From assembly GCF_900142185.1 (NCBI RefSeq), contig NZ_FQZZ01000007.1, positions 62,001 to 126,000 on the forward strand: a DNA stretch of 64,000 nucleotides. Direction: 5' to 3'. This stretch comes from Lutimaribacter pacificus. GTDB taxonomy: Bacteria > Pseudomonadota > Alphaproteobacteria > Rhodobacterales > Rhodobacteraceae. Each line of letters opens with the position of its first letter. The stretch's first letter is position 1. This document shows, piece by piece, positions 1-64,000 of the stretch. Under the pieces are notes generated by a model that saw nothing but the letters and a program-made list of their open reading frames with translations, searched no databases and was not told the origin of the DNA. Made by a program: the position numbers and the translations under genes.

Positions 1-2
1 CC

Positions 3-539
3 GAGTTCGAGGCCGGGGGTCCGGTCGATGTGCTGGTGAACAATGCCGGCTGGGACGTGATCAAACCGTTCCTCGACACCGATCCCGACCTTTGGAAAAA
101 GGTCATCGACATAAATCTTTACGGTCCGCTGAATATGCATCACGCGGTGCTTCCGGGCATGGTCAAGAACGGCGGCGGCCGTGTGGTCAACATCGCGTCC
201 GACGCCGGACGCGTCGGATCATCCGGCGAAGCCGTGTATTCGGCCTGCAAGGGTGGCATCATCTCGTTCACCAAAACCGTAGCGCGCGAACTGGCGCGTA
301 AAGGTATTCAATTGAATGCGGTCGCCCCCGGCCCGACCGATACGCCGCTGTTCGCTCAGGTTGCCGAGGGCGAGGCCGGTCAAAAGATCGCCGAAGGTCT
401 CAAGCGGGCGATTCCGATGAAGCGTCTTGCGCAGCCGACGGATTACCCTGGCATCATCTGCTTCCTGTCGTCGGACGACGCAGGGTTCATTACCGGCCAG
501 GTGATTTCGGTTTCGGGCGGCCTGTCCATGCACGGTTAA
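3..539 (+). CDS. badH: BadH-like short-chain dehydrogenase (5' end cut off by the window)
   Basis: The window opens inside this gene, so the N-terminal NAD-binding glycine motif is missing; the frame enters at base 3 and ends at TAA 537-539. The visible part has the SDR NNAG motif, a Ser-containing NIASDAGRVGSS stretch, the catalytic YSACK (Tyr/Lys) and a C-terminal GFITGQ segment. The wording VNNAGWD, HHAVLPGM and VGSSGEAVY closely recalls BadH, the 2-hydroxycyclohexanecarboxyl-CoA dehydrogenase of anaerobic benzoate and cyclohexanecarboxylate degradation, from memory and not from a search. It would oxidise a 2- or 3-hydroxyacyl-CoA with NAD. A strong hairpin follows the gene, so it probably ends its operon. 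A different hydroxyacyl-CoA substrate is possible. Confidence 0.8.
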   Translation, partial: EFEAGGPVDVLVNNAGWDVIKPFLDTDPDLWKKVIDINLYGPLNMHHAVLPGMVKNGGGRVVNIASDAGRVGSSGEAVYSACKGGIISFTKTVARELARKGIQLNAVAPGPTDTPLFAQVAEGEAGQKIAEGLKRAIPMKRLAQPTDYPGIICFLSSDDAGFITGQVISVSGGLSMHG

Positions 540-544
540 AACGC

Positions 545-578
545 TGGCAGCAGCGCCGGACTCAAGGCGCTGCTGCCA
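545..578 (+). terminator. 13-bp stem-loop after the BadH-like gene
   Basis: TGGCAGCAGCGCC (545-557) pairs perfectly with GGCGCTGCTGCCA (566-578) around an 8-base loop. It begins five bases after the stop codon. There is no T run behind it, so it may be an mRNA-stabilising hairpin or a terminator that works with the next hairpin. Confidence 0.6.
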
Positions 579-606
579 TACCGTGCCAAGAGTTACCTCC
601 CCGACT

Positions 607-633
607 GGCCGCGCCTTATGTGCGGCCCTTTTT
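607..633 (+). terminator. Possible Rho-independent terminator
   Basis: GGCCGC (607-612) pairs with GCGGCC (622-627) and is followed by CTTTTT (628-633). It lies between the BadH-like gene and the AMP ligase, just upstream of the ligase ribosome binding site. Confidence 0.5.
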
Positions 634-652
634 CATTCTAGAAAGGTTGCGA

Positions 653-2590
653 ATGTTTCAGCCAGGCTCTGACATCCAGCGGACAAGCACGCTGACCTCA
701 TTTCTGAAGGGCTGCGGCATTGACAGTTACGAGGAACTCGTCCGCCGTTCGAATGAAGACCCAGACTGGTTCTGGGGCCAGATCATTGACCATGCCGGGA
801 TACGGTTCGCGCGGCCCTACAGCCGGTTGCGAGATATCTCCGAAGGGCCCGAATCGATCCGGTGGGCCGTCGGGAGTACTTTGAATCTGACGGAAACCTG
901 TCTTGACGCCCGAATTGCCGATGGCTTGGGCGACAAGGTCGCAATCGACTGGGTCGGCGAAGACGGAAGCCGCCGCCGCTGGACCTATTCCGACCTTACC
1001 GCCGAAGCCTCCCGCGTCGCCTCGGCCCTTGCCACGCGCGGTGTAAGGCCCGGTCAGGCGGTGGGCATCTATATGCCGATGATCCCCGAAATCGAGGCCG
1101 CGCTTCTGGGTATTGCCCGGCTGGGCGCGGTTGCGGTGCCGCTGTTTTCCGGTTTTGCGCCCCATGCCATCGTATCGCGCCTGAACGACGCGGATGCCGT
1201 GGCGGTGTTGACGGCGGATGCCACACCCCGGCGAGGCAAGCCGGTCTGGATGGAAGCGACCCTTGCCCAGGCTTTGACCGACGTACCATCGGTTCATACC
1301 GTGATCAGCCTGCGACGGTTCGGCGATGCGGTGGCCGATCCGGCCCGCGATCTGGACTGGACCGAAACAGTGGGCCGCGCCAGTCCGGAGTTTGCCGCCG
1401 TTCCCGTCAGTGCCGATGACACCTTTCTCATCGCCTATACATCGGGCACCACCGGGCGGCCCAAGGGTGTCGTGCATACCCATTTGGGCGTGCAGGCCAA
1501 GGCCACGGCCGATTTCCTGCTTTGCCTCGACATGAAACGGGATGACCGGCACCTCTGGATGACCGACATGGGGTGGGTCATGGGACCGCTCACCCTTTTA
1601 TCGGTGCTCTTGTCCGGTTCGACTCTGGTGCTGGCCGAGGGCGCACCATCAATGCCCGGCGATCCCTTCAGGCTGCTGCGTCTTGCGTCCGAGATGGAGG
1701 TCACGCATCTCGGCGTGGCCCCGACCCTGGTACGGCAGTTCATGACGCAGGATACTGAATCTTTGTCGGGCTACGACTTGTCGTCCCTGCGCATCGTCGC
1801 CTCGACCGGCGAGCCCTGGACCGAGGATGCCTGGCTCTGGCAGCTCGATCATATCTGTCGCCGCCGCGCCGTGCCGCTGAACATCTCGGGCGGGACCGAG
1901 CTTTTTGGCGCGATCCTGACCTCGACCGTGCTGCACGAGCTCAAGCCCGGCGGATTTTCGGCCCAGGCCCTGGGTGTCGGGGCCAAGGTTCTGCGCCAGG
2001 ACGGCAGCGAAGCCGCACCGGGCGAGGTCGGCGAACTGGTCGTGACCCAGCCGCCTCTGGGTCTGACCCCGGCCATCAGGGGGGACCGCGATCGCTACCT
2101 TGACACCTACTGGTCCACCTTCCCCGGCCTCTGGCGGCACGGCGACTGGGTGCGCTGCGATCCGGACGGGACATGGTATATCCTGGGCCGGTCGGACGAC
2201 ACGCTGAACATCGCCGGCAAACGCATCGGCCCGCCCGAGATCGAGGCGGCCCTGACCGAAACCGGAGAGGTGGTGGACGCCGCGGCCATCGCGGCACCTG
2301 ATGACATCAAGGGCGTGGCTGTCGTCTGCGTCTGCGTGGCGGCACCAAATGTGTCGCCGGACGCGGAGCTCGTGAACCGGCTCAAGGATCGTGTCGGGGA
2401 GATCGTCTCGAAACCCTTCCGCCCGCGCGAGATCCACTTTGTCGAAGCGCTGCCCAAGACCCGCAGCATGAAAACCATGCGCCGTGTCGTGCGCGCCGCC
2501 TTTCTCGGTGAAGATCCAGGCGATCTGTCGTCGATCAGCAACCCGGAAACCATTCAGCCCATCGCAGACCTGCAAAAGGAAAAGTCATGA
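653..2590 (+). CDS. AMP-forming acyl-CoA synthetase (acetyl/acetoacetyl-CoA synthetase type)
   Basis: Activates a carboxylic acid to its CoA thioester via an acyl-adenylate. The 645-residue length and the extra N-terminal domain (SYEELVRRSNEDPDWFW) place it with acetyl-CoA synthetase-like enzymes rather than the roughly 500-residue ligases elsewhere in the window. The phosphate-binding loop YTSGTTGRPKG lies near residue 262, the hinge region GRSDDTLNIAGKRI near 509, and the A10 lysine, in TRSMKTMRR, near 607. I chose ATG 653 because GAAAGG lies six bases upstream; an in-frame GTG at 620 falls within the terminator hairpin. The stop overlaps the next ATG (ATGA), so the two are translationally coupled. 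The substrate cannot be read from sequence; acetate, acetoacetate or a short branched acid are options. Confidence 0.88.
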   Translation: MFQPGSDIQRTSTLTSFLKGCGIDSYEELVRRSNEDPDWFWGQIIDHAGIRFARPYSRLRDISEGPESIRWAVGSTLNLTETCLDARIADGLGDKVAIDWVGEDGSRRRWTYSDLTAEASRVASALATRGVRPGQAVGIYMPMIPEIEAALLGIARLGAVAVPLFSGFAPHAIVSRLNDADAVAVLTADATPRRGKPVWMEATLAQALTDVPSVHTVISLRRFGDAVADPARDLDWTETVGRASPEFAAVPVSADDTFLIAYTSGTTGRPKGVVHTHLGVQAKATADFLLCLDMKRDDRHLWMTDMGWVMGPLTLLSVLLSGSTLVLAEGAPSMPGDPFRLLRLASEMEVTHLGVAPTLVRQFMTQDTESLSGYDLSSLRIVASTGEPWTEDAWLWQLDHICRRRAVPLNISGGTELFGAILTSTVLHELKPGGFSAQALGVGAKVLRQDGSEAAPGEVGELVVTQPPLGLTPAIRGDRDRYLDTYWSTFPGLWRHGDWVRCDPDGTWYILGRSDDTLNIAGKRIGPPEIEAALTETGEVVDAAAIAAPDDIKGVAVVCVCVAAPNVSPDAELVNRLKDRVGEIVSKPFRPREIHFVEALPKTRSMKTMRRVVRAAFLGEDPGDLSSISNPETIQPIADLQKEKS

Positions 2591-3441
2591 TCACTGTTTT
2601 CGGAGCCACGGGCACGACTGGTGCGCCCCTCGTCGACACGCTTCTGGCAAAAGGCGCGACCGTGCGCGCTGTCACCAGCGACCTCTCAAAGTTAGACGCG
2701 CTAAAGGCCAAAGGATGCGAGGCGGTCGTCGCGGATTTCACGGACCCTGCCGCGCTGGCGCGGGCCTGTGACGGGGCAGAAAAGATATACCTGGTCACGC
2801 CTGCCCATCTGAACATGCGCCAGTGGAAGGCGAACGTGATCGAGGCGGCCAAGGCCGCGGGCGTGCGCCATATCGTTGTGGCCACGGGGCTTGGCGCGTC
2901 GCCCAAGGCGGGGCTGACCTTTGGAAAGTGGCATTCCGAAACCCAGGAGCTGCTGAAGCAAAGCGGCCTTGACTGGACCTTTGTCCAGCCGACCTATTTC
3001 ATGCAGAACCTGCTGTGGCAGGCCGGTAACATTGCAAAGGACGCCGTGTACTATGACGATCTGGGCGGCCCCGTGGCCTGGATCGACGCCCGCGACATCG
3101 CGGATGTCGCCGCCGAGGCGCTGACCGCTCCGGGTTACGAAGGCAAGGCTCTTGGTCTGACCGGGCCCGAAGCTCTTACCGGAGAAGATATCGCCGCCCT
3201 CCTGTCCAGGGTGACCGGGCGCACTGTCACCTGCGCACCCCTGTCGGCCGAAAATGCCAAGGCGGGCATGGTGGCTGGCGGAATGCAGGACGAGGTCGCC
3301 AGAGCCATGGTCGAATTGGCTTCCATCGCGCCCAAGGGCTACCTTGCCGGCATCGAGACCACGGTCAGCGATGTGATGGGACGCCCGGCGCGCCGATTTG
3401 CCGATTTCGTCGCCGAGAACCGGGATGCTTTCGTCAAGTAA
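2587..3441 (+). CDS. NmrA-like NAD(P)-binding protein
   Basis: A 284-residue protein of the atypical SDR/NmrA group. It starts MITVFGATGTTGAPLV, the N-terminal Rossmann glycine motif GATGTTG, with a redox-sensor or reductase type of fold expected throughout (VATGLGASPKAG, WIDARDIADVAAEAL). Members bind NADPH and act either as small-molecule oxidoreductases or as redox sensors that bind a transcription factor. The ATG overlaps the stop of the ligase before it, and the AraC-type regulator behind begins within its 3' end, so the three are one transcript. The regulator being next door is compatible with a sensor role, but that is inference. Confidence 0.78.
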   Translation: MITVFGATGTTGAPLVDTLLAKGATVRAVTSDLSKLDALKAKGCEAVVADFTDPAALARACDGAEKIYLVTPAHLNMRQWKANVIEAAKAAGVRHIVVATGLGASPKAGLTFGKWHSETQELLKQSGLDWTFVQPTYFMQNLLWQAGNIAKDAVYYDDLGGPVAWIDARDIADVAAEALTAPGYEGKALGLTGPEALTGEDIAALLSRVTGRTVTCAPLSAENAKAGMVAGGMQDEVARAMVELASIAPKGYLAGIETTVSDVMGRPARRFADFVAENRDAFVK

Positions 3442-4150
3442 CCTGATGGCGGCGCCGCTTTATCTCGAACTGGCGCCGCCTGAGGAAGCGGCCAAACAGA
3501 TCGACCATTTGTTCGTGTTCCGCGATACCGGTGTGCTGAGCGGTGGTGGACGCGGGCGGTTCGCAACCGACCTCTTTACCCTTTCGGTAACGCGCGACGA
3601 CAGCGGCGGCGGGCGCGTATCGCTGGCAGAACCGCGCCCCTATTTTTCGCCCCGCCCAAGGCCATTCCAGGGTGTCGTGGCCGGGCTGCGACTGTCGTCA
3701 CGACCGCAGCGATTTCCCGACTCCAAAGGGCTGGACATGCTGGCCTCAGAACTGGCCCGGATTCAGACCGGGGACGATGACCTGCCTGCGCTCATCGCGG
3801 TGCTTGACGGCCTTGCGAGAGACCTGAGCTTTGCCGCACCAACCGGAGCTTACAGCGACCGGACCAAACGTCGAAAGGTGCGGGCGGAAACCGGCGTGTC
3901 GCGGCGGCGGCTTGCGACCTTGCGACGCTTTCGCCGGGCTCTCGGGCAGCTTGCGTCAAAGACCCTGCCGCTGAGCGATCTGGCGCTGGACGCCGGATAT
4001 TACGATCAATCTCACTTGTCCGCCGCTTGCCGGATCTTCGCCGGCAAACCGCCCGGCGCGTTGCGCGCTCTGTCTATTCCGCGTCGTTTTGACCTTTCGC
4101 TACAAGATACGCGCCTCAAAGACCGCCTAAGATTGGTCATTGACGAATGA
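3425..4150 (+). CDS. AraC-family transcriptional regulator
   Basis: The C-terminal quarter carries an AraC-type DNA-binding domain: LPLSDLALDAGYYDQSHL is the second helix-turn-helix with the familiar GYYDQSH recognition segment, followed by FAGKPPGALR. The N-terminal part (PLYLELAPPEEAAKQIDHLFVFRD) resembles the small effector domain found on many short AraC regulators. The start is uncertain: ATG 3425 lies inside the end of the NmrA-like gene and ATG 3446 just after its stop; TTG 3398 is less likely. A PaaI thioesterase follows 21 bases downstream. Co-transcription with the ligase and NmrA-like gene suggests it controls this small operon. No operator is identifiable. Confidence 0.82.
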   Translation: MLSSSNLMAAPLYLELAPPEEAAKQIDHLFVFRDTGVLSGGGRGRFATDLFTLSVTRDDSGGGRVSLAEPRPYFSPRPRPFQGVVAGLRLSSRPQRFPDSKGLDMLASELARIQTGDDDLPALIAVLDGLARDLSFAAPTGAYSDRTKRRKVRAETGVSRRRLATLRRFRRALGQLASKTLPLSDLALDAGYYDQSHLSAACRIFAGKPPGALRALSIPRRFDLSLQDTRLKDRLRLVIDE

Positions 4151-4171
4151 AATCGAAGAGGAAGACCCGCC

Positions 4172-4627
4172 ATGACACAATTCAAACCGAAAAACCCCGA
4201 CTATGACGCACGCGTGCGCAACAGTTTCGATCGCCAGAAGGTGATGAACACGTTGGGGATCAGCATTGCCGAGTTGTTACCCGGCCGCATCGTTCTGGAA
4301 ATGGCACATCAGGTTGCACTGACCCAGCAGCATGGGTTTTTGCATGCCGGAATCGTGTCGACAGCGCTGGACAGCGCCTGCGGATACGCGGCCTTTTCGC
4401 TGATGCCAGCGGACGCGGCAGTGTTGACGGCCGAATTCAAGATCAACCTACTCAACCCGGCGGACGGCGAACGGTTTCGCTTCGTCGCTGACGTGGTGAA
4501 ACCAGGCAGGACGCTGACCATATGCGAGGCGCGTGCCTATGCCGTGAAGGGCCAGGATGAAAAGCTCGTCGCAACGATGACCGGAACGCTCATGGCGCTG
4601 ATCGGGCGGGCGGGGGTCGCGGACTGA
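4172..4627 (+). CDS. PaaI-family acyl-CoA thioesterase
   Basis: A 151-residue single hotdog domain protein. LTQQHGFLHAGIVSTALDSACGYAA matches the PaaI/YigI active-site region: the HGG-like turn and the helix that carries the catalytic acidic residue (here Asp in ALDSACG). These enzymes release CoA from aromatic or branched acyl-CoAs and so rescue CoA from dead-end thioesters, which fits the catabolic surroundings. GAGGAAG precedes the ATG at a good distance. A diverged copy of its last 26 codons lies at 8981-9061. The gene is last in the 653-4627 operon. Confidence 0.85.
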   Translation: MTQFKPKNPDYDARVRNSFDRQKVMNTLGISIAELLPGRIVLEMAHQVALTQQHGFLHAGIVSTALDSACGYAAFSLMPADAAVLTAEFKINLLNPADGERFRFVADVVKPGRTLTICEARAYAVKGQDEKLVATMTGTLMALIGRAGVAD

Positions 4628-4688
4628 GCGCAACCCGGCCGCAGCACATCCGATCCGGGCGGTCGGGCCGATTATTCAGACAGCTGGA

Positions 4689-4775
4689 TCAGCTGTTCCA
4701 GCGGCTCGCGACCTCGGCCAACCGTTTCCCGTAGGCGCGCGCGGTATCCAGATCGCCGCCAGCAGGTTCAGACCT
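4689..4775 (-). pseudogene. Possible remnant of a flavodoxin-like reductase 3' end
   Basis: On the minus strand a short open stretch ends GDLDTARAYGKRLAEVASRW before a stop at 4691-4689. The wording resembles the C-terminal helix of flavodoxin-like NAD(P)H-dependent reductases. A second frame of the same bases ends EPLEQLIQLSE, as though one frameshift separated them. No start or cofactor site survives. This is a weak call; the surrounding bases 4628-4892 otherwise show nothing coding. Confidence 0.25.
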
Positions 4776-5091
4776 GTCAAGCGGTAATGTTAGCTTTTAG
4801 CAGTGCGGTCGCCGATTGTCCGTCGTCAGGGTTTTTCGGAGAGCTGAGACTGTATCGTAACGGAGGATCTGGTTCGGTTTCTGTTCAAGTTTATGCGGCA
4901 GCGGCCTGATGCTGCAACCGTAATTGGAACGGATGGACGCCCACGGTGCCGATGGGCTGCCGTCACGCCGGAGTTTCCAGTCAGGGCTGAGCTGGCGCAC
5001 CATTCTGGCCAAGCGCGAGAACTTTCGTGCTGCCTTCGCCGGGTTCGACTTTCGGGGAGTTGCGAACTTTGACGACAACGACATTGAGCGC

Positions 5092-6471
5092 CTACTTGCC
5101 GATGAAGGAATTGTTCGCTATCGAGGCAAGATCGAAGCCGTGATCAACAACGCTCGCCGTACTTTCGAGGTCGTCCAAGAGGAAGGCTCCTTCGCCGCAT
5201 TCATCGATCACGTCCCAATTGGTGGTGTAGCTCAAGGCTGGCCAGCTGGTTTTCGGCGCGCCGAGCTGGTCAGTCCGTCTGCGCGGCAGGCAGGCTGACG
5301 ATGGGATCATCGCAGACGGGCCCAAGGTTTCCAGTGTCATGTAGCGAGAGCGCTGGACGGCCCATTCCTCAGTCTGCTCCATCAGGATCGCGCCGACGAG
5401 ACGCCGGATCGAGGCTTCATTGGGAAAGATCCCGACGACATCGGTGCGCCGCTTGATCTCGCCGTTCAGACGTTCGATCGGATTGGTCGAGTGTAACTTC
5501 GCCCGGTGTTGCTGGGGGAAGGTCATGTAGGCCAGCACGTCCTCCTCGGCGCCATCCATGAGGGTCGCGAGCTTGGGCAGCTTGCCCCGCATCTGGTCGG
5601 CGACGTTTCGCCATTGGGTCTTGGCCGCCGCATGGTCCGGCTGGGCGAAGGCGGTGGCGATGAAGGCTGATATGACGCGACGGCTGCTCTTGCCGGCATG
5701 GGCGAGCGCATTTCGCTGGAAATGCACGCGGCAGCGCTGCCAGGTGGTGGACAGGACACGCGCCGTGGCAGCCTTGATCCCCTCGTGTGCGTCGCTGATC
5801 ACCAGCTTCACCCCGTTCAGTCCGCGGCGCACCAGGTCGCGCAGGAAATCGGTCCAGAACGTCTCGGCCTCGGACGGCCCGATGGACATGCCCAGCACCT
5901 CGCGGCGCCCGTCCGTGTTGACGCCGACGGCAATGGTCACGGCGACGGAGACGATACGACCGCCCTGTCGGACCTTGAGATAGGTGGCGTCGATCCAGAG
6001 GTAGGGCCATTCGCCCTCGATCGGGCGGGTGAGAAAAGTATCGACGCGTTCGTCGATTTCCTCGCACAGGCGGCTGACCTGGCTCTTCGAGATGCCGGTC
6101 CCGCCCATCGCCTGGACCAGATCGTCCATGGATCGGGTCGAGACGCCGTGGACATAGGCCTCCTGAATGACCGCCGTCAGGGCCTTCTCGGTGGCCCGGC
6201 GCGGCTCGAGAAAGGACGGGAAATAGCTGCCGCTGCGCAGCTTTGGGATGCGCAACTCCACGTTCCCGGCCCGCGTCTGCCAGTCCCGATCTCGGTAACC
6301 GTTCCGCTGCACAAGCCGTGCCGGATTCTTCTCGCCATAGTCGGCGCCTGTCTTCGCGCCAACCTCGAGTTCCATCAGCCGCTCGGCGGCAAAACCGATC
6401 ATATCTCGAAGAAGATCGGCGTCTGCGCTCTTCTCCACAAGCTCTCGCAGGTCCATCATGGGTTTGGTCAT
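5092..6471 (-). CDS. IS256-family (mutator type) transposase with a frameshifted tail
   Basis: Catalyses transposition of the element through a DDE active site. The three acidic residues are visible in order: Asp in YLWIDATYL, Asp in LVISDAHEG and Glu in [13 protein letters not shown]. The start [13 protein letters not shown] has GAAGGAAG upstream. The family C-terminus should read [13 protein letters not shown] with a stop at 5272-5270, and this can be read in a neighbouring frame; one base appears lost near 5311. As a result the frame used by the body of the protein runs past the element end at 5206 and adds about 38 residues from the antisense of tag. The catalytic core is intact, so activity may persist. 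Confidence 0.9.
5198..5233. repeat. Left target duplication and terminal repeat of the IS256-family element
   Basis: CATTCATC (5198-5205) is the target duplication; 5206-5233 is the left terminal repeat, from GATCACGTCCC to GTGTAGCTC. Confidence 0.9.
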
Positions 6472-6630
6472 CGGGGTCTTCCTTCGGTTCAGGTTGGTTC
6501 AGCAACCCGACCCTACCGAAAATTTTCCGATGACCACCGCGCCCTTGATGCCGTCCTACAGCGCCTCATGCGGAACGCGGACGCCATCAAGGGCGCGACC
6601 CAGAGTTACACCTCTCCAAGGGACGTGACC
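5206..6630 (-). mobile_element. IS256-family insertion sequence (1425 bp)
   Basis: The element is bounded by imperfect terminal repeats that match at 20 of 28 positions: the outer ends read GATCACGTCCC (left) and GGTCACGTCCC (right, reverse complement), the inner ends GTGTAGCTC and GTGTAACTC. It is flanked by an 8-bp target duplication, CATTCATC, at 5198-5205 and 6631-6638, as expected for this family. It carries one transposase gene on the minus strand and sits inside the tag pseudogene. The perfect duplication points to a fairly recent insertion. Confidence 0.92.
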
Positions 6631-6638
6631 CATTCATC
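6603..6638. repeat. Right terminal repeat and target duplication of the IS256-family element
   Basis: 6603-6630 is the right terminal repeat, ending GGGACGTGACC; 6631-6638 is the second CATTCATC copy. Confidence 0.9.
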
Positions 6639-6955
6639 TGGCTATATGAACCTGCCAAGGACGACGCACTGCCACAAATGCGGTCCAAATCACCAGCGTC
6701 CGAGACCCTTTCCAAAGACCTACGAAAGCTTGGCTTCAAATTCGTGGGACCGACCACCGTATATGCATTCATGCAGGCCATGGGATTTATCAACGATCAC
6801 GCAGAAGTCTGTTGGATGCGAAAGGACGTCGAAACAGCCCGAAACACCCTTCGCACACCGACATAGGCAACTGTCGGCCAATTAACGTGAAAAAAAATTC
6901 AGGGCCACTTAGCGTGGAAAGTCACAGACAGGTTTCGCGTCAGTCGACCGAGACT

Positions 6956-7384
6956 TCAGAGCCTTGAGAGTAGCGTGGCCAATTGAGCGGCGTCTTTGGG
7001 TTTCAGCTTTGCGCCGATCCTTTCCGACAGAACCCGTTCATAGATCGGCCACATCGCCCTCCTGACAGATTTACCCTTTTCAGAGATAGAAATGTTTTGA
7101 CCTCGCCCATCTTCCAAGCAGTCCTGTCGGTCCACCAGCCCTGCTTTCACCATACGGTTCAGCAACCGCGATGTACCGTATTGGGGTAACAAAATCCGGT
7201 CTTTGAGTTCGAATGGCCGGAGTCCGTCTGGGCCTGCCTTCTCGAGTTCCAGAAGCGCGTCATACCATGCAAGTGGCGGGTATCCTGCCGATTTCAGAGA
7301 CGTTTCGACAGCCTCAAGCAAAACGCGGCTTTTAGTCATGAGGGCTGTCCAGGCGGCCTCAGTAGCATGGTCAATCTCGTTCAT
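6956..7384 (-). CDS. MarR-family transcriptional regulator
   Basis: A 142-residue winged-helix regulator: LAWYDALLELEKAGPDGLRPFELKDRI is the entry to the helix-turn-helix, SRLLNRMVKAGLVDRQD the recognition helix and the start of the wing, and DGRGQNISISEKG the wing. ATG 7384 is preferred because AGGTG lies six bases upstream; a GTG nine bases earlier is in frame but lacks a site. It is transcribed away from a DoxX/glutathione transferase pair across a 98-base gap rich in repeats, the usual layout for a MarR protein that represses its divergent neighbours and responds to a small phenolic or electrophilic effector. The effector is not known. Confidence 0.88.
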   Translation of the reverse strand: MNEIDHATEAAWTALMTKSRVLLEAVETSLKSAGYPPLAWYDALLELEKAGPDGLRPFELKDRILLPQYGTSRLLNRMVKAGLVDRQDCLEDGRGQNISISEKGKSVRRAMWPIYERVLSERIGAKLKPKDAAQLATLLSRL

Positions 7385-7422
7385 ACCCAGCACCTATCAT
7401 GTACATGTAAGTGCATCAACCT

Positions 7423-7452
7423 TGACGCGGCATATGACGCGGCATATATAGA
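7423..7452 (+). promoter_or_regulatory. Promoter of doxX-gst with a tandem 12-bp repeat
   Basis: TTGACG (7423-7428) and TATATA (7445-7450, 16 bases apart) or TATAGA (7447-7452, 18 apart) look like a sigma-70 promoter. The spacer is built from two adjacent copies of GACGCGGCATAT (7424-7435 and 7436-7447). The divergent MarR protein probably binds in this gap; further A/T-rich palindromes such as TACATGTA lie close to its start. Confidence 0.5.
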
Positions 7453-7482
7453 TGCCAATGCATCGACATATGGGATCATATC

Positions 7483-7917
7483 ATGTCACAATCGCACCTC
7501 ACAGAATTTGGGATATTCCTGCTCCGTATAGCACTCGGGATCATGTTCCTGGCGCACAGCCTGTTTCTCAAGCTCTTCATTTTCACACTTCCCGGAACGG
7601 CGCAGTTCTTCATTTCGATCGGGCTGCCCGGCTGGTTTGCTTATATGGTCTTTGCAGTCGAGGCGATTGCCGGTGCCCTTTTGGTCCTCGGCGTACAGGC
7701 TCGGTGGGTCGCATCGGCGACCGTGCCCATCCTGGCCGGTGCGACCTGGGCTCACTCCGGAAACGGCTGGATGTTCGGATACGAGAACGGCGGGTGGGAA
7801 TACCCGGCCTATCTGACGCTGCTTGCCATCGTGCAAGGGCTTCTGGGCGACGGCCGTTTCGCCCTCAGCCCTTCCTTCGCGCCCGGTAACGTGCAGATGG
7901 CGGGAGAGACAACATGA
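7483..7917 (+). CDS. DoxX-family membrane protein
   Basis: A 144-residue integral membrane protein with about four hydrophobic segments: IFLLRIALGIMFLAHSLFL near residues 10-30, WFAYMVFAVEAIAGALLVLG near 50-70, a third near WVASATVPILAGATW, and YLTLLAIVQGLLG near 110-122. DoxX-family proteins sit in the inner membrane and are often linked to thiol or redox stress; some belong to quinone-oxidising complexes. The last four bases overlap the start of a glutathione transferase (ATGA), and a MarR regulator diverges from it, so a detoxification role is the best inference. Confidence 0.82.
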   Translation: MSQSHLTEFGIFLLRIALGIMFLAHSLFLKLFIFTLPGTAQFFISIGLPGWFAYMVFAVEAIAGALLVLGVQARWVASATVPILAGATWAHSGNGWMFGYENGGWEYPAYLTLLAIVQGLLGDGRFALSPSFAPGNVQMAGETT

Positions 7918-8618
7918 GCCTCCACCTCATTAGCCATGCGCTCTGCCCATATGTGCAGCGCGCGGCGATCTCGCTCACTGAGAAAGGTGTCACGTTCGAG
8001 AGAACTGACATCGATCTTTCGAACAAGCCCGACTGGTTTCTTGCCATATCTCCGCTGGGCAAGACGCCTGTCCTGGTTGTGGACGGGACGCCGATTTTCG
8101 AATCTGCGGTTATCCTCGAATATCTTGAGGATACACAACCCCACGCGCTCCATCCGCACGACGCTCTCGATCGCGCCCGCCACCGTGCCTGGATTGAATT
8201 TGGATCTGCTGTCTTGAACGACATTGCGGGGTTCTACTCGGCGCCGAACGAGAAAGCGTTGGAAGAAAAAGTGGCGGCGCTCCGCTCAAAGTTCCTTCGG
8301 CTGGACGCGGAGCTTGGGGAGGGACCATGGTTCGATGGCCACCGGTTCAGCCTCGTCGATGTCGTATTCGGCCCGGTCTTCCGCTATTTCGACGTTTTTG
8401 ACACCATCGGAGAGTTTGGCGTCTTCACAGGGCTTGCCCGTGTAAGGGCCTGGCGACATGAACTGGAGCGTCGGGTTTCTGTGAAGAATGCCGTCAGTGA
8501 AGATTACCCGACCCTTCTGCGTGACTTCATCAGACGGCGCAATTCTTACCTGTCCCAGATCATGCAGACAGGAGGGCCGAAGAAGACAGTTACACAGGTG
8601 CGATCGGCTGACCGCTGA
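7914..8618 (+). CDS. Glutathione S-transferase
   Basis: A 234-residue soluble transferase. The N-terminal thioredoxin-like domain (1-80) begins MSLHLISHALCPYVQRA, where the CPYVQ turn supplies a Cys active-site residue as in omega/beta-type enzymes; LGKTPVLVVDG carries the cis-Pro and FESAVILEYLED the Glu-Ser pair that holds the gamma-glutamyl group. The C-terminal helical domain (90-215) includes GPWFDGHRFSLVDVVFGP, the usual N-capping region. It would use glutathione on electrophiles or reduce glutathionyl adducts. It overlaps the doxX-like gene and probably shares its MarR control. Confidence 0.88.
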   Translation: MSLHLISHALCPYVQRAAISLTEKGVTFERTDIDLSNKPDWFLAISPLGKTPVLVVDGTPIFESAVILEYLEDTQPHALHPHDALDRARHRAWIEFGSAVLNDIAGFYSAPNEKALEEKVAALRSKFLRLDAELGEGPWFDGHRFSLVDVVFGPVFRYFDVFDTIGEFGVFTGLARVRAWRHELERRVSVKNAVSEDYPTLLRDFIRRRNSYLSQIMQTGGPKKTVTQVRSADR

Positions 8619-8980
8619 TCACTTGATATCGTTTTGTCGGGCCGCAGTACAGAACCGGACGTTTGAGGTCGCTTGGCGAATGTCCGCTTTGTCCCGCACA
8701 TCGGATAGTCGCCGACTTTCCCTTGAAGGCCCGCAGCAGCGTCAACCGGCACTTGCCGGCATTCCATGCCCGTCCGTGCGAAGCGCCGGGTTACCTGCTG
8801 CTCCCACAGCGCAACCTGGAACAAACCACCGATCGCGCTGATTAATGGCTTAGGGATCGAAGAATCCTCCTGAGCTCAATCCCCCGGAATACCCGCAGCC
8901 CTGTGGTCCGACAGAGGGCAGCACATCAATCGCGGGTCAATCTATCCCAGTTGGTGGACCTCTTTCAGGGGGCTACTCCA
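8619..8980. other. Non-coding stretch with no recognisable gene
   Basis: Between the glutathione transferase and the thioesterase remnant I find no credible coding frame, RNA gene or clear repeat. It may be debris linked to the duplication that left the thioesterase 3' end. Confidence 0.5.
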
Positions 8981-9061
8981 AAGGGCGGGGATGAGAAGCT
9001 CATCGCAACGATGAAAGGAACGCTTATATCGCTAGTGGGGCGAACGGGCGTGGCGGGGTGA
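8981..9061 (+). pseudogene. 3' fragment of a second PaaI-type thioesterase
   Basis: The 26 codons before TGA 9059-9061 read KGGDEKLIATMKGTLISLVG and RTGVAG, against KGQDEKLVATMTGTLMALIG and RAGVAD at the end of the intact thioesterase (4547-4627). DNA identity is high but clearly not recent. Nothing upstream continues the match, so it is a truncated copy from a duplication or a deletion of a paralogous gene. Confidence 0.75.
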
Positions 9062-9081
9062 CGATCGGGTCAGAGCGAAAA

Positions 9082-10602
9082 TTAATCTGCGAGCCGGGCT
9101 TCGAGGATATGCCGCTGGACCTTTCCGCTGGTCGATCTGGGAAAGTCCTCGAACGCGATGAAGCGAATTTCGCGCGGTCGCTTATAGCCAGCCAGGCTTT
9201 CGCGGCACAAGTTCAGCAGCGCCTCGGCATCCGGCCCGTCATCGTCACAGGCGACAAAGGCCACCGGGCTTTCCCCCCATTTCGCGTCGAAGGCCCTGAC
9301 CACGGCAGCATCGATCACATCGGGATGGGAAAGAAGCACACGTTCGATTTCCGCCGGATAGACGTTTTCACCTCCGGTCTTGATCAGGTATTTCGCCCGA
9401 TCCACAAAGTCGACGGTGCCGTCCGCATTGCGCCGGAACAGATCGCCCATGTGGAAAAAGCCGTTGCGAAAGTCACGGGCATTGGTGTCGTCGGCGTTCC
9501 AGTACCCGGAAAACAGCGTCGAACCCCGAAGCGCCATTTCGCCCGGCGTTCCATCGGGGACTTCGCGGTCGTCGGGATCGACCAGCCGCACCTCGCAAAA
9601 GGCGCTGATGCGCTTGGACAGCCGGTCCGGGGTCACACCCGGCGCGATCAGATCGGCGGTTCCCGGCGGCAGGCCGGTTTCGGTCGCCCCGAAGGAATTC
9701 AGATAGGGCGTGTCCAGAAGACCGGTCAGTTCCGCGATCTGATGCGGCGGCACCAGATCAGCCATTGCGCCGCAAACCTTGATCCCCTTCAGCGGCAAAG
9801 GGTTGGCGTGCCGTTCGTTAATAAAAGCCTCCAGTGCCCCGGGCATCATCACGAACCAGCCGATCCTGTGGCGTGACAGCGCCTCGTTGATGACGGCGGG
9901 CTGCAGCCCGTCCACCATCACCACGGTCCCGCCCCGCAGGATCGTTGCCAGCGCATGATCGGTGGAGGCCATGTGGAACATCGGCGCCCAGGCGATGAAC
10001 CCGTCGCCGGGATCCAGCGCCAGCTGGGCCGCAAAAACCATGGATCGGGCGATATGCGCGCGGTGGCTGATATGCGCCCCCTTGGGCAGGCCCGTGGTCC
10101 CCGAGGTATAGAGGATCGTCAGACCGGCCTCGGGGTCGTCAACCATGGTTCCGGTGCGCGGGTCCGGCTCGACCCCGGCAATGGCCGTTTCCAGGTCTGG
10201 CCCGACGGTTAGACAGGGTGTCGACGCGACGGCGCGGTAAGCTTCTGAAAGTTCCGGTTCGACAACCGCGAGAACCGGCTCGACCAGATCGATGCAGTGC
10301 CGCAGTTCATCGGGGGCAAGCCGCCAGTTCAGACAGGCGACGATCGCGCCGATTCCCGCTGCTGCAAGTTCGACCTCCAGGTATTCTGAGCGGTTATGCG
10401 ACAGGATCGCGATCCTGTCTCCGGGCGCCACGCCTCGTGCCAGAAAGACAGCCGCCAGACGATCGACCCGCTCCAGCAGTTCTGCATAGGTCAGTTTCCT
10501 GCTGCCGTCCTCGATGGCGAGGGCGCGGGCGCAGTCATGTGCGCGGGTTCGAAAGATCGAATACAGATCAGCGCGCCCCGCGCGGATGACGTCGGTCAGC
10601 AT
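9082..10602 (-). CDS. AMP-forming acyl-CoA ligase
   Basis: A 506-residue ANL-family ligase. The phosphate loop LYTSGTTGLPKGA is near residue 165, the adenine-binding SFGATETGLPPG near 305, the hinge MGDLFRRNADGTVDFVDRAKY near 395, and the C-terminal A10 lysine in DFPRSTSGKVQRH near 490, so all catalytic elements are present. It is the second gene of a minus-strand pair with the FadH-like reductase (26 bases apart), whose promoter is shared with the divergent carboxylase operon. It would activate the carboxylic acid fed into that pathway; the acid is unknown. Confidence 0.88.
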   Translation of the reverse strand: MLTDVIRAGRADLYSIFRTRAHDCARALAIEDGSRKLTYAELLERVDRLAAVFLARGVAPGDRIAILSHNRSEYLEVELAAAGIGAIVACLNWRLAPDELRHCIDLVEPVLAVVEPELSEAYRAVASTPCLTVGPDLETAIAGVEPDPRTGTMVDDPEAGLTILYTSGTTGLPKGAHISHRAHIARSMVFAAQLALDPGDGFIAWAPMFHMASTDHALATILRGGTVVMVDGLQPAVINEALSRHRIGWFVMMPGALEAFINERHANPLPLKGIKVCGAMADLVPPHQIAELTGLLDTPYLNSFGATETGLPPGTADLIAPGVTPDRLSKRISAFCEVRLVDPDDREVPDGTPGEMALRGSTLFSGYWNADDTNARDFRNGFFHMGDLFRRNADGTVDFVDRAKYLIKTGGENVYPAEIERVLLSHPDVIDAAVVRAFDAKWGESPVAFVACDDDGPDAEALLNLCRESLAGYKRPREIRFIAFEDFPRSTSGKVQRHILEARLAD

Positions 10603-10628
10603 AGTTTCCCCCTTGCCCGAGCCTCGGT

Positions 10629-12662
10629 TCAGAGATCCTGCGCCAGGCGCACGCCCTCATCAATGGCGCGCAGCGCATCCAGTTCGGCGGCCTCCTTTGC
10701 CCCGCCGATCATCGTAACCGGGACGCCGCGCGCTACAACCTCTTTGGCCAGGGCTCGTTCCGGTTCCTGACCGGTGCACAGCACAATTGTATCGGCTGCG
10801 ATGACCGTCGGGTTTCCGTCCGCGACGATGTGCAGCCCCGCATCGTCGATATGTTCATAGGTCACCCCGCCCATTGCCTCGACCCCATGTTTGCGCAGCG
10901 CGTTGCGCAGGATCCACCCTGTCGAAACACCAAGCCCCGCGCCCGGTTTAGCGGTCTTGCGCTGCAGCATGACGACCTTGCGGCGCGACGGCTTCGGTGC
11001 CAGAGGGTCGCCCGCCAGGGCACCCGAGGAGACAAATTCGGGGTCCACACCCCAGGTTTCGCAAAAGACGTCGGAATTCGCGGTCTCGGCGGGTTTGGTC
11101 ACTAGGAACTCGGCCACATCATGACCGATGCCCCCCGCCCCCATCACCACGACACGGTCGCCCGCCTCGCGGTCACCGGACAGAATTTCGGCGTAGGTCG
11201 CGACGCTGGGATGGTCGATACCCGGCAGGTCGGGAATGCGCGGCGTGACCCCGGTGGCGATGACCACATGGTCAAATCCCTCAAGATCGCTCGCCTCTGC
11301 CCGCTGTCCCAGACGCTGCGTGACCCCGTGTTTCTGCATCTGACCGGCATAATACCGCAGGGTTTCGTCGAATTCGTCCTTGCCTGGTGCGGCGCGGGCC
11401 AGATTCAGCTGACCGCCCAATTTGTCCTGCGCTTCGAACAGGGTGACATCGTGGCCCAGCCGCGCCGCCTCGGCGGCTGTGGCCATGCCCGCGGCACCAC
11501 CGCCAACGACGGCCACTTTCTTTGGCGTGTCGGTTGGCGTATCCCGGAATTCCGTTTCACGCCCGGCCCTTGGATTGACCAGACATCCGACCGGCCGGTC
11601 CGAAAAAATGAAATCCAGGCAGGCCTGGTTGCAGGCAATGCAGGTGTTGATCTCGTCTGCGCGGCCCTCGCGCGTCTTTTTCACGAAATGCGGATCGGCC
11701 AGAAACGGGCGCGCCATCGAGATCATGTCCGCATCGCCAGAGGCAAGTATGTCTTCTGCAAGCTGGGGTGTGTTGATCCGGTTCGAGGCGACTACCGGGA
11801 TCGACACCGCCGCTTTGACGTTGGCTGCCGCCTTGCGCCAGGCACCGCGCGGCACCGGGTAGGCGATCGTCGGCACGCGGGCCTCATGCCAGCCGATGCC
11901 GGTGTTCAGGATATCCGCACCCGCAGCCTCGATCTTGCGGGCCAGTGCGGCAATTTCATCGGCGGGCGCGCCGCCCTCGACCAGATCGGCCGCCGAAATC
12001 CGGTAGATGACCAGAAAGTCGGGGCCGCAACGTTCGCGCACCGCGCGCACGATCTCGACCGGGAATCGGTGGCGGTTCGCGGCGCTGCCGCCCCAGTCGT
12101 CTTGGCGCTTGTTGGTGTGGGTGACGGTGAATTCGTTGATCAGGTATCCTTCGGACCCCATGATCTCGACGCCATCAAAGCCTGCGGCCTGCGCATTGGC
12201 GGCCGCCACGGCAAAATCCTCGATGGTACGGAGAATGTCGGCTTCGGTCATTTCACGCGGGATGAAACGGTTGATCGGAGCGCGGATCGGCGACGGGGCC
12301 ACACACCCTTCGATCTTGGCATAGCGCCCGGCGTGGAGGAGTTGTGCGCAGATCAGGCTGCCTTCGGCCTGCACCGCCTCGCAGATCGGGCGCAGGTCAA
12401 GCGCTTCTTCCGGGTCATCGATTCTCGGACCTTCTGGATCGAATATGCCCTCGGCATTGGGCGAAAACCCGCCGGTGACCAGAATCGCCGCCTCCCCCCG
12501 CGCACGCTCGGCGTAAAATGCGATCTGTTTGGCTATGCCGTCGGGCTCGGTTTCCAACCGCGTGTGCATCGACCCCATGATGACACGATTTCGCAACGTA
12601 TGCTGGCCTGCGCGGATGGGCGAGAGCATGGTTTCAAAGCTTCCATCTGGTCTATTTTTCAC
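10629..12662 (-). CDS. FadH-like 2,4-dienoyl-CoA reductase / NADH:flavin oxidoreductase
   Basis: A 677-residue modular flavoenzyme. Residues 12-340 form the Old Yellow Enzyme barrel that binds FMN (RNRVIMGSMHT, LICAQLLHAGRYA, MGSEGYLINEF). CIACNQACLD plus a later Cys (VGCLVNP) near 330-350 supply the four ligands for a 4Fe-4S cluster. Residues from about 365 form FAD- and NAD-binding Rossmann domains (KVAVVGGGAAGMATAAEAA). FadH-type enzymes reduce the diene of 2,4-dienoyl-CoAs with NADPH; relatives reduce other enones. GTG 12662 is chosen because GAGGAGGAG lies nine bases upstream, whereas ATG 12629 has no site. It is divergent from the 12.8 kb operon and shares its operator. Confidence 0.85.
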   Translation of the reverse strand: MKNRPDGSFETMLSPIRAGQHTLRNRVIMGSMHTRLETEPDGIAKQIAFYAERARGEAAILVTGGFSPNAEGIFDPEGPRIDDPEEALDLRPICEAVQAEGSLICAQLLHAGRYAKIEGCVAPSPIRAPINRFIPREMTEADILRTIEDFAVAAANAQAAGFDGVEIMGSEGYLINEFTVTHTNKRQDDWGGSAANRHRFPVEIVRAVRERCGPDFLVIYRISAADLVEGGAPADEIAALARKIEAAGADILNTGIGWHEARVPTIAYPVPRGAWRKAAANVKAAVSIPVVASNRINTPQLAEDILASGDADMISMARPFLADPHFVKKTREGRADEINTCIACNQACLDFIFSDRPVGCLVNPRAGRETEFRDTPTDTPKKVAVVGGGAAGMATAAEAARLGHDVTLFEAQDKLGGQLNLARAAPGKDEFDETLRYYAGQMQKHGVTQRLGQRAEASDLEGFDHVVIATGVTPRIPDLPGIDHPSVATYAEILSGDREAGDRVVVMGAGGIGHDVAEFLVTKPAETANSDVFCETWGVDPEFVSSGALAGDPLAPKPSRRKVVMLQRKTAKPGAGLGVSTGWILRNALRKHGVEAMGGVTYEHIDDAGLHIVADGNPTVIAADTIVLCTGQEPERALAKEVVARGVPVTMIGGAKEAAELDALRAIDEGVRLAQDL

Positions 12663-12688
12663 TTTGGTTCTCCTCCTCAAAACTGCAC

Positions 12689-12717
12689 TTGATCTACATT
12701 CTAACATTTGTTAGATT
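12689..12717 (+). promoter_or_regulatory. Promoter with palindromic operator CTAACA-TT-TGTTAG
   Basis: A perfect 14-bp palindrome occupies 12701-12714 in the gap between divergent operons. On the plus strand TTGATC (12689) and TAGATT (12712) are 17 bases apart, so the palindrome covers the spacer and the -10. On the minus strand TAGAAT (12703-12698) overlaps the same palindrome. One regulator could therefore shut off both operons. A matching site lies at 25671-25684. Confidence 0.65.
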
Positions 12718-12757
12718 TTTTTGGAAAGAAGATTTTCGCTCATGGGGAGGAGCACCG

Positions 12758-13939
12758 ATGCAATTCCAGCCTACAGACGATCAGAAGGCGTTTCGCGAGA
12801 CCGCAAAGCGCTTCGCAACTGAAAGGCTTGCGCCCACATATCAAGAACGCGCCAGCGGCCATACATTCGACCGTGCGCTGATCAAGGAGATGGGCGCACT
12901 GGGGCTGATCGGGGCCGATCTGCCCGAGGAATTCGGGGGACTCGGCGAAAGCTCTGTCACGTCAGGGCTGATCGTCGAAGAGATCGCCTATGCCGATTTC
13001 AACGCAAGTTACGTGCAGCTTCTGGGCTCTCTCATGGGCGGAATGGTTGCCAAACATGCCTCCAAGAACATCGCGTCGGAATGGGTGCCCAAGGTTGTTT
13101 CGGGTGATGCCGTCATTGGTCTGGGCCTGACAGAGCCGCGTGGCGGTTCGGATGCGGCGAACCTGATTCTGAGGGCCGAGAAATCCGGCAACGGCTGGCG
13201 GCTGAACGGTGAAAAGACATCCATGAGTTTTGCCAGTCAGGCGGATGCGGCGGTCGTCTTTGCCCGTACCGGCGATCCTGACGGCGGCTCACGCGGGGTC
13301 AGCGCCTTTTTCGTCGATCTGAACCAGGAAGGCATCAAGCGCACCCATTTTGACGACATCGGCACCAAGCCTGTCGGGCGCGGCTCGGTTTTCTTTGACG
13401 ATGTTTTCGTGCCGGCTGAAAACATGATGGCGGAACAGGACCGTGCTTTTGGCACGATCATGGCGGGCTTCGACTATTCCCGCGCACTGATCGGGCTGGA
13501 GTGCCTGGGGGCCGCGCAAGCGTCGGTGGATGAAACCTGGGCCTACGTTCAGGAGCGCGAGGCATTCGGAGCCCCGATCGTGCAGTATCAGGGTGTCAGC
13601 TTTCCCTTGGCCGAGGCCGAGACCCAACTGACCATGATGCGCCAGCTTTGCTATTACACGCTGGACCTGCGCGACTGTGGCCTGCCCCACACCTCTCAGG
13701 CTGCCATGTGCAAATGGTACCTGCCCAAAACCGCCTGCGAGATCCTGCACCAGTGCCTGATCCTGCACGGACATTACGGCTACACCACCGACCTGCCCCA
13801 CCACCAGCGTTACAACGACGTTCTCGGCCTTCAGATCGGCGACGGCACCGCGCAGATTCAGAAGCTGGTGATCGCCCGCGAGAAGGTCGGTCGCATGGCG
13901 CTGCAGTATGACAAGAAGGCGAAGGGAGCCTCGAAATGA
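12758..13939 (+). CDS. Acyl-CoA dehydrogenase, Asp variant
   Basis: First gene of the 12.8-25.6 kb operon. A 393-residue FAD enzyme with the usual three domains: N-terminal helices (1-115), middle beta domain with GLGLTEPRGGSD near 125 and the ENMMAEQDRAFG segment near 225, and C-terminal helices ending HHQRYNDVLG then GDGTAQIQKLVIAR. The catalytic Glu of the family normally sits in a YEGT-like motif; here it is Asp 362 (GDGT). I recall a similar GDGT ending in cyclohexanecarboxyl-CoA dehydrogenases, but have not searched. ATG 12758 has GGGGAGGAG upstream; the frame is open further upstream but only across the promoter. It overlaps the crotonase start by four bases. Confidence 0.87.
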   Translation: MQFQPTDDQKAFRETAKRFATERLAPTYQERASGHTFDRALIKEMGALGLIGADLPEEFGGLGESSVTSGLIVEEIAYADFNASYVQLLGSLMGGMVAKHASKNIASEWVPKVVSGDAVIGLGLTEPRGGSDAANLILRAEKSGNGWRLNGEKTSMSFASQADAAVVFARTGDPDGGSRGVSAFFVDLNQEGIKRTHFDDIGTKPVGRGSVFFDDVFVPAENMMAEQDRAFGTIMAGFDYSRALIGLECLGAAQASVDETWAYVQEREAFGAPIVQYQGVSFPLAEAETQLTMMRQLCYYTLDLRDCGLPHTSQAAMCKWYLPKTACEILHQCLILHGHYGYTTDLPHHQRYNDVLGLQIGDGTAQIQKLVIAREKVGRMALQYDKKAKGASK

Positions 13940-14715
13940 GCGACCCCATCCTCGTCACTTCCGAGGGCAACACCGGCATCATCGAACTGGCCCGCCCCGA
14001 GAAATTCAATTGCCTATCACTTGAGGTGCATGAGCGTATTTCTGTCGCGCGTGCGGAATTCGAGGCGAACCCCGCTATTCGGGCGATCCTCATCCGGGCG
14101 CAGGGCAAGCACTTTTGCACCGGTGCCGATCTGGTGGAAGTGAAAGGTAAATTGAACGATCCCGCCGCGCTGGACCATTTCATCGCCTTTGGCATGAACA
14201 ACCTGCGTGCGCTTGAAACCTCCTCCCTCCCTGTCGTGGTGGCAGTGCAGGGGTTGTGTCTGGCCGGCGGGATCGAACTGATGCTGGCATGCGATGTGTG
14301 TTTCGCGGCCGAAAGCGCCCAGTTTGGCGATCAGCACGCGCAATTCGGGCTGATTCCCGGTTGGGGTGGCTCGCAGCGGTTGACACGGTTGATGGGGCAG
14401 CGCAGGGCGCTCGACCTGATGTTCTCGGCCCGCTGGCTCAAGTCGGACGAGGCCAAAGAGGCCGGATTGGTCAACTACATCGTGCCGGATGCGGACCTGC
14501 ACAAGTCTGCGCTGGAATACTGCGAGAAAATCGCCACCCGTTCACGTCCCGGCATCGCCGAGATGAAGCGGTTGGCGCGCGAAGGCGCGGACCTTGGTAT
14601 CGACCAGCAGATGCGGCTTGAGCGCGATGCCGCCGTGCGCGCACTGCCCAGCGATGACGTGGCGGAGGGCCTCGATGCATTCGAGAACCGGCGCGCCCCC
14701 GAATTCAAGGCTTGA
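13936..14715 (+). CDS. Crotonase-fold protein (enoyl-CoA hydratase/isomerase family) without the Glu pair
   Basis: A 259-residue crotonase. The oxyanion-hole segments are present: GKHFCTGADL near residue 59 and GLCLAGGIEL near 108. In classical enoyl-CoA hydratase two Glu residues activate water; by alignment to the GQPEILLG and AMEMVLTG motifs, the first is His 134 here (GDQHAQFG) and the second is Asp (ALDLMFSAR). It may be a hydratase on an unusual enoyl-CoA, such as the carboxylated product of the biotin enzyme in this operon, or an isomerase, hydrolase or decarboxylase. It overlaps the preceding dehydrogenase (ATGA), and the next gene starts nine bases on. Confidence 0.85.
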   Translation: MSDPILVTSEGNTGIIELARPEKFNCLSLEVHERISVARAEFEANPAIRAILIRAQGKHFCTGADLVEVKGKLNDPAALDHFIAFGMNNLRALETSSLPVVVAVQGLCLAGGIELMLACDVCFAAESAQFGDQHAQFGLIPGWGGSQRLTRLMGQRRALDLMFSARWLKSDEAKEAGLVNYIVPDADLHKSALEYCEKIATRSRPGIAEMKRLAREGADLGIDQQMRLERDAAVRALPSDDVAEGLDAFENRRAPEFKA

Positions 14716-14724
14716 GGACGAAAC

Positions 14725-15885
14725 ATGGATTTCATTTTGAACGACGAACAACGCCAGATTTACGACTATGGCGGCCAGCTGGCGCAGAAGTTCGACAACG
14801 ATTACTGGCTGAGACACGCACGCAAGCACGAGTTTCCGCACGAAATGTTCCGCCAGATCGCCGATGACGGCTTCCTCGGCATCATGGTGCCCGAGGAATA
14901 TGGCGGCGCGGGCCTTGGTATGACCGAAATGGCCCTGTTCATGGAGGGCACCGCCAATCACGGCATTCCGCTTTTGATGATGGTGGTCGGGCCGACCATG
15001 TCGCTGGCCCATATCGCCAGCCACGGAAGCGAGTTCCACAAGAAAGAACTGCTGCCGGCTGCCTGCCGCGGTGATATCCAGTTCTGTTTCGCGATCACTG
15101 AACCGGGGGCCGGGTCGAACACGATGAAGGCCACTACGCTGGCCAAGCGTCGAGGCAACCGGTTCAGCCTGTCGGGCGAAAAGACCTTCATCACCGGGGC
15201 CGAAGTGGCCGACTACTGCCTCGTGGTGGCGCGGACCAAACCGCATACCGAGGTCAGCCGCAAGACCGACGGCTTTACCCTGTTCGCCGTGGATCTGAAG
15301 AAAAAAGGCGTCGACAAGCAGCGGGTGAAGATCTCGATCCCCCTGCCCGAGGAGCAGTGGACACTGTTCTTCGACGATGTGGATCTCGGCCCCGAGGATG
15401 TGGTCGGCGAGGTGGACGAAGGGTTCTCGATCCTGTTCGACAGCCTCAACCCCGAGCGTATCATCCTGGCCGCCTTGTGCTGCGGCATCGGCCGGTTCGC
15501 CCTGAACAAGGGCGTGGCCTATGCCTCCGAGCGCAATGTGTTCGGCCAACCCATCGGTGCGCACCAGGGCGTGCAGCACCCGATGGCCAAGGCGCACACA
15601 GCGGTCGAGATGGCCAGCCTGATGACCCGGCGCGCGGCATGGGAGTTCGACAACAAGCTGCCTGCCGGTGCGTCGTCGAACATGGCGAAATATGCCGCCG
15701 CCGAAGCCGGGATCGAAGCGGTCGACGCGGCGCTTCAGGCGCATGGTGGATCGGGCTTTACCGAAGATACGGGGCTTTATGAGATGTACCCGCTGGTCCG
15801 CCTGCTGCGCACAGCGCCGGTGAACCGCGAACTGTGCCTGAGCTTTATCGGCGAAAAGGTCATGGGGCTGCCACGATCCTATTGA
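14725..15885 (+). CDS. Acyl-CoA dehydrogenase lacking the usual catalytic Glu
   Basis: A 386-residue acyl-CoA dehydrogenase. FAD- and substrate-binding parts are normal: YGGAGLGMTEMALFMEG near 55, FAITEPGAGSNTMKA near 122, and GEKTFITGAEVADY near 150. The C-terminus ends LLRTAPVNRELCLSFIGEKV then MGLPRSY. This differs from the YEGTxxIQ signature that carries the catalytic Glu, and is shared with the dehydrogenases at 23614 and 38059, so the base must lie elsewhere. Its substrate is one intermediate of the operon's pathway. GAGGACGAAAC gives a ribosome site ahead of ATG 14725. Confidence 0.87.
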   Translation: MDFILNDEQRQIYDYGGQLAQKFDNDYWLRHARKHEFPHEMFRQIADDGFLGIMVPEEYGGAGLGMTEMALFMEGTANHGIPLLMMVVGPTMSLAHIASHGSEFHKKELLPAACRGDIQFCFAITEPGAGSNTMKATTLAKRRGNRFSLSGEKTFITGAEVADYCLVVARTKPHTEVSRKTDGFTLFAVDLKKKGVDKQRVKISIPLPEEQWTLFFDDVDLGPEDVVGEVDEGFSILFDSLNPERIILAALCCGIGRFALNKGVAYASERNVFGQPIGAHQGVQHPMAKAHTAVEMASLMTRRAAWEFDNKLPAGASSNMAKYAAAEAGIEAVDAALQAHGGSGFTEDTGLYEMYPLVRLLRTAPVNRELCLSFIGEKVMGLPRSY

Positions 15886-15912
15886 TCGCCACGGCTTGGA
15901 ACGGAGAACGAC

Positions 15913-17304
15913 ATGCAATTTGGAATGCGCTTCCGGCGGGAAGATGCCGCCGACAAGGTAAATGATCGCTTCTGGCACGCGATCGAGGGCACGCCGCTCG
16001 ACGAGGTGCGCCGTATTCAGGAAGAGCGGCTGCGCGATCAGATGGCCTATCTCAAGGCAAACTCGACTTTCTATCAGGAGAAGTTCGCGAAAGCCGGTGT
16101 GGAATTCGACGATATCCGCACCATCGAAGACCTCCAGAAACTGCCCTATACCTACAAGACCGAGATCCGCGAAAGCCTGGCCGCCGAACCGCCGTTCGGC
16201 AAACACCGGGCCGCGCCGATGGCCGATATCATCCAGATGCAGGCCTCGTCCGGCACCACCGGAAGCCCGTCTTACGTGGCGCTGACCGAAGCCGATACCG
16301 AGATGTGGCACGAGATGACGGCGCGCTGTTTCTTTGCCAATGGCGTGCGGTCCGGCGATATGGTGCTGCATGCGTTTTCGCTGGCCAAGGGTTTTGTCGG
16401 CGGCATTCCGGTGATGCAGGGGTTGCAGTACATGGGCGCAATCGACGTGCCTGTGGGGGCGGATGGTGGCGTGGAACGGCTGCTGCGCGCCTGCGCCGAC
16501 ACGCGCCCGCGTTGCATCGTCGGCGCGCCGAATTTCGTGCTGCACCTGGCTGACAAAGCGCCCGAAGTGCTCGGCTGCAAAGCCAGTGAACTGGGCGTCG
16601 AACAGATCATCGTCGGTGGCGAACCCGGCGGCGGCATTCCCGCCATCCGGGCCAAGATCGAAGCGGCCTGGGGCGCGAAATGCTGTGAGATGCTGGGCGG
16701 CACCGATCTGGGTGTGACCTATTGGGCTGAATGCGATGCCCAGTCGGGGATGCATATGGTCAACATGGACTACATCATTACCGAATTGCTCGACCCCGAA
16801 AGCGGAGAAATCATCCCTTGGGAAAAGGGTGCCGAGGGCGAGATGATCTATACCGCGCTCGGCCGTCGGGCGAGCCCGCTCGTGCGATTCCGGTCGGGCG
16901 ATTACATCGAGGTTCTCGACACCGACTGCACCTGCGGGCGCACCGGGCCCAAGATCCGCTGCACCGGCCGGACCGACGACATGCTGATCGTGCGCGGGGC
17001 CAATGTCTTTCCCTCGGCCATCAACAGCGTGATCACCGAGATGGTGCCGGAGACCAACGGCGTCATGCGCATCGTGGCCGATTTCGAGGGTCACACCACG
17101 CAGGGCGCGCTGACGGTGATCGTCGAACGCGGTCCCGACCGCGACGCCGCGGATGACCAGGCGCTCAAGAAGAAAATCGAGCAGCGCCTGCGCGATGCCC
17201 TTGTCTTCAAGGCCGACGTTCACCTTGTCGCGCCCGACACCTTTGAGAAACCCGGTGCCGCCAAGGTCGCCTTCGTTCTGAGAGAATATCCGGACCTGCC
17301 ATGA
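15913..17304 (+). CDS. PaaK-like AMP-forming aryl/acyl-CoA ligase
   Basis: A 463-residue member of the phenylacetate-CoA ligase branch of the ANL family. The phosphate loop QASSGTTGSPSYV lies near residue 113, then a family-typical LGGTDLGVTYWAECDAQSG near 262 and a hinge CTGRTDDMLIVRGANVFPS near 355. A cysteine cluster, LDTDCTCGRTGPKI, near 340 recalls the zinc-binding loop of this branch. Such ligases often act on aromatic or cyclic acids, so this enzyme hints at a ring-containing or bulky substrate; that is an inference. GGAGAACGAC precedes ATG 15913 and the stop overlaps the carboxyltransferase start. Confidence 0.87.
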   Translation: MQFGMRFRREDAADKVNDRFWHAIEGTPLDEVRRIQEERLRDQMAYLKANSTFYQEKFAKAGVEFDDIRTIEDLQKLPYTYKTEIRESLAAEPPFGKHRAAPMADIIQMQASSGTTGSPSYVALTEADTEMWHEMTARCFFANGVRSGDMVLHAFSLAKGFVGGIPVMQGLQYMGAIDVPVGADGGVERLLRACADTRPRCIVGAPNFVLHLADKAPEVLGCKASELGVEQIIVGGEPGGGIPAIRAKIEAAWGAKCCEMLGGTDLGVTYWAECDAQSGMHMVNMDYIITELLDPESGEIIPWEKGAEGEMIYTALGRRASPLVRFRSGDYIEVLDTDCTCGRTGPKIRCTGRTDDMLIVRGANVFPSAINSVITEMVPETNGVMRIVADFEGHTTQGALTVIVERGPDRDAADDQALKKKIEQRLRDALVFKADVHLVAPDTFEKPGAAKVAFVLREYPDLP

Positions 17305-18908
17305 CAAGAATGAAATCCCTTCTCGACACCGGGTCCGACGACTTCCGCGCCAACGACGTGTCTTACCGCGAAAAGGTCGATGAACTACATGCCCTCCGGC
17401 TCAAACAGCGCGTCGGCGGCCCCGAAAAGGCGCGCAAACGTCATGTGGACAAAGGCAAAATCCTGCCGCGCGAAAGAATTGAAAGGCTGATCGACCCGGG
17501 TACACCATTCCTGGAACTCGGCGAGCTGGCCGGGTTGAACAAATATGAAGGCGTGCCACCGGGCGCGGGCATCATCACGGGCATCGGTGTGATCGAAGGC
17601 CGTCAGTGCATGATCATCGCCAATGATGCCACCGTAAAGGGCGGCACCTATTTCGGCATGACTTCCCGCAAGCATGTGCGCGCCCAGAAGATCGCATGGA
17701 AGAACCGTCTGCCCGTCATCACCCTCGTGGATTCCGGCGGTGCCTTCCTGCCGGATCAGGAAAACATCTTTCCTGACGAAGGCCAGTTCGGGTCCATCTT
17801 TCACCAACAGATCGGCATGTCGGGCGATGGTGTGCCGCAAATCGCCGTGGTCATGGGGCCCTGCACCGCGGGTGGCGCATATATTCCCGCGCTCTGTGAC
17901 GAAGTGGTGATCGTGCGCGGTCAGGGCTTTATGTATCTGGGCGGACCGGAATTGACCTTTGCCGCAACCGGCGAAAAGGTCGAAGCCGAAGAACTGGGTG
18001 GCGGCAAGATGCATTCGTCGGTGTCGGGCGTGACCGACCATCTGGCCGAGGATGACGCCCACGCCCTGGCCATCACCCGCGAGATCGTCAGCCATCTGGG
18101 CGAAAAGCCCCGGCCCCGCAAGACGCCCGCCGCGCCGCGCCCGCCGGCCTATCCGGTCGAGGAAATCTACGGCATTGTCAGCCGCGATCCCAGGGTGCCG
18201 ACAGACAACCGCGAGATCGTCGCGCGGCTGGTGGACGGCAGCGATTTTCACGAATTCAAGCCGCTTTATGGCGACACGATCATGACCGGCTGGGGGCGCA
18301 TCCACGGCCACGAGGTCGGGATCATCGCCAATACAGGCGTGCTTTTCGTCGAAGCCGCGCTGAAGGCGACGCATTTCATCAATCTCTGCGTCCAGCGTGA
18401 TATTCCGCTGCTGTTCCTGGCCGATGTGAACGGCTTCATGGTGGGCCGCGAGGTCGAGCAGATGGGCATTGCCAAGGCCGGTGCTAAAATGATCACGGCC
18501 ATGTCTTCGGCCCGGGTGCCGAAATTCACAATCATCACCGGTGGCTCTTACGGCGCGGGATACCTGGCGATGCTGGGCCGCCCGTTCCAGCCGGACGCAA
18601 TGTTCGCCTGGCCGACGGGACGGTCGGCAATCATGGGGCCGGAACAGGCCGCCAGCGTGCTGGCTCAGGTCCGCGCGCAGATCAACGAACGCGAAGGCAA
18701 AAGCTGGACCCCCGAGGAGGAGGAAGCCTTCAAGGCACCGATCCGCAAGGAATACGAAGATTTTCAGGGGGCCTATAATTTTGCTTCCAACCTTTGGATC
18801 GACAGCGTGATCGAGCCCTGTGAGACCCGTGACGTCATGGCGCTGATGCTGGATGTAACATCGCGCAGACCCAAGGTCGAAACCAACTTCGGCGTGTTCA
18901 GGATGTGA
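17301..18908 (+). CDS. Biotin-dependent acyl-CoA carboxylase, carboxyltransferase subunit (MCC/GCC type)
   Basis: Transfers CO2 from carboxybiotin to an acyl-CoA. The 535-residue length with fused N- and C-terminal crotonase-like halves, and stretches such as VVMGPCTAGGAYIPALCDEVVIV, GGGKMHSSVSGVTDHLAEDD and FLADVNGFMVG, match the beta subunits of 3-methylcrotonyl-CoA and geranyl-CoA carboxylases (LiuB, AtuC). Those enzymes carboxylate the gamma carbon of a 3-methyl-2-enoyl-CoA. The biotin carboxylase follows 10 bases downstream and an HMG-CoA-lyase homologue after that, the same gene logic as liu and atu clusters. Whether the substrate is methylcrotonyl-like or larger cannot be told. Confidence 0.9.
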   Translation: MTRMKSLLDTGSDDFRANDVSYREKVDELHALRLKQRVGGPEKARKRHVDKGKILPRERIERLIDPGTPFLELGELAGLNKYEGVPPGAGIITGIGVIEGRQCMIIANDATVKGGTYFGMTSRKHVRAQKIAWKNRLPVITLVDSGGAFLPDQENIFPDEGQFGSIFHQQIGMSGDGVPQIAVVMGPCTAGGAYIPALCDEVVIVRGQGFMYLGGPELTFAATGEKVEAEELGGGKMHSSVSGVTDHLAEDDAHALAITREIVSHLGEKPRPRKTPAAPRPPAYPVEEIYGIVSRDPRVPTDNREIVARLVDGSDFHEFKPLYGDTIMTGWGRIHGHEVGIIANTGVLFVEAALKATHFINLCVQRDIPLLFLADVNGFMVGREVEQMGIAKAGAKMITAMSSARVPKFTIITGGSYGAGYLAMLGRPFQPDAMFAWPTGRSAIMGPEQAASVLAQVRAQINEREGKSWTPEEEEAFKAPIRKEYEDFQGAYNFASNLWIDSVIEPCETRDVMALMLDVTSRRPKVETNFGVFRM

Positions 18909-18918
18909 GGAGCGAACC

Positions 18919-20925
18919 GTGAAAATCAAGACGCTTCTGATCGCCAACCGCGGCGAAATTGCCTGCCGGATCGCGCGCACTGCGCGGGCAAGCGGTATCA
19001 TTCCCGTCGGCGTGCATTCGCAGGCCGACGTCAATGCCCTGCATGTCCGCGAGATTGGCAAATCTGTCTGTATCGGCGCCGGACCTGCATCCCAGAGCTA
19101 TCTGAAAATCGACGCGGTGATTGCCGCTGCGCAATCAGTGGGCGCGGATGCGATCCATCCCGGTTATGGCTTTCTGGCCGAAAACCCCGATTTTGCTCGT
19201 TCGGTCGAAGCCGCCGGCATGATCTTCATGGGGCCGACGCCGGAAACGCTTGAACGTTTCGGCGACAAGGCCAGCGCCAAAGAGGCCGCCGTGGCGGCCA
19301 GCGTCCCGGTGATTTCGGGCGCCGAAGGTGCGCGGTCCGATCCCGAGCAGATTGCCGAGGAGGTGCGCCAAATGGGCCTGCCGGTGCTGCTCAAGGCGGT
19401 CGGCGGCGGTGGTGGGCGCGGACAACGGCTCGTCACTGACGAGACCACGCTGGTCGAGGACATCGAAGGCGCGCTGCGCGAAGCAAAATCCACCTTCGGC
19501 TCCGAAGGGCTGCTGTTGGAGCGTTTCCTGCCCGAGGCGCGCCATGTTGAAGTGCAGATCGCAGGTGACGGCAAGGGCCATGTGGTGCATCTGTTCGAAC
19601 GCGATTGCACGCTTCAGCGCCGCCACCAGAAGGTCATCGAGGAAGCCCCGGCCTGGGGTCTGCCCCGAACGCTTCTGGACGACATCGCACGCGACGCGGT
19701 GCGCTTGGGCGAAACGCTGGACTATCGCGGGCTGGGCACGGTCGAATTTCTGGTCGCGGGTGGCGAGTATTTCTTCCTTGAGGTGAACCCGCGCATTCAG
19801 GTGGAACATCCCGTCACCGAAGCGATCACCGGGCTGGACCTTGTCGCGCTTCACCTGCGGATTGCCGAAGGCGCGGGCCTTGGACTGGTGCAGGACGATC
19901 TGACGATCAACGGCCACGCGGTCGAGGCGCGGCTTTACGCCGAAGATCCGGCGATGCAATTCGCCCCGTCGACGGGCACGCTCTCCACGCTCAGCCTGCC
20001 ATCGGGCCTGCGCATCGACAGCGGCGTCGAAGAAGGCGATGCCGTCACGCCCTACTACGACCCGATGATCGCCAAGCTGATCGTGCACGCGCCCGACCGG
20101 GAAACCGCATTGGCACGTCTAGCCACGGCGCTTGATCATGTCGCGGTCGAAGGTGTCGAAACCAATCGCGCCTTTCTGACGGCGCTGGCGCGAAACCATG
20201 AATTCGAACGGATGCAGGTGCATACCCGCTGGATCGACGGCAGGCTGGATGAGCTGACACAGGCACCCGGCCTGACCCGCCCAGATCTGTGGAAGGCGAC
20301 CGCTGCCATTCTCTTCGTGACCCAGTCGCGCAGCGACACAGACGCCAATCCCTGGACCAACCGTGATGCCTTTACCGGCTGGCGGCTTGGACTGGGCGGC
20401 GATGCGATTGAAGCGGGGCAGCGCGTGACGCTTACCGATTCTGACGAGGTATCCGAAGAACTGCGCGTCAGTCCTGTCAAACCGGGTGCCAAGTACACCA
20501 TCCGTTCGGAGAAAGGCGAGGCGCTGATACTGTCGGCACGTGAACTGACCCCGGGCCGTTGGCGTGTCGGCGAAGGCGACACCGTCCATCTGATCGACGC
20601 GCGCCTGCACGCGGGCGTGATCGAACTGGATACGCCCGAAGGCCGCCTGGTCTTTCGGCCCGCCGCGCCCCTTGCCTTTGCCGGCGGCGATGCCGCGGCG
20701 GATCGCGCCGTGACCTCTCCGCTGACCGGCATGATTGTCGAAATCAAGGTCTCCGACGGTCAGAGCGTGGCCGAAGGCGACGTGGTCGCGGTCATGGAAT
20801 CCATGAAACTCGAAATCTCGATCCGGGCGGCCGCGGCCGGGATCGCCAGCAATATATCCGTCTCGAATGGGGACATGGTCGATCGCGGCCAGGTCATCGC
20901 CGAGATCCTGCCATCCGAGGAGTGA
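18919..20925 (+). CDS. Acyl-CoA carboxylase alpha subunit (biotin carboxylase plus biotin carrier)
   Basis: A 668-residue protein. Residues 1-450 are the biotin carboxylase: LIANRGEIACRI at the N-terminus, the ATP-grasp glycine loop VGGGGGRGQRLV near 155, and FLEVNPRIQVEHPVTEAITG near 290 with its catalytic Glu/Arg. A linker of about 130 residues leads to a C-terminal biotinyl domain with AVMESMKLE; Lys 630 is the biotin site. With the 17301 subunit it forms an MCC- or GCC-type carboxylase that uses ATP and bicarbonate. The start is a GTG preceded by GGAGCGAACC. The stop is followed by the HMG-CoA-lyase homologue after four bases. Confidence 0.92.
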   Translation: MKIKTLLIANRGEIACRIARTARASGIIPVGVHSQADVNALHVREIGKSVCIGAGPASQSYLKIDAVIAAAQSVGADAIHPGYGFLAENPDFARSVEAAGMIFMGPTPETLERFGDKASAKEAAVAASVPVISGAEGARSDPEQIAEEVRQMGLPVLLKAVGGGGGRGQRLVTDETTLVEDIEGALREAKSTFGSEGLLLERFLPEARHVEVQIAGDGKGHVVHLFERDCTLQRRHQKVIEEAPAWGLPRTLLDDIARDAVRLGETLDYRGLGTVEFLVAGGEYFFLEVNPRIQVEHPVTEAITGLDLVALHLRIAEGAGLGLVQDDLTINGHAVEARLYAEDPAMQFAPSTGTLSTLSLPSGLRIDSGVEEGDAVTPYYDPMIAKLIVHAPDRETALARLATALDHVAVEGVETNRAFLTALARNHEFERMQVHTRWIDGRLDELTQAPGLTRPDLWKATAAILFVTQSRSDTDANPWTNRDAFTGWRLGLGGDAIEAGQRVTLTDSDEVSEELRVSPVKPGAKYTIRSEKGEALILSARELTPGRWRVGEGDTVHLIDARLHAGVIELDTPEGRLVFRPAAPLAFAGGDAAADRAVTSPLTGMIVEIKVSDGQSVAEGDVVAVMESMKLEISIRAAAAGIASNISVSNGDMVDRGQVIAEILPSEE

Positions 20926-20929
20926 TGAA

Positions 20930-21889
20930 ATGAGCGACTTTCCCAAATTCGTAGAATTTCGTGAAGAAGGCCCGCGTGAGGGTTTTCAGATCGAAAAGAA
21001 GATTTACCCGATCGAAGAGCGGATCGAACTGATCGACATGCTCAGCGAAACCGGCTTGAAACGCATTCAGGTCGGCAGCTTTGTCAGCCCGAAATACGTT
21101 CCTCAGATGGCGGACACCGGCGAGTTGTTCCAGCGTATCAAGCGCAAACCGGGCGTGAACTACACATCGCTGTGGCTGAACGACAAAGGGTTTCGCAAGG
21201 CCCTGACCGCGCATGAGGTCGATATCGACCCGCGTCTGCTGTTCTATCCTTCCGAAGCATTCGCCCAATCGAACAACAATTGTTCCTCGGCCGAGATGCG
21301 GGAAAAACAACGTGACTGGGTCCGTCTTTACAAGGAAGAGGGATATACCGTCGACGCGGCCTATGTGATGACCGCTTTCGGCTGCAACCTCGAGGGCCCC
21401 ATCCCCCAAGAACGCATCTTGGACGATTTCCGCTTTATCCTTCAGCTATGCGAAGAAGAGAACATCCCCGTGCCGATCCTCGTGGTCGCCGACACCATGG
21501 GTTGGGGAAACCCCGAGGCGGTCAAACGGATGATCGGCGCCCTGCGCGAATTGGCGCCCGAGGCGCGCATCGGTATGCACATCCATGACACACGTGGGCT
21601 GGGGATCGCCAACGTTTATGCGGCCCTGTCGATGGGCGTGGACATGTTCGAAAGCTCCGTCGCCGGTCTTGGCGGCTGTCCTTTCGCGGGCCACGGCCAC
21701 GCGCGCGCCGCAGGAAATGTCTGCACCGAGGATGCAGTGTTCCTGTGTCACGAGCTCGGCATCGAAACCGGCATTGATCTGGACAAGCTGATCGCAGCGG
21801 CGGTCAAAGCAGAAGAGATCATCGGTGTGCCGCTCATGGGCCGGGTCATGCACACCGGCGGGTTGGACAAATACCGCAAGTCACGCTGA
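20930..21889 (+). CDS. HMG-CoA-lyase-like enzyme with Asp-to-Glu in the active site
   Basis: A 319-residue TIM-barrel protein of the HMG-CoA lyase/DRE-TIM family, which cleaves a 3-hydroxy-3-methyl acyl-CoA by retro-aldol reaction. The metal ligands HIHDT and the flexible-loop Cys in GLGGCPFAG are present. The family signature GPRDGLQ reads GPREGFQ here, so the catalytic and metal-binding Asp is Glu 17 (Arg 16 is kept). The Cys loop is longer than usual (GHGHARAAGN). It would logically split the hydrated product of the carboxylase; the changes suggest a substrate other than HMG-CoA. ATG 20930 lies four bases after the carboxylase stop. Confidence 0.84.
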   Translation: MSDFPKFVEFREEGPREGFQIEKKIYPIEERIELIDMLSETGLKRIQVGSFVSPKYVPQMADTGELFQRIKRKPGVNYTSLWLNDKGFRKALTAHEVDIDPRLLFYPSEAFAQSNNNCSSAEMREKQRDWVRLYKEEGYTVDAAYVMTAFGCNLEGPIPQERILDDFRFILQLCEEENIPVPILVVADTMGWGNPEAVKRMIGALRELAPEARIGMHIHDTRGLGIANVYAALSMGVDMFESSVAGLGGCPFAGHGHARAAGNVCTEDAVFLCHELGIETGIDLDKLIAAAVKAEEIIGVPLMGRVMHTGGLDKYRKSR

Positions 21890-21901
21890 GGGAGCAAGAA
21901 G

Positions 21902-22816
21902 ATGACAAAAGCACTTGACGGAAAGGTCGTTCTGGTCACCGGGGCCGGCGGTGGGATCGGGCGTGATATCGCCTTGATGGCAGCTACCGAAGGCGCCGCC
22001 GTGGTGGTCAATGATCTGGGCGCATCCCTGAAAGGCACCGGTCAGACAGAAACTGCGGCGCAGAAAGTCGTCGAAGAGATCAGGGCCGCTGGGGGCGATG
22101 CCATTGCCGATGGCGGCTCTGTCACCGATCCCGATGCCGCGCGCGCGATGATCGAAGCCGGGGTCAAGGAATTCGGTCGCATCGACGCGGTGGTAAACAA
22201 CGCCGGCATTCTGCGCGACGGTTACTTCCACAAGATGACCTATGAGGATTTCGACGCGGTGGTGAAGGTCCATCTTTATGGTGCCTTCAATACCAGCCGC
22301 GCGGCCGCCGACTATTTCCGCGAACAGGAAAGCGGCGCGCTCGTGCACATGACCTCGACCTCGGGGCTGATCGGCAATCTGGCGCAGGCGAATTATTCGG
22401 CGGCAAAGCTGGGCATCGCGGCCTTCTCGAAATCGGTAGCGCTCGACCTGAAACGCTGGAACGTGCGGTCAAACTGCATCGCGCCCTTCGCCTGGAGCCG
22501 GATGATATCGTCGATCAAGACCGACACGGAGGAACAGAAGGCGCGGGTCGAGAAGGTCAAGAAGATGACCCCCGCCAAGGTCGCGCCGATGGCCTGTTAC
22601 CTGATGAGCGACCGCGCGGCGGATGTGTCGGGGCAAATCTTTGCAGTGCGGATGAACGAGATATTCCTGTTCAACCAGCCCCGCCCGCTCCGGTCCGTCC
22701 ACTCCGGTGACGGCTGGACCGCCGATGAAATCGCCGAGCGCGCCATTCCCGCGCTCAAATCGCAATTCACACCGCTCGAAGTTTCGGCGGATGTCTTTTC
22801 GTGGGATCCGGTCTAA
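21902..22816 (+). CDS. SDR dehydrogenase of the MFE-2 (3-hydroxyacyl-CoA) type
   Basis: A 304-residue SDR, longer than the usual 250. It has VVLVTGAGGGIGRDIAL (NAD-binding, residues 9-25), NNAGILRDG near 100, catalytic Tyr 165 and Lys 169 in YSAAK, and SNCIAPFAWSRM. The insertion and the NDLGA segment near residue 38 are typical of peroxisomal multifunctional enzyme 2 and its bacterial relatives, which oxidise (3R)-hydroxyacyl-CoAs with NAD. Its stop overlaps the start of the citryl-CoA-lyase homologue (TAATG), indicating tight coupling. A dehydrogenase next to a C-C lyase suggests it makes the ketone substrate that the lyase splits. Confidence 0.86.
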   Translation: MTKALDGKVVLVTGAGGGIGRDIALMAATEGAAVVVNDLGASLKGTGQTETAAQKVVEEIRAAGGDAIADGGSVTDPDAARAMIEAGVKEFGRIDAVVNNAGILRDGYFHKMTYEDFDAVVKVHLYGAFNTSRAAADYFREQESGALVHMTSTSGLIGNLAQANYSAAKLGIAAFSKSVALDLKRWNVRSNCIAPFAWSRMISSIKTDTEEQKARVEKVKKMTPAKVAPMACYLMSDRAADVSGQIFAVRMNEIFLFNQPRPLRSVHSGDGWTADEIAERAIPALKSQFTPLEVSADVFSWDPV

Positions 22817-23610
22817 TGGGAAAACGCAAAGAAAAAATCAGCTCCGACATTGCCTGGAGCACCCCCGACAAGATCTGCGTGCGCGGGCTCGACTTGCCGA
22901 ACGAAATCCTCGGCCACATGAACCTGGGCGATCTGGCCTTTCTGCAATTGACGGGCCGCAAGGCCACGCTCGAGGAAAGCCGCGTCTTCAACGCCATCAT
23001 CATCACCCTTGTCGAACATGGCATCACGCCATCGGCCCTGGCGGCGCGGATGACCTATATGGGGGCGCCGGAATCGCTTCAGGCGGCTGTGGCGGCTGGC
23101 TTGTGTGGGCTGGGCACCGTCTTTGTCGGTTCTATGGAAGGTGCCTCGAAAATGCTTTACGAGGCACTGCCACAGGACAAGTTGGGCACCGGTGTCGATC
23201 TGGATGCGCTGGCCGTCGAGACGGTGGAAAAATTCCGCGCCCGCAAGATGATCGTGCCGGGGCTCGGACATCCGGTGCACAAGCCGGTCGATCCGCGCAC
23301 ACCTCGCCTGTTCCAGATCGCTGCCGAGAACGGCAAGTCCGGTGAATACATCGAGTTGATCCAGAAAATTCAGGCCGTTGCCGAAGAAAAATCGGGTAAG
23401 ATGCTGCCGATTAACGCCACCGGGGCGATCGGAGCAATCTGCTGTGAATTTGGCTTCCCCTGGAAGATCGTGCGGGGCTTTGGCGTCATGGCACGCGCCA
23501 TCGGTCTGGTCGGTCATATCCTCGAAGAGAGCGAAAACCCGATTTCCTATGAGCTTTGGCAGCGTGCCGAGCAGGAAATTCTTGAAACGTCGGGTTCAGG
23601 AGCGAAGTAA
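22816..23610 (+). CDS. Citryl-CoA-lyase-like protein (citrate synthase fold) without the catalytic Asp
   Basis: A 264-residue member of the citrate synthase superfamily, closest by eye to citryl-CoA lyase and the C-terminal lyase domain of ATP-citrate lyase. The active-site His segments are recognisable: LVEHGITPSALAAR near 76 and VPGLGHPVHKPVDPR with His 152. The third catalytic residue, the Asp of NVDG, is Thr 202 here (NATGAIGA), so the classical mechanism cannot operate unchanged. The family makes or breaks a C-C bond between an acyl-CoA and a keto group. The gene overlaps the SDR before it and is followed by a dehydrogenase after three bases. A homologue lies at 50851-51669. Confidence 0.8.
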   Translation: MGKRKEKISSDIAWSTPDKICVRGLDLPNEILGHMNLGDLAFLQLTGRKATLEESRVFNAIIITLVEHGITPSALAARMTYMGAPESLQAAVAAGLCGLGTVFVGSMEGASKMLYEALPQDKLGTGVDLDALAVETVEKFRARKMIVPGLGHPVHKPVDPRTPRLFQIAAENGKSGEYIELIQKIQAVAEEKSGKMLPINATGAIGAICCEFGFPWKIVRGFGVMARAIGLVGHILEESENPISYELWQRAEQEILETSGSGAK

Positions 23611-23613
23611 CCG

Positions 23614-24777
23614 ATGCAGACGTCAGCCCCAGACACTCACACCGATCTGCGCGACGCCTTGCGCGCACTTTGCGCGCAGTTTCCGCCAGAATATCATCGC
23701 AAGTTCGGCGAGGATGAAACCTACCCCGAGGAATTCGTCGATGCGCTGACCCGCGAGGGCTGGCTCGCCGCGATGATCCCAGAAGAATACGGCGGCTCGG
23801 GTCTGGGCCTGACGGAAGCCTCGATCATCATGGAGGAGGTGAACCGCTGCGGCGGCAACGCGGGCCATTGCCACGGGCAGATGTACAATATGGGCACGCT
23901 GCTGCGGCATGGTTCGGAGGAGCAGAAACAGAAATATCTGCCCGGCATCGCCAGCGGCGAATTGCGCCTGCAATCCATGGCCGTGACCGAACCGACCACC
24001 GGCACCGACACCACCAAACTGAAGACCACGGCGGTGAAAAAGGGCGACCGGTATGAGATCAATGGCCAGAAGGTCTGGATCAGCCGTATCCAGCATTCCG
24101 ACCTGATGATCCTGCTGGCACGCACCACGCCGCTGGCCGAGGTCAAGAAGAAATCGCAGGGCCTGTCGATCTTCATGGTCGATCTGAAAGAGGCGATCGG
24201 CAACGGCATGGAGGTCCGCCCCATCGCCAATATGCCCGGCCACGAAACCAATGAAGTGTTTTTCGACAACCTGGAAATCCCCGCCGAGAACCTGATCGGG
24301 ACCGAGGGGCGCGGATTTTACCATATTCTTGACGGGCTGAACGCCGAACGTACCCTGATTGCGGCGGAATGTATCGGTGATGGATACTGGTTCGTCGACA
24401 AGGCCCGCACCTATGCCGGCGACCGCATGGTCTTTGACCGCCCCATCGGCCAGAACCAGGGCGTGCAATTCCCTATCGCCAGGTCCTATGTGAACATCGA
24501 GGCCGCCAATCTGATGCGCTTTGAAGCCTGCAGGCGGTTCGATGCTGGGCTGGATTGCGGAGCACAGGCGAATATGGCCAAGCTGCTGGCTTCGGAGGCC
24601 AGCTGGGAAGCGGCCAATGCCTGCATCCAGACCCATGGCGGCTTCGGTTTCGCACGGGAATACGATGTCGAGCGCAAGTTCCGCGAGGCGCGCCTCTATC
24701 AGGTCGCCCCGATCTCGACCAACCTGATCCTGTCATATGTCGGAGAACATATCCTCGGCATGCCAAGATCGTTCTGA
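23614..24777 (+). CDS. Acyl-CoA dehydrogenase lacking the usual catalytic Glu
   Basis: A 387-residue acyl-CoA dehydrogenase with YGGSGLGLTEASIIMEEVN near 55, MAVTEPTTGTDTTKL near 125 and INGQKVWISRIQHSD near 150. Its C-terminus reads LYQVAPISTNLILSYVGEHI then LGMPRSF, without the YEGT-type Glu motif; it forms a subgroup with the proteins at 14725 and 38059. It lies between the citryl-CoA-lyase homologue and the hotdog hydratase, so dehydrogenation followed by hydration of the same intermediate is likely. The start codon lies three bases after the preceding stop. Confidence 0.87.
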   Translation: MQTSAPDTHTDLRDALRALCAQFPPEYHRKFGEDETYPEEFVDALTREGWLAAMIPEEYGGSGLGLTEASIIMEEVNRCGGNAGHCHGQMYNMGTLLRHGSEEQKQKYLPGIASGELRLQSMAVTEPTTGTDTTKLKTTAVKKGDRYEINGQKVWISRIQHSDLMILLARTTPLAEVKKKSQGLSIFMVDLKEAIGNGMEVRPIANMPGHETNEVFFDNLEIPAENLIGTEGRGFYHILDGLNAERTLIAAECIGDGYWFVDKARTYAGDRMVFDRPIGQNQGVQFPIARSYVNIEAANLMRFEACRRFDAGLDCGAQANMAKLLASEASWEAANACIQTHGGFGFAREYDVERKFREARLYQVAPISTNLILSYVGEHILGMPRSF

Positions 24778-24788
24778 AGGCCAGGATT

Positions 24789-25628
24789 ATGGGTGAGATC
24801 GACCTTGACGCGCTGGCGCCCTGGCTGGGACGCACCGAGACTAAAGAAGACGTTCTGACGGAGGGGCTGATCGACAAATTCCGCGCCACGCTCGGTCCGC
24901 ATCTTTGGGACGGATCAGGCGATGTCCCGCTGGGAATTCATTGGTGCATTTCCCTTGATACCGTGCCAGCGACCGCCCTGTCAGAAGACGGCCATGCCGC
25001 AAGGGGTGGATTCCTACCCCCTGTCCCGCTGCCCGCCCGGATGTGGGCCGGCGGCGATGTTAAACATATCGCGCCGCTGAAAATCGGCGAAACCATCACC
25101 CGGCGCTCTTCGATCAGGGATATTGTGGCCAAGCAGGGCCGTAGTGGACCATTGGTGTTTGTGACCGTCGAACATGAGTATCTGAGTGGCAACCGGCTTT
25201 GTATCCGGGAGCAGCAAACGATCGTTTATCGTGAGATTTCCACCCCCCGCACGGGCGAGAGCGCAGCTGACGCGGGTGACCCCACCACGCTTAGATCGAC
25301 GCTGACACCGGATCCTGTTCTTCTGTTTCGCTATTCGGCGCTGACGTTCAATGCCCATCGCATTCACTATGATTACGTCTACGCCACCGAAACCGAAGCC
25401 TATTCCGGGCTTGTTGTGCATGGCCCATTGCAGGCCACGCTGCTTCTGAATCTGGCGGCGGATGCGTTGAAAACATCGCCCCACCGGTTTTCGTTCCGCG
25501 GCCTCGCGCCACTCACCCTGCCCTGCGAATTGCAACTGCACAATGAAGAGACCGGCACCTCCGGGACAGTCTGGTGTCAGGATCAAAACGGTCTTCGAAG
25601 CTTTTCCGCAGAGTACGCGGCTGTCTGA
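24789..25628 (+). CDS. Double-hotdog enoyl-CoA hydratase (mesaconyl-C4-CoA / itaconyl-CoA hydratase type)
   Basis: A 279-residue protein. The N-terminal half is a FAS1-like (MaoC N-terminal) hotdog (residues 1-130: GIHWCISLD, GGFLPPVPLPARMWAGG); the C-terminal half is the catalytic hotdog with FRYSALTFNAHRIHYDYVYA, where the His and neighbouring residues form the hydratase site, followed by YSGLVVHGPLQATLL. Mesaconyl-C4-CoA and itaconyl-CoA hydratases have this layout, so the substrate may be a dicarboxylic or methyl-branched enoyl-CoA. It is the last gene of the operon; the open frame reaches further upstream, but ATG 24789 follows the dehydrogenase stop by eleven bases. Confidence 0.85.
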   Translation: MGEIDLDALAPWLGRTETKEDVLTEGLIDKFRATLGPHLWDGSGDVPLGIHWCISLDTVPATALSEDGHAARGGFLPPVPLPARMWAGGDVKHIAPLKIGETITRRSSIRDIVAKQGRSGPLVFVTVEHEYLSGNRLCIREQQTIVYREISTPRTGESAADAGDPTTLRSTLTPDPVLLFRYSALTFNAHRIHYDYVYATETEAYSGLVVHGPLQATLLLNLAADALKTSPHRFSFRGLAPLTLPCELQLHNEETGTSGTVWCQDQNGLRSFSAEYAAV

Positions 25629-25657
25629 TCGGTTTCCTTTGGTAGCGGATTCAGTTG

Positions 25658-25687
25658 TTGACCAATTTTTCTAACATCTGTTAGGCT
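25658..25687 (+). promoter_or_regulatory. Promoter with palindromic operator CTAACA-TC-TGTTAG
   Basis: The palindrome at 25671-25684 has the same half-sites as that at 12701-12714. TTGACC (25658) and TAGGCT (25682) are 18 bases apart, so again the operator fills the spacer and overlaps the -10. It lies upstream of the 30-codon leader and the ABC transporter operon. Confidence 0.65.
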
Positions 25688-25751
25688 GCGCGGAGAGACT
25701 TGGTAAAATAGACCAGGCAAACCTCTGAATTAAGAGGTGGGAGGAGGAACG

Positions 25752-25844
25752 ATGCGAGGAAAACTCGTAACCAACGGAAAACCGTGCGGTCAGGCTATGC
25801 GTGCCTCCATGAGGTGTTGGGGAAAAGCACGGGTTGTAACATGA
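25752..25844 (+). CDS. 30-codon leader reading frame ahead of livG
   Basis: ATG 25752 is preceded by GGGAGGAGGAAC, the best ribosome binding site in this leader, and the frame (MRGKLVTNGKPCGQAMRASM and ten more residues) ends at TGA 25842-25844, overlapping the livG ATG (25841). livG itself has no good ribosome site. The peptide is basic and cysteine-bearing with no recognisable domain. The arrangement suggests translational coupling of livG to the leader; the peptide may have no function of its own. Expression is unproven. Confidence 0.45.
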   Translation: MRGKLVTNGKPCGQAMRASMRCWGKARVVT

Positions 25845-26620
25845 CCACGAATAACGGGCACGTATCGTCACCGCTTGCGGTGCGTGGCGCAACTTTGAAA
25901 TTTGGCGGTGTGACCGCGCTCGACGATGTGAGCATCTCCGTGGCCGACGATGAATTGCTTGCAATTATCGGTCCGAATGGTGCCGGAAAAACATCACTTC
26001 TGAACGTGACTGCGGGCTTCTACCGTCCGCAGAAGGGCCGTGTCGAATTGTCCGGGCAGGACGTGACCGGCCTGCGTGTTGACCAGATCGCCCGGCGCGG
26101 TCTGGCGCGGACGTTTCAGGGCACCCATCTTTTTGCCGGGCAGACGGTGGTGGAAAACATTATGATCGGCCGCCACATGCTGATGAAATCGAATGTAGTC
26201 CAGGCCTTTTTCCAGTTCGGTCCCGTGATGCGCGAGGAATCGGAACATCGTGAAGCCGCAGAGGAGATCATCGATTTTCTCGAGATCGAGGCAATCCGCA
26301 ACCGGCCCGTGGGCACGTTGGGGTATGGGTTGCGCAAGCGTGTCGATCTGGGCCGTGCATTGGCGCAGGAACCGTCGATCCTGCTGATGGATGAACCGAT
26401 GGCCGGCATGAACTCGGAGGAAAAAGAAGACCTGGCGCGCTTCATTCTCGATGTGCGCGAGGCGCGCAAGATTCCGGTAGTTCTGGTGGAGCACGACATG
26501 GGCGTCGTGATGGACCTTGCCGACCGGATCGTGGTGCTGGATTTCGGGCGGGTCATCGCCGAAGGCACCCCGGAAGAAATCCAGAAGGACCCGGCTGTCA
26601 TAAAGGCATATCTGGGGTAG
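25841..26620 (+). CDS. livG: Liv-type ABC transporter ATPase (LivG-like)
   Basis: A 259-residue ATPase of the branched-chain amino acid/hydrophobic acid ABC family. Walker A is GPNGAGKTS near residue 46, the Q-loop lies in ARTFQGTHLF near 90, the signature is the LivG-type variant YGLRKRVDLGRAL, and Walker B is ILLMDEPMAG followed by the H-loop VLVEHDMGVV. It works with the 28638 and 29526 permeases, the 30613 binding protein and the second ATPase at 31907. It is the first full gene after the 25671 operator, and begins on the stop of a short leader frame. Confidence 0.9.
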   Translation: MTTNNGHVSSPLAVRGATLKFGGVTALDDVSISVADDELLAIIGPNGAGKTSLLNVTAGFYRPQKGRVELSGQDVTGLRVDQIARRGLARTFQGTHLFAGQTVVENIMIGRHMLMKSNVVQAFFQFGPVMREESEHREAAEEIIDFLEIEAIRNRPVGTLGYGLRKRVDLGRALAQEPSILLMDEPMAGMNSEEKEDLARFILDVREARKIPVVLVEHDMGVVMDLADRIVVLDFGRVIAEGTPEEIQKDPAVIKAYLG

Positions 26621-26624
26621 CGGC

Positions 26625-28622
26625 ATGGTCAAACAACGGACAGCAATGGTCTTTTCGGACCCAGCAGTGACACATAGCGAAACCCTGCCGCAGGTTTTGC
26701 TCGCGCGAGCGACATCCACACCGACCAACCTCGCCGAACGGCACAAGCGCCTGGGCATCTGGCGTGAATTCACCTGGGCCGATGTTCTTGACAGGGTTCG
26801 CGCCCTGGCTCTCGGGTTGGAGAACCTGGGCTTGTCGGCTGGCGAATCCGTCATGATGATTGGCGAAAACGAACCCGAACATTTCTGGGCTGAATACGCC
26901 GTCCAGTCGTTAGGCGGCAAAGTCCTGTCTGTCTATCCGGATCAAAACGCTGAAGAGATTCTGTATCTGGCCGAAGACTCGCAAACGCGGGTTTTTCTGG
27001 CGCAGGATCAGGAGCAGGTCGATAAATGCATCGAGATTGCGGGCAAGTACTCGGGCGCCCTGGCGGTCGTTTACTGGGACGATTCCGGTCTGTGGGGCTA
27101 TGATCATCCCCTGTTGCATTCGTTTGAAAGTGTGAGCGCGGCAGGGCGTCAGATCCACGCCAAGGAACCCGCCAGATTTGAAGAACACGTAAAACGTGGA
27201 CGGGCGGACGATACCGCCTTGCTGTCCTATACTTCGGGGACCACGGGAAAACCCAAGGGCGTTGTCATCAGCCATCGCTACCTGTTCGACAATTGCTCGC
27301 GGGTGATGGGGGCAATCGAAATCGCGCCGGGCACCGAATACCTGACCTACATTTCGCCTGCCTGGGTCACGGAACAGATTTTCGGCCTGTCGATCGGTTT
27401 GATCGCGCCCATGGTCGTCAATTTTCCCGAAGGCCCTGAAGACGTACTGACCAACATTCGCGAACTGGCGGTTGATGCACTGGTGTTCAGTCCGCGCCAG
27501 TGGGAAAACCTCGCCTCCATCGTTCAGGCCCGGATGCTGGGCGCGGGCAAGTTCCGCAATGCGATGTACAATTGGGGCATGAAGGTTGGCCGCAACGTTT
27601 ACGTCGAGCGGCTGGAAGGGCGTAGCCCCAGCCTTGCCGCACGCCTGCAGCTTCCCTTTGCCGAAGCTCTGGTGCTGCATCACCTGCGCGACAATCTTGG
27701 CCTTGGTAAGGCCAAAAACGCAATGAGCGGCGGCGCCCTGATGGCACCTGACGTCTTTCGTATGTTCCACGCGATGGGGGTTAAGCTGCGCAACGTGTAT
27801 GGCGCGACCGAAATCGGCCTTCTGACCGCGCATGTCGGCGAAAGCTATCAGCTGGAAACCAGCGGCAGCTGGATGCAAAGCAACACGAACTACGGCGAAC
27901 CGCTGGAATACAGGGTCTCGGACGAAGGGGAGCTTCAGGTGCGTGGCGGATCGGGCTTCGGCGGCTATCACGGCAAGCCCGAAAAGACCGCAGAGGTGCT
28001 GACCGAAGACGGTTGGTACAAGACCGGTGATGCGGTCTCGATGACCGACGACGGCGAGCTATTGTTCTTTGACCGTGTCAAGGACATGCGCCGCCTGGCA
28101 AACGGTCACAGCTATCCGCCGCAGTTCATCGAAACGCGGTTGCGGTATAGCCCCTTCATCAAGGACCTCATGACATTGGGCGACGAACGCCGGAATTTCG
28201 TCAGCGCGCTTATCAATATCGATATGGAAGTTCTCGGGCGTTGGGCGGAAGAGAACAAGATCAGCTTTTCGACCTACACCGATCTGTCGCAGAAACCCGA
28301 AGTTCTGGACCTTATCAAAGGCGAAGTGGCGCGCATCAATGCGCTCCTGCCCGAAGGCTCGCGCGTGGCACGTTTTGCGAATTTTCCCAAGGAACTCGAC
28401 CCGGATGAAGGCGAGTTGACCCGCAGCCGAAAGCTTCGCCGGGCCTTTCTGGAGGAACGGTATGCCAAGCTCGTCGAGGCGATCTATGCTGGCGATGACG
28501 AGACAGATCTCGAAATCGCTGTGACCTATCAGGACGGTCGTCAAGGCGTTCTCAAGACCACGGTTCGCGTGTCGGATGTTGAAAACGCATCGAAGGCTGC
28601 CAAGCGGCAGTCCAAATCTTAA
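26625..28622 (+). CDS. Long-chain-type AMP-forming acyl-CoA synthetase
   Basis: A 665-residue ligase of the FAA1/long-chain group (longer than the 500-residue ligases). The phosphate loop is LLSYTSGTTGKPKGVV near residue 203, the adenine motif VYGATEIGLL near 393, and the hinge GWYKTGDAVSMTDDGELLFFDRVKD near 460-485. It lies between the two ATPase/permease genes of a Liv-type transporter, an arrangement often seen where uptake is drawn forward by CoA activation of the imported acid (vectorial acylation). The substrate is likely a hydrophobic or cyclic acid. The gene starts four bases after livG. Confidence 0.88.
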   Translation: MVKQRTAMVFSDPAVTHSETLPQVLLARATSTPTNLAERHKRLGIWREFTWADVLDRVRALALGLENLGLSAGESVMMIGENEPEHFWAEYAVQSLGGKVLSVYPDQNAEEILYLAEDSQTRVFLAQDQEQVDKCIEIAGKYSGALAVVYWDDSGLWGYDHPLLHSFESVSAAGRQIHAKEPARFEEHVKRGRADDTALLSYTSGTTGKPKGVVISHRYLFDNCSRVMGAIEIAPGTEYLTYISPAWVTEQIFGLSIGLIAPMVVNFPEGPEDVLTNIRELAVDALVFSPRQWENLASIVQARMLGAGKFRNAMYNWGMKVGRNVYVERLEGRSPSLAARLQLPFAEALVLHHLRDNLGLGKAKNAMSGGALMAPDVFRMFHAMGVKLRNVYGATEIGLLTAHVGESYQLETSGSWMQSNTNYGEPLEYRVSDEGELQVRGGSGFGGYHGKPEKTAEVLTEDGWYKTGDAVSMTDDGELLFFDRVKDMRRLANGHSYPPQFIETRLRYSPFIKDLMTLGDERRNFVSALINIDMEVLGRWAEENKISFSTYTDLSQKPEVLDLIKGEVARINALLPEGSRVARFANFPKELDPDEGELTRSRKLRRAFLEERYAKLVEAIYAGDDETDLEIAVTYQDGRQGVLKTTVRVSDVENASKAAKRQSKS

Positions 28623-28637
28623 AGGAGGTCGGCGACA

Positions 28638-29522
28638 ATGGTCTATTTCATCAATGACATCATTACCGGGGCTTTGATCGGCCTTCTGTATTCGCTGGTG
28701 GCCATGGGCTTTGTTGTGATTTATCGCGCCAGCAAGGTGTTCAACTTCGCGCAGGGCGAGCTTGTGATCATCGGCGGGTTCATCGTCTGGTTCACAACGA
28801 TGCAAGCGGGGCTTAGCCTTTGGTTGTCGATACCCCTTTCGCTGGTTCTGGCCGGGCTGGTCGGGTACGCAATCGAACGGATTTTCCTGACAAAGCTGAT
28901 CGGTGAATCGGTTTTCTCGATGGTCATGGTCACCGTCGGTCTTCTGATCCTGCTGCGCGGTCTGGTGCTGCTTGTGTTCGGTCCCGCCGTGCGGCCCTTC
29001 CCGATCATTTTCCCGCTGAAACCCTTGTTCCTCGGCGACATGTTGATCCCGATGAACCTCCTGATAGGCGGGATCATCACCATTGTCGCCGCCGTCGGCC
29101 TGTCGTGGTTCTTCAACCGGACCCGGTCCGGCCTGCGGATGACCGCCGTGGCGGAAGACCACGTCGTGGCCTCCTCGATGGGCATTTCGGTGAAAGGCTC
29201 GATTGCCTTTGCCTGGGTTCTCGGGGCAATCCTGTCCACAATTGGTGCGATGATCTTTCTCAGCGGCAAATCGCTGACCTTCCTGGCCTCGGATATCGGG
29301 TTCGCGGCCCTGCCGGTGGCGCTGTTTGCCGGGCTGGAATCCATCGGCGGGCTGATCCTTGCGGGCGTGATTATCGGCATCGTCCAGAGCCTGACAACCA
29401 ACTATCTTGACCCGCTGATCGGAGGGTCACTGGGCAGCGTTGTCCCCTATATCATCATGCTTGCCATTCTGCTGATCCGACCGACCGGCCTGTTCGGCTG
29501 GCGCACAATTGAACGGGTGTAA
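28638..29522 (+). CDS. livH: Liv-type ABC permease (LivH-like)
   Basis: A 294-residue membrane protein with about eight hydrophobic segments, starting MVYFINDIITGALIGLLYSL. The motif IYRASKVFNFAQGELVIIGG near residue 29 is the LivH signature, and AVAEDHVVASSMGI near 170 is the cytoplasmic coupling loop (EAA-like region) that contacts the ATPases. It pairs with the LivM-like protein encoded next. AAAGGAGGTC lies upstream of the ATG. Confidence 0.9.
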   Translation: MVYFINDIITGALIGLLYSLVAMGFVVIYRASKVFNFAQGELVIIGGFIVWFTTMQAGLSLWLSIPLSLVLAGLVGYAIERIFLTKLIGESVFSMVMVTVGLLILLRGLVLLVFGPAVRPFPIIFPLKPLFLGDMLIPMNLLIGGIITIVAAVGLSWFFNRTRSGLRMTAVAEDHVVASSMGISVKGSIAFAWVLGAILSTIGAMIFLSGKSLTFLASDIGFAALPVALFAGLESIGGLILAGVIIGIVQSLTTNYLDPLIGGSLGSVVPYIIMLAILLIRPTGLFGWRTIERV

Positions 29523-29525
29523 TCC

Positions 29526-30578
29526 ATGGACCCTTCCGGCGTATTCCCGACAAGCTATCGCAGTGACAGACGTTTGATCCGAACGCGCTGGCAGTTTCTG
29601 GCCCTCGTCGTATTCATGGCTCTACTGCTGTTGGCGCCTTACCTGGTGAGCAGCCGTATCATCGCTATCCTGAATATGATGATGATCAGCGCCGTCATCG
29701 CCGTCGGGCTTCAGATCTGCACCGGCTATGCGGGCCAGATCAACCTGGGTCAGGCGGCTTTCATGGGGGTCGGGGCCTATACGGCCTCGATACTGGCCTC
29801 GAAGACCGGCCTTACGTTTCTGCTGACCATTCCTCTGGCCGGGCTCTCGGCTGCGCTGTTCGGCTTTCTCTTTGGCTTGACCGCGGCGCGGATCAAGGGG
29901 TTCTATCTGGCACTGACCACGATTGCAGCTCAGTTCCTGTTCCACTTTGCCGTATTGAACCTGCCGTCTACCTGGCTGGGTGGATCGAACGGTATCACCG
30001 TGCCCCCGGCCGAGCTTTTCGGGCTGCGATTTGTCAGCGAATCTTCGCAGTTCTATCTGAATTTCGCGGTCACCGCGATCATGGTGGCGGGCGCGTTCGG
30101 GATCGTTCGGTCACGCTTCGGCCGTGCCTTCGTGGCGGTCAGGGATGATGACGTGGCCGCGGGTATAATGGGGATCAATGTCGCGGCCACAAAGGCAAAT
30201 GCCTTCCTGATCGGCGCTTTCTATGCGGGCGTCGGCGGGGCGCTTTGGGCCTATCTGATCCGCTTCGTGGGGGTAGACCAGTTCACCCTGTTTCACTCGA
30301 TCTTCTTCGTCGCGATGATCATCGTCGGCGGGATGGGTTCAATCGTGGGGGCCCTGATCGGCGTCTTCATTATCCGCATCATCCAGGAAATTATCGCGAC
30401 GGTCGGCCCCAATATCGCCGACTCGGTATCATTCCTTGGCGGTGACATCGTGTTCGCTGGCATGAATGTCGTTCTTGGCGGCGTGATCGCATTGTTTATG
30501 ATCCTCGAACCCAAGGGGCTGATGCACCGCTGGAACATCCTGAAGTCGTCATACCGTATCTGGCCGTTTCCTTACTGA
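29526..30578 (+). CDS. livM: Liv-type ABC permease (LivM-like)
   Basis: A 350-residue membrane protein. After a soluble N-terminal stretch of about 20 residues come eight or nine hydrophobic segments; CTGYAGQINLGQAAFMGVGAY is the LivM signature and AVRDDDVAAGIMGINV the coupling loop. It starts three bases after the livH stop and is followed by the binding protein gene, so the order is livG, ligase, livH, livM, binding protein, livF. Confidence 0.9.
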   Translation: MDPSGVFPTSYRSDRRLIRTRWQFLALVVFMALLLLAPYLVSSRIIAILNMMMISAVIAVGLQICTGYAGQINLGQAAFMGVGAYTASILASKTGLTFLLTIPLAGLSAALFGFLFGLTAARIKGFYLALTTIAAQFLFHFAVLNLPSTWLGGSNGITVPPAELFGLRFVSESSQFYLNFAVTAIMVAGAFGIVRSRFGRAFVAVRDDDVAAGIMGINVAATKANAFLIGAFYAGVGGALWAYLIRFVGVDQFTLFHSIFFVAMIIVGGMGSIVGALIGVFIIRIIQEIIATVGPNIADSVSFLGGDIVFAGMNVVLGGVIALFMILEPKGLMHRWNILKSSYRIWPFPY

Positions 30579-30612
30579 GAAATAGAGCGGCTCTAAACCT
30601 GGGAGGAAGAAT

Positions 30613-31851
30613 ATGACTTACCAATCGAATCGAGGTCTTCGCGGCTTTCTGGCTGCGGCTGCCTTGGCGGCCGCGGCGACCATGCCTTTGAAGGCGCAGG
30701 CCGAAGAGACCTATAATCTGGCCCTGCTGTCGGACTTTTCCGGCCCTTATGCTGACATCATGCCCATTCTGGCCGGCGGACGTGAGGCTGTGTTCACCTG
30801 GTGGAATGAAACCCGCGGCAAGGAACTTGGCGTCACGCTGAACTACAAAAACTACGAAACCCGCTATGACGCGGCACAGGTGGCAAGTCTCTGGCCCGGG
30901 ATCAAATCGGAACTGGACCCGATTGCGGTTGTCGGCCTCGGCGGGCCCGACGTCGCGGCCCTTTCCGAACGCCTGCCGGAAGACAAAATCCCGATGTTCA
31001 TGGCCACAGCGGCCTACGGTTTTGCCTGGCAACCGGATGCCTGGATTTTCAACCCACGCCCGACCTATTCGCACGAAAGTGTCGGCTTTCTGAACTGGAT
31101 GCGTGAACAGCGCGGCGGAGACGAACCGCTCAAGGTTGCGATCCTCGCCTCAGAAGCATCGCCTGCCTATGTCGACATGGCAAAGGGCATTGAACTCTAT
31201 GCCGAAGAGCACCCCGAGGAGATCGACCTCGTCGAGGTCATCTATACCGAAGTTCAACCCACCGATCTGACGGGGCAAATGCGCCGCGTTGTACGAGCCG
31301 GGGCCGAGGTGCTGGTAATCCAAACGAACACCTCTATCGTGGTTGCCGCGAAACGTGGGCTGCAGGCCAACGGGGCGAACATCCCGATCATGATGAGTTC
31401 GCATAACGGGCTTCCAGCCTCGGGTAGCGCGCTTGGCGGGCTTGAGCAAATGGAGGGGGACTTTGAAGCCTACGGCATGGTGATTGCGGCCGATGAGGAC
31501 ACTCCCGCGCGACAATTCTACGAGACATTGGTTGCCGATTACGGACTCGAAGCACCTTGGAACGTCGTGACCGCAATGGGCGTATCTCAGGGTCTCTATA
31601 CCGTGACCGTGATCGATCACGCGATCGAGGCGAACGGCGCCGAGGGCCTGACCGGAGAGATGGTACGTGAGGCGCTTTTTGCCAAACCGATCACCACCGA
31701 AGAAACCCATGGGTTCCTGCCGACCTTGTCCTTTACGCCAGAAGCACCGTTCCCATTGGAAGGCCTCAAAGTGAATGTGGGCACCGTCAAAGATGGGAAA
31801 ATCACCATCGCGGCAACGGGTGTCGACGTTCCGCAAGTTGAGAAATGGTGA
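30613..31851 (+). CDS. Periplasmic substrate-binding protein of the Liv-type ABC transporter
   Basis: A 412-residue type I periplasmic binding protein. The first 28 residues are a signal peptide (charged MTYQSNRGLR, hydrophobic FLAAAALAAAATM, then AQA at the cleavage site). The mature part starts ETYNLALLSDFSGPYADIMP, the usual opening of the family. The protein captures the substrate for the permeases; LivK-like relatives bind aromatic, branched or cyclic acids and amides as well as amino acids. GGGAGGAAGA precedes the ATG. A strong hairpin follows the gene and may raise its mRNA level over that of its partners. Confidence 0.88.
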   Translation: MTYQSNRGLRGFLAAAALAAAATMPLKAQAEETYNLALLSDFSGPYADIMPILAGGREAVFTWWNETRGKELGVTLNYKNYETRYDAAQVASLWPGIKSELDPIAVVGLGGPDVAALSERLPEDKIPMFMATAAYGFAWQPDAWIFNPRPTYSHESVGFLNWMREQRGGDEPLKVAILASEASPAYVDMAKGIELYAEEHPEEIDLVEVIYTEVQPTDLTGQMRRVVRAGAEVLVIQTNTSIVVAAKRGLQANGANIPIMMSSHNGLPASGSALGGLEQMEGDFEAYGMVIAADEDTPARQFYETLVADYGLEAPWNVVTAMGVSQGLYTVTVIDHAIEANGAEGLTGEMVREALFAKPITTEETHGFLPTLSFTPEAPFPLEGLKVNVGTVKDGKITIAATGVDVPQVEKW

Positions 31852-31858
31852 ATTAATC

Positions 31859-31882
31859 CGGGCGCCGCAGTCGCGGCGCCCG
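31859..31882 (+). terminator. 10-bp hairpin between binding protein and livF
   Basis: CGGGCGCCGC (31859-31868) pairs perfectly with GCGGCGCCCG (31873-31882) around a four-base loop. There is only a weak T-rich tail. Such hairpins behind binding-protein genes usually stabilise the upstream mRNA or partly terminate. Confidence 0.55.
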
Positions 31883-31906
31883 TTCTGATCCTTAGCCCCG
31901 GGCAAT

Positions 31907-32704
31907 ATGACCATGCTGGAACTCAACAACGTAGAGGTGACATATTCCGACGTCATCCTGGCGCTCAAAGGCGTGTCCATGACAGTCCGTGCGGGACAAT
32001 GTGTTGCTCTGCTCGGTGGCAATGGCGCAGGAAAAAGCACGACGCTTAAAGCCATCTCGGGAACGCTCAAATCCGAGGATGGAACCGTTTCGGCGGGGTC
32101 CATCGTTCTGGACGGAACTCCCATTCAGAACATGGAAGCCTCGGAAGTCGTGAAGAACGGTCTCATCCATGTGATGGAAGGGCGGCGCGTTTTGCGGCAT
32201 CTGACGTCAGAGCAAAACCTGATCGTCGGCGGGCACATGGTGCCCAACTCCGCCGAGCTGAAAAAGCGCCTGGACCATGTTTACACCTTGATGCCCCGGC
32301 TTGCGGACCTGCGCAACCGCACCTCTGGCTTCATGTCTGGTGGCGAACAACAACTGCTGCTGATCGGCCGGGCCATGATGGCCAGCCCCAAGATCATCGC
32401 GATCGACGAACCGTCGTTGGGATTGGCCCCGATGATGGTCCGGGATGTTTATGAAGTGCTCAAGCAGCTCAAGTCAGAAGGCACGACCTTCTTCCTGGTC
32501 GAACAAAACAGCGCCGCGGCGCTATCGATCGCCGACTATGCCTATGTGATGGAGAACGGCCGGATCGTGATGGACGGCCCTGCCGACAAGCTCGCTGACA
32601 ACGAGGACATCAAGGAATTCTATCTCGGCGTAACCGCATCGGGCGAGCGCAAAAGCTATCGAGATATCAAACACTATCGCCGCCGGAAGAGATGGCTGGG
32701 ATAG
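31907..32704 (+). CDS. livF: Liv-type ABC transporter ATPase (LivF-like)
   Basis: A 265-residue ATPase. Walker A GGNGAGKST near residue 41, signature MSGGEQQLLLIGRAMMA near 144, Walker B IIAIDEPSLGLAPMMV near 164 and the H-region FFLVEQNSAAAL near 196. It is the second ATPase of the transporter, separated from livG by the ligase, permeases and binding protein. Initiation may be at ATG 31907 or at ATG 31913; the family usually begins MLELNNV, which favours 31913 slightly. A further SDR follows 12 bases on. Confidence 0.9.
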   Translation: MTMLELNNVEVTYSDVILALKGVSMTVRAGQCVALLGGNGAGKSTTLKAISGTLKSEDGTVSAGSIVLDGTPIQNMEASEVVKNGLIHVMEGRRVLRHLTSEQNLIVGGHMVPNSAELKKRLDHVYTLMPRLADLRNRTSGFMSGGEQQLLLIGRAMMASPKIIAIDEPSLGLAPMMVRDVYEVLKQLKSEGTTFFLVEQNSAAALSIADYAYVMENGRIVMDGPADKLADNEDIKEFYLGVTASGERKSYRDIKHYRRRKRWLG

Positions 32705-32716
32705 AAAGGAGCGAAG

Positions 32717-33505
32717 ATGAGTAACCTGCTTTCCATCAAAGGTCGTACCGCATTTGTAACCGGAGCGGGGCAAGGCGTTGGTCGGCAAGTCGCGCTTTAT
32801 CTGGCGGAACACGGAGCCGGTGCCATCGTTGTCAACGATTTTCACGCCGAACGGGCCGAAAGCGTTGCCGCGGAAGTGGAGGCAGCGGGTGCAAAGGCTC
32901 TGCCGCTCGCCTTCGACGTCTCGGATTTCGACGCGGTTGGCGCGGCGTTTGCCGAAACGCAGACCACATTTGGCGGCGTGGATATTCTGGTCAACAATGC
33001 GGGCAACGCCGGGCCGACATCGCGGCTCGACGATCTGGTCCCTTTTTGGGAATCCGATCCCGATGAATGGCGCCGCTGGATGGCCACCAATTTCGATGGG
33101 GTGCTGAACTGCACCCGTCACGCCATGCCGTTGATGGTTAACAGTGGCTATGGGCGCATTGTGACCGTCATTTCCGACGCCGGCCGTGTCGGTGAACCGC
33201 ATCTGGCGGTTTATTCCGGGGCCAAGGCCGGTGCGGCCGGCTTCATGCGGGCAATTGCAAAGGCCGGCGGCCGGTTCGGGATCACCGCGAATTGCGTCGC
33301 CTTGGGGGGCACAAGAACTCCGGCTGTCGCCGACCTGATCCCGGATGCAGAGACCGAGAAGCGGGCATTGTCGCAATACGTGATCCGCCGTCTGGGCGAG
33401 CCGGAAGACCCCGCCGGAATGATCCTGTTCCTCTGCTCGGATGCTGCCAGCTGGATCACCGGACAGACCTATCCAGTGAATGGTGGGTATTCGTTTGCCT
33501 GCTAG
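32717..33505 (+). CDS. Short-chain dehydrogenase/reductase
   Basis: A 262-residue classical SDR: GRTAFVTGAGQGVGRQVA (cofactor binding), NNAGNAGPTSR near 95, catalytic Tyr-Lys in YSGAK near 168-172 and ITGQTYPVNGGYSF at the C-terminus. The active-site Ser is in TVISDAGRVGEPH. The Asp after beta-2 (VVNDFHAE) favours NAD over NADP. It is the last gene of the ABC transporter operon and would oxidise a hydroxyacyl-CoA or alcohol intermediate. AAGGAGCGAAG precedes the ATG. A CaiB gene on the other strand ends 25 bases beyond. Confidence 0.86.
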   Translation: MSNLLSIKGRTAFVTGAGQGVGRQVALYLAEHGAGAIVVNDFHAERAESVAAEVEAAGAKALPLAFDVSDFDAVGAAFAETQTTFGGVDILVNNAGNAGPTSRLDDLVPFWESDPDEWRRWMATNFDGVLNCTRHAMPLMVNSGYGRIVTVISDAGRVGEPHLAVYSGAKAGAAGFMRAIAKAGGRFGITANCVALGGTRTPAVADLIPDAETEKRALSQYVIRRLGEPEDPAGMILFLCSDAASWITGQTYPVNGGYSFAC

Positions 33506-33530
33506 AGTAGACATCGACCAACCGCCGCCT

Positions 33531-34634
33531 CTAGGTGGCGTCGTCCGAAAAAACGCTGTCATTATCTGCCCCGAGTTCAGGGGGCAGATTCGGTGTTGCG
33601 GTTTCGAAGCCATCAAATTTCAACGGCTGGACAATAAAAGTCTCGGCCTTGCCGCCGTCATGCGTAATCTTGCGCAGCAGCTGGCGCGCACGCACATGGG
33701 GGTCGTCCAACGTTTCGACCAGGGAATTGACCGGACCCCATGGCACCCCCGCCTTATCCAGAAGGTCGCCCCATTCGGCGCGCGTCTTGCCAACCAGAAT
33801 CGCCGCGATTTCTTCGCGCAGCGCGGCCTTGCGGGCGACACGGTCGCGGCCTGTCAACGGCGCAAGATCCGCCCTGTCGATCACATCGCAGAACGGTTTC
33901 CAGAACCAGTCCTCATGCGCGATGGACAAGGTCAAGAGCTTGCCGTCTTTGCAGGTGAACACGCCATAGCCCGGCTCGGCGATAAATTCGCCCAGCGGTG
34001 TTCCATTGGCGGCGGGAACGAGGAATGCGGTCAACATCGAAACCACCGCATCCGACATGGACACGTCCACGTAACGCCCCTGCCCTGTGCGCTGGCTCGA
34101 CACCACCGCCGACAGGATTGCGATCGCCGCGAACAACGCCGCGCCAACATCCGCAAGGGGGATCGGCGGCACAGGGCCGGGCTGCTTTGCATCGGCCTGA
34201 TCGGCCAGCAAACCGCCAACCCCTTCATAGCTCAGGTCATGGCCAGCCCTGTCACGATAGGGGCCGTCCTGCCCGTAACCCGAAATCGATACATAAACCA
34301 GCCGCGAGTTGACACTACGCATGTCCTCGAAACCGGCACCCAAGGCCGCAAGCTTGCCAGGGCGGAACCCTTCGACGATGACATCCGATTCCTTGGCCAG
34401 TTCGCGAAACCGTGCCAGCCCCTCGGCCGATTTCAGATCCAACGCAACGCTGCGCTTGCCTCGGTTCAGTGCCCGGAACAAGGGCGGAAATTGCCGGGCC
34501 GGATCACCGATGCCCGGGCGTTCAATCATGATCACCTCGGCTCCCATGTCGGACAACAGCATTGTGGCATAGGGACCGGGAAACTGTTCGGCAAGGCTGA
34601 GGATTTTCAGGCCGGCCAGGGGTGCAGTGCTCAT
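33531..34634 (-). CDS. CaiB/BaiF-family (class III) CoA transferase
   Basis: A 367-residue class III CoA transferase. FPGPYATMLLSDMGAEVIMIE near residue 20 and RGKRSVALDLKSAEG near 62 are family signatures; the catalytic Asp is in GHDLSYEGVGG near 160. These enzymes move CoA from an acyl-CoA donor to an acid without ATP. ATG 34634 is chosen for GGAG eight bases upstream; the frame is open for 24 more codons. It is transcribed away from the crotonase at 34748. Confidence 0.87.
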   Translation of the reverse strand: MSTAPLAGLKILSLAEQFPGPYATMLLSDMGAEVIMIERPGIGDPARQFPPLFRALNRGKRSVALDLKSAEGLARFRELAKESDVIVEGFRPGKLAALGAGFEDMRSVNSRLVYVSISGYGQDGPYRDRAGHDLSYEGVGGLLADQADAKQPGPVPPIPLADVGAALFAAIAILSAVVSSQRTGQGRYVDVSMSDAVVSMLTAFLVPAANGTPLGEFIAEPGYGVFTCKDGKLLTLSIAHEDWFWKPFCDVIDRADLAPLTGRDRVARKAALREEIAAILVGKTRAEWGDLLDKAGVPWGPVNSLVETLDDPHVRARQLLRKITHDGGKAETFIVQPLKFDGFETATPNLPPELGADNDSVFSDDAT

Positions 34635-34747
34635 ATCAATCTCCAGTTCTTTTGTTTTCCACGTGCGGGTCCGCCCGAGTGCAGCGTAAATCGCCGCAAA
34701 AGACAAGGCGAAAAACCAATAATATGTATAATTATCAGGAGCTTAGC

Positions 34748-35536
34748 ATGAGTGAGGCAAAGCAGACGCTATTCGTTGAGCGGGTCGCAAAAACTGAATG
34801 GATTACCTTCCAGCGCACCGAACAGCTCAACGCAATGTCAACGCAGATGCTGCGCGAGATGGCGGCAGCACTGGAATCGGCGCTGGCCGACGATGGGGTG
34901 CGTACAATTGTCCTGACCGGCTCTGGCCGGGCATTCTGCGCCGGTGCCGATCTGAAAGAAGTTGCTGGCGCCAAACATGCACCAGGCGAGCCGGATCTTC
35001 TGGATCTTGTCGATCACACGTTTGGGCTTATGCGACATGGCCCGAAACCGGTGATCGCCGCAGTGAACGGGCTGGCGATGGCGGGCGGTTTGGAAATGGT
35101 GATGGCCTGCGATCTGGTCTTTGCCGCCGAAAGCGCGCAACTGGGCGACGCACATTCCAACTTTGGCGTCTTTCCCGGGGCCGGCGGTGCGGCGATCCTG
35201 CCGCGTAGGATTGGCCTGAACCGCGCGAAATACCTGCTGTTCTCGGGCGAGAACGTTTCGGCACGGGACATGATGGACTGGGGACTGGTGAACAAGGTCG
35301 TCGCGGACGAAGACCTGCGACAAGCGGTGCAGGCCTTTACCGACAGGCTGGCAGAAAAAAGCCCGGCGGTCTTACGCCGCATGAAGACGGTTTCCAATCG
35401 GTCGCTGGACGTGGACGAAACCGCCGCGCTTTCCGAAGAGATGCTGAACCTGCGCGCGCACATGCGATCCTGGGACATGCACGAGGGTCTGTCGGCGTTC
35501 AATGAAAAACGAAAACCGCAGTTTCGCGGATACTAG
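34748..35536 (+). CDS. Crotonase-fold protein without the Glu pair
   Basis: A 262-residue crotonase family protein. Oxyanion-hole segments are GRAFCAGADLKEV near 60 and GLAMAGGLEMVMACD near 110. As in the protein at 13936 the first catalytic Glu of enoyl-CoA hydratase is His (His 136 in GDAHSNFG), and the second position is Tyr (AKYLLFSGE), so classical water activation by two Glu residues is not possible. The ribosome site CAGGAG lies eight bases before ATG 34748. A thiolase follows 16 bases after its stop and a dehydrogenase after that, so it belongs to a beta-oxidation-type operon. Confidence 0.85.
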   Translation: MSEAKQTLFVERVAKTEWITFQRTEQLNAMSTQMLREMAAALESALADDGVRTIVLTGSGRAFCAGADLKEVAGAKHAPGEPDLLDLVDHTFGLMRHGPKPVIAAVNGLAMAGGLEMVMACDLVFAAESAQLGDAHSNFGVFPGAGGAAILPRRIGLNRAKYLLFSGENVSARDMMDWGLVNKVVADEDLRQAVQAFTDRLAEKSPAVLRRMKTVSNRSLDVDETAALSEEMLNLRAHMRSWDMHEGLSAFNEKRKPQFRGY

Positions 35537-35552
35537 GTCAGGAGGACAAACG

Positions 35553-36791
35553 ATGCAGGACATTTACATCGTTGGCATCGGGATGACGCCGTTCGGAAAG
35601 TTCCGGGACAAAACCATCAAGGACATGACCGGCGAGGCCGTCGCCGCCGCGCTTTCCGATGCCCGAGTGACGGCAGATCGTATCGACGGCGCATTCTTCT
35701 CGAACGCGGTGCAGGGCCACATGGAGGGCCAGCACATGATCCGCGGCGAAATCGCGCTGCGTGAAATGGGCATTCAGGGCATTCCGGTGGTGAATGTCGA
35801 AAACGCCTGCGCCAGCGCCTCGACCGGGTTCAAACTGGCAGTCGATTTCCTCAAGGCCGGCAATGGCGACTGCTGTCTCGCCGTGGGCGCCGAAAAGATG
35901 TATTCTGACGACCGTGCGTTGATGTTTTCGGCCTTCGACAGCGGCTGGGACGTCAGCAACAGCGAAGAGGTCGCGCAACGGCTGGCCGATCTGGGTGCAG
36001 GGGTCGAGGAACCCGAAGGATCGAAATCGCCCAAGCCCTACAGCGTGTTCATGGATGTCTACGCAGGCTTCGCCCGGCTGCACATGAAGACCTTTGGCAC
36101 AACTCAGGAACAGTTCGCCGCCGTCGCCGCCAAGAACCATGCGCATTCCGTGCATAATCCACTGGCGCAATACCGAGAAGCCATGAGCGTCGATCGGGTA
36201 TTGGCCGCGCCGCCGATCACCTATCCGCTGACCCTGCCGATGTGCGCCCCGATCTCGGACGGGGCCGCTGCGGCCGTTTTATGCACCGGCGAGGGGATAA
36301 AACGTCTGGGCCTAGATCCCGCGCGCGCGATCAAGGTCAAGGCCGCGATCCTGCGCTCGGGCACCGATCGTCCGCCGGAAGATTACAAGAACCACCTGAC
36401 CCGGCTTGCCGCGCTTGAGGCCTATGAACAGGCCGGGATCGGCCCCGAGGATATATCGGTGGCCGAAGTGCATGACGCCACGGCCGTGGGCGAAGTGATC
36501 CAGATCGAGAACCTCGGATTTGTCGAATTCGGCGAGGGCGGTCCCGCCAGTCTGCGCGGCGAGACAAAGATCGGTGGACGCATTCCGGTGAACCCCTCGG
36601 GCGGGTTGGAATCCAAGGGCCACCCGGTCGGTGCCACAGGGATAGGGCAGGTTTTCGAACTGGTCACGCAACTACGCGGCGAAGCTGGCGCGCGTCAGGT
36701 CGAAGGGGCAAAGAACGCCATCGCCGAAAACGGCGGGGGGTTGCACGGGGTAGAAGAAGCGGCCGCCTGCGTCACCATTCTGGGCCGTTGA
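35553..36791 (+). CDS. SCP-x-type thiolase (acetyl-CoA acetyltransferase family)
   Basis: A 412-residue thiolase of the sterol-carrier-protein-x/lipid-transfer type. The nucleophilic Cys lies in VENACASASTGFKLA near residue 90; the His segment is LESKGHPVGATGIGQ near 360. The Cys-containing CxG loop of ordinary thiolases is replaced by NGGGLHGVEEA, as is common in this branch. It carries out CoA-dependent cleavage of a 3-ketoacyl-CoA, often branched or steroid-like. GGAGGACAAAC precedes ATG 35553. It is the only thiolase in the window and lies outside the two operons that hold citryl-CoA-lyase homologues. Confidence 0.87.
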   Translation: MQDIYIVGIGMTPFGKFRDKTIKDMTGEAVAAALSDARVTADRIDGAFFSNAVQGHMEGQHMIRGEIALREMGIQGIPVVNVENACASASTGFKLAVDFLKAGNGDCCLAVGAEKMYSDDRALMFSAFDSGWDVSNSEEVAQRLADLGAGVEEPEGSKSPKPYSVFMDVYAGFARLHMKTFGTTQEQFAAVAAKNHAHSVHNPLAQYREAMSVDRVLAAPPITYPLTLPMCAPISDGAAAAVLCTGEGIKRLGLDPARAIKVKAAILRSGTDRPPEDYKNHLTRLAALEAYEQAGIGPEDISVAEVHDATAVGEVIQIENLGFVEFGEGGPASLRGETKIGGRIPVNPSGGLESKGHPVGATGIGQVFELVTQLRGEAGARQVEGAKNAIAENGGGLHGVEEAAACVTILGR

Positions 36792-36807
36792 AACAAGGAG
36801 ACGAACC

Positions 36808-37974
36808 ATGGAAAACGTGATCGCCGCCGCTCAGGCAATCTATACAGATGAGCAACGCATGTTGCTGGAAAACTTCCGCAAGATGGCCGAGGCAGAGTTC
36901 GCGCCGCTGGCCGAGAAATACGAGAACCTCGGCCACCCCCCCGATGCGAAAACCCTGAAGTCCCTGTTCGCCAAGGTCGAGGAATTCGGGCTGATCAGCG
37001 GCCTGATCCCCGAAGAGGACGGCGGTGCCGGAATCGACCGCATGACCTATGGCATCCTATACGAGGAACTGGCCCGGATATGGGCCGATCTGGCAATCGC
37101 GGTGCTGATTCAGGGTCATGCCGTGTTCGCGGTCAACCTCTTGGGAAATGTGGCGCAGAAAGAGGCCTATCTGAAGCCGCTCCTGCGCAGCGAACGGATC
37201 TGTGCCACCTGTATTTCCGAACCAGAGGTCGGTTCGAACGTACGCGAGGTCAAGACACGTGCGGACCGCGAGGGCGATAAGATTTTCGTCACTGGCCAGA
37301 AGCTCTGGATTTCCAATGGGGCCCAGTCGGATTTCGCCATCGTTGTCTGCAATCTGGACGACGGTATTTCCATGGTCATCGTCGACCGCGATACCGGCAA
37401 CTACGAGAGCCGCGAATTGCGCAAGCTGGGGCTTGTCGGTGCATCGACCTGCGAATTGTTTTTCGACCGTGCCGAAACCAGCGCTGACCATGTTCTGGGT
37501 AATGCAGGCGGCGGCCTGTTCCAGACATTGAAACTGTTTGAGAGCGCTCGCGTGTTTGTCGGCCTGACGAGCATTGGCATAGCGCAGGCGGCGTTGGAAT
37601 GTGCCGTCAAATATGCGCAGGATCGCCAACAACATGGTAAGCCGATCGGCGGGCACCAGTTGATTCAAGGCTACCTGGCCGACATGGCCACGCACCTGGA
37701 TGCCGCGCGCCTGTTGTGCCAGCGCGGGCTGCAACTTCTGGACCTGGGCGTGCGCTGTGACACCCAGACCTCGATGGCGAAATGGTATGCAACCGAAATG
37801 GCCGTCGAAATCGCCGGCAAAGCGGTGCAGATCCACGGCGGCAACGGCATCACCAAAGAGTTCCCCGTTGAACGGCACTTCCGCAATGCAAAGGTCATGC
37901 CGATTCCCGATGGCACCACCGAAATCCAAAAACTGGTCATCGGGCGCAACCTGACCGGGCTTAACGCGTTCTGA
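36808..37974 (+). CDS. Acyl-CoA dehydrogenase, Asp variant
   Basis: A 388-residue acyl-CoA dehydrogenase: PEEDGGAGIDRMTYGILYEEL near 65, CATCISEPEVGSNVREVKTR near 130 and VTGQKLWISNGAQSDFAI near 160. The C-terminal motif is IPDGTTEIQKLVIGRN; the usual catalytic Glu of EGT is Asp 368. It shares this feature with the dehydrogenase at 12758. It is the last gene of the crotonase-thiolase-dehydrogenase operon and starts 16 bases after the thiolase with AAGGAGACG upstream. It converges with the dehydrogenase on the other strand; the 84 bases between hold only a weak hairpin. Confidence 0.87.
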   Translation: MENVIAAAQAIYTDEQRMLLENFRKMAEAEFAPLAEKYENLGHPPDAKTLKSLFAKVEEFGLISGLIPEEDGGAGIDRMTYGILYEELARIWADLAIAVLIQGHAVFAVNLLGNVAQKEAYLKPLLRSERICATCISEPEVGSNVREVKTRADREGDKIFVTGQKLWISNGAQSDFAIVVCNLDDGISMVIVDRDTGNYESRELRKLGLVGASTCELFFDRAETSADHVLGNAGGGLFQTLKLFESARVFVGLTSIGIAQAALECAVKYAQDRQQHGKPIGGHQLIQGYLADMATHLDAARLLCQRGLQLLDLGVRCDTQTSMAKWYATEMAVEIAGKAVQIHGGNGITKEFPVERHFRNAKVMPIPDGTTEIQKLVIGRNLTGLNAF

Positions 37975-38058
37975 AAAGGGCCTTGGCCGCCCCACCGTCG
38001 GCGCTCGTCAGCGTCGAGGGTGGGCACGACCCGGAGTGATCGCGATACGGGCGAAGAG

Positions 38059-39222
38059 TCAGTAGGACTTGGGCATCCCCAATGCCTTCTCGGCCACGTA
38101 GGAGAGGATCAACTCCTCGCTGACCGGCGCGATGAAGTTCAGTACGCTTTCGCGAAAGTAACGCTCGACGTGGTATTCCTGCGCGAAGCCAAAGCCGCCG
38201 TGGGTGCGCACCGCGCGGAATGCCGCTTCGTAGGCCGCCGAGCCGGCGAGGTTGCGCGCGGTATTGGCCTCCAGCCCGCAGGGCTTGCCCTGATCGTAAA
38301 GCGTGGCGGCTTTGTAGGTCATCAGTTCCGCCGCCTGAAGGCGCATCCACACCGAGGCCAGCGGATGCTGGATCGCCTGGTTCTGGCCGATTGGACGGTC
38401 GAAGACGACGCGTTCGCGCGCATAGGCGGCCGCCTTTTCCAGTACGTACATCCCAAACCCGACCGCAGCCGCGGCGACAATGATCCGCTCGGCATTCAGC
38501 CCGTGGAGCAGGACCTTGAAACCCTCACCTTCCGCGCCGATGCGGTCCTCTTCGGGCACCTCCAGCCCATCAATGAAGATAGCGTTGGAGTCGACCGCCT
38601 TGCGGCCCATCTTGGCAATTTCATGCACGTCGATCTTGCTGCGGTCGAAATCGGTGTAGAACACTGACATGCCGTCGGTCGGTCGCTCGCAGTCCTCGAT
38701 GGGCGTGGTCCGGGTCACCAGCAGGATGTGATCTGCGCGCTGTGCGGTCGAGGTCCAGACCTTGCGCCCGTTGACCACATACCCACCGTCTTCGCGTCGG
38801 CGCGCAAAGGTCGAGATATGCGTGGTATCAAGGCCGGCGTCCGGTTCGGTTACGCCGAAGCAGGAGCGGTGCTCTCCGCGGATCAGAGGCGGCAGCATTC
38901 GAGCCTTCTGTTCGTCGGTGCCGAAGCCGACCACCGGTTGCAGCCCAAAGATATTGATATGCACCGCGGAACTGGCCGCCGCGCCGTAACGCCCGATCTC
39001 CTGCATGACCAGCGATGCCTCTGTGATACCCAGGCCCGATCCGCCATACTGCTCTTCCATCGTGACGCCATAGAAACCGCCCTTTGCGATCTCGGCCGCA
39101 AAATCTTCGGGGAAGGTCCCGGTTCGTTCGCGTTCCAGCCAGTAGGCATCGTCGAAACGCGAGCAGATCCTGGCCACCGCGTCGCGGATGGCCCGTTGCT
39201 CTTCGGTGAGATCGAAATCCAT
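38059..39222 (-). CDS. Acyl-CoA dehydrogenase lacking the usual catalytic Glu
   Basis: A 387-residue acyl-CoA dehydrogenase starting MDFDLTEEQRAIRDAVARI. FAD and substrate contacts appear as YGGSGLGITEASLVMQEIGR near 57 and CFGVTEPDAGLDTTH near 122. The C-terminus ends LNFIAPVSEELILSYVAEKA then LGMPKSY, without the EGT Glu; it groups with the proteins at 14725 and 23614. It is the last gene of a minus-strand operon (CaiB, GntR, dehydrogenase). Only four bases separate it from the GntR gene. Confidence 0.87.
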   Translation of the reverse strand: MDFDLTEEQRAIRDAVARICSRFDDAYWLERERTGTFPEDFAAEIAKGGFYGVTMEEQYGGSGLGITEASLVMQEIGRYGAAASSAVHINIFGLQPVVGFGTDEQKARMLPPLIRGEHRSCFGVTEPDAGLDTTHISTFARRREDGGYVVNGRKVWTSTAQRADHILLVTRTTPIEDCERPTDGMSVFYTDFDRSKIDVHEIAKMGRKAVDSNAIFIDGLEVPEEDRIGAEGEGFKVLLHGLNAERIIVAAAAVGFGMYVLEKAAAYARERVVFDRPIGQNQAIQHPLASVWMRLQAAELMTYKAATLYDQGKPCGLEANTARNLAGSAAYEAAFRAVRTHGGFGFAQEYHVERYFRESVLNFIAPVSEELILSYVAEKALGMPKSY

Positions 39223-39226
39223 GCGA

Positions 39227-40102
39227 TCACTCCTTCTTCTGACGTGGGTGTGGTTCGCCCGAATGCTCGGGCGGGGCGGGTTCCGCCATATGCGGGCGCC
39301 AGGAGCCGGGATCTCCTGTGGCGAGATTGCCGAACTGGCGCTCGGCGGAAAAGACGTCGCTGCGGATCTGCACGAGGTGAGCCATGACCGGGCGGCCTTC
39401 GGGATCGAACAAGCGCGAGACCACATGGGCCACCGGCTCGCTGAGGGTGATGCCCAACAGGTGCGCGGTGGCGATGTCGGCCCGAACGATGGTGATGATC
39501 TGGTCGCCCGACAGATCCGTCATGCCGGTGTGGTCGCGCAGCAGTTGCGAATATAGCTGCGTTTCGTCAGCGCCCTCGGGCAGCATCTCGAAATAGCGTT
39601 GCGGCAGCCACAGATCGACCAGCGAATACGGCTGCTGCCCGGCGTGATGGCGCTTGCGCACATGAACCAGCGGCGTTTCCATCCCCGTCAGGTCGCGGCC
39701 AAGATCGGGAAGCTCCTTACAGGGCGCACGCGACAATATATCTATACGCACCTGTGCCCCGAGCGTCAGCGGATCGTAGGCGGGCGCACGTGGCTCGCTC
39801 TCCTCGGCCGCCGCAGTCACGAAGGTGCCCAGTCCGCGCGTGCTGTCGATCATGCCCTCATTGCGCAGAACCCCAAGAGCCTGGCGGACGGTTTCGCGCG
39901 CCAGGCCGTATTCGTCGCGCAGGGCCGGAAGGGTTGGCAACTGGCTGTGTATGGGCCAATCGCCGCAGCGAATCTTTTCGCGAAATAGGCTTGCGAGCTT
40001 GAGATACAAGGGGATGCCGTCACGCTGCCGAAGCAGTTCCCTGGCCGAGCCTTCCTCCGGGCGGGGACAGTGGCCGACGCCGGTGGTCCGGGTGCCGCTC
40101 AA
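39227..40102 (-). CDS. GntR/HutC-family transcriptional regulator
   Basis: A 291-residue regulator: winged helix-turn-helix near residues 30-95 (IPLYLKLASLFREKI, SQLPTLPALRDEYGLARETVR, STRGLGTFV) and a UTRA-type effector domain from about 110 to 260 (VRKRHHAGQQPYSLVDLWLP). HutC-type proteins repress neighbouring catabolic genes and release DNA on binding a pathway ligand. The start is TTG 40102, overlapping the CaiB stop (TTGA); a GTG eight codons later is possible. Likely target: the divergent promoter region between this operon and the TRAP genes at 41.4 kb. Confidence 0.86.
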   Translation of the reverse strand: MSGTRTTGVGHCPRPEEGSARELLRQRDGIPLYLKLASLFREKIRCGDWPIHSQLPTLPALRDEYGLARETVRQALGVLRNEGMIDSTRGLGTFVTAAAEESEPRAPAYDPLTLGAQVRIDILSRAPCKELPDLGRDLTGMETPLVHVRKRHHAGQQPYSLVDLWLPQRYFEMLPEGADETQLYSQLLRDHTGMTDLSGDQIITIVRADIATAHLLGITLSEPVAHVVSRLFDPEGRPVMAHLVQIRSDVFSAERQFGNLATGDPGSWRPHMAEPAPPEHSGEPHPRQKKE

Positions 40103-41358
40103 GGCTGGTCGCCGGACCGAGGCACCGCTCCTGTCAGACCGTCGTTTACCGACGAGTCCTGCTCGGGTTGCACAACGACACCGGCCTTTATCAGTTGAGC
40201 AACCCTTTCCGGTGAGAAGCCGAACTCTTCCAGGATCGCCGTGCCCTGTGCGCCAAGGGCAGGTGCCGGAAGATCGGGGCCCATCTCGACGCCGCGCATC
40301 GTATAAGGGCTTCGGACCCGGCGCATCGGCCCCTGCTGGGGATGGTCATAATCTTCTATCAGGCCAACGGCGCGGACATGCGGATCGTCGGGCAGGTCCT
40401 CCATCGCCATCACTGGGGCATTGGGAATATCGAGGGCATCGAACAGCGCCTGCCACTCTGCGGTGGTCCGCTGCGGCAGGATATGCGTTACAACAAGTTC
40501 ATAGAGTTCGGGAAAATGCCGCTGTGCGGTCGCCGCGTCGGTCATCATGGGGCCGTCGGCCACGTCGTCGCGACCCACAGCACGCAGAAACCGCTGCCAT
40601 TGATCGAATTTGTAGATCCCGTGCGCGATGAAACCGTCGCTGGTTTGCGCTGGTTTGCGGAATGGACTCATGACCCGCGCATAGCCGAACCCGCCTTCCG
40701 GAGGCCGGAAGGCCGCCCCGTTGAAATGCTGGCTCAACATCACCGATATCATCGTTTCGAACATCGGCGTTTCGATGTAGCACCCTTCGCCGGTGGTGCG
40801 CTGCCGGAACAGGCCGGCCAGCATCGCCTGACCCAGCGCCAGCCCGGTGATCTTGTCGGCGGCCACCATCGGCACAAAGGCGGGGGCACCTGCGTTGCGC
40901 CCGTTGGCCTCGGCCAGACCCGACCGGGCCTGAATCAGGTCATCGAAGGCGGGCAAGTCGGCATAGGGCCCGTCCTGCCCGAACCCGATCGCGGCGCAGT
41001 AGACGATGCGCGGATTGACCTCCCGCACGGCGTCATATCCAAGACCCAGCCGCTCGATCGCAGGCACTCGCATATTGTGAACCACGATGTCCGCCTGACT
41101 CAGCATCTCCAGCAGCGCCGCACGCCCTTCGGGGGATTTGAGATCAAGCGCAATGCTGCGTTTGTTCCGGTTCACCGCCATCCACTGAGCGGTCATACCC
41201 GGCACGCGCGAGGCGCCGAGGCGCCGATAATAGTCGCCTTCCGGCGCTTCGACCTTGATCACATCAGCGCCGAAATCGCCCAGGAACTGGGTGGCGTAGG
41301 GGGCCAGGAGAATATGGCCCAGCTCTACCACGCGCACCCCGTCGAGCATTTGAAACAT
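40099..41358 (-). CDS. CaiB/BaiF-family (class III) CoA transferase
   Basis: A 419-residue class III CoA transferase. LAPYATQFLGDFGADVIKVE near 20, NRNKRSIALDLKSPEG near 62, and LPAFDDLIQARSG with the catalytic Asp near 160-165. ATG 41358 has GGGGGGAA upstream; the frame extends six codons further. First gene of the minus operon that continues with the GntR regulator and a dehydrogenase, and divergent from a TRAP transporter. A plausible reading is that the TRAP system imports an acid which this enzyme converts to its CoA ester. Confidence 0.87.
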   Translation of the reverse strand: MFQMLDGVRVVELGHILLAPYATQFLGDFGADVIKVEAPEGDYYRRLGASRVPGMTAQWMAVNRNKRSIALDLKSPEGRAALLEMLSQADIVVHNMRVPAIERLGLGYDAVREVNPRIVYCAAIGFGQDGPYADLPAFDDLIQARSGLAEANGRNAGAPAFVPMVAADKITGLALGQAMLAGLFRQRTTGEGCYIETPMFETMISVMLSQHFNGAAFRPPEGGFGYARVMSPFRKPAQTSDGFIAHGIYKFDQWQRFLRAVGRDDVADGPMMTDAATAQRHFPELYELVVTHILPQRTTAEWQALFDALDIPNAPVMAMEDLPDDPHVRAVGLIEDYDHPQQGPMRRVRSPYTMRGVEMGPDLPAPALGAQGTAILEEFGFSPERVAQLIKAGVVVQPEQDSSVNDGLTGAVPRSGDQP

Positions 41359-41449
41359 GATTCCCCCCCCCGGCACCGGATCGGCTGCACCGACCGCACG
41401 CTACAAAAGACTAAAAGACTGTATTGCTAGTTTTTTTGCACGGGGAGCG

Positions 41450-41477
41450 TTGACATGCAAGGGGGCCTTGCTAAGTT
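41450..41477 (+). promoter_or_regulatory. Promoter of the first TRAP operon with inverted repeat
   Basis: TTGACA (41450-41455) and TAAGTT (41472-41477) are 16 bases apart. The spacer holds an inverted repeat, GCAAGG-GGG-CCTTGC (41457-41471), a good operator candidate, perhaps for the GntR protein encoded nearby. Slightly upstream AAAAGACT occurs twice in tandem. The rest of 41359-41576 has nothing coding, and ends in a long G run before the dctQ start. Confidence 0.5.
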
Positions 41478-41576
41478 TGGCGCCACAATGAGGCTAAGGC
41501 GGCTCGTTTCCGGCGTGGAAATCGCCGATGGAAATGGCCCGAAATAGCGCCAAAAAAAAGGGGGGGGGTGGCCGCA

Positions 41577-42170
41577 ATGGAACCGCCGAAGAAAAGGGGG
41601 GGCGCGCGCGGCCTGTTGGCCGTTTCGCGGGGGCTGGCCGTGCTAGAGACCGGGTTTGCGGCGCTGGCCTGTGTCGCACTGGCGGTGATCATGCTGATCG
41701 TGGTCGTGGATGTTGCGATGCGCTACGCGCTTTCGATGCCACTGGGCTGGTCCTACGACCTGATCGGTCTCTACCTTGTGGTCACGGTATTCTTCCTGAT
41801 GCTGCCCGACACACTCCATCATCACGGGCACGTGGCAATCGATCTGTTCCAAAACATACTTCCGCGACGGGTTCGCCATCTGGGGCAGGCGGTGGGCTAT
41901 GCTGCAGGGGCAGTTGTCATGGCGCTGATCGCGTTCGAGGCCTGGGGCCGCTTCCAGAGCGCCTATGCCGGGCAGGACCGGATCGCCGCGCTGGTCCCAT
42001 GGCTGACCTGGCCGGCCTATCTGGTCGTCCTGATTGGCACCGCGCTGCTGACGCTGCGCCTGATCTACCGGGTGGTCGGGCACGCGTTTTCCATCTTCTC
42101 GCGCCACGATCTGGTTGAAATGCCGCCCCCGCCCGAGACCACCGCGCTCCAAGGGGAGGACGTCCTGTGA
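41577..42170 (+). CDS. dctQ: TRAP transporter small permease (DctQ)
   Basis: A 197-residue protein with four hydrophobic segments: ACVALAVIMLIVVVDVAMRYA near 30, a second near YDLIGLYLVVTVFFLML, a third near AVGYAAGAVVMALIAFEAWG and a fourth near WLTWPAYLVVLIGTALLTL. MRYALSMPLGWSYDL and HGHVAIDLF are DctQ features. It joins the large permease to form the sodium-driven inner-membrane part of the transporter. The start is uncertain: ATG 41577 or GTG 41568, just after a nine-base G run. The stop overlaps the dctM GTG. Confidence 0.87.
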   Translation: MEPPKKRGGARGLLAVSRGLAVLETGFAALACVALAVIMLIVVVDVAMRYALSMPLGWSYDLIGLYLVVTVFFLMLPDTLHHHGHVAIDLFQNILPRRVRHLGQAVGYAAGAVVMALIAFEAWGRFQSAYAGQDRIAALVPWLTWPAYLVVLIGTALLTLRLIYRVVGHAFSIFSRHDLVEMPPPPETTALQGEDVL

Positions 42171-43453
42171 CGGTGGCTCTGGTAATTGCGCTTCTGGCCG
42201 GGCTGCTTGTGATCGGGCTGCCGGTGGCCTTGGCAATGGCGATTTCGGGGTCTGTAGGGCTCTATCTGTTCGGCGGCATGGCGGTACTGGGCGGCATCCT
42301 GAAGACTGCACCCCTAAGTACCGCGAATTCCTACGAAATCATCACCATCCCGATGTTCATCCTGATGGCCGAATTCGTGATCATCTCGGGCGTGGCGCAA
42401 GATCTCTTTCGCGCTGCAACCATTTGGGTCGGCCGTCTCCGCGGCGGCCTGGCCATGGCTACCGCGGTAGCCGGGGCGGGCTTTGGCGCGATCTCGGGGT
42501 CGAGCACGGCAGCGGCGGCAACGCTGGCATCCACTTCGATCCCGGCGATGATCGACGAAGGCTACGACCCCAAGCTGGCCAGCGGCGTCGTGGCGATTTC
42601 GGGCACACTGGCGATGTTGATTCCGCCATCTGTGGCGCTGATTCTCTATGGGATCATTGCCGATGTCTCGGTCGGACAGCTGCTGGTGGCGGGGGTGATA
42701 CCGGGGATTCTGGTCGCTCTGACCATCATGGCCACGGTCGCGGTTCTGGTGCGGATTGATCCCTCGGTCGCGCCTGCCGGCCAGCCTTACAGCTTTCGCG
42801 ATAAATTTGCGTCGCTGTCGCGTGTCGGGCCAATGCTGCTGCTGTTCCTGGCCGTCACCGGCACGATCTACTCGGGCATTGCCACGCCGACCGAGGCATC
42901 GGGGATCGGCGCCTTCGGCGCGATGCTGCTGGCGCTGCACGAGCGCAAACTGGGATTCAGCCAAGCCTGGGGTTGCCTGAGACGGGCGGCGCAGACCACC
43001 TGCATGATCCTTTTCGTGATCCTCGGCGCGCATATCTTTGGCTATTTCTTCACCCTCACGCGGGTGACCAACGATTTGACCCAATGGATCGGCGGCCTTG
43101 GTATTTCGCCGATGGGGGTGATGGTGGTGATCCTGATCATCTACGTCTTTCTGGGTGCCTTCATGGACCAGATCGCCATCCTCATCCTGACGGTGCCGGT
43201 GCTTTTGCCGCTGGTCCTGTCGCTGGGCTTCGACCCGATCTGGTTCGGGGTGATCGTCGTGGTGACGGCCGAGGTCGGCATGGTCACTCCGCCGCTGGGC
43301 ATGAATGTCTTTGTGGTGGCCCGATATACCCGGCGACCCTTGGGCGAAATCTTTCGCGGGACGTTTCCGCATGTTCTGGCGCATTTGCTGGTGATCGCGT
43401 TGCTCACTGCATTTCCCGTGCTGGTGCTGTGGCTGCCCTCGACAATGAACTGA
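42167..43453 (+). CDS. dctM: TRAP transporter large permease (DctM)
   Basis: A 428-residue membrane protein with about twelve hydrophobic segments. SVGLYLFGG, FGAISGSSTAAAATLASTSIP and MLIPPSVALILYGIIADVS are DctM signatures; the SGSSTA region contributes to substrate and sodium binding. GTG 42167 overlaps the dctQ stop (GTGA). dctP follows 62 bases downstream. The protein resembles the DctM at 57717 throughout (for example GFGAISGSSTAAAATLA against GFGAVSGSSTAATATMA), so the two TRAP systems are paralogues. Confidence 0.9.
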   Translation: MTVALVIALLAGLLVIGLPVALAMAISGSVGLYLFGGMAVLGGILKTAPLSTANSYEIITIPMFILMAEFVIISGVAQDLFRAATIWVGRLRGGLAMATAVAGAGFGAISGSSTAAAATLASTSIPAMIDEGYDPKLASGVVAISGTLAMLIPPSVALILYGIIADVSVGQLLVAGVIPGILVALTIMATVAVLVRIDPSVAPAGQPYSFRDKFASLSRVGPMLLLFLAVTGTIYSGIATPTEASGIGAFGAMLLALHERKLGFSQAWGCLRRAAQTTCMILFVILGAHIFGYFFTLTRVTNDLTQWIGGLGISPMGVMVVILIIYVFLGAFMDQIAILILTVPVLLPLVLSLGFDPIWFGVIVVVTAEVGMVTPPLGMNVFVVARYTRRPLGEIFRGTFPHVLAHLLVIALLTAFPVLVLWLPSTMN

Positions 43454-43515
43454 CGACGTCGGCCTGCGCAATAGCGCCAGTCCATAACCCTAAAAGACAG
43501 GAGGAGAATGAAATC

Positions 43516-44562
43516 ATGACCAGAATATCCAAATTCCCATCGCCCTTACGGACAGCGGGCTGGGCCCTGAGCGTTGCCTTGCTACCGCTCGCCGTGCAGC
43601 CGGTTGCAGCGCAGGAGATCGAACTGCGCGCGGCCGACAGCCTGCCCACCGGCCATTACATTGCCCAGAGCCTGATCGAACCTTTCATGGAACGGGTGAG
43701 CGAGCGGACCGGGAAAACCGAGTTCGCGTACTTCCCGGCTCAGCAACTCGGCAAGGCCAAGGACCTGCTCTCGCTGACCCAGACCGGCGTGACCGATATC
43801 GGCTATGTCGGCCCCTCCTATGTCAGCGACAAGATGCCCCTTTCGGCGGTCGGGCAGTTGCCCGAGGCGTTTTCGACGTCGTGTGAGGGCACGATGGCCT
43901 ATTGGGAGATCGCCAAGCCCGGCGGCGCGCTAGACCAGGCCGAATTCGCGCCGAACGGCGTGCGCCTGCTGATGGCGATGGTGCTGCCGCCCTACAACCT
44001 GCTGACGTCGAGCCGTGAGATCACCGGTTTGGACAGCATGGACGGCCTGAAGATCCGCAGCACTGGCGGCGCGCTTGACCTGACCGTCCAGAAAATCGGC
44101 GGCGTGCCGGTGCAGATGCCGGCGCCCGAAGTGCGCGAGGCGCTGTCGCGCGGGACGATCGACGCCGGGCTCTTCCCCTATCCCAGTGTCACCCCTTACG
44201 GAATGGAAACATTCCTTGACTGGGGTACGCAGGGGATGAACTTTGGTTCCTTTGTCGCGACCTACGTGATCAGGCAGGAAAAGTGGGACAGTCTGCCCGA
44301 AGACGTCCAGCAGGCGATCACCGAGATCGGCGAAGATTTGACTAGGGAAGGATGCGAAACTGCCGACCGCCAGAACCTTGAAGTCAAGCAGCAGATCGCC
44401 GAGGCGGGCGTGACCTTCGTTGACCTGCCCGCCGGAGATGTCGAAAAGCTGAACCAGATCCTGTCGACGGTTGGGTCCGAATGGGCCGAGCAACTCGATG
44501 CCCAAGGCAAGCCCGGAACCGAGATCCTGGAAGCCTTCCGGTCCGCGCTGAAAAGGAACTGA
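43516..44562 (+). CDS. dctP: TRAP transporter substrate-binding protein (DctP)
   Basis: A 348-residue periplasmic protein. Residues 1-35 are a signal peptide (MTRISKFPSPLRTAGWALSV, then a hydrophobic stretch and AQA). The mature part begins EIELRAADSLPTGHYIAQ and has ETFLDWGTQ and the DctP binding-pocket region IRSTGGALDLTVQKIGGVPV; the Arg of LKIRSTGG usually clamps the substrate carboxylate. It is similar to the second DctP (59590), for example GQLxxxxDLLSLTQTGVTDIGY against SMVQTGVVDIGY. The substrate is therefore a carboxylic acid, identity unknown. GGAGGAGAATG precedes ATG 43516. Confidence 0.88.
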   Translation: MTRISKFPSPLRTAGWALSVALLPLAVQPVAAQEIELRAADSLPTGHYIAQSLIEPFMERVSERTGKTEFAYFPAQQLGKAKDLLSLTQTGVTDIGYVGPSYVSDKMPLSAVGQLPEAFSTSCEGTMAYWEIAKPGGALDQAEFAPNGVRLLMAMVLPPYNLLTSSREITGLDSMDGLKIRSTGGALDLTVQKIGGVPVQMPAPEVREALSRGTIDAGLFPYPSVTPYGMETFLDWGTQGMNFGSFVATYVIRQEKWDSLPEDVQQAITEIGEDLTREGCETADRQNLEVKQQIAEAGVTFVDLPAGDVEKLNQILSTVGSEWAEQLDAQGKPGTEILEAFRSALKRN

Positions 44563-45137
<575 letters not shown>

Positions 45138-45233
45138 AATGGGCGGAGCCGGAAGCTTGGGACAGGCGGGTCCGGTTGGCCGCGAACCGATCCTGGCCAG
45201 CCGGGCACCGGCTGCCCGCCTGGCCTGGTTCCG

Positions 45234-46419
45234 TCAGGCGTCGGCGCGCGGAAGGCGGATTTCGGACAGAACCTCCTCCGTGTGCTCGCCCAGCCGCGGT
45301 GGCAGCCGGCGCACCCGGCCGGGGCTGTCCGAGAACTGGACCGGTATCCGGAGCGTCACGACGGCGCCCTCTGTCGGGTGCTCGTGGCGCTCGAAATACC
45401 CGGTTTGAACCAGATAGGGATCAACCAGCAGATCCTCCAGGCTGTTGGCCGGTCCATTCGGCACGTCGGCCGCGTCGAACCGGCGGCGCCACTCGGCGGT
45501 TGTATTCCCCGCGATTGCCTCGGCGAGGAACCAATATAACTAGTCAATGTGATCGGTGCGCAACTCTGCTGTGGCAAATCGTGGATCGTCGCGCAGCTCG
45601 GGCCGGCCTATGGCGTCGAAGAGACGCAGCCACTGGTTGTCCATCGCCGCCATCACACAGATGTGCCCGTCCTGCGTTGGATAAGGCCGATGATGGGGCG
45701 AGAATACCCGGCTGTAACCCATGCCCAGATCGGGCCGGTCGAGCGTTGCGCCCCAGAGATGCTCGATCAGATTGAAGTTGACCATCGCATCCATCATCGG
45801 CACGTTTACCTGCTGCCCGTGGCCGGTGCGCTCGCGCCAGACGAAGGCCATCGCGATGGACGATGCCTGGATGTAACCGCATAGTTGTCGGCGATTACCG
45901 TGGGTAATAGCGCGGCTCATCGGTGGCCCGGGCCATCATCCCGGCTACGCCGCTGGCGCCCTGGATCACATCGTCGAAAGCAAGCCAGTCGCGGCGCTCA
46001 CCATCCAGCCGGAAGCCAGAAGACGAGGCATGAATGATGCGGGAATTGACCGCGCGGATCGCCTCGTAGTCGACGCCCAGCCGTTCGGCGGCGCCGGGGC
46101 GTATCGAATGCACCAGCACGTCCGCGGAACGCACCAGATCAAGGAGCGCGGCCCGCGCGTCGGGTTTCTTCAGGTCGAGCACGACCGAGCGTTTGTTGCG
46201 GTTTGTATTGAGGAACAGTGCCCCCATCTTCGGGTTGCGCGACGGTCCCACCTGGCGTGTGTAGTTGCCGTCGGGTGACTCGATCTTGATGACGTCGGCC
46301 CCCATGTCGCCGAGGATCTGGATCGCCACCGGTCCAAGCACGTTGACCGAAAGATCAAGCACCCTGTAACCCGCAAGCGGTCCGTCCCCCTCGGCTGGCT
46401 GCTGCGGCTGACTGTCCAT
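45234..46419 (-). pseudogene. CaiB/BaiF CoA transferase broken by two frameshifts and a nonsense codon
   Basis: ATG 46419 (MDSQPQQPAEGDGPLAGYRV) opens a typical CaiB N-terminus with LGPVAIQILGDMGADVIKIE and NRNKRSVVLDLKKPDA. Near 45900 two single-base losses about 15 bases apart shift the frame out and into the one reading GYIQASSIAMAFVWRERTGH. At 45542-45540 a TAG interrupts HID and LYWFLAEAI. The same frame then continues through WRRRFDAADVPNGPANSLED to a normal C-terminus at 45234. The reading could be restored by three point changes, so decay is moderate. It cannot make a full CoA transferase. Confidence 0.88.
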
Positions 46420-46650
46420 TTTCTTTTCCCTTTGCGGTATCGCACCCTTCGAGTCAGCAATGCGCGCCGTAGTCTGGCGGTCAGTCGACCCGCGACCCAA
46501 GGGCGCAGCGCCGCGAGCGAAGCTTGCGATCGCTGTATTGCTGTTCTGACGGCGTGCGTGGTCGTGGCGCTTCCGTGACGAACTTGTCCCATAGGGCCTC
46601 CTTCCATTCCTGCGAAAGGATCACACCATTAAACCGTGGGATCAAACACC
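46420..46650. other. Former divergent promoter region of the graveyard
   Basis: Lies between the divergent CaiB and binding-protein pseudogenes. AAAGGGAAAAGAAA ahead of the CaiB ATG is the old ribosome site. No gene, RNA or clear operator is seen. Confidence 0.4.
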
Positions 46651-46653
46651 TAA

Positions 46654-47784
46654 GCCGAAGAAATCGTGATGCCGGCGATCGTCGCCATGTCGGGAGCGAT
46701 CGCCGTGACCGGACAGGATGCGCAAAAGGGGATCGCAGTTGCCCTTGAGCACATCAACGCCGATGGCGGCGTCGCCGGTCGGCCGCTGAAGATCCAACTT
46801 TACGACACACAGGGCAATCCCGGGGTGGTGCGCCAGGTGATGGAGCGGTTGACCCGCCTCGAGCGGGCTCCGGTCATCCTTGGCTGCGAGATCAGCGCAG
46901 GCACATCGGCTGCGGCGCAGTTCGCCGAGCAGGCGCGGGTTCCTCACCTGAACTCGCCGGCGGTGTCGGCCGAGCTCCTCGAGCGCGGTTACAAATGGTA
47001 TTTCTCCGATCAGATCACAGCCGATACCGAGGCGGCCACGGTCGTGGAATTCTTCGAACACCTGATGACGCAAGGCGACGTCGTCCCGGCGTTGCTTTAT
47101 GAAGACAGCCCGCGCGGCGCCGGAACCATCGAGCGGATCGAAGTTCTGCTGGAGGAGCGGGGCATCGAGATCGCCGCCAGCGCGCCGTATTCGCGCAGCG
47201 ATCGCAACCTTCTGCCGCCGGTCAAGCGGGTGCAGACATCGAGTGCCAACATGGTGATCTGGGCCGGCTACACCGAAGATGTGGTGACCAAGCTCCAGGC
47301 AATGCAGCAGCATGACTTCAAGCCCTACATTGTCGGAATCAGTGGCGGTCCGGTTGATGTGCGCACCCCGCAACTGGTGGACAGGGGCTTCGTCGAGGAC
47401 GTCAATCTCAGCACGGTGGACTACTTAAATCCCGACATGGACCGCGCCCAGCGTTTTGTGAAGGCTTACGAGTAACGGCACGGCATCGTGCCGTCAAGCT
47501 ATGCGTCGATGTGCAACCGCGGTGTCTACACGCTGAAGGCCGTGCTGGAGAAGACGCTTGAGTCCGGCCAGAAACTGACGACCGAGAACCTTCGCGCCGC
47601 CATCCTTAAGATCGACATCCCCGGCGATCAGCTGATCTCGCCGTTCTCGCGGATCAAATTCGACGAACACGGCAGGAACGTCGGATCGCAGAACCTGATC
47701 GCGCAATGGAAGAACGGCGGCACGAAAAAGGTCACGATCTGGCCGCCAGAGGTGGCTGTGGAAGAGCCCAATCCTCTGAACTGA
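46654..47784 (+). pseudogene. Liv-type ABC substrate-binding protein lacking its signal peptide and carrying a nonsense codon
   Basis: The frame starts directly after a TAA at 46651 with AEEIVMPAIVAMSGAIAVTG, which is the start of a mature type I periplasmic binding protein; no signal peptide can be found in any upstream frame. QDAQKGIAVALEHINADGG and the rest follow the family to YE, where TAA 47473-47475 interrupts; the same frame then continues RHGIVPSSYASMCNRGVYTL through to a stop at 47784. A single base change would repair the nonsense codon, but the missing export signal makes loss of function near certain. Confidence 0.85.
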
Positions 47785-47810
47785 TGCGAAAACTATAACC
47801 GGGGCCCAAG

Positions 47811-48497
47811 ATGAAGCTGTCGATCGAGTCTCTCGTCTCCGGTTACGGTCTGCTCGACGCGCTCCACGGCGTCAGCATCGAGATCGGCCGAGGGCGAGGT
47901 CGTGGCTGTGATCGGACCGAACGGCGCGGGCAAATCCACCCTTCTGCGCACGATTTCGGGCCTTGTGGCCGCCCGTTCCAGAGCGATCCGCCACGATGGC
48001 AAGGAAATCGGCGGTTTTGCCGCCAGCGAGATTCCGCGCCTCGGCCTCGTCCATGTTCCTGAGGCGCGGCACGTCTTCGGGTCACTCACGGTCGAGCAAA
48101 ATCTGATCGTGGGTGCGAGCGCCGCACTCGACGCGAAAGACCGAAAGGACGCCCTTTCCGATGCTGAGCCAGAAGGCCCGCGAACTTGCCGGAGGGCTCT
48201 CAGGCGGTCAGCAGCAGATGCTGGCGATCGGGCGCGCTTATGGCCCGGCCCAGCATGATCATGCTCGACGAGCCGTCGCTCGGCCCCGCGCCTCTGATGG
48301 TCGAGCAGATGTACGAGGCCCTCGACGGTCGGCGCCGCACCGGCCTGAGCATTCTTCTGGTGGAACAGGATGTCTACATGGCGCTGGATTTCGCCAGCCG
48401 CGCCTATGTTCTGGAAAACGGGACAATCGCCCTCGCCGCAGCCTCTGACGTCTTGCGCCACGACGATCACGTGCGCCGTTCGTATTTGGGAATCTGA
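47811..48497 (+). pseudogene. LivF-like ABC ATPase with three frameshifts
   Basis: The start MKLSIESLVSGYGLLDALHG is intact with a usual spacing from the binding-protein relic. Near 47895 an extra G moves the frame, after which VIGPNGAGKSTLLRTISGL (Walker A) is read. Near 48145 a second shift leads to QKARELAGGLSGGQQQML (signature) and near 48235 a third leads to MIMLDEPSLGPAPLMVEQMY (Walker B) and the H-loop LLVEQDVYMAL, ending at TGA 48497. All motifs remain readable in three frames, so the gene died fairly recently. Confidence 0.88.
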
Positions 48498-48571
48498 CCC
48501 GCCCTGTGCCCGCATTCCGCCTGCCATTCAGACCGGCAGCGGCGACAGACCGTGCGCAAACTGCGGACCGA

Positions 48572-49726
48572 TCAGCCCCGTAGCGCCGAGATGCCCAGGG
48601 CCCCCTGTGCCAGAAGCAGCGCCTGAAGCTGGTTGGTGCCTTCAGCGATCGTGAGATGTCGCACATCGCGATAATAGCGCTCGACGGGGAAATCACGGGT
48701 GTATCCGGCCCCGCCGTGCACTTGCAGGGCAGTCTCGCAAACCCGCAGAGCCGTATCGGAGTTGTGACGCTTGGCCATGGAACAGGCCCGGCCGCGATCC
48801 GGTGCCCCGCGATCCAGCGCGTCAGCGGCCCGGCACGCCAGCAACCGCGAGGTTTCCACGCCAGTCAACATATCTGCGATCATCTGCTGGACCAGTTGAA
48901 ACCCGCCGATCTTGCGTCCGAACTGTTCTCGCGCGCCCGCATATCGCAGCGCCGCCTCATAGGCGGCAATTGACAGGCCCAGGCAGGTGAAAGAAACGAA
49001 ACAGCGCCCCACGTTCAGATAATGCTTGGCGATGGCGAACGCCTCGCCCTCGGCGCCGATCAGGTGGTCTGCGGGCAGCAATACGTCCTCAAACAGCAGC
49101 TCGCCTAGCGGGCATGAATTCATGCCCATGCTGCGGACCTCTCGGGTTGAAAACCCTGCTGTTCCCGCCTCGACCACGAAGGCCGATACCTCCGCGCGTT
49201 CGCCGTCGCCCGACCGCGCGAAAACCACCCCGAGATCGGCCCCGGTCCCGTTGGAGATATACAGTTTGCGTCCGTTCAGCCGCCAGCCATCACCGTCGCG
49301 CCGGGCCCGTGTTTCCACGTTGCTGGCGTCCGAGCCGACGTTCGGCTCGGTCAGCGCAAAAAAGGCTGTCTTGCGACCCGAAACCAGATCGCCCAGCCAC
49401 CTTGCCTGTTGCTCCGGCGTTCCATGCTGCGCGACGATCATCAGGACAAGGTTCGACGTGCTGACGATGCTGCGCAGCGACGGCCATACCTGAGACAGCT
49501 CGCACAGCAGCGCGCAATATGTCAGATAATCAAGCCCGGCACCGCCTTGCGCCTCTGGCAAAAGACCGCCCAGCAGGCCGAACTCGCCCATCTTCTGCAA
49601 CACTTCGGGCGGCGGCGGACGGTGGGCATCCTCGTGCGCCTCGACCAGGGGCGCCACCTCGGCGTCAAGGTATTTGCGGAAGCTGCGCCGCGCCGTTTCC
49701 TGCCAGTCGTCCAGCTCAAACTGCAT
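48572..49726 (-). CDS. Acyl-CoA dehydrogenase with the canonical Glu
   Basis: A 384-residue acyl-CoA dehydrogenase: PEAQGGAGLDYLTYCALLCEL near 57, FALTEPNVGSDASNVETRAR near 125, LNGRKLYISNGTGADLG near 150. The C-terminal motif IAEGTNQLQALLLAQG keeps the catalytic Glu (Glu 362). It is the last gene of the eleven-gene minus operon that runs from dctP at 60.6 kb. The CaiB gene before it ends six bases upstream of its ATG. Confidence 0.88.
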   Translation of the reverse strand: MQFELDDWQETARRSFRKYLDAEVAPLVEAHEDAHRPPPPEVLQKMGEFGLLGGLLPEAQGGAGLDYLTYCALLCELSQVWPSLRSIVSTSNLVLMIVAQHGTPEQQARWLGDLVSGRKTAFFALTEPNVGSDASNVETRARRDGDGWRLNGRKLYISNGTGADLGVVFARSGDGERAEVSAFVVEAGTAGFSTREVRSMGMNSCPLGELLFEDVLLPADHLIGAEGEAFAIAKHYLNVGRCFVSFTCLGLSIAAYEAALRYAGAREQFGRKIGGFQLVQQMIADMLTGVETSRLLACRAADALDRGAPDRGRACSMAKRHNSDTALRVCETALQVHGGAGYTRDFPVERYYRDVRHLTIAEGTNQLQALLLAQGALGISALRG

Positions 49727-49732
49727 CGGTCC

Positions 49733-50854
49733 TCACTCCAGCTTTTCGGCTTGGTCCAGAATTTCGGCCTGATGCTCGCCCACTGCCGGGACGTGGCCCG
49801 CCGGATCACTCATCCCAGCCATCGGCACCGGGAAGGCCATCACCTGGGCCGCGCCGGCTGAGCGCACCATCCCGCGCGCCTTGAGCTGCGGGTCCCGGGC
49901 CAGATCCTCCAGCCCGTTGACCGGGGCGAAGGGAACATCCTCGGCCTCGAAGATCTCCGCCCAATGCGCATAGGGACGCGCGGCGATCAGCGGGGTCAGG
50001 GCGGCGCGGATATCATCCGTGCGGTCGGTGCGTGCGGCGAAGTCGTCAAGCGCAGGATCGTCGAAGCCCGTCATCCCGGTGGCACGGATCAGGCGGCGGA
50101 AGAAATGCGTCTCGATCGCGCCGATGGTGATGTATTTACCGTCGGCGGTCGCGAAGATACCATAGGCGGCGCGGCGCAGGATATCGGCCTTTGTGATCTC
50201 GCGCCCGGCCTGGCGTCCGGCGTCCCACACACCGTAGCGCGGGGCGACCCAGCTGGCCAGCGCGTCGGTGATCGCCACGTCCAGATACTGGCCCCGCCCC
50301 GTGGCGTCGCGTCCGTGCAACGCAGCAAGAATGGTGATGATGGCATACATGGCTGCCGAGAGATCCCCGATCGGCACGCCCGTCGTGTATTCAGGCGGTC
50401 CGTCGGGCGCGCCCGAGATCGCCACCGCGCCCGCCATCGCCGCGTAGTTCAGATCATGCCCCGGCCAGTCGCGCGCCGGCCCGGTCTGACCATAGCCGCT
50501 GACCGAACAGTAGACGAGGCCGGGATTGAGCGCCGAAAGCGTCTCATAGTCGATGCCCAGCCGCGCGGTCACGCCCGGGCGATAACCCTCGATCACGACG
50601 TCCGCCCGTTTGGCCAGCCGCAGGAAAGCCGCGCGGTCTGTGTCATCCTTTAGGTTCAGGGCGATGCTTTTCTTGCCGCGGTTCACGGCGGCAAAGAGGC
50701 CGGGGAACATGGCGCGCGCGGCGTCGCCCGCAGGACGTTCGACCTTGATGACCTCGGCCCCCATCTCGGCCAGTTGCTGCGTTGCATAGGGCCCAGGCAG
50801 AAGCTCGGTCAGATCGAGAACGCGAAGCCCCGAAAGCGGTGCAGTGCCGGTCAT
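49733..50854 (-). CDS. CaiB/BaiF-family (class III) CoA transferase
   Basis: A 373-residue class III CoA transferase: LPGPYATQQLAEMGAEVIKVE near 19, NRGKKSIALNLKDDTD near 58, and the catalytic Asp in GHDLNYAAMAGA near 153. Its ATG (50854) overlaps the stop of the citryl-CoA-lyase homologue (ATGA), so the two are made together. It may pass CoA from a product such as acetyl-CoA or succinyl-CoA to the incoming acid. It resembles the CaiB at 33531 more than that at 40099 (for example YxxVGGLLADQ against AAMAGAVAISG regions and similar length). Confidence 0.87.
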   Translation of the reverse strand: MTGTAPLSGLRVLDLTELLPGPYATQQLAEMGAEVIKVERPAGDAARAMFPGLFAAVNRGKKSIALNLKDDTDRAAFLRLAKRADVVIEGYRPGVTARLGIDYETLSALNPGLVYCSVSGYGQTGPARDWPGHDLNYAAMAGAVAISGAPDGPPEYTTGVPIGDLSAAMYAIITILAALHGRDATGRGQYLDVAITDALASWVAPRYGVWDAGRQAGREITKADILRRAAYGIFATADGKYITIGAIETHFFRRLIRATGMTGFDDPALDDFAARTDRTDDIRAALTPLIAARPYAHWAEIFEAEDVPFAPVNGLEDLARDPQLKARGMVRSAGAAQVMAFPVPMAGMSDPAGHVPAVGEHQAEILDQAEKLE

Positions 50855-51669
50855 TTTTGCTCTCCTGTGCTGTCTGCGCGGTCCGGGTCGGCAATCCCGG
50901 CGCATTCCGCCGAGTCGTCCTGTTCCAGGATCATGTCCCAGATCTTCTGACCCTGCGGATTTTCGAGCTCTTCCATCAGATGCGCCAGAAGCCCGGCGGA
51001 TCGGCCAATCAGGGCGAAGGCCCGCGCCCAGATCGGGGCAAGCCCCATGTCCGAAACGGTGGCCCCGACCGCGCCGGCGGCGTTGATGGGCAGCAGACGT
51101 CCATATTCCTCGCGGGCGGCGGCCTCGACGGCCGCCATGAAGCGCCAGTGCCGCCCGTCGAACCCATTCTCGCCGGCGATCCGGCGCAGGACCGGCGTGC
51201 GGGGGTCGCCGTCGACATGGATCGGATGACCGAGGCCTGGCACGATCCGGCGCGCCGCGCGAAAGGCGCGCACGGCCTCTTGCGCGCGGGCGGCATAGGC
51301 TGCGTCGTCGTCGCTGTCGGACAGCTCGCCGATCTCGTCGCGGGTAAAGGCCGCGGCGTTCTGCATGGTGCCGAGAAAATGGTTCCCCGCGCCCAGCAAG
51401 CCCGCGGCCACCGCACCCTGAAGCGATTCCGGCGCGCCGAGAATGGTCATCCGCGCGGCGATGGCGCTGGGGGTAAGGCCGTGATCGGTGGCGGTGACGA
51501 TGATCGCGTTGGTCATCGCGCGGGTGCGGGCATCCGGCTCTTTCCCCGTGGCGGTGAAATAGATCATGTCGACGAAATCCATCTTGCCCAGGATCTCATC
51601 GGCCAGATCGCGCCCGCGCACATAGATGCGGTCGCGGGTGGTGAAACCGATGTCCGTCTTTACCGTCAT
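50851..51669 (-). CDS. Second citryl-CoA-lyase-like protein, catalytic Asp replaced by Ala
   Basis: A 272-residue homologue of the 22816 protein; shared blocks include RGRDLADEILGKM against RGLDLPNEILGHM, TPSAIAARMTILGAPESLQG, and VPGLGHPIHVDGDPRTP. The citrate-synthase-fold His segments are kept, while the Asp position of NVDG is Ala 198 (NAAGAVGA). It is embedded in an operon with an ADP-forming ligase and a CaiB enzyme, both overlapping it by four bases. Reaction unknown: presumably C-C cleavage of, or condensation to, a branched acyl-CoA. A structural or non-catalytic role cannot be excluded. Confidence 0.8.
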   Translation of the reverse strand: MTVKTDIGFTTRDRIYVRGRDLADEILGKMDFVDMIYFTATGKEPDARTRAMTNAIIVTATDHGLTPSAIAARMTILGAPESLQGAVAAGLLGAGNHFLGTMQNAAAFTRDEIGELSDSDDDAAYAARAQEAVRAFRAARRIVPGLGHPIHVDGDPRTPVLRRIAGENGFDGRHWRFMAAVEAAAREEYGRLLPINAAGAVGATVSDMGLAPIWARAFALIGRSAGLLAHLMEELENPQGQKIWDMILEQDDSAECAGIADPDRADSTGEQK

Positions 51670-53777
51670 TGCCTTGCCTTTCCTTCTATCTCGGTCGGAG
51701 CGCGCAGGATCACCGCGTCAAGCACCGTCGCACCCGCCGGACCGGCGCGCACCGGATTGAGATCCATCTCCGCGATGTCGCCGCGCGCACCCAGGGCGGC
51801 CAGGATCACGAGAAGATCGGCCAGCGCGCCCAGATCGGCGCCGGGGCGGCCGCGCAGCGGACCCAGCAGTGCGCGTCCGCGGATCTCGTCGATCATCGCC
51901 AGCGCCTCGTCCCGCCCAAAGGGCGCGGCGCGGTGCGTGACGTCAGAAAGCGCCTCGACCATCACGCCGCCGAGGCCGAAGCTCACCACCGGGCCGAACA
52001 CCGGATCGCGGTGCAGTCCCGCCATCACCTCGACGCCCGGCCCCTGTTCCATGCGCTCAACCAGAGCGCGCTCCAGCCTGTGCCCCTGTGCTGAAAGCGA
52101 TGTCATCATCGCGCCCCAGGCCGCCGCCAGCGCCTGCTCATCCATCAGCCCGACGGCCACGGCCCCGGCTTCGGTCTTGTGCAGAAGACCGGGCACCAGC
52201 GCCTTGAGCACCACCGGAAAGCCGATCCCGCGCGCCGCCTCGCCTGCCTGTCTGGCACTGGTCACGACCCGTCCTTCGGGCACGGTCAGACCCAGGTCGG
52301 CCAGCACCGCCTTGGCGGCAGCCTCGTCAAGCTCGCCGGGCGGAAATGCGGGTAGAGCAAGCGTGGAGGTCCCCGAGGGGCTCCAGTCGCCGCGCCAGAT
52401 CAGCCGCTTCAACGCCGTCACTGCCTTGCCGAGGCTGCGAAAAGGCGCCAGCCCTGCCGCGTTCAGCGTGGCATAGCCAGCGGCGCGATGCCCGCTCATC
52501 CAGACCGGCAGGAGCAGAGCCGGGCTGTCCGGCGCCAGCGCGACCATGTCGTCGGCGGACCGGTCGGTGATCGGGCCGTAGTCGGCGGGAATCGGCAGAA
52601 GCACAACATCGGTGGCCGGGTCCCGCGCCACCAGCGACAGGCAATCGCGGTTGAGCTTGTCTTGGGTGAAGACCTGGGTGGTCAGGTCCACCGGGTTATC
52701 GACCGCCGCATAAGACGGGGCCAGCGCACGCAACCCCGCGCGGGTGCCGGGGGCCAGTTCGGACAGGATCAGCCCGGCGCTGCCCACCATATCGGCGGCC
52801 AGCGCCGCTGTGCCACCCGAGAAGGAATAGACGCAGATCCCCCGCCGCGGGGCGATGCCGACGCGCTCGAACAGCGCCACCGTATCGATCAATTCGTCCA
52901 GATCCTCCACCTCGACGATGCCATGCTGGCGAAACAGTGCCGAGGTGACCGCCGCCGATCCGGCAAGCGCGGCGGTGTGCGAACGGGTGGCAGCAACGCC
53001 ATAGTCCGACTTGCCCACCTTCATCGCCACCACCGGCTTGCCGGCGCGAGCAGCGGCGCGGGCAGCTGCCAGAAAGCGCGGCCCGTCGCGGAAGCCTTCG
53101 GCGAGAAGGGCGATTACCTTTATGTCGGGATCGCCCACCATGTGGTACACGACATCGGCCATGGTCAGGTCGGCTTCGTTGCCGGTAGAGCACCACAGGC
53201 CAACGCCGATACCCCGTTCGCTTGCCTGGATGAAGGCGCGGCCAAGTCCGCCGCCCTGGGTGACAAGCCCAATGCCGCCGCCCAGCGTGTCGTTCTTGAA
53301 TACCGGTGAAAAGGTCAGCCCAAGGCGGCGGTTGATGTTGCTCAGCCCTGGCGAGTTCGGCCCGTAGATGCGCATCCCGCTTTGCCGGGCGATTTCAGCC
53401 ATCTCGGCTTCGACGGCACGGCCCTCATCCCCGGTTTCGCCAAAGCCAGAGGTGAAGACCACCGCAAACCCCGTTCCTGCTGCCGCGCAATCGCGCAAGG
53501 CGCCCACCACCGCATCGGCTGGAAGGCACACCACCGCCACATCGACGGGGCCAGGCAAGGCCGACATTGCAGAATAGGCGCGCAAACCATGCACCCTTTC
53601 ACGCCCGGGGTTGACCGGAAAGATCTGCCCATCGAAGTCGGAATGCTCGGCAAGGTTCAGCAAGGTGTCGCTGCCCACGCTACGGGGCCTTTCACTGGCG
53701 CCCAGGATCGCCACGCTGCGTGGCGACAAGAGCCGCGAAAGATCGGGAAAGTCGCGGGCGACCACCGGCTCAGCCAC
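51666..53777 (-). CDS. ADP-forming acyl-CoA synthetase (acetate-CoA ligase type)
   Basis: A 703-residue fused enzyme. The order is CoA-binding Rossmann domain (1-130: SVAILGASERPRSVGSDTLL), succinyl-CoA-ligase-like domains (130-460) with the phosphorylated-His region RSHTAALAGSAAV near 285, and a C-terminal ATP-grasp domain (480-700: GFPVVLKALVPGLLHKTEAG). It interconverts acyl-CoA plus ADP and phosphate with acid plus ATP, so it can harvest ATP from a CoA ester released by the pathway or activate the substrate. GTG 53777 overlaps the end of the MaoC gene; an upstream extension is possible but would overlap it further. Confidence 0.87.
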   Translation of the reverse strand: MAEPVVARDFPDLSRLLSPRSVAILGASERPRSVGSDTLLNLAEHSDFDGQIFPVNPGRERVHGLRAYSAMSALPGPVDVAVVCLPADAVVGALRDCAAAGTGFAVVFTSGFGETGDEGRAVEAEMAEIARQSGMRIYGPNSPGLSNINRRLGLTFSPVFKNDTLGGGIGLVTQGGGLGRAFIQASERGIGVGLWCSTGNEADLTMADVVYHMVGDPDIKVIALLAEGFRDGPRFLAAARAAARAGKPVVAMKVGKSDYGVAATRSHTAALAGSAAVTSALFRQHGIVEVEDLDELIDTVALFERVGIAPRRGICVYSFSGGTAALAADMVGSAGLILSELAPGTRAGLRALAPSYAAVDNPVDLTTQVFTQDKLNRDCLSLVARDPATDVVLLPIPADYGPITDRSADDMVALAPDSPALLLPVWMSGHRAAGYATLNAAGLAPFRSLGKAVTALKRLIWRGDWSPSGTSTLALPAFPPGELDEAAAKAVLADLGLTVPEGRVVTSARQAGEAARGIGFPVVLKALVPGLLHKTEAGAVAVGLMDEQALAAAWGAMMTSLSAQGHRLERALVERMEQGPGVEVMAGLHRDPVFGPVVSFGLGGVMVEALSDVTHRAAPFGRDEALAMIDEIRGRALLGPLRGRPGADLGALADLLVILAALGARGDIAEMDLNPVRAGPAGATVLDAVILRAPTEIEGKARQ

Positions 53778-54261
53778 CTTGCGGCGCCCGCCGGACGAGC
53801 AGTTTCCAGACCCCTTCCACCACGGTTTCGCCACGCTGGTTGATGACCTCGCGCCGGAACGACAGGATGCCGCGTTCGGGTTTCGAAGTCTCGCGCTTCT
53901 CGGCTACGGTAACGCGCACGCCAATCGTGTCGCCGATGAAGGTGGGGTTGGGAAAGCTGCACTGCATGTCGAGCAACCCCAGAAGCGAGGGTTCCAGGAA
54001 CGTGTTCATCAGCATCCGCGTGGTCAGCCCGGACATCACCGACACCACCAGAAGCCCGTGCGCGATACGCTGGCCAAAGGCCGAATCGGCGGCATATTCG
54101 GCATCGACGTGCAGCCGGTTGAAGTCGCCTGACAGGCAGGCGAAATTAGCCACGTCGGCCTCGGTGATGGTACGGGTGGGGCTATCGAACTGGTCGCCTT
54201 CGTTCAGGTCCTCCCAGTAGAGTTGCTGGCCCTTGAGGGCCGAAAGATCGGGCCGTGTCAT
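53770..54261 (-). CDS. MaoC-family enoyl-CoA hydratase
   Basis: A 163-residue single hotdog protein. FACLSGDFNRLHVDAEYAADSA carries the Asp/His hydratase dyad of the (R)-specific enoyl-CoA hydratase family (D and H in GDFNRLH), and FGQRIAHGLLVVSVMSGL the helix that follows. It hydrates a trans-2-enoyl-CoA, here presumably made by the dehydrogenase at 55783. It overlaps the ligases on both sides by a few bases. This gene plays the part that the double-hotdog enzyme at 24789 plays in the first operon. Confidence 0.88.
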   Translation of the reverse strand: MTRPDLSALKGQQLYWEDLNEGDQFDSPTRTITEADVANFACLSGDFNRLHVDAEYAADSAFGQRIAHGLLVVSVMSGLTTRMLMNTFLEPSLLGLLDMQCSFPNPTFIGDTIGVRVTVAEKRETSKPERGILSFRREVINQRGETVVEGVWKLLVRRAPQGG

Positions 54262-55772
54262 TGGGTTTCCTCCTCTGGCAGCGCTAGCACTGCCTCTTTC
54301 AGTTCAGCCTTGAGAACGCGGCCGGTCAGGTTGCGCGGCACCGCCGTCATAAAGACCACGCGCCGCGGGCGCTTGTATCGGTCAAGCCGGGTTTCGGCAT
54401 GGGCGATCACATCGGCCGCTGTCAGCTGCGCGCCCGGCGCGGGCACGATCACTGCGCAGATCGCCTCGGTCCAGTGCGGATCGGGCAGGCCGATGCAATG
54501 CGCCTCGGCAATCGCCGGGTGGCCGGCCAGCGCCTCCTCGATCTCGGGGGCGTAGACATTGATGCCGCCGCTCTTGATGATGTCGCGCTTGCGACCCGTG
54601 AACCAGAGCAGCCCTTCGTCGTCGATCCGGCCCAGATCGCCCACGGTCAGATAGTCGCCGCGCCGGGTTTCAGCGGTCAGCGCCTCATCCTTGTAATACC
54701 CGTCGTAGCGGCTTTCGCTGCGGGTGCAGATCTCGCCGACCTCGCCCTGCGGCACCTCGTTTCCATCGTCGTCCAGCAGTTTGAGTTCCACCCCGAAGAA
54801 GGGGCGGCCGACGCAGTTGCCCGCAAGGTTGCGGCGCAGATCCCGAGCGGTCAGGTTGGCATAGGGTCCTGCTTCGCTGGAGGCGGCATAGATCATCAGC
54901 GCATCGCCGAACTTGTCGAGCGCGGCACGCTTGAGGTCGAGATACATCTCGCCGCCGCCAGATTGCAAAGTCCCCAGCGACGACAGATCGGCGCTCGCGA
55001 ACCCCTCGGCCTCGACCATCCGCTGGAGCATGGCGGGCAGCAGCATGGTGGCGGTCAGCCGCTCGTCTTCGATCAGCCGTAGCGCGGCGGCCCCGTCGAA
55101 GCGGCGCATCAGATAGACGCTGGCACCCAGATAAAGCGGCAGCAGCGTATAGGTGCAGCCGGCCGACAGGCAGATCGGCAGCGCCGACAGCGCCCGGTCG
55201 TCGGGGCGGAAACGCTGCTCGATGGCGCGTTCCTCCATGCCGAAGAGACTGCGCAGCGCGCCCTTGGGCTTGCCGGTGGTCCCCGACGTGTGCAGCATGA
55301 TCGTGGTGCCGTCCTGCCCTTGCGGCGGATCGGGCGGTGTGTCTGCCAGAAGGTCCGACAGGCGCGGCAGTCCTTGCGGGGCCCCGTCGCCGATGGTGAC
55401 GATGTCGTCCACCACGGTCCGGAACAGATCGGCATGATCCAGCGCCGCATCGCCCAGCAGCAGGGTTTTGCTGTCCGAGCGGGCAACCACATCGGCCATG
55501 ACTTCGGGCGCGATGCGATAGTTGATCGGTGCGGGAATTGCGCCTAGCCCCGTCACCGCCACATAGGCGGCAAGGAAATCGGGATGATTTTCCGAGATCA
55601 CCGCCACCTTGTCGCCCGGTCCGATGCCGCGCCGCGCCAGCACCGTCATCATCCGTTCCACCCGGTCAAGGAAATCCGTATAGGTCTGGCTCCTCCCCTC
55701 GAACACCACCGAGGGTTTCGTGGGGAACCGCCGCGCGTTCAACCTCAGGGCCTGGAGAAAGGTCATCGGCAT
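54258..55772 (-). CDS. AMP-forming acyl-CoA ligase with Arg at the A10 lysine
   Basis: A 504-residue ANL ligase. The phosphate loop is MLHTSGTTGKPKGAL near 155, the adenine site IYAASSEAGPYANL near 290, and the hinge VGDLGRIDDEGLLWFTGRKRD near 375. The C-terminal A10 motif, normally xTGKVL with the Lys needed for adenylate formation, reads LTGRVLKAEL, placing Arg at 485. The enzyme may be impaired in adenylation or use the Lys three residues on. It overlaps MaoC (ATGA) and follows the dehydrogenase gene by ten bases. Confidence 0.86.
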   Translation of the reverse strand: MPMTFLQALRLNARRFPTKPSVVFEGRSQTYTDFLDRVERMMTVLARRGIGPGDKVAVISENHPDFLAAYVAVTGLGAIPAPINYRIAPEVMADVVARSDSKTLLLGDAALDHADLFRTVVDDIVTIGDGAPQGLPRLSDLLADTPPDPPQGQDGTTIMLHTSGTTGKPKGALRSLFGMEERAIEQRFRPDDRALSALPICLSAGCTYTLLPLYLGASVYLMRRFDGAAALRLIEDERLTATMLLPAMLQRMVEAEGFASADLSSLGTLQSGGGEMYLDLKRAALDKFGDALMIYAASSEAGPYANLTARDLRRNLAGNCVGRPFFGVELKLLDDDGNEVPQGEVGEICTRSESRYDGYYKDEALTAETRRGDYLTVGDLGRIDDEGLLWFTGRKRDIIKSGGINVYAPEIEEALAGHPAIAEAHCIGLPDPHWTEAICAVIVPAPGAQLTAADVIAHAETRLDRYKRPRRVVFMTAVPRNLTGRVLKAELKEAVLALPEEETQ

Positions 55773-55782
55773 GGCCGCCTCC

Positions 55783-56955
55783 TCAGGTGAAGGCCGAGAT
55801 CCCGAGAACCTCGCGCCCTATGATCAATGTCTGGATTTCCGATGTGCCTTCGGGGATCAGCCCGCCGCGCGTGTCGCGGAACAACCGTTCGACGGGGTAG
55901 TCGGTCGAATAGCCCAGCCCGCCGTGCGCCTGCAGCGCCATCGAGGCCACCTCATGCGCCGCCTCGCTGGCATAGAGCTTGGCAATCGAGCATTCCTTGC
56001 GCCCAGGCAGACCCGCGTCCAGCGCTTGGGCGGCACGGTCAGTCAACGCGCGCGCCGCTTCGGTGCGGATGGTCATGTCGACGATCAGCTTCTGCACCAG
56101 CTGATAGCTTCCGATCACGTTGCCGAACTGCTTGCGCGTCTTGACGTAATCGGTGGACAGGTCCAACGACCGCTGCGCCGCGCCCACCGCGCCCGCCGCC
56201 ACGTTGAGCCGGCCATAATTCAACCCCGTAAGGATCGCCTTGAGGCCCTTTCCCGCAGGACCCAACAGGTTTTCCTTTGGCACCTTTGCGTCTTGAAAGG
56301 CCAGCTGCGATGTCGCGGTGGCCTTGATGAACATCGTGCCCACCCGCGAAGCTTCGAAATCGGTCTCCTCGAGGTCCACGATGAACAGACTCAGATCGCC
56401 ATCACAGCCTTCCGTGAATGTCCGTGCCACCAGGATTCCGACCCGGCCGTTGACGCCGTTCGTCGTCCACAGCTTGCCGCCATTGATCAGCCAGTGGTCG
56501 CCCTTGTCCTCGGCGCGGGTCTGCACCGAGGCAACATCAGAGCCGTGGTCGGGTTCGGTGATCCCCACCCAGACCGGCATCTGGCCAGCCATGACGGGTT
56601 TCAGCCACTTTTCCTTCTGGCGCGCATCGCCCAGGTGGTGGAACAGTGCGATCACGATGTTCACGGTGTTGAGCAGAACCCGGAGTGAAAGCCAGCGGTA
56701 TCCTGCTTCCTCCATCATCATCGCCCAGGTGCGATAGCTGAGGCCGTAGCCACCGGCCTCTTCCGAGAGAAGCCCGCCAAGATAGCCGAACTGGCGTAGC
56801 TCGCCCATTATCGCCCAGGGCAGATCGCCCGTCGCCTCGCATTGCGAGATGCGCTCTTCGGTCAGCTCGCGCGCCATGAAGCCCCGGATGCTGTCTCGCA
56901 GCATCCGCGTCTCTTGATCCTCGACACAGGCGGAGGCCGGGACATGTTTAGCCAT
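55783..56955 (-). CDS. Acyl-CoA dehydrogenase with the canonical Glu
   Basis: A 390-residue acyl-CoA dehydrogenase: EAGGYGLSYRTWAMMMEEAGY near 65, GITEPDHGSDVASVQTRAED near 133, and C-terminal IPEGTSEIQTLIIGREVLG with the catalytic Glu (Glu 369). ATG 56955 overlaps the SDR stop by eight bases, so the dehydrogenase and SDR are translationally linked. In the operon order transporter, SDR, dehydrogenase, ligase, hydratase, it supplies the enoyl-CoA for MaoC. Confidence 0.88.
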   Translation of the reverse strand: MAKHVPASACVEDQETRMLRDSIRGFMARELTEERISQCEATGDLPWAIMGELRQFGYLGGLLSEEAGGYGLSYRTWAMMMEEAGYRWLSLRVLLNTVNIVIALFHHLGDARQKEKWLKPVMAGQMPVWVGITEPDHGSDVASVQTRAEDKGDHWLINGGKLWTTNGVNGRVGILVARTFTEGCDGDLSLFIVDLEETDFEASRVGTMFIKATATSQLAFQDAKVPKENLLGPAGKGLKAILTGLNYGRLNVAAGAVGAAQRSLDLSTDYVKTRKQFGNVIGSYQLVQKLIVDMTIRTEAARALTDRAAQALDAGLPGRKECSIAKLYASEAAHEVASMALQAHGGLGYSTDYPVERLFRDTRGGLIPEGTSEIQTLIIGREVLGISAFT

Positions 56956-57697
56956 ATCGCCCCCCGGTGATGTGAAGCGTCTCGCCCGAGATGTATTCCG
57001 CCGCATCCGAGGCGAGGAACACCACGCCGTTGGCGATGTCGCGTTCGTTGCCAAGGCGCTGCACGGTATTCATTGCCAGAGCGCGCGACTTTATCCGGTC
57101 GTAGTTTGGAAGCGCCTCGATCATCTCGGTGGCGATGAACCCCGGCGCGATGGCATTTACGGTGACATTGAAGCGCCCCTGTTCCATCCCCAGCGCCCGG
57201 GTGAAGCCGATGATGCCGGCCTTGGCGGCGGCATAGTTGGTCTGTCCCGGATTGCCGAGATAGGCGCGAGAGGAGATGTTGATCACCCGGCCCCACTTCT
57301 GTTCCATGAAGTACGGCACCACGGCGCGCGAGCAGGTATAGGCACCCTTCAGGATCACGCCCACAACAGCGTCCCAGTCCTGTTCGGGCATCTTGGTGAT
57401 GTAGTTGTCGCGCGGAAATCCGGCATTGTTGACCAGGATGTGGACGGCGCCAAATGCTTCGATCGTGCGCGAGACGAGGGCTTCGACCTGTGCCTCGTTC
57501 GTGACATCGCAGACCACGCCGATCGCGTCGTATCCGTCGGCCTCAAGAGCGGCGCGGGTGGCTTCTGTGGTTTCGGGGTCGATATCGGTGATCACCACCT
57601 TCGCCCCCTCTTCGGCCAGCGCGCGGGCGGTCACTGCGCCGATCCCGCGACCCGATCCGGTGACGATAGCCACCTTGTCCTTTAGTCCCAGTTCCAA
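56948..57697 (-). CDS. FabG-like short-chain dehydrogenase
   Basis: A 249-residue classical SDR: KVAIVTGSGRGIGAVTARALA (cofactor), NNAGFPRDNYITKMPEQDWD near 90, Ser in NISSRAYLGNPGQ, and catalytic YAAAKAG near 155. VVITDIDPETTEA, with Asp at the end of beta-2, favours NAD. It would oxidise the 3-hydroxyacyl-CoA made by MaoC to the 3-keto form. dctM lies 19 bases upstream; the dehydrogenase overlaps its 3' end. Confidence 0.88.
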   Translation of the reverse strand: MELGLKDKVAIVTGSGRGIGAVTARALAEEGAKVVITDIDPETTEATRAALEADGYDAIGVVCDVTNEAQVEALVSRTIEAFGAVHILVNNAGFPRDNYITKMPEQDWDAVVGVILKGAYTCSRAVVPYFMEQKWGRVINISSRAYLGNPGQTNYAAAKAGIIGFTRALGMEQGRFNVTVNAIAPGFIATEMIEALPNYDRIKSRALAMNTVQRLGNERDIANGVVFLASDAAEYISGETLHITGGRYG

Positions 57698-57716
57698 GTT
57701 ACGCTCCTTCAGGTTG

Positions 57717-59006
57717 TCAGTATTCGCCCGAGAACACGGTTACGATCTCGGGAAAGAATGCGATCAGGGCCAAGACCGCGAACTCGGCCAGCACGAAAGG
57801 CAGCACCCCGACAAAGACCCGTTTAAGAGGTACGCCGGTGATCGAGCTGGCGACGAAAACGTTCATTCCGATTGGGGGGGTAATCAGCCCGATTTCGACC
57901 GTTTTGGTCACCAGGATGCCGAACCAGATCGGCGAATAGCCAAGCTCCATGACCATTGGAAAGACGATCGGCATGGTCAGGATCAGGATCGCCAGCTGAT
58001 CCATCACGCAGCCCAGCAGGATGTAGATCAGGATCAGGATTAAAATCACCACGCCCGGCCCGATCTCAAGCCCTTGCACGTACGAAACCAGCGCCTGCGG
58101 TGCCATGGTCAGGGTGACAAAATAGCCGAAAATGTGCGCCCCGATAATAATGGTGAAGATCATTGCAGTCGGGCGCGTTGTACGTTCGAGCGCCCCCATG
58201 AATTCGCGCCAGCCCATACGTCTGAGCAACACGGCGGCAATCATGATCGCGCCAAAGCAGCCGACCGCGGCGGCTTCGGTCACGGTGACAGCGCCAGAAT
58301 AAATCCCGGCCACGACAAAGACGAACAGCAGAACCACCGGCCAGATGTCGCGCAGTGACGCGAAGCGCTCACGCCACCCATGGCTTTGCACTGGTGGCGC
58401 CAGATCGCGGTTCAGCGTCGCCCAGACCATCGTGATCCCGGCAAAGCTGAGCGCGGTAATGAGACCCGGCAGAATGCCGGCAATGAACAGCCCGCCGATC
58501 GAGGTTTCGGTGATGATACCGTAAACCATCAGCACAACCGAAGGCGGGATCATGATCGACAACGTCCCGGCGGCCGCAACCGTGCCTACGATCATGCCGC
58601 GGTCATAGCCATATTTCTCAGCCTCGGGCGCGACGGTGCGCGCCATCGTGGCCGTCGCCGCGGTGGACGAGCCCGAAACCGCCCCGAAGCCTGCGCTGGT
58701 AAAGACCGTGGCCACGGCCAGTCCGCCGGGCAAATGGCCCACCCACCTGTTGGCGGCGCGGAACATGTCCGACGAAATCCGACTGGCCGACAGGATCTCG
58801 GCCATCAAGATGAACAAGGGAATGGCGGTCAACAGCCAAGAGGCGGTGTTGCGATACGGGGCCACCGACAGGATGCCGAGCGCCAGATTGAGCCCGCCGA
58901 TCAGATACAGGCCGACGGTGCCGGCGATGCCCATCGCGAAGCCTATCGGCATCCCGACGACGAGAAGCCCCGCCAGCAATAGCGACACAGGTGCAAGAAA
59001 TTCCAT
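57717..59006 (-). CDS. dctM: TRAP transporter large permease (DctM)
   Basis: A 429-residue membrane protein with about twelve hydrophobic segments and the same signatures as the DctM at 42167: FGAVSGSSTAATATMARTVAP near 115 and LSIMIPPSVVLMVYGIITETS near 150. It is two bases from dctQ and followed by the catabolic genes of the operon, which indicates that this transporter imports the substrate of that pathway. Confidence 0.9.
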   Translation of the reverse strand: MEFLAPVSLLLAGLLVVGMPIGFAMGIAGTVGLYLIGGLNLALGILSVAPYRNTASWLLTAIPLFILMAEILSASRISSDMFRAANRWVGHLPGGLAVATVFTSAGFGAVSGSSTAATATMARTVAPEAEKYGYDRGMIVGTVAAAGTLSIMIPPSVVLMVYGIITETSIGGLFIAGILPGLITALSFAGITMVWATLNRDLAPPVQSHGWRERFASLRDIWPVVLLFVFVVAGIYSGAVTVTEAAAVGCFGAIMIAAVLLRRMGWREFMGALERTTRPTAMIFTIIIGAHIFGYFVTLTMAPQALVSYVQGLEIGPGVVILILILIYILLGCVMDQLAILILTMPIVFPMVMELGYSPIWFGILVTKTVEIGLITPPIGMNVFVASSITGVPLKRVFVGVLPFVLAEFAVLALIAFFPEIVTVFSGEY

Positions 59007-59008
59007 AC

Positions 59009-59578
59009 TCAGCCAATCCGATCCGAAGCGCCGCGAAGGTGCTGAACGTCACCCGCCGCATTTACGAGAAGGCGCAGAACGATCAGCACGCAGCCAATCG
59101 GCGCAATCACAAGCGTGGTGACGAGAGGCGCGTCGATGTCGCCGGATGTGCGATATCCGAAGTCCCACGCCTTAAGCGCCTCGCGCGAGGCACCGTAACA
59201 GATCAGCGCAAAAAACGCGGCCGCTGCCAATCGCAAGACGACATTGAAACCGGCCCGCAGCCCTTCGGGCAGAGCATCAAACACTATCCCCACTCGCACG
59301 TGGCCATCATACATTTCCAGATAGCTCAGGCTTCCGAACACGATGATGGGCATCAGATATAGCTCTGTAGCGCCAATGACCCCTTCGATCGGGTCATTCA
59401 GGATATAGCGCGTAAAGACCTGTATGAGGATCAGCACCAGCATGACCATCATCGCAGCGCGCGACAGCCAGTTCATCCCGGTATCCACCCGGTCCATCGC
59501 TCGGCCCAGAGGACCGTGCAATCCAACTCTCGGCGACGGCACGGCGTCCTCTCGGGGATCAAGATCGTGACGGGACAC
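59009..59578 (-). CDS. dctQ: TRAP transporter small permease (DctQ)
   Basis: A 189-residue protein with an N-terminal cytoplasmic segment (about 35 residues) and four hydrophobic stretches: AAMMVMLVLILIQVFTRYIL, ATELYLMPIIVFGSLSYLEM, VLRLAAAAFFALICYGASR and LVTTLVIAPIGCVLIVLRLL. FTRYILNDPI and YDGHVRVGIVFDALP match DctQ. It lies between dctP (11 bases) and dctM (2 bases). Confidence 0.87.
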   Translation of the reverse strand: MSRHDLDPREDAVPSPRVGLHGPLGRAMDRVDTGMNWLSRAAMMVMLVLILIQVFTRYILNDPIEGVIGATELYLMPIIVFGSLSYLEMYDGHVRVGIVFDALPEGLRAGFNVVLRLAAAAFFALICYGASREALKAWDFGYRTSGDIDAPLVTTLVIAPIGCVLIVLRLLVNAAGDVQHLRGASDRIG

Positions 59579-59589
59579 GGTTGCGCGCC

Positions 59590-60633
59590 TTACTGCGTCT
59601 GGTGCTTTTCGATGTTCGCACGAAACATCTCCAGCACTTCGCCCGCAGGCAGTCCGCGCTCTTGCAGACCAGAGACCCAGGCATCGAACACCGGCGCTGT
59701 GGCCGATTTGACCTTTTCGCGCTGCGCTTCATCCAGAACGATGACCTCGATACCGCTGTCCCGCATCTTGTCCTCAAGCTCGGCGGCCGATCGGTCGGTT
59801 TCTTCGGCAACTCGCTGCATCGCCTCCTGCGACGCCTGTTGAATGGCCTGTTGATGCTCTGGCGACAGATCCTGCCAGACCTCCTCGCGGATCGCGTAGG
59901 GCGCCCAATACACAAAAACATCCAGACCCAGAACGGCGGTATCGATTACCTCGTCCAGCTTGTAGGAATAGATGCTGGTGGTGGGAAAGATCGTGCCGTC
60001 GACGGTGCCGGTGCGGATGGCCTGATAGGTTTCCGGGCTGGGAATATCAACCGGCGCGCCCCCTAGGGCCTTGACCGACTCCGCCATGTTCCCGGCAATG
60101 GTTTTCAGTTTCAGCCCTTTGATGTCATCAATGCCGCTAACATCCTGGTCGCGGGTGAACAGGTTGTAGGTCGAGGTCATTACACCCCAGACTGGGCGCA
60201 TCCCGTTGGCCAGGAAGTCGTTTTGCAGGATCGGATCCGACGTCACCGTTTCAAAAAAAGCGGGCGTCCCGACAACGCTCTGCGAGAAAAGGCCAGGAAG
60301 CGTGTGCACGCCCGCCAGCGGCATCGTGCCCCCGTTATAGGCCGGCGGAACATAGCCGATGTCCACCACGCCTGTCTGCACCATCGAGAACATATCGCGC
60401 AGCGAACCCAACTGACCGGCACCGAAATACTGAAACTTGACCTCGCCATCGGTCAGCTCGGTTACGCGGTCCATCCAGTAGGTGGTGCCGGTCTCGACGA
60501 TGTAGTGGCCGGGCGGAAAGGTATCTGCAACCTTGAGTGTCACTTCGGCCGCCGCAATTTGCGGCATCGTTCCGACCGCGATCACCAGCGCCGCCCCTGC
60601 GGCAAACCGATCGAGTTTTGTGTTTCTTGTCAT
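59590..60633 (-). CDS. dctP: TRAP transporter substrate-binding protein (DctP)
   Basis: A 347-residue periplasmic protein with a signal peptide (MTRNTKLDRFAAGAALVIAV through AAA). The mature part EVTLKVADTFPPGHYIVETG parallels the 43516 protein. LKLKTIAGNMAESVKALGG near 165 is the binding region, with Lys where the other has Arg, so ligand contacts may differ. It is the first gene of the eleven-gene operon; GGGAGGAAG precedes ATG 60633, and a perfect palindrome lies 34 bases upstream. Confidence 0.88.
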   Translation of the reverse strand: MTRNTKLDRFAAGAALVIAVGTMPQIAAAEVTLKVADTFPPGHYIVETGTTYWMDRVTELTDGEVKFQYFGAGQLGSLRDMFSMVQTGVVDIGYVPPAYNGGTMPLAGVHTLPGLFSQSVVGTPAFFETVTSDPILQNDFLANGMRPVWGVMTSTYNLFTRDQDVSGIDDIKGLKLKTIAGNMAESVKALGGAPVDIPSPETYQAIRTGTVDGTIFPTTSIYSYKLDEVIDTAVLGLDVFVYWAPYAIREEVWQDLSPEHQQAIQQASQEAMQRVAEETDRSAAELEDKMRDSGIEVIVLDEAQREKVKSATAPVFDAWVSGLQERGLPAGEVLEMFRANIEKHQTQ

Positions 60634-60666
60634 GGCAGTCTTCCTCCCTGTGGCGTTGTCGATCAG

Positions 60667-60680
60667 CGCACCATGGTGCG
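60667..60680. promoter_or_regulatory. 14-bp palindrome upstream of dctP
   Basis: CGCACCATGGTGCG is a perfect palindrome 34-47 bases ahead of the dctP start and is a good operator candidate. TTGACC lies just upstream on the minus strand (60696-60691), so the palindrome would sit in the promoter spacer. The IclR protein at the right edge is one possible binder. Confidence 0.45.
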
Positions 60681-60852
60681 GTGAACCGGTCAATGTTTAT
60701 GGGTGGCCGGGAGCGCAACTGTCGCGAGATCACACATATATGCGAATACGCGAACTGAATCCGCGGCGACGCAACAGAGAAGATCGAACGCCAATCGTGG
60801 GTGGGAATCTCCAGCGCTTTCACGGCCGAAAGAAAGGATTCCGTGGCCTGCC

Positions 60853-60882
60853 GATCAACAGTAAGCGGCGGCTGCGCCCCAC
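60853..60882. repeat. Left target duplication and terminal repeat of the IS66-family element
   Basis: GATCAACA 60853-60860, then the terminal repeat 60861-60882 starting GTAAGCGGCG. Confidence 0.92.
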
Positions 60883-60945
60883 GTTGTAGATGAGCTCCGG
60901 CACTGCGAGGTGATATCCATCTCATGATGGGGAGTGTGTTTCGCA

Positions 60946-61353
60946 ATGTGCGCGACAAATTCGTTTCTCAGATCTCTGGGCGTCGAGATCTACGGGTCAG
61001 GTCATCGGCGCTGGCCGGACGACGTGAAGGCTCGCGCTGTGGCAGAGACTTTGGAGCCGGGAGCGACCGTGAATGCGATTGCCGAGCGATATGACATCCG
61101 CCCAAACCAGCTCTCGGCTTGGCGGCGTCTGGCAAAGCAGGGCCAGCTGGTTCTTCCTCCGGCGGAACTCGGAGAGCCGGTCTTCGCGCCTCTGGTCATT
61201 TGCGATCCGACTGAGACGCCCGAGCTTTCCGACGCGAAGCCCCAGCAGGTGATCCGGATCGTCAAGGGAACAACCCGGATCGAGCTGTCTTCTGACACGT
61301 CGGCAGGTCAGATCGCCGCGATCGTGCGCACTCTGGAAGCGCCTGCATGCTGA
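60946..61353 (+). CDS. tnpA: IS66-family accessory protein TnpA
   Basis: A 135-residue DNA-binding accessory protein. The N-terminal half has a helix-turn-helix of the transposase-8 type: DDVKARAVAETLEPGATVNA, then IAERYDIRPNQLSAWRRLAK. The C-terminal part IRIVKGTTRIELSSDTSAGQ is typical of IS66 orf1. ATG 60946 is preferred over GTG 60934, which abuts the GGGGA ribosome site too closely. It overlaps tnpB by seven bases. Confidence 0.88.
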   Translation: MCATNSFLRSLGVEIYGSGHRRWPDDVKARAVAETLEPGATVNAIAERYDIRPNQLSAWRRLAKQGQLVLPPAELGEPVFAPLVICDPTETPELSDAKPQQVIRIVKGTTRIELSSDTSAGQIAAIVRTLEAPAC

Positions 61354-61700
61354 TGCCGTCTCAAGGGGTCCGCATCCTGGTGGCGACGAAGCCGGTAGAC
61401 TTCCGCAAGGGGCATGATGGACTGGCAGCCTTGGTGCAGTCGACCTTGACCGAAGATCCGTTCACCGGGACGGTCTTTATCTTTCGGGCGAAGCGCGCAG
61501 ACCGGATGAAGATCCTGTTCTGGGACGGCAGCGGTCTCGTCATGGCCTACAAACGGCTGGAGGAGAGCACCTTCACCTGGCCCGCGATCCGGGATGGTGC
61601 GATGACCCTGAATCGCGCCCAGTTCGAGGCGCTGTTCGCCGGGCTGGACTGGCGGCGGGTGCGGTCTCTGGAGACGCGCGCCCCCGCTGTGGCAGAGTGA
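61347..61700 (+). CDS. tnpB: IS66-family accessory protein TnpB
   Basis: A 117-residue IS66 orf2 protein. VRILVATKPVDFRKGHDGLA, then FIFRAKRADRMKILFWDGSG and a C-terminal DWRRVRSLETRAP tail are diagnostic for the family. It is required for transposition in studied IS66 elements, with its exact role unknown. It starts within the end of tnpA. Confidence 0.92.
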   Translation: MLMPSQGVRILVATKPVDFRKGHDGLAALVQSTLTEDPFTGTVFIFRAKRADRMKILFWDGSGLVMAYKRLEESTFTWPAIRDGAMTLNRAQFEALFAGLDWRRVRSLETRAPAVAE

Positions 61701-61754
61701 CTCAGGGCGGGGAAAGCCGGCCTGACAAACGCAGGAGCGGGATATGATGCCGCC

Positions 61755-63311
61755 ATGTCCAGCGCCCTATCCCTCGACCTGTCGGCCATTCCGGAAGACC
61801 AGCGTGACGCTGTTCTGGCCGTCCTGCGCGAGCGTGATGCACTCAGGGAAGCCAACAAGCGCCTCGAGCACCTCGTCGCCGAACTGAACCAGGTCGTGCA
61901 TGGCAAAAGGTCCGAGAAACTGAGTGAGGACGAGCGGCAGCTGGCCTTCGAAGATCTGGAAACTGCCGTCGTCGAGGCAGAGGCCCAGCAGGATGAAGAC
62001 GCCACGGCCTCGTCCGGTCCGCGGCGATCCAAGGTCGCCCGCCGCAATCGGGGCAATCTGCCTGAGAGCCTCCCCCGGATCGAGCAGATGATCGAGCCGG
62101 CCAGCCTGGAGTGTCCCTGCGGCTGCGGCACGATGCACCGGATCGGCGAGGACCGCAGCGAGCGGCTGGACATCGTGCCGGCCCAGCTCCGCGTCATCGT
62201 GACGGTTCGACCCAAGTATGCCTGCCGTGCCTACGCCGAAGGGGTCACCCAGGCGCCAGCCCCTGCCTTCCTGATCGAGGGCGGGCTGCCGACCGAGGGC
62301 GCCATTGCGTATGTGCTCGTCGCCAAGTTCGCCGACCATTTGCCTCTCTATCGCCAGAGCCAGATCCTCGCGCGTTCCGGGATCGACCTTCGGCGCAGCA
62401 CGCCCGCCGATTGGGTCGGCACCGCGGCCTTCCACCTTGCCCCGGTGGTCGACCGGCTCGCCGAGCACCTGAAGGGCTCGGGCAAACTCTTCATGGACGA
62501 AACGACGGCGCCGGTTCTGGAGCCCGGGCGAGGCAGGACGAAGACTGGCTTCCTCTGGGCGCTGGCCCGAGATGATCGGGGCTGGGGCGGCGATGACCCG
62601 CCCGGCGTGGTCTTCACTTACCGCCCGAGCCGCGCCGGCGTGAACGCGGAGCAGATCCTGCAGGGCTTCGACGGCATCCTGCAGCTGGACGGCTATCCCG
62701 GCTACGATCGGCTGACGCGCCCCTCGCGCAAGGGCGGCGCGCCGATCACGGTTGCGCACTGCTGGGCACATGCCCGCCGGAAGCTGAAGGAAGTCTTCGA
62801 CCGTGATGGATCGGAGATCGCCGCCGAGGGGCTGCGCCGGATCGCCGAGTTCTACCGGATCGAAACCGAGATCCGCGGCATGGGACCGGGACAGCGCCTG
62901 TCGGCGAGACAGACACGCACCGCGCCGCTGGTGGCCCAGTTCGGCGAATGGTTGCAGAGCCAGCGCCGCCGGATCTCCGCCAAGTCCCGCCTCGGAGAGA
63001 AACTCGCCTATATCCACCGGCAGTGGGACGGGCTACAGACCTTCCTGCAGGACGGACGCGTCGAGATCGACTCCAATGCCGTGGAGAATCTCATCAGGCC
63101 GATCGCCCTGACGCGGAAGAACGCACTCTTCGCCGGCCACGACGAAGGTGGTCGGACCTGGGGCCGCATCGCCTCGCTCATCGCCACAGCAAAGATCAAC
63201 GAAATCGTACCCTTTGTCTATCTCAAGGCGACGCTCGAGGCGATCGCGGCAGGGCATCCCGCGAACCGGATCGACGAGTTGCTACCCTGGAACTTCAAGC
63301 CGTCGAGCTGA
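61755..63311 (+). CDS. tnpC: IS66-family transposase TnpC
   Basis: A 518-residue DDE transposase. The N-terminal coiled segment (VLRERDALREANKRLEHLVA), a zinc-binding region (LECPCGCGTMHRIGED) and the catalytic core (KLFMDETTAPVLEPG with the first Asp, LQLDGYPGYDRL with the second, NAVENLIRPIAL with the Glu) are all present. The usual length and intact frame indicate a functional enzyme. The C-terminus ends ELLPWNF, as in most relatives. Confidence 0.94.
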   Translation: MSSALSLDLSAIPEDQRDAVLAVLRERDALREANKRLEHLVAELNQVVHGKRSEKLSEDERQLAFEDLETAVVEAEAQQDEDATASSGPRRSKVARRNRGNLPESLPRIEQMIEPASLECPCGCGTMHRIGEDRSERLDIVPAQLRVIVTVRPKYACRAYAEGVTQAPAPAFLIEGGLPTEGAIAYVLVAKFADHLPLYRQSQILARSGIDLRRSTPADWVGTAAFHLAPVVDRLAEHLKGSGKLFMDETTAPVLEPGRGRTKTGFLWALARDDRGWGGDDPPGVVFTYRPSRAGVNAEQILQGFDGILQLDGYPGYDRLTRPSRKGGAPITVAHCWAHARRKLKEVFDRDGSEIAAEGLRRIAEFYRIETEIRGMGPGQRLSARQTRTAPLVAQFGEWLQSQRRRISAKSRLGEKLAYIHRQWDGLQTFLQDGRVEIDSNAVENLIRPIALTRKNALFAGHDEGGRTWGRIASLIATAKINEIVPFVYLKATLEAIAAGHPANRIDELLPWNFKPSS

Positions 63312-63317
63312 ACTCCG

Positions 63318-63347
63318 GTGGGGCGTAGACGCCGCTTACGATCAACA
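63318..63347. repeat. Right terminal repeat and target duplication of the IS66-family element
   Basis: Terminal repeat 63318-63339 (ends GCCGCTTAC) followed by GATCAACA at 63340-63347. Confidence 0.92.
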
Positions 63348-63642
63348 CGATGATGGTCGGCCTCTTTCGCGGCGCCTCTCTTCAAGCCGGTATTCTTGGG
63401 GCGGGCCGAAACCGTGGTCGCACTGCTCTGGGCAGCGCATCCTACACCGCCCGGCCTTCGGGGATGCCGGTGCTAACGACGCCCCGCCGGTCAGGCTCAA
63501 CCTTGAGCCTGACGCGAAGAGGCTATTTCCGCCGCCTGAAAACGGACCCTGACATTGGCAAGTGGCGCGTTTCGTCCGCGCCCCCCAAGTCCCGTCTTCG
63601 TCAAGCCGGGCCATTTTTTACGGCGCTGGCTGATCCAGGCGG
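63340..63642. other. Intergenic stretch between the IS66 element and the IclR gene
   Basis: No credible gene. It holds the second target duplication, a perfect inverted repeat at 63490-63513, and a tandem GGCGGTCA/GGCGGTCA just before the IclR stop (63639-63655). Together with 60634-60852 it formed a continuous spacer before the element inserted. Confidence 0.5.
63490..63513. repeat. Perfect 11-bp inverted repeat
   Basis: GTCAGGCTCAA (63490-63500) and TTGAGCCTGAC (63503-63513) are separated by two bases. It lies 130 bases beyond the IclR stop on the minus strand and may be a terminator hairpin without a T run, or a binding site. Confidence 0.55.
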
Positions 63643-64000
63643 TCAGGCGGTCAGGGACTGTTGACCCATCTTCTTCAGATTTCGAACGATTTCTTCGTGC
63701 ATGATCCCTACGATCTCTTTTTCGGATCTCAAGATAACATCAGTTGGAGCGCCAACCCCGACAGCGAAAAGCCGCGAGTTCAGATGGTTAGGAAACGGCA
63801 TGGAAATCAAGCCGCTCCCTTGAACCACCTGATCGGTTGAGAGGTAATAGCCCTTGGCACGGGTTTCTGCCAACGAGGCCACGAAAGCTTTCACATCCAC
63901 TGCCGGTTTGTCGGGCGCGCGATAGGCGTTGATCCTGCGGAACAGACTGCGCACTTCGTCGTCACTGAAACGACTCATCAGAACGCGCCCGACACCTGAG
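63643..64000 (-). CDS. IclR-family transcriptional regulator (N-terminal part beyond the window)
   Basis: Only the C-terminal 118 residues are present; the gene continues past the right edge. SGVGRVLMSRFSDDEVRSLF, then AETRAKGYYLSTDQVVQGSG and FAVGVGAPTDVILR correspond to the IclR effector-binding domain (the GxGRxLLA segment, the long helix, and the strand before the last helix). The DNA-binding domain is not visible. IclR proteins usually regulate a neighbouring catabolic operon in response to its substrate; the eleven-gene operon across the IS66 element is the natural candidate. Confidence 0.85.
   Translation of the reverse strand, partial: SGVGRVLMSRFSDDEVRSLFRRINAYRAPDKPAVDVKAFVASLAETRAKGYYLSTDQVVQGSGLISMPFPNHLNSRLFAVGVGAPTDVILRSEKEIVGIMHEEIVRNLKKMGQQSLTA

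Follow-up and report, generated by a model that had tools for sequence, protein, structure and literature searches.

What reads the palindrome CTAACA-N2-TGTTAG, which stands in two promoter regions of the same contig of Lutimaribacter pacificus, and which genes would it bring under common control? The DNA analyzed here is a stretch of 64 kb (the window), corresponding to bases 62001-126000 of contig C7; this contig is 207 kb long and represents 4.7% of the 4.42 Mb genome. On the evidence described below, we consider it very probable that the palindrome is the operator of a plasmid-borne catabolic regulon and that the regulator is a double TetR protein acting as a pseudo-dimer repressor. The genes concerned appear to serve the degradation of fat- or terpene-like acids in many marine bacteria.

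The palindrome and its neighboring units in the window

The window contains exactly two copies of CTAACA-N2-TGTTAG and no further match at up to two mismatches. An earlier note on this DNA had reported the same palindrome in two promoters, one between divergent operons and one before a transporter. Both 14-mers are indeed exact, at 12701 and 25671, and the gene layout agrees with this placement. Candidate operator 1 (CTAACATTTGTTAG, 12701-12714) lies between two divergent units while candidate operator 2 (CTAACATCTGTTAG, 25671-25684) lies ahead of an ABC uptake operon. The sequences flanking the two operators are unrelated to each other. Among the 38 distinct perfect 6-N2-6 palindromes of the window only two recur, this one and one with the left arm GCCGCC.

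Gene identities were taken from the annotation of an identical plasmid region, and upstream distances were computed. On the minus strand, the unit to the left of operator 1 begins with a gene for a 2,4-dienoyl-CoA reductase or OYE-family enzyme (10629-12629; plasmid annotation, the nearest NCBIfam models scoring below their cut-offs) and includes an AMP-binding acyl-CoA ligase (9082-10602, minus strand; plasmid annotation and NCBIfam). On the plus strand, an acyl-CoA dehydrogenase gene (12758-13939) opens the right operon; its nearest model is the cyclohexanecarboxyl-CoA dehydrogenase TIGR03207, at 521.9 bits and below the cut-off of 575.35. The remainder of this operon (13936-25628, plus strand) encodes an enoyl-CoA hydratase, an acyl-CoA dehydrogenase, a ligase, a carboxyltransferase (17301-18908, plus strand), a biotin carboxylase (18919-20925, plus strand), an HMG-CoA-lyase-like protein, an SDR, a citryl-CoA-lyase-like protein, a further acyl-CoA dehydrogenase and a MaoC-type protein. 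The ABC uptake operon behind operator 2 (25841-33505, plus strand) comprises an ATPase, a ligase, two permeases, a binding protein, a second ATPase and an SDR. A third unit with a candidate operator enters the window from the left (1-4627, plus strand; SDR, ligase, SDR, an HTH_18 or AraC-type protein and a PaaI thioesterase), and its operator (C7 61697-61710) is found some 290-300 bp left of the window.

The interval between operator 2 and the ABC ATPase gene also holds an open frame of 30 codons (25752-25844), which has a strong ribosome site. The stop of this frame overlaps the ATPase start (ATGA), and the frame is 30 codons long in all five orthologous promoters. Differences are spread evenly over codon positions 1, 2 and 3 (121, 116 and 131, respectively), so that the length and the coupling of the frame, rather than the peptide, seem to be kept.

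On the plus strand, each palindrome overlaps a promoter-like sequence that we read from the DNA. At operator 1 (12689-12717), TTGATC (12689-12694) is separated by 17 nt from TAGATT (12712-12717) and points toward the dehydrogenase operon; at operator 2 (25658-25687), TTGACC (25658-25663) is separated by 18 nt from TAGGCT (25682-25687), and a TGTTGA is identical in all five aligned promoters. A consensus scan found a divergent promoter-like sequence on the minus strand, TTTCCA-18-TAGAAT with a TG before the second hexamer (12727-12698), which takes in operator 1 and is directed toward the reductase and ligase genes. The two plus-strand promoters are middling consensus matches and this mechanical scan listed neither of them. 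The proposal that the palindrome sits in the spacer and -10 of TTGA(T/C)C promoters is borne out by the geometry and by the spacing statistics given below, but a strict scan would retain the divergent promoter only. As the palindrome lies in the core promoter, a protein bound to it would block RNA polymerase.

Distribution and conservation of the sites

In a search of the whole genome the exact 14-mer was found five times, always on C7 (at 61697, at 74701 and 87671, which are window positions 12701 and 25671, and at 172283 and 175944), rather than in many scattered places, while a reversed control pattern gave no exact copy. At up to two mismatches there were 22 genomic places, 13 of them on C7, compared to 55 for the control pattern. 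All three one-mismatch copies but only five of the 14 two-mismatch copies lie on C7; given the control count, two-mismatch copies as such represent background.

The 13 candidate operators on C7 span approximately 146 kb, and most of them show an extended palindrome of about AATCTAACA-NN-TGTTAGATT. Apart from operator 2, they are found before the single TetR gene described below; twice between a lipid-transfer/thiolase gene and a hexapeptide transferase gene; before a divergent pair formed by an enoyl-CoA hydratase/AtuA/carboxylase unit and an acyl-CoA dehydrogenase unit; before the double TetR gene and the divergent SDR unit (window 1-4627); before the reductase/ligase unit and the dehydrogenase-carboxylase operon (operator 1); and before an IclR-type regulator, a CoA-transferase and acetate-CoA-ligase-like unit, a transglutaminase/MaoC unit, OB-fold/thiolase and CaiB units, an acyl-CoA dehydrogenase, and a second ABC/ligase operon with an SDR at its head. 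The AtuA of this cluster is a strong Pfam match (479 bits). Judged from its annotation, the gene set looks like one for the CoA-dependent breakdown of branched, isoprenoid or alicyclic carboxylic acids, and the substrate of the regulon is probably a branched or isoprenoid acid. The earlier suggestion that ligase, reductase, carboxylase operon and ABC uptake form one regulon is thus indicated by the genome-wide count, by conservation and by the adjoining TetR genes, although the regulon would be far larger than two promoters.

To assess conservation we compared C7 with seven orthologous contigs of other genomes (933 kb in total), setting aside matches below 60% identity as paralogues. In all, 34 exact, 26 one-mismatch and 13 two-mismatch sites lie on these eight contigs, whereas three first-order Markov simulations averaged 0, 0.33 and 4.7, respectively. 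Operator 1 is exact at the same promoter in all seven other contigs, where it forms a conserved island in the alignment. Operator 2 is kept in each of the four other contigs with an ABC ATPase orthologue of at least 60% identity (two exact, two with one mismatch); the other three have no such orthologue. The alignments show conservation in both arms but variation at the two central bases and in a large part of the flanks, and over all 73 sites the centre bases are near random, with a T before and an A after the arms in 84%. Conserved arms around a drifting centre are, at the level of sequence, the mark of a protein footprint.

A few sites are weak or missing: that of ACAD_55 in G386 (a 60% match, five mismatches) and that of ACAD_179 in G361 (three mismatches) and in G220 (a partial match, five mismatches). 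CaiB_172, a gene internal to an operon, has no site in any of the five contigs that hold it, our own included, as expected of a place that is not a promoter.

Two of the C7 sites deviate in one arm. The deviation CTAACATGTGTTTG (C7 55263-55276) is kept at the same dehydrogenase in six of the seven other contigs, and CTACCATTTGTTAG (C7 48063-48076) is kept at the hexapeptide/lipid-transfer promoter in four of them. The deviations themselves are kept, as if the two arms were read differently. Elsewhere, the 14-mer core with a TTGATC -35 precedes an OB-fold gene (DUF35-like, by eye) on another contig of G361 (L207, G361:C12:91014), and this is probably a further member of the regulon.

The double TetR gene and rival explanations

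The earlier note had found no regulator gene evident in the window and had judged the site to be TetR-type. The family assignment stands and the candidate gene lies just outside the window, but it encodes a double and not an ordinary TetR. The gene (C7 60286-61650, minus strand, 454 aa) starts 351 bp left of the window and has an exact copy of the palindrome 46 bp upstream. Scanning the genome for TetR_N yielded 21 matches, of which the best and the fourth best fall in this one frame while the second best is a single TetR. The two TetR_N units score 74.6 and 65.8 bits (cut-off 24) and are also recognized by Pfam, which in addition finds TetR_C_24, an all-helical ligand/dimer domain, in two stretches of the protein.

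We then asked how closely gene and site occur together in a sample of 390 genomes of one order, Rhodobacterales (judged by named relatives). The double TetR occurs in 15 of the 390, and in all 15 a site with at most one mismatch lies upstream of it. At least three exact sites are present in 13 of these 15 genomes; G184 has one and G204 none, with 12 and 10 one-mismatch sites, respectively, among the matches listed. Of the 375 genomes without the double TetR, on the other hand, 32 have one exact site and a single genome, G257, has more than one. It carries four exact sites, and six at up to one mismatch, though neither TetR matched there. Its best matches to AtuA and to the lipid-transfer protein have 42% and 73% identity, and the left part of the cluster, with both TetRs, AtuA and the lipid-transfer gene, is absent as a unit from the draft assembly, which may reflect an assembly gap or a deletion. 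G257 is the one result against a strict coupling of site and double TetR.

When an alignment of nine double TetRs was used to search more widely, 226 relatives were found in named genomes; the best 80 were kept, and these range from Roseobacter-group genera to Mesorhizobium, Enterovirga, Acidocella and Bradyrhizobium. For 79 of these loci upstream DNA was available, and 77 have a site with up to two mismatches in the scanned interval (46 exact, 25 with one and six with two mismatches); L167 has a one-mismatch site just beyond that interval, bringing the total to 78 of 79, although the loci are related and the counts overstate the number of independent events. The sole exception is L193, a relative from Acidocella with 58% identity, which has no upstream site; the most diverged proteins still accompanied by one have 52% identity. 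An upstream site at nearly every double TetR locus is the coupling that an autoregulated repressor gives.

We also examined the surroundings of 13 of the 32 single exact sites and of two further copies (G361 and G386). In six of the 13 (L204, L205, L206, L208, L209 and L218, at about position 1000) the site has the form CTAACATATGTTAG and lies upstream of a different chromosomal TetR (YHHGDLRAQL... type). Of the 32 single-site genomes, at least 18 have this form as their one exact site. The remaining seven single copies (L210-L216) have surroundings that are not obviously regulatory. Single copies upstream of another TetR imply that the 14-mer core alone is not fully specific, and this core, set in other flanks, seems to serve a second TetR group as well.

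Compared to the double TetR as regulator, four other explanations were considered. The best of them involves the single TetR of the same plasmid cluster (C7 45158-45787, 209 aa), which has a one-mismatch site 27 bp upstream of its gene and, like both halves of the double TetR, consists of TetR_N and TetR_C_24. It could be that both TetRs bind one family of sites with different preferences, the double TetR acting on AATCTAACA..TGTTAGATT and the single TetR on its own operator, in a two-repressor network like that of KstR and KstR2. We regard this as a possibility to be taken seriously, if not the leading one, and it is compatible with the best explanation. The helix-turn-helix units are alike (27-29 of 47 identities), and the flanks of the single TetR operator, of the type ctaaCTAAC....GTTAGgt, resemble each other among loci and are unlike those of other sites; the site is exact in four of the six contigs holding the gene. 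However, some genomes that have sites carry a diverged single TetR or none. In G361 its matches (E of 1e-15 or better) are the halves of the double TetR only, while the sites are kept on the contig fetched, and in G215 there is only a 54% relative, on another contig.

Alternatively, the single TetR might be the master regulator, as an ordinary homodimer, with the double TetR as its target or modulator. Its place in the cluster, its domains and an upstream site in all seven loci first fetched (two exact, four with one mismatch and one with two) would suit this role, but we consider it unlikely as G361 retains its sites with no match to the single TetR beyond the halves of the double one. Moreover, three genomes that lack the double TetR but have relatives of the single one (G103, 55%; G176, 50%; G067, 48%) contain no exact site, an argument that is weak since these relatives may be paralogues. 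Judging from these distributions, we favor the double TetR over the single TetR as master regulator, with the single TetR as its likely partner.

A third explanation does without a regulator: the palindrome would be a bidirectional promoter and nothing else, each arm serving as a TGnTAGAnT extended -10 whose conservation is driven by RNA polymerase. At 52 of the 73 sites in the eight related contigs a TTG precedes the TAG by 16-18 nt in one orientation or both, compared to 272 of 2920 (9%) displaced controls judged in the same way, although the 73 sites belong to related plasmids and do not count as independent events. The minus-strand consensus promoter at operator 1 also fits. At 25671, however, both arms are kept even though only one gene direction is served, and TAGGCT makes a poor forward -10. 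In addition, the exact genomic copies number only five, all on the contig of this regulon, and the occurrence of the site tracks the double TetR gene, so this explanation is very improbable. Finally, that the two window copies arose by chance or were spread by a mobile repeat is hardly credible: at least two window copies at up to two mismatches did appear in 4 of 100 shuffles, but only 0.00015 exact copies are expected per 64-kb window (first-order Markov model), the flanks are unrelated, and the genome-wide count, the excess over the Markov simulations and the conservation at orthologous places rule it out.

Predicted fold, proposed mechanism and related systems

Returning to the double TetR as the regulator, we modeled its structure with AlphaFold2, using as input the L124 protein, which is 100% identical to that of the window genome, and 34 relatives. 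The model has a mean pLDDT of 83.6 and a pTM of 0.81; both TetR units are confident and are joined by a short loose stretch (224-229). The top Foldseek match was Mce3R (9b7y; E 1.1e-9 over 421 columns) while the next 49 of the best 50 rows covered at most 204 columns. VIA-align 2 likewise aligned Mce3R with Z 27.5 over 361 residues (4.4 A, 17% identity), compared to Z of at most 18.7 and at most 193 residues for the other 49 of its best 50 rows; among these, only 3nnr (184 residues) spans both halves and the rest cover one. Within the best 50 rows of either program, Mce3R alone matches the chain in its full extent. As modeled, one chain probably makes a whole TetR-like pseudo-dimer in which the halves, M1 and M2, are paired.

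The two halves are 41% identical, belong to the same C-terminal Pfam family, and agree at 29 of 47 positions in their TetR_N units. Their recognition helices are GIEAGSIYYHF (M1) and DMKAGSVYYHF (M2). Such alike halves, with nearly the same recognition helix, fit a palindromic operator. The AGS(I/V)YYHF helix is, however, common in TetR proteins, and the likeness of M1 and M2 is thus weak evidence for a symmetric reading. The structural neighbors of the single halves include FadR and AibR, which were solved with acyl-CoAs, and on the strength of the model an acyl-CoA ligand is plausible.

Mce3R of Mycobacterium tuberculosis is described as the first double TetR with a solved structure (PDB 9b7y) and as a member of an infrequent subfamily, with 204 double TetRs predicted in Actinomycetes; it is autoregulated and tied to lipid metabolism genes (PMC11667970). 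Like Mce3R, our protein has two complete TetR units in one chain and a predicted intramolecular M1-M2 fold. In contrast to the 25-bp asymmetric, nonpalindromic sites of Mce3R, whose halves belong to distinct TetR subgroups (PMC11667970), the candidate operator here is palindromic, with at most two changes in those 78 of 79 loci, and the two halves both carry TetR_C_24. Set against Mce3R and its asymmetric operator, this proteobacterial double TetR and its palindromic candidate site offer a comparison that would show what purpose the fusion of two TetR units serves.

The KstR/KstR2 regulons of mycobacteria are similar in layout: a 14-bp TetR palindrome is scattered over the regulator's own promoter and other lipid-catabolic promoters, and the KstR palindrome overlaps the -10 (PMC1995591, PMC3068626). 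The same arrangement, at the promoter of the regulator and at catabolic promoters, is found here. KstR, however, is an ordinary dimer of single units, and the KstR and KstR2 palindromes are TAGAAC-N2-GTTCTA and AnCAAGnnCTTGnT (PMC1995591, PMC3068626), whereas our candidate is a double TetR with CTAACA-N2-TGTTAG; the KstR form has no match in the window at up to two mismatches. AtuR of Pseudomonas, a TetR repressor of acyclic terpene utilization with the operator AGCAAGCGCTTGG (cited in PMC9973270), controls an atu-type cluster; AtuA and carboxylases lie behind one of the sites here, where they may belong to a similar pathway. AtuR differs in its operator and in its size, which is that of a single unit; its close homologue RdmA has 206 aa (PMC9973270). 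Neither AGCAAGCGCTTGG nor CCAAGCGCTTGCT has a match at up to two mismatches in the window or in L008. Not found in the window at this stringency, the AtuR and KstR operators were rejected as the identity of the palindrome. LiuQ and FadP, whose motifs were also considered, are reported to be unique to betaproteobacteria among the classes studied (PMC5343134). Engineered single-chain Tet transregulators, in which two TetR units are joined and fold intramolecularly (PMC1797012), are man-made, while the double TetR here is a natural fusion with diverged halves.

Taking the double TetR as repressor, we infer the following mechanism. The chain would fold back on itself and pair M1 with M2 as a pseudo-dimer; its two recognition helices, which are almost alike, would each read one CTAACA arm. 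Without substrate, the bound protein would cover the spacer and -10 of promoters on one or both strands and would repress its own gene, the neighboring SDR unit, the reductase/ligase unit, the carboxylase operon, the ABC uptake operon and further plasmid operons. The substrate, probably a branched or isoprenoid carboxylic acid, would be converted to an acyl-CoA after uptake, and binding of this acyl-CoA to the C-terminal domains would then cause release. This would be an ordinary kind of mechanism, that of a TetR-type regulon like KstR's, and it is the putative regulator that is unusual, being a plasmid-borne double TetR with a palindromic candidate operator in many genera. We found no account of this regulon or operator in the literature searched, most subscription papers being outside it.

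It could further be speculated that the protein is a natural single-chain, pseudo-symmetric TetR 'heterodimer' with two different ligand pockets, which combines two acyl-CoA signals at one palindromic operator and controls a transferable regulon of at least 13 operators. We hold this extension to be rather doubtful. If the two-pocket reading were true, the kept one-arm variants, such as CTAACATGTGTTTG at C7 55263, would mark which half sits where.

A defined regulon would travel on plasmids among Roseobacter-group bacteria, and its operator and candidate regulator would offer a handle on the catabolic island. Plasmid unnamed5 of Sulfitobacter alexandrii AM1-D1 (NZ_CP018081.1) matches the 5-30 kb part of the window without a difference over 24,901 bases, and 30 plasmid records contain a place that by itself covers 80% or more of this part. 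In Shimia biformata (L138, G148:C10:2609001-2610353) the double TetR gene lies on a contig of 3.1 Mb, so the island may be chromosomal in this species though it is plasmid-borne elsewhere. When viral contigs were scanned with the 20-mer form, 11 contigs matched. In Sulfitobacter sp. CW3 (L195), a frame for another TetR unit follows the double TetR gene, after position 4250.
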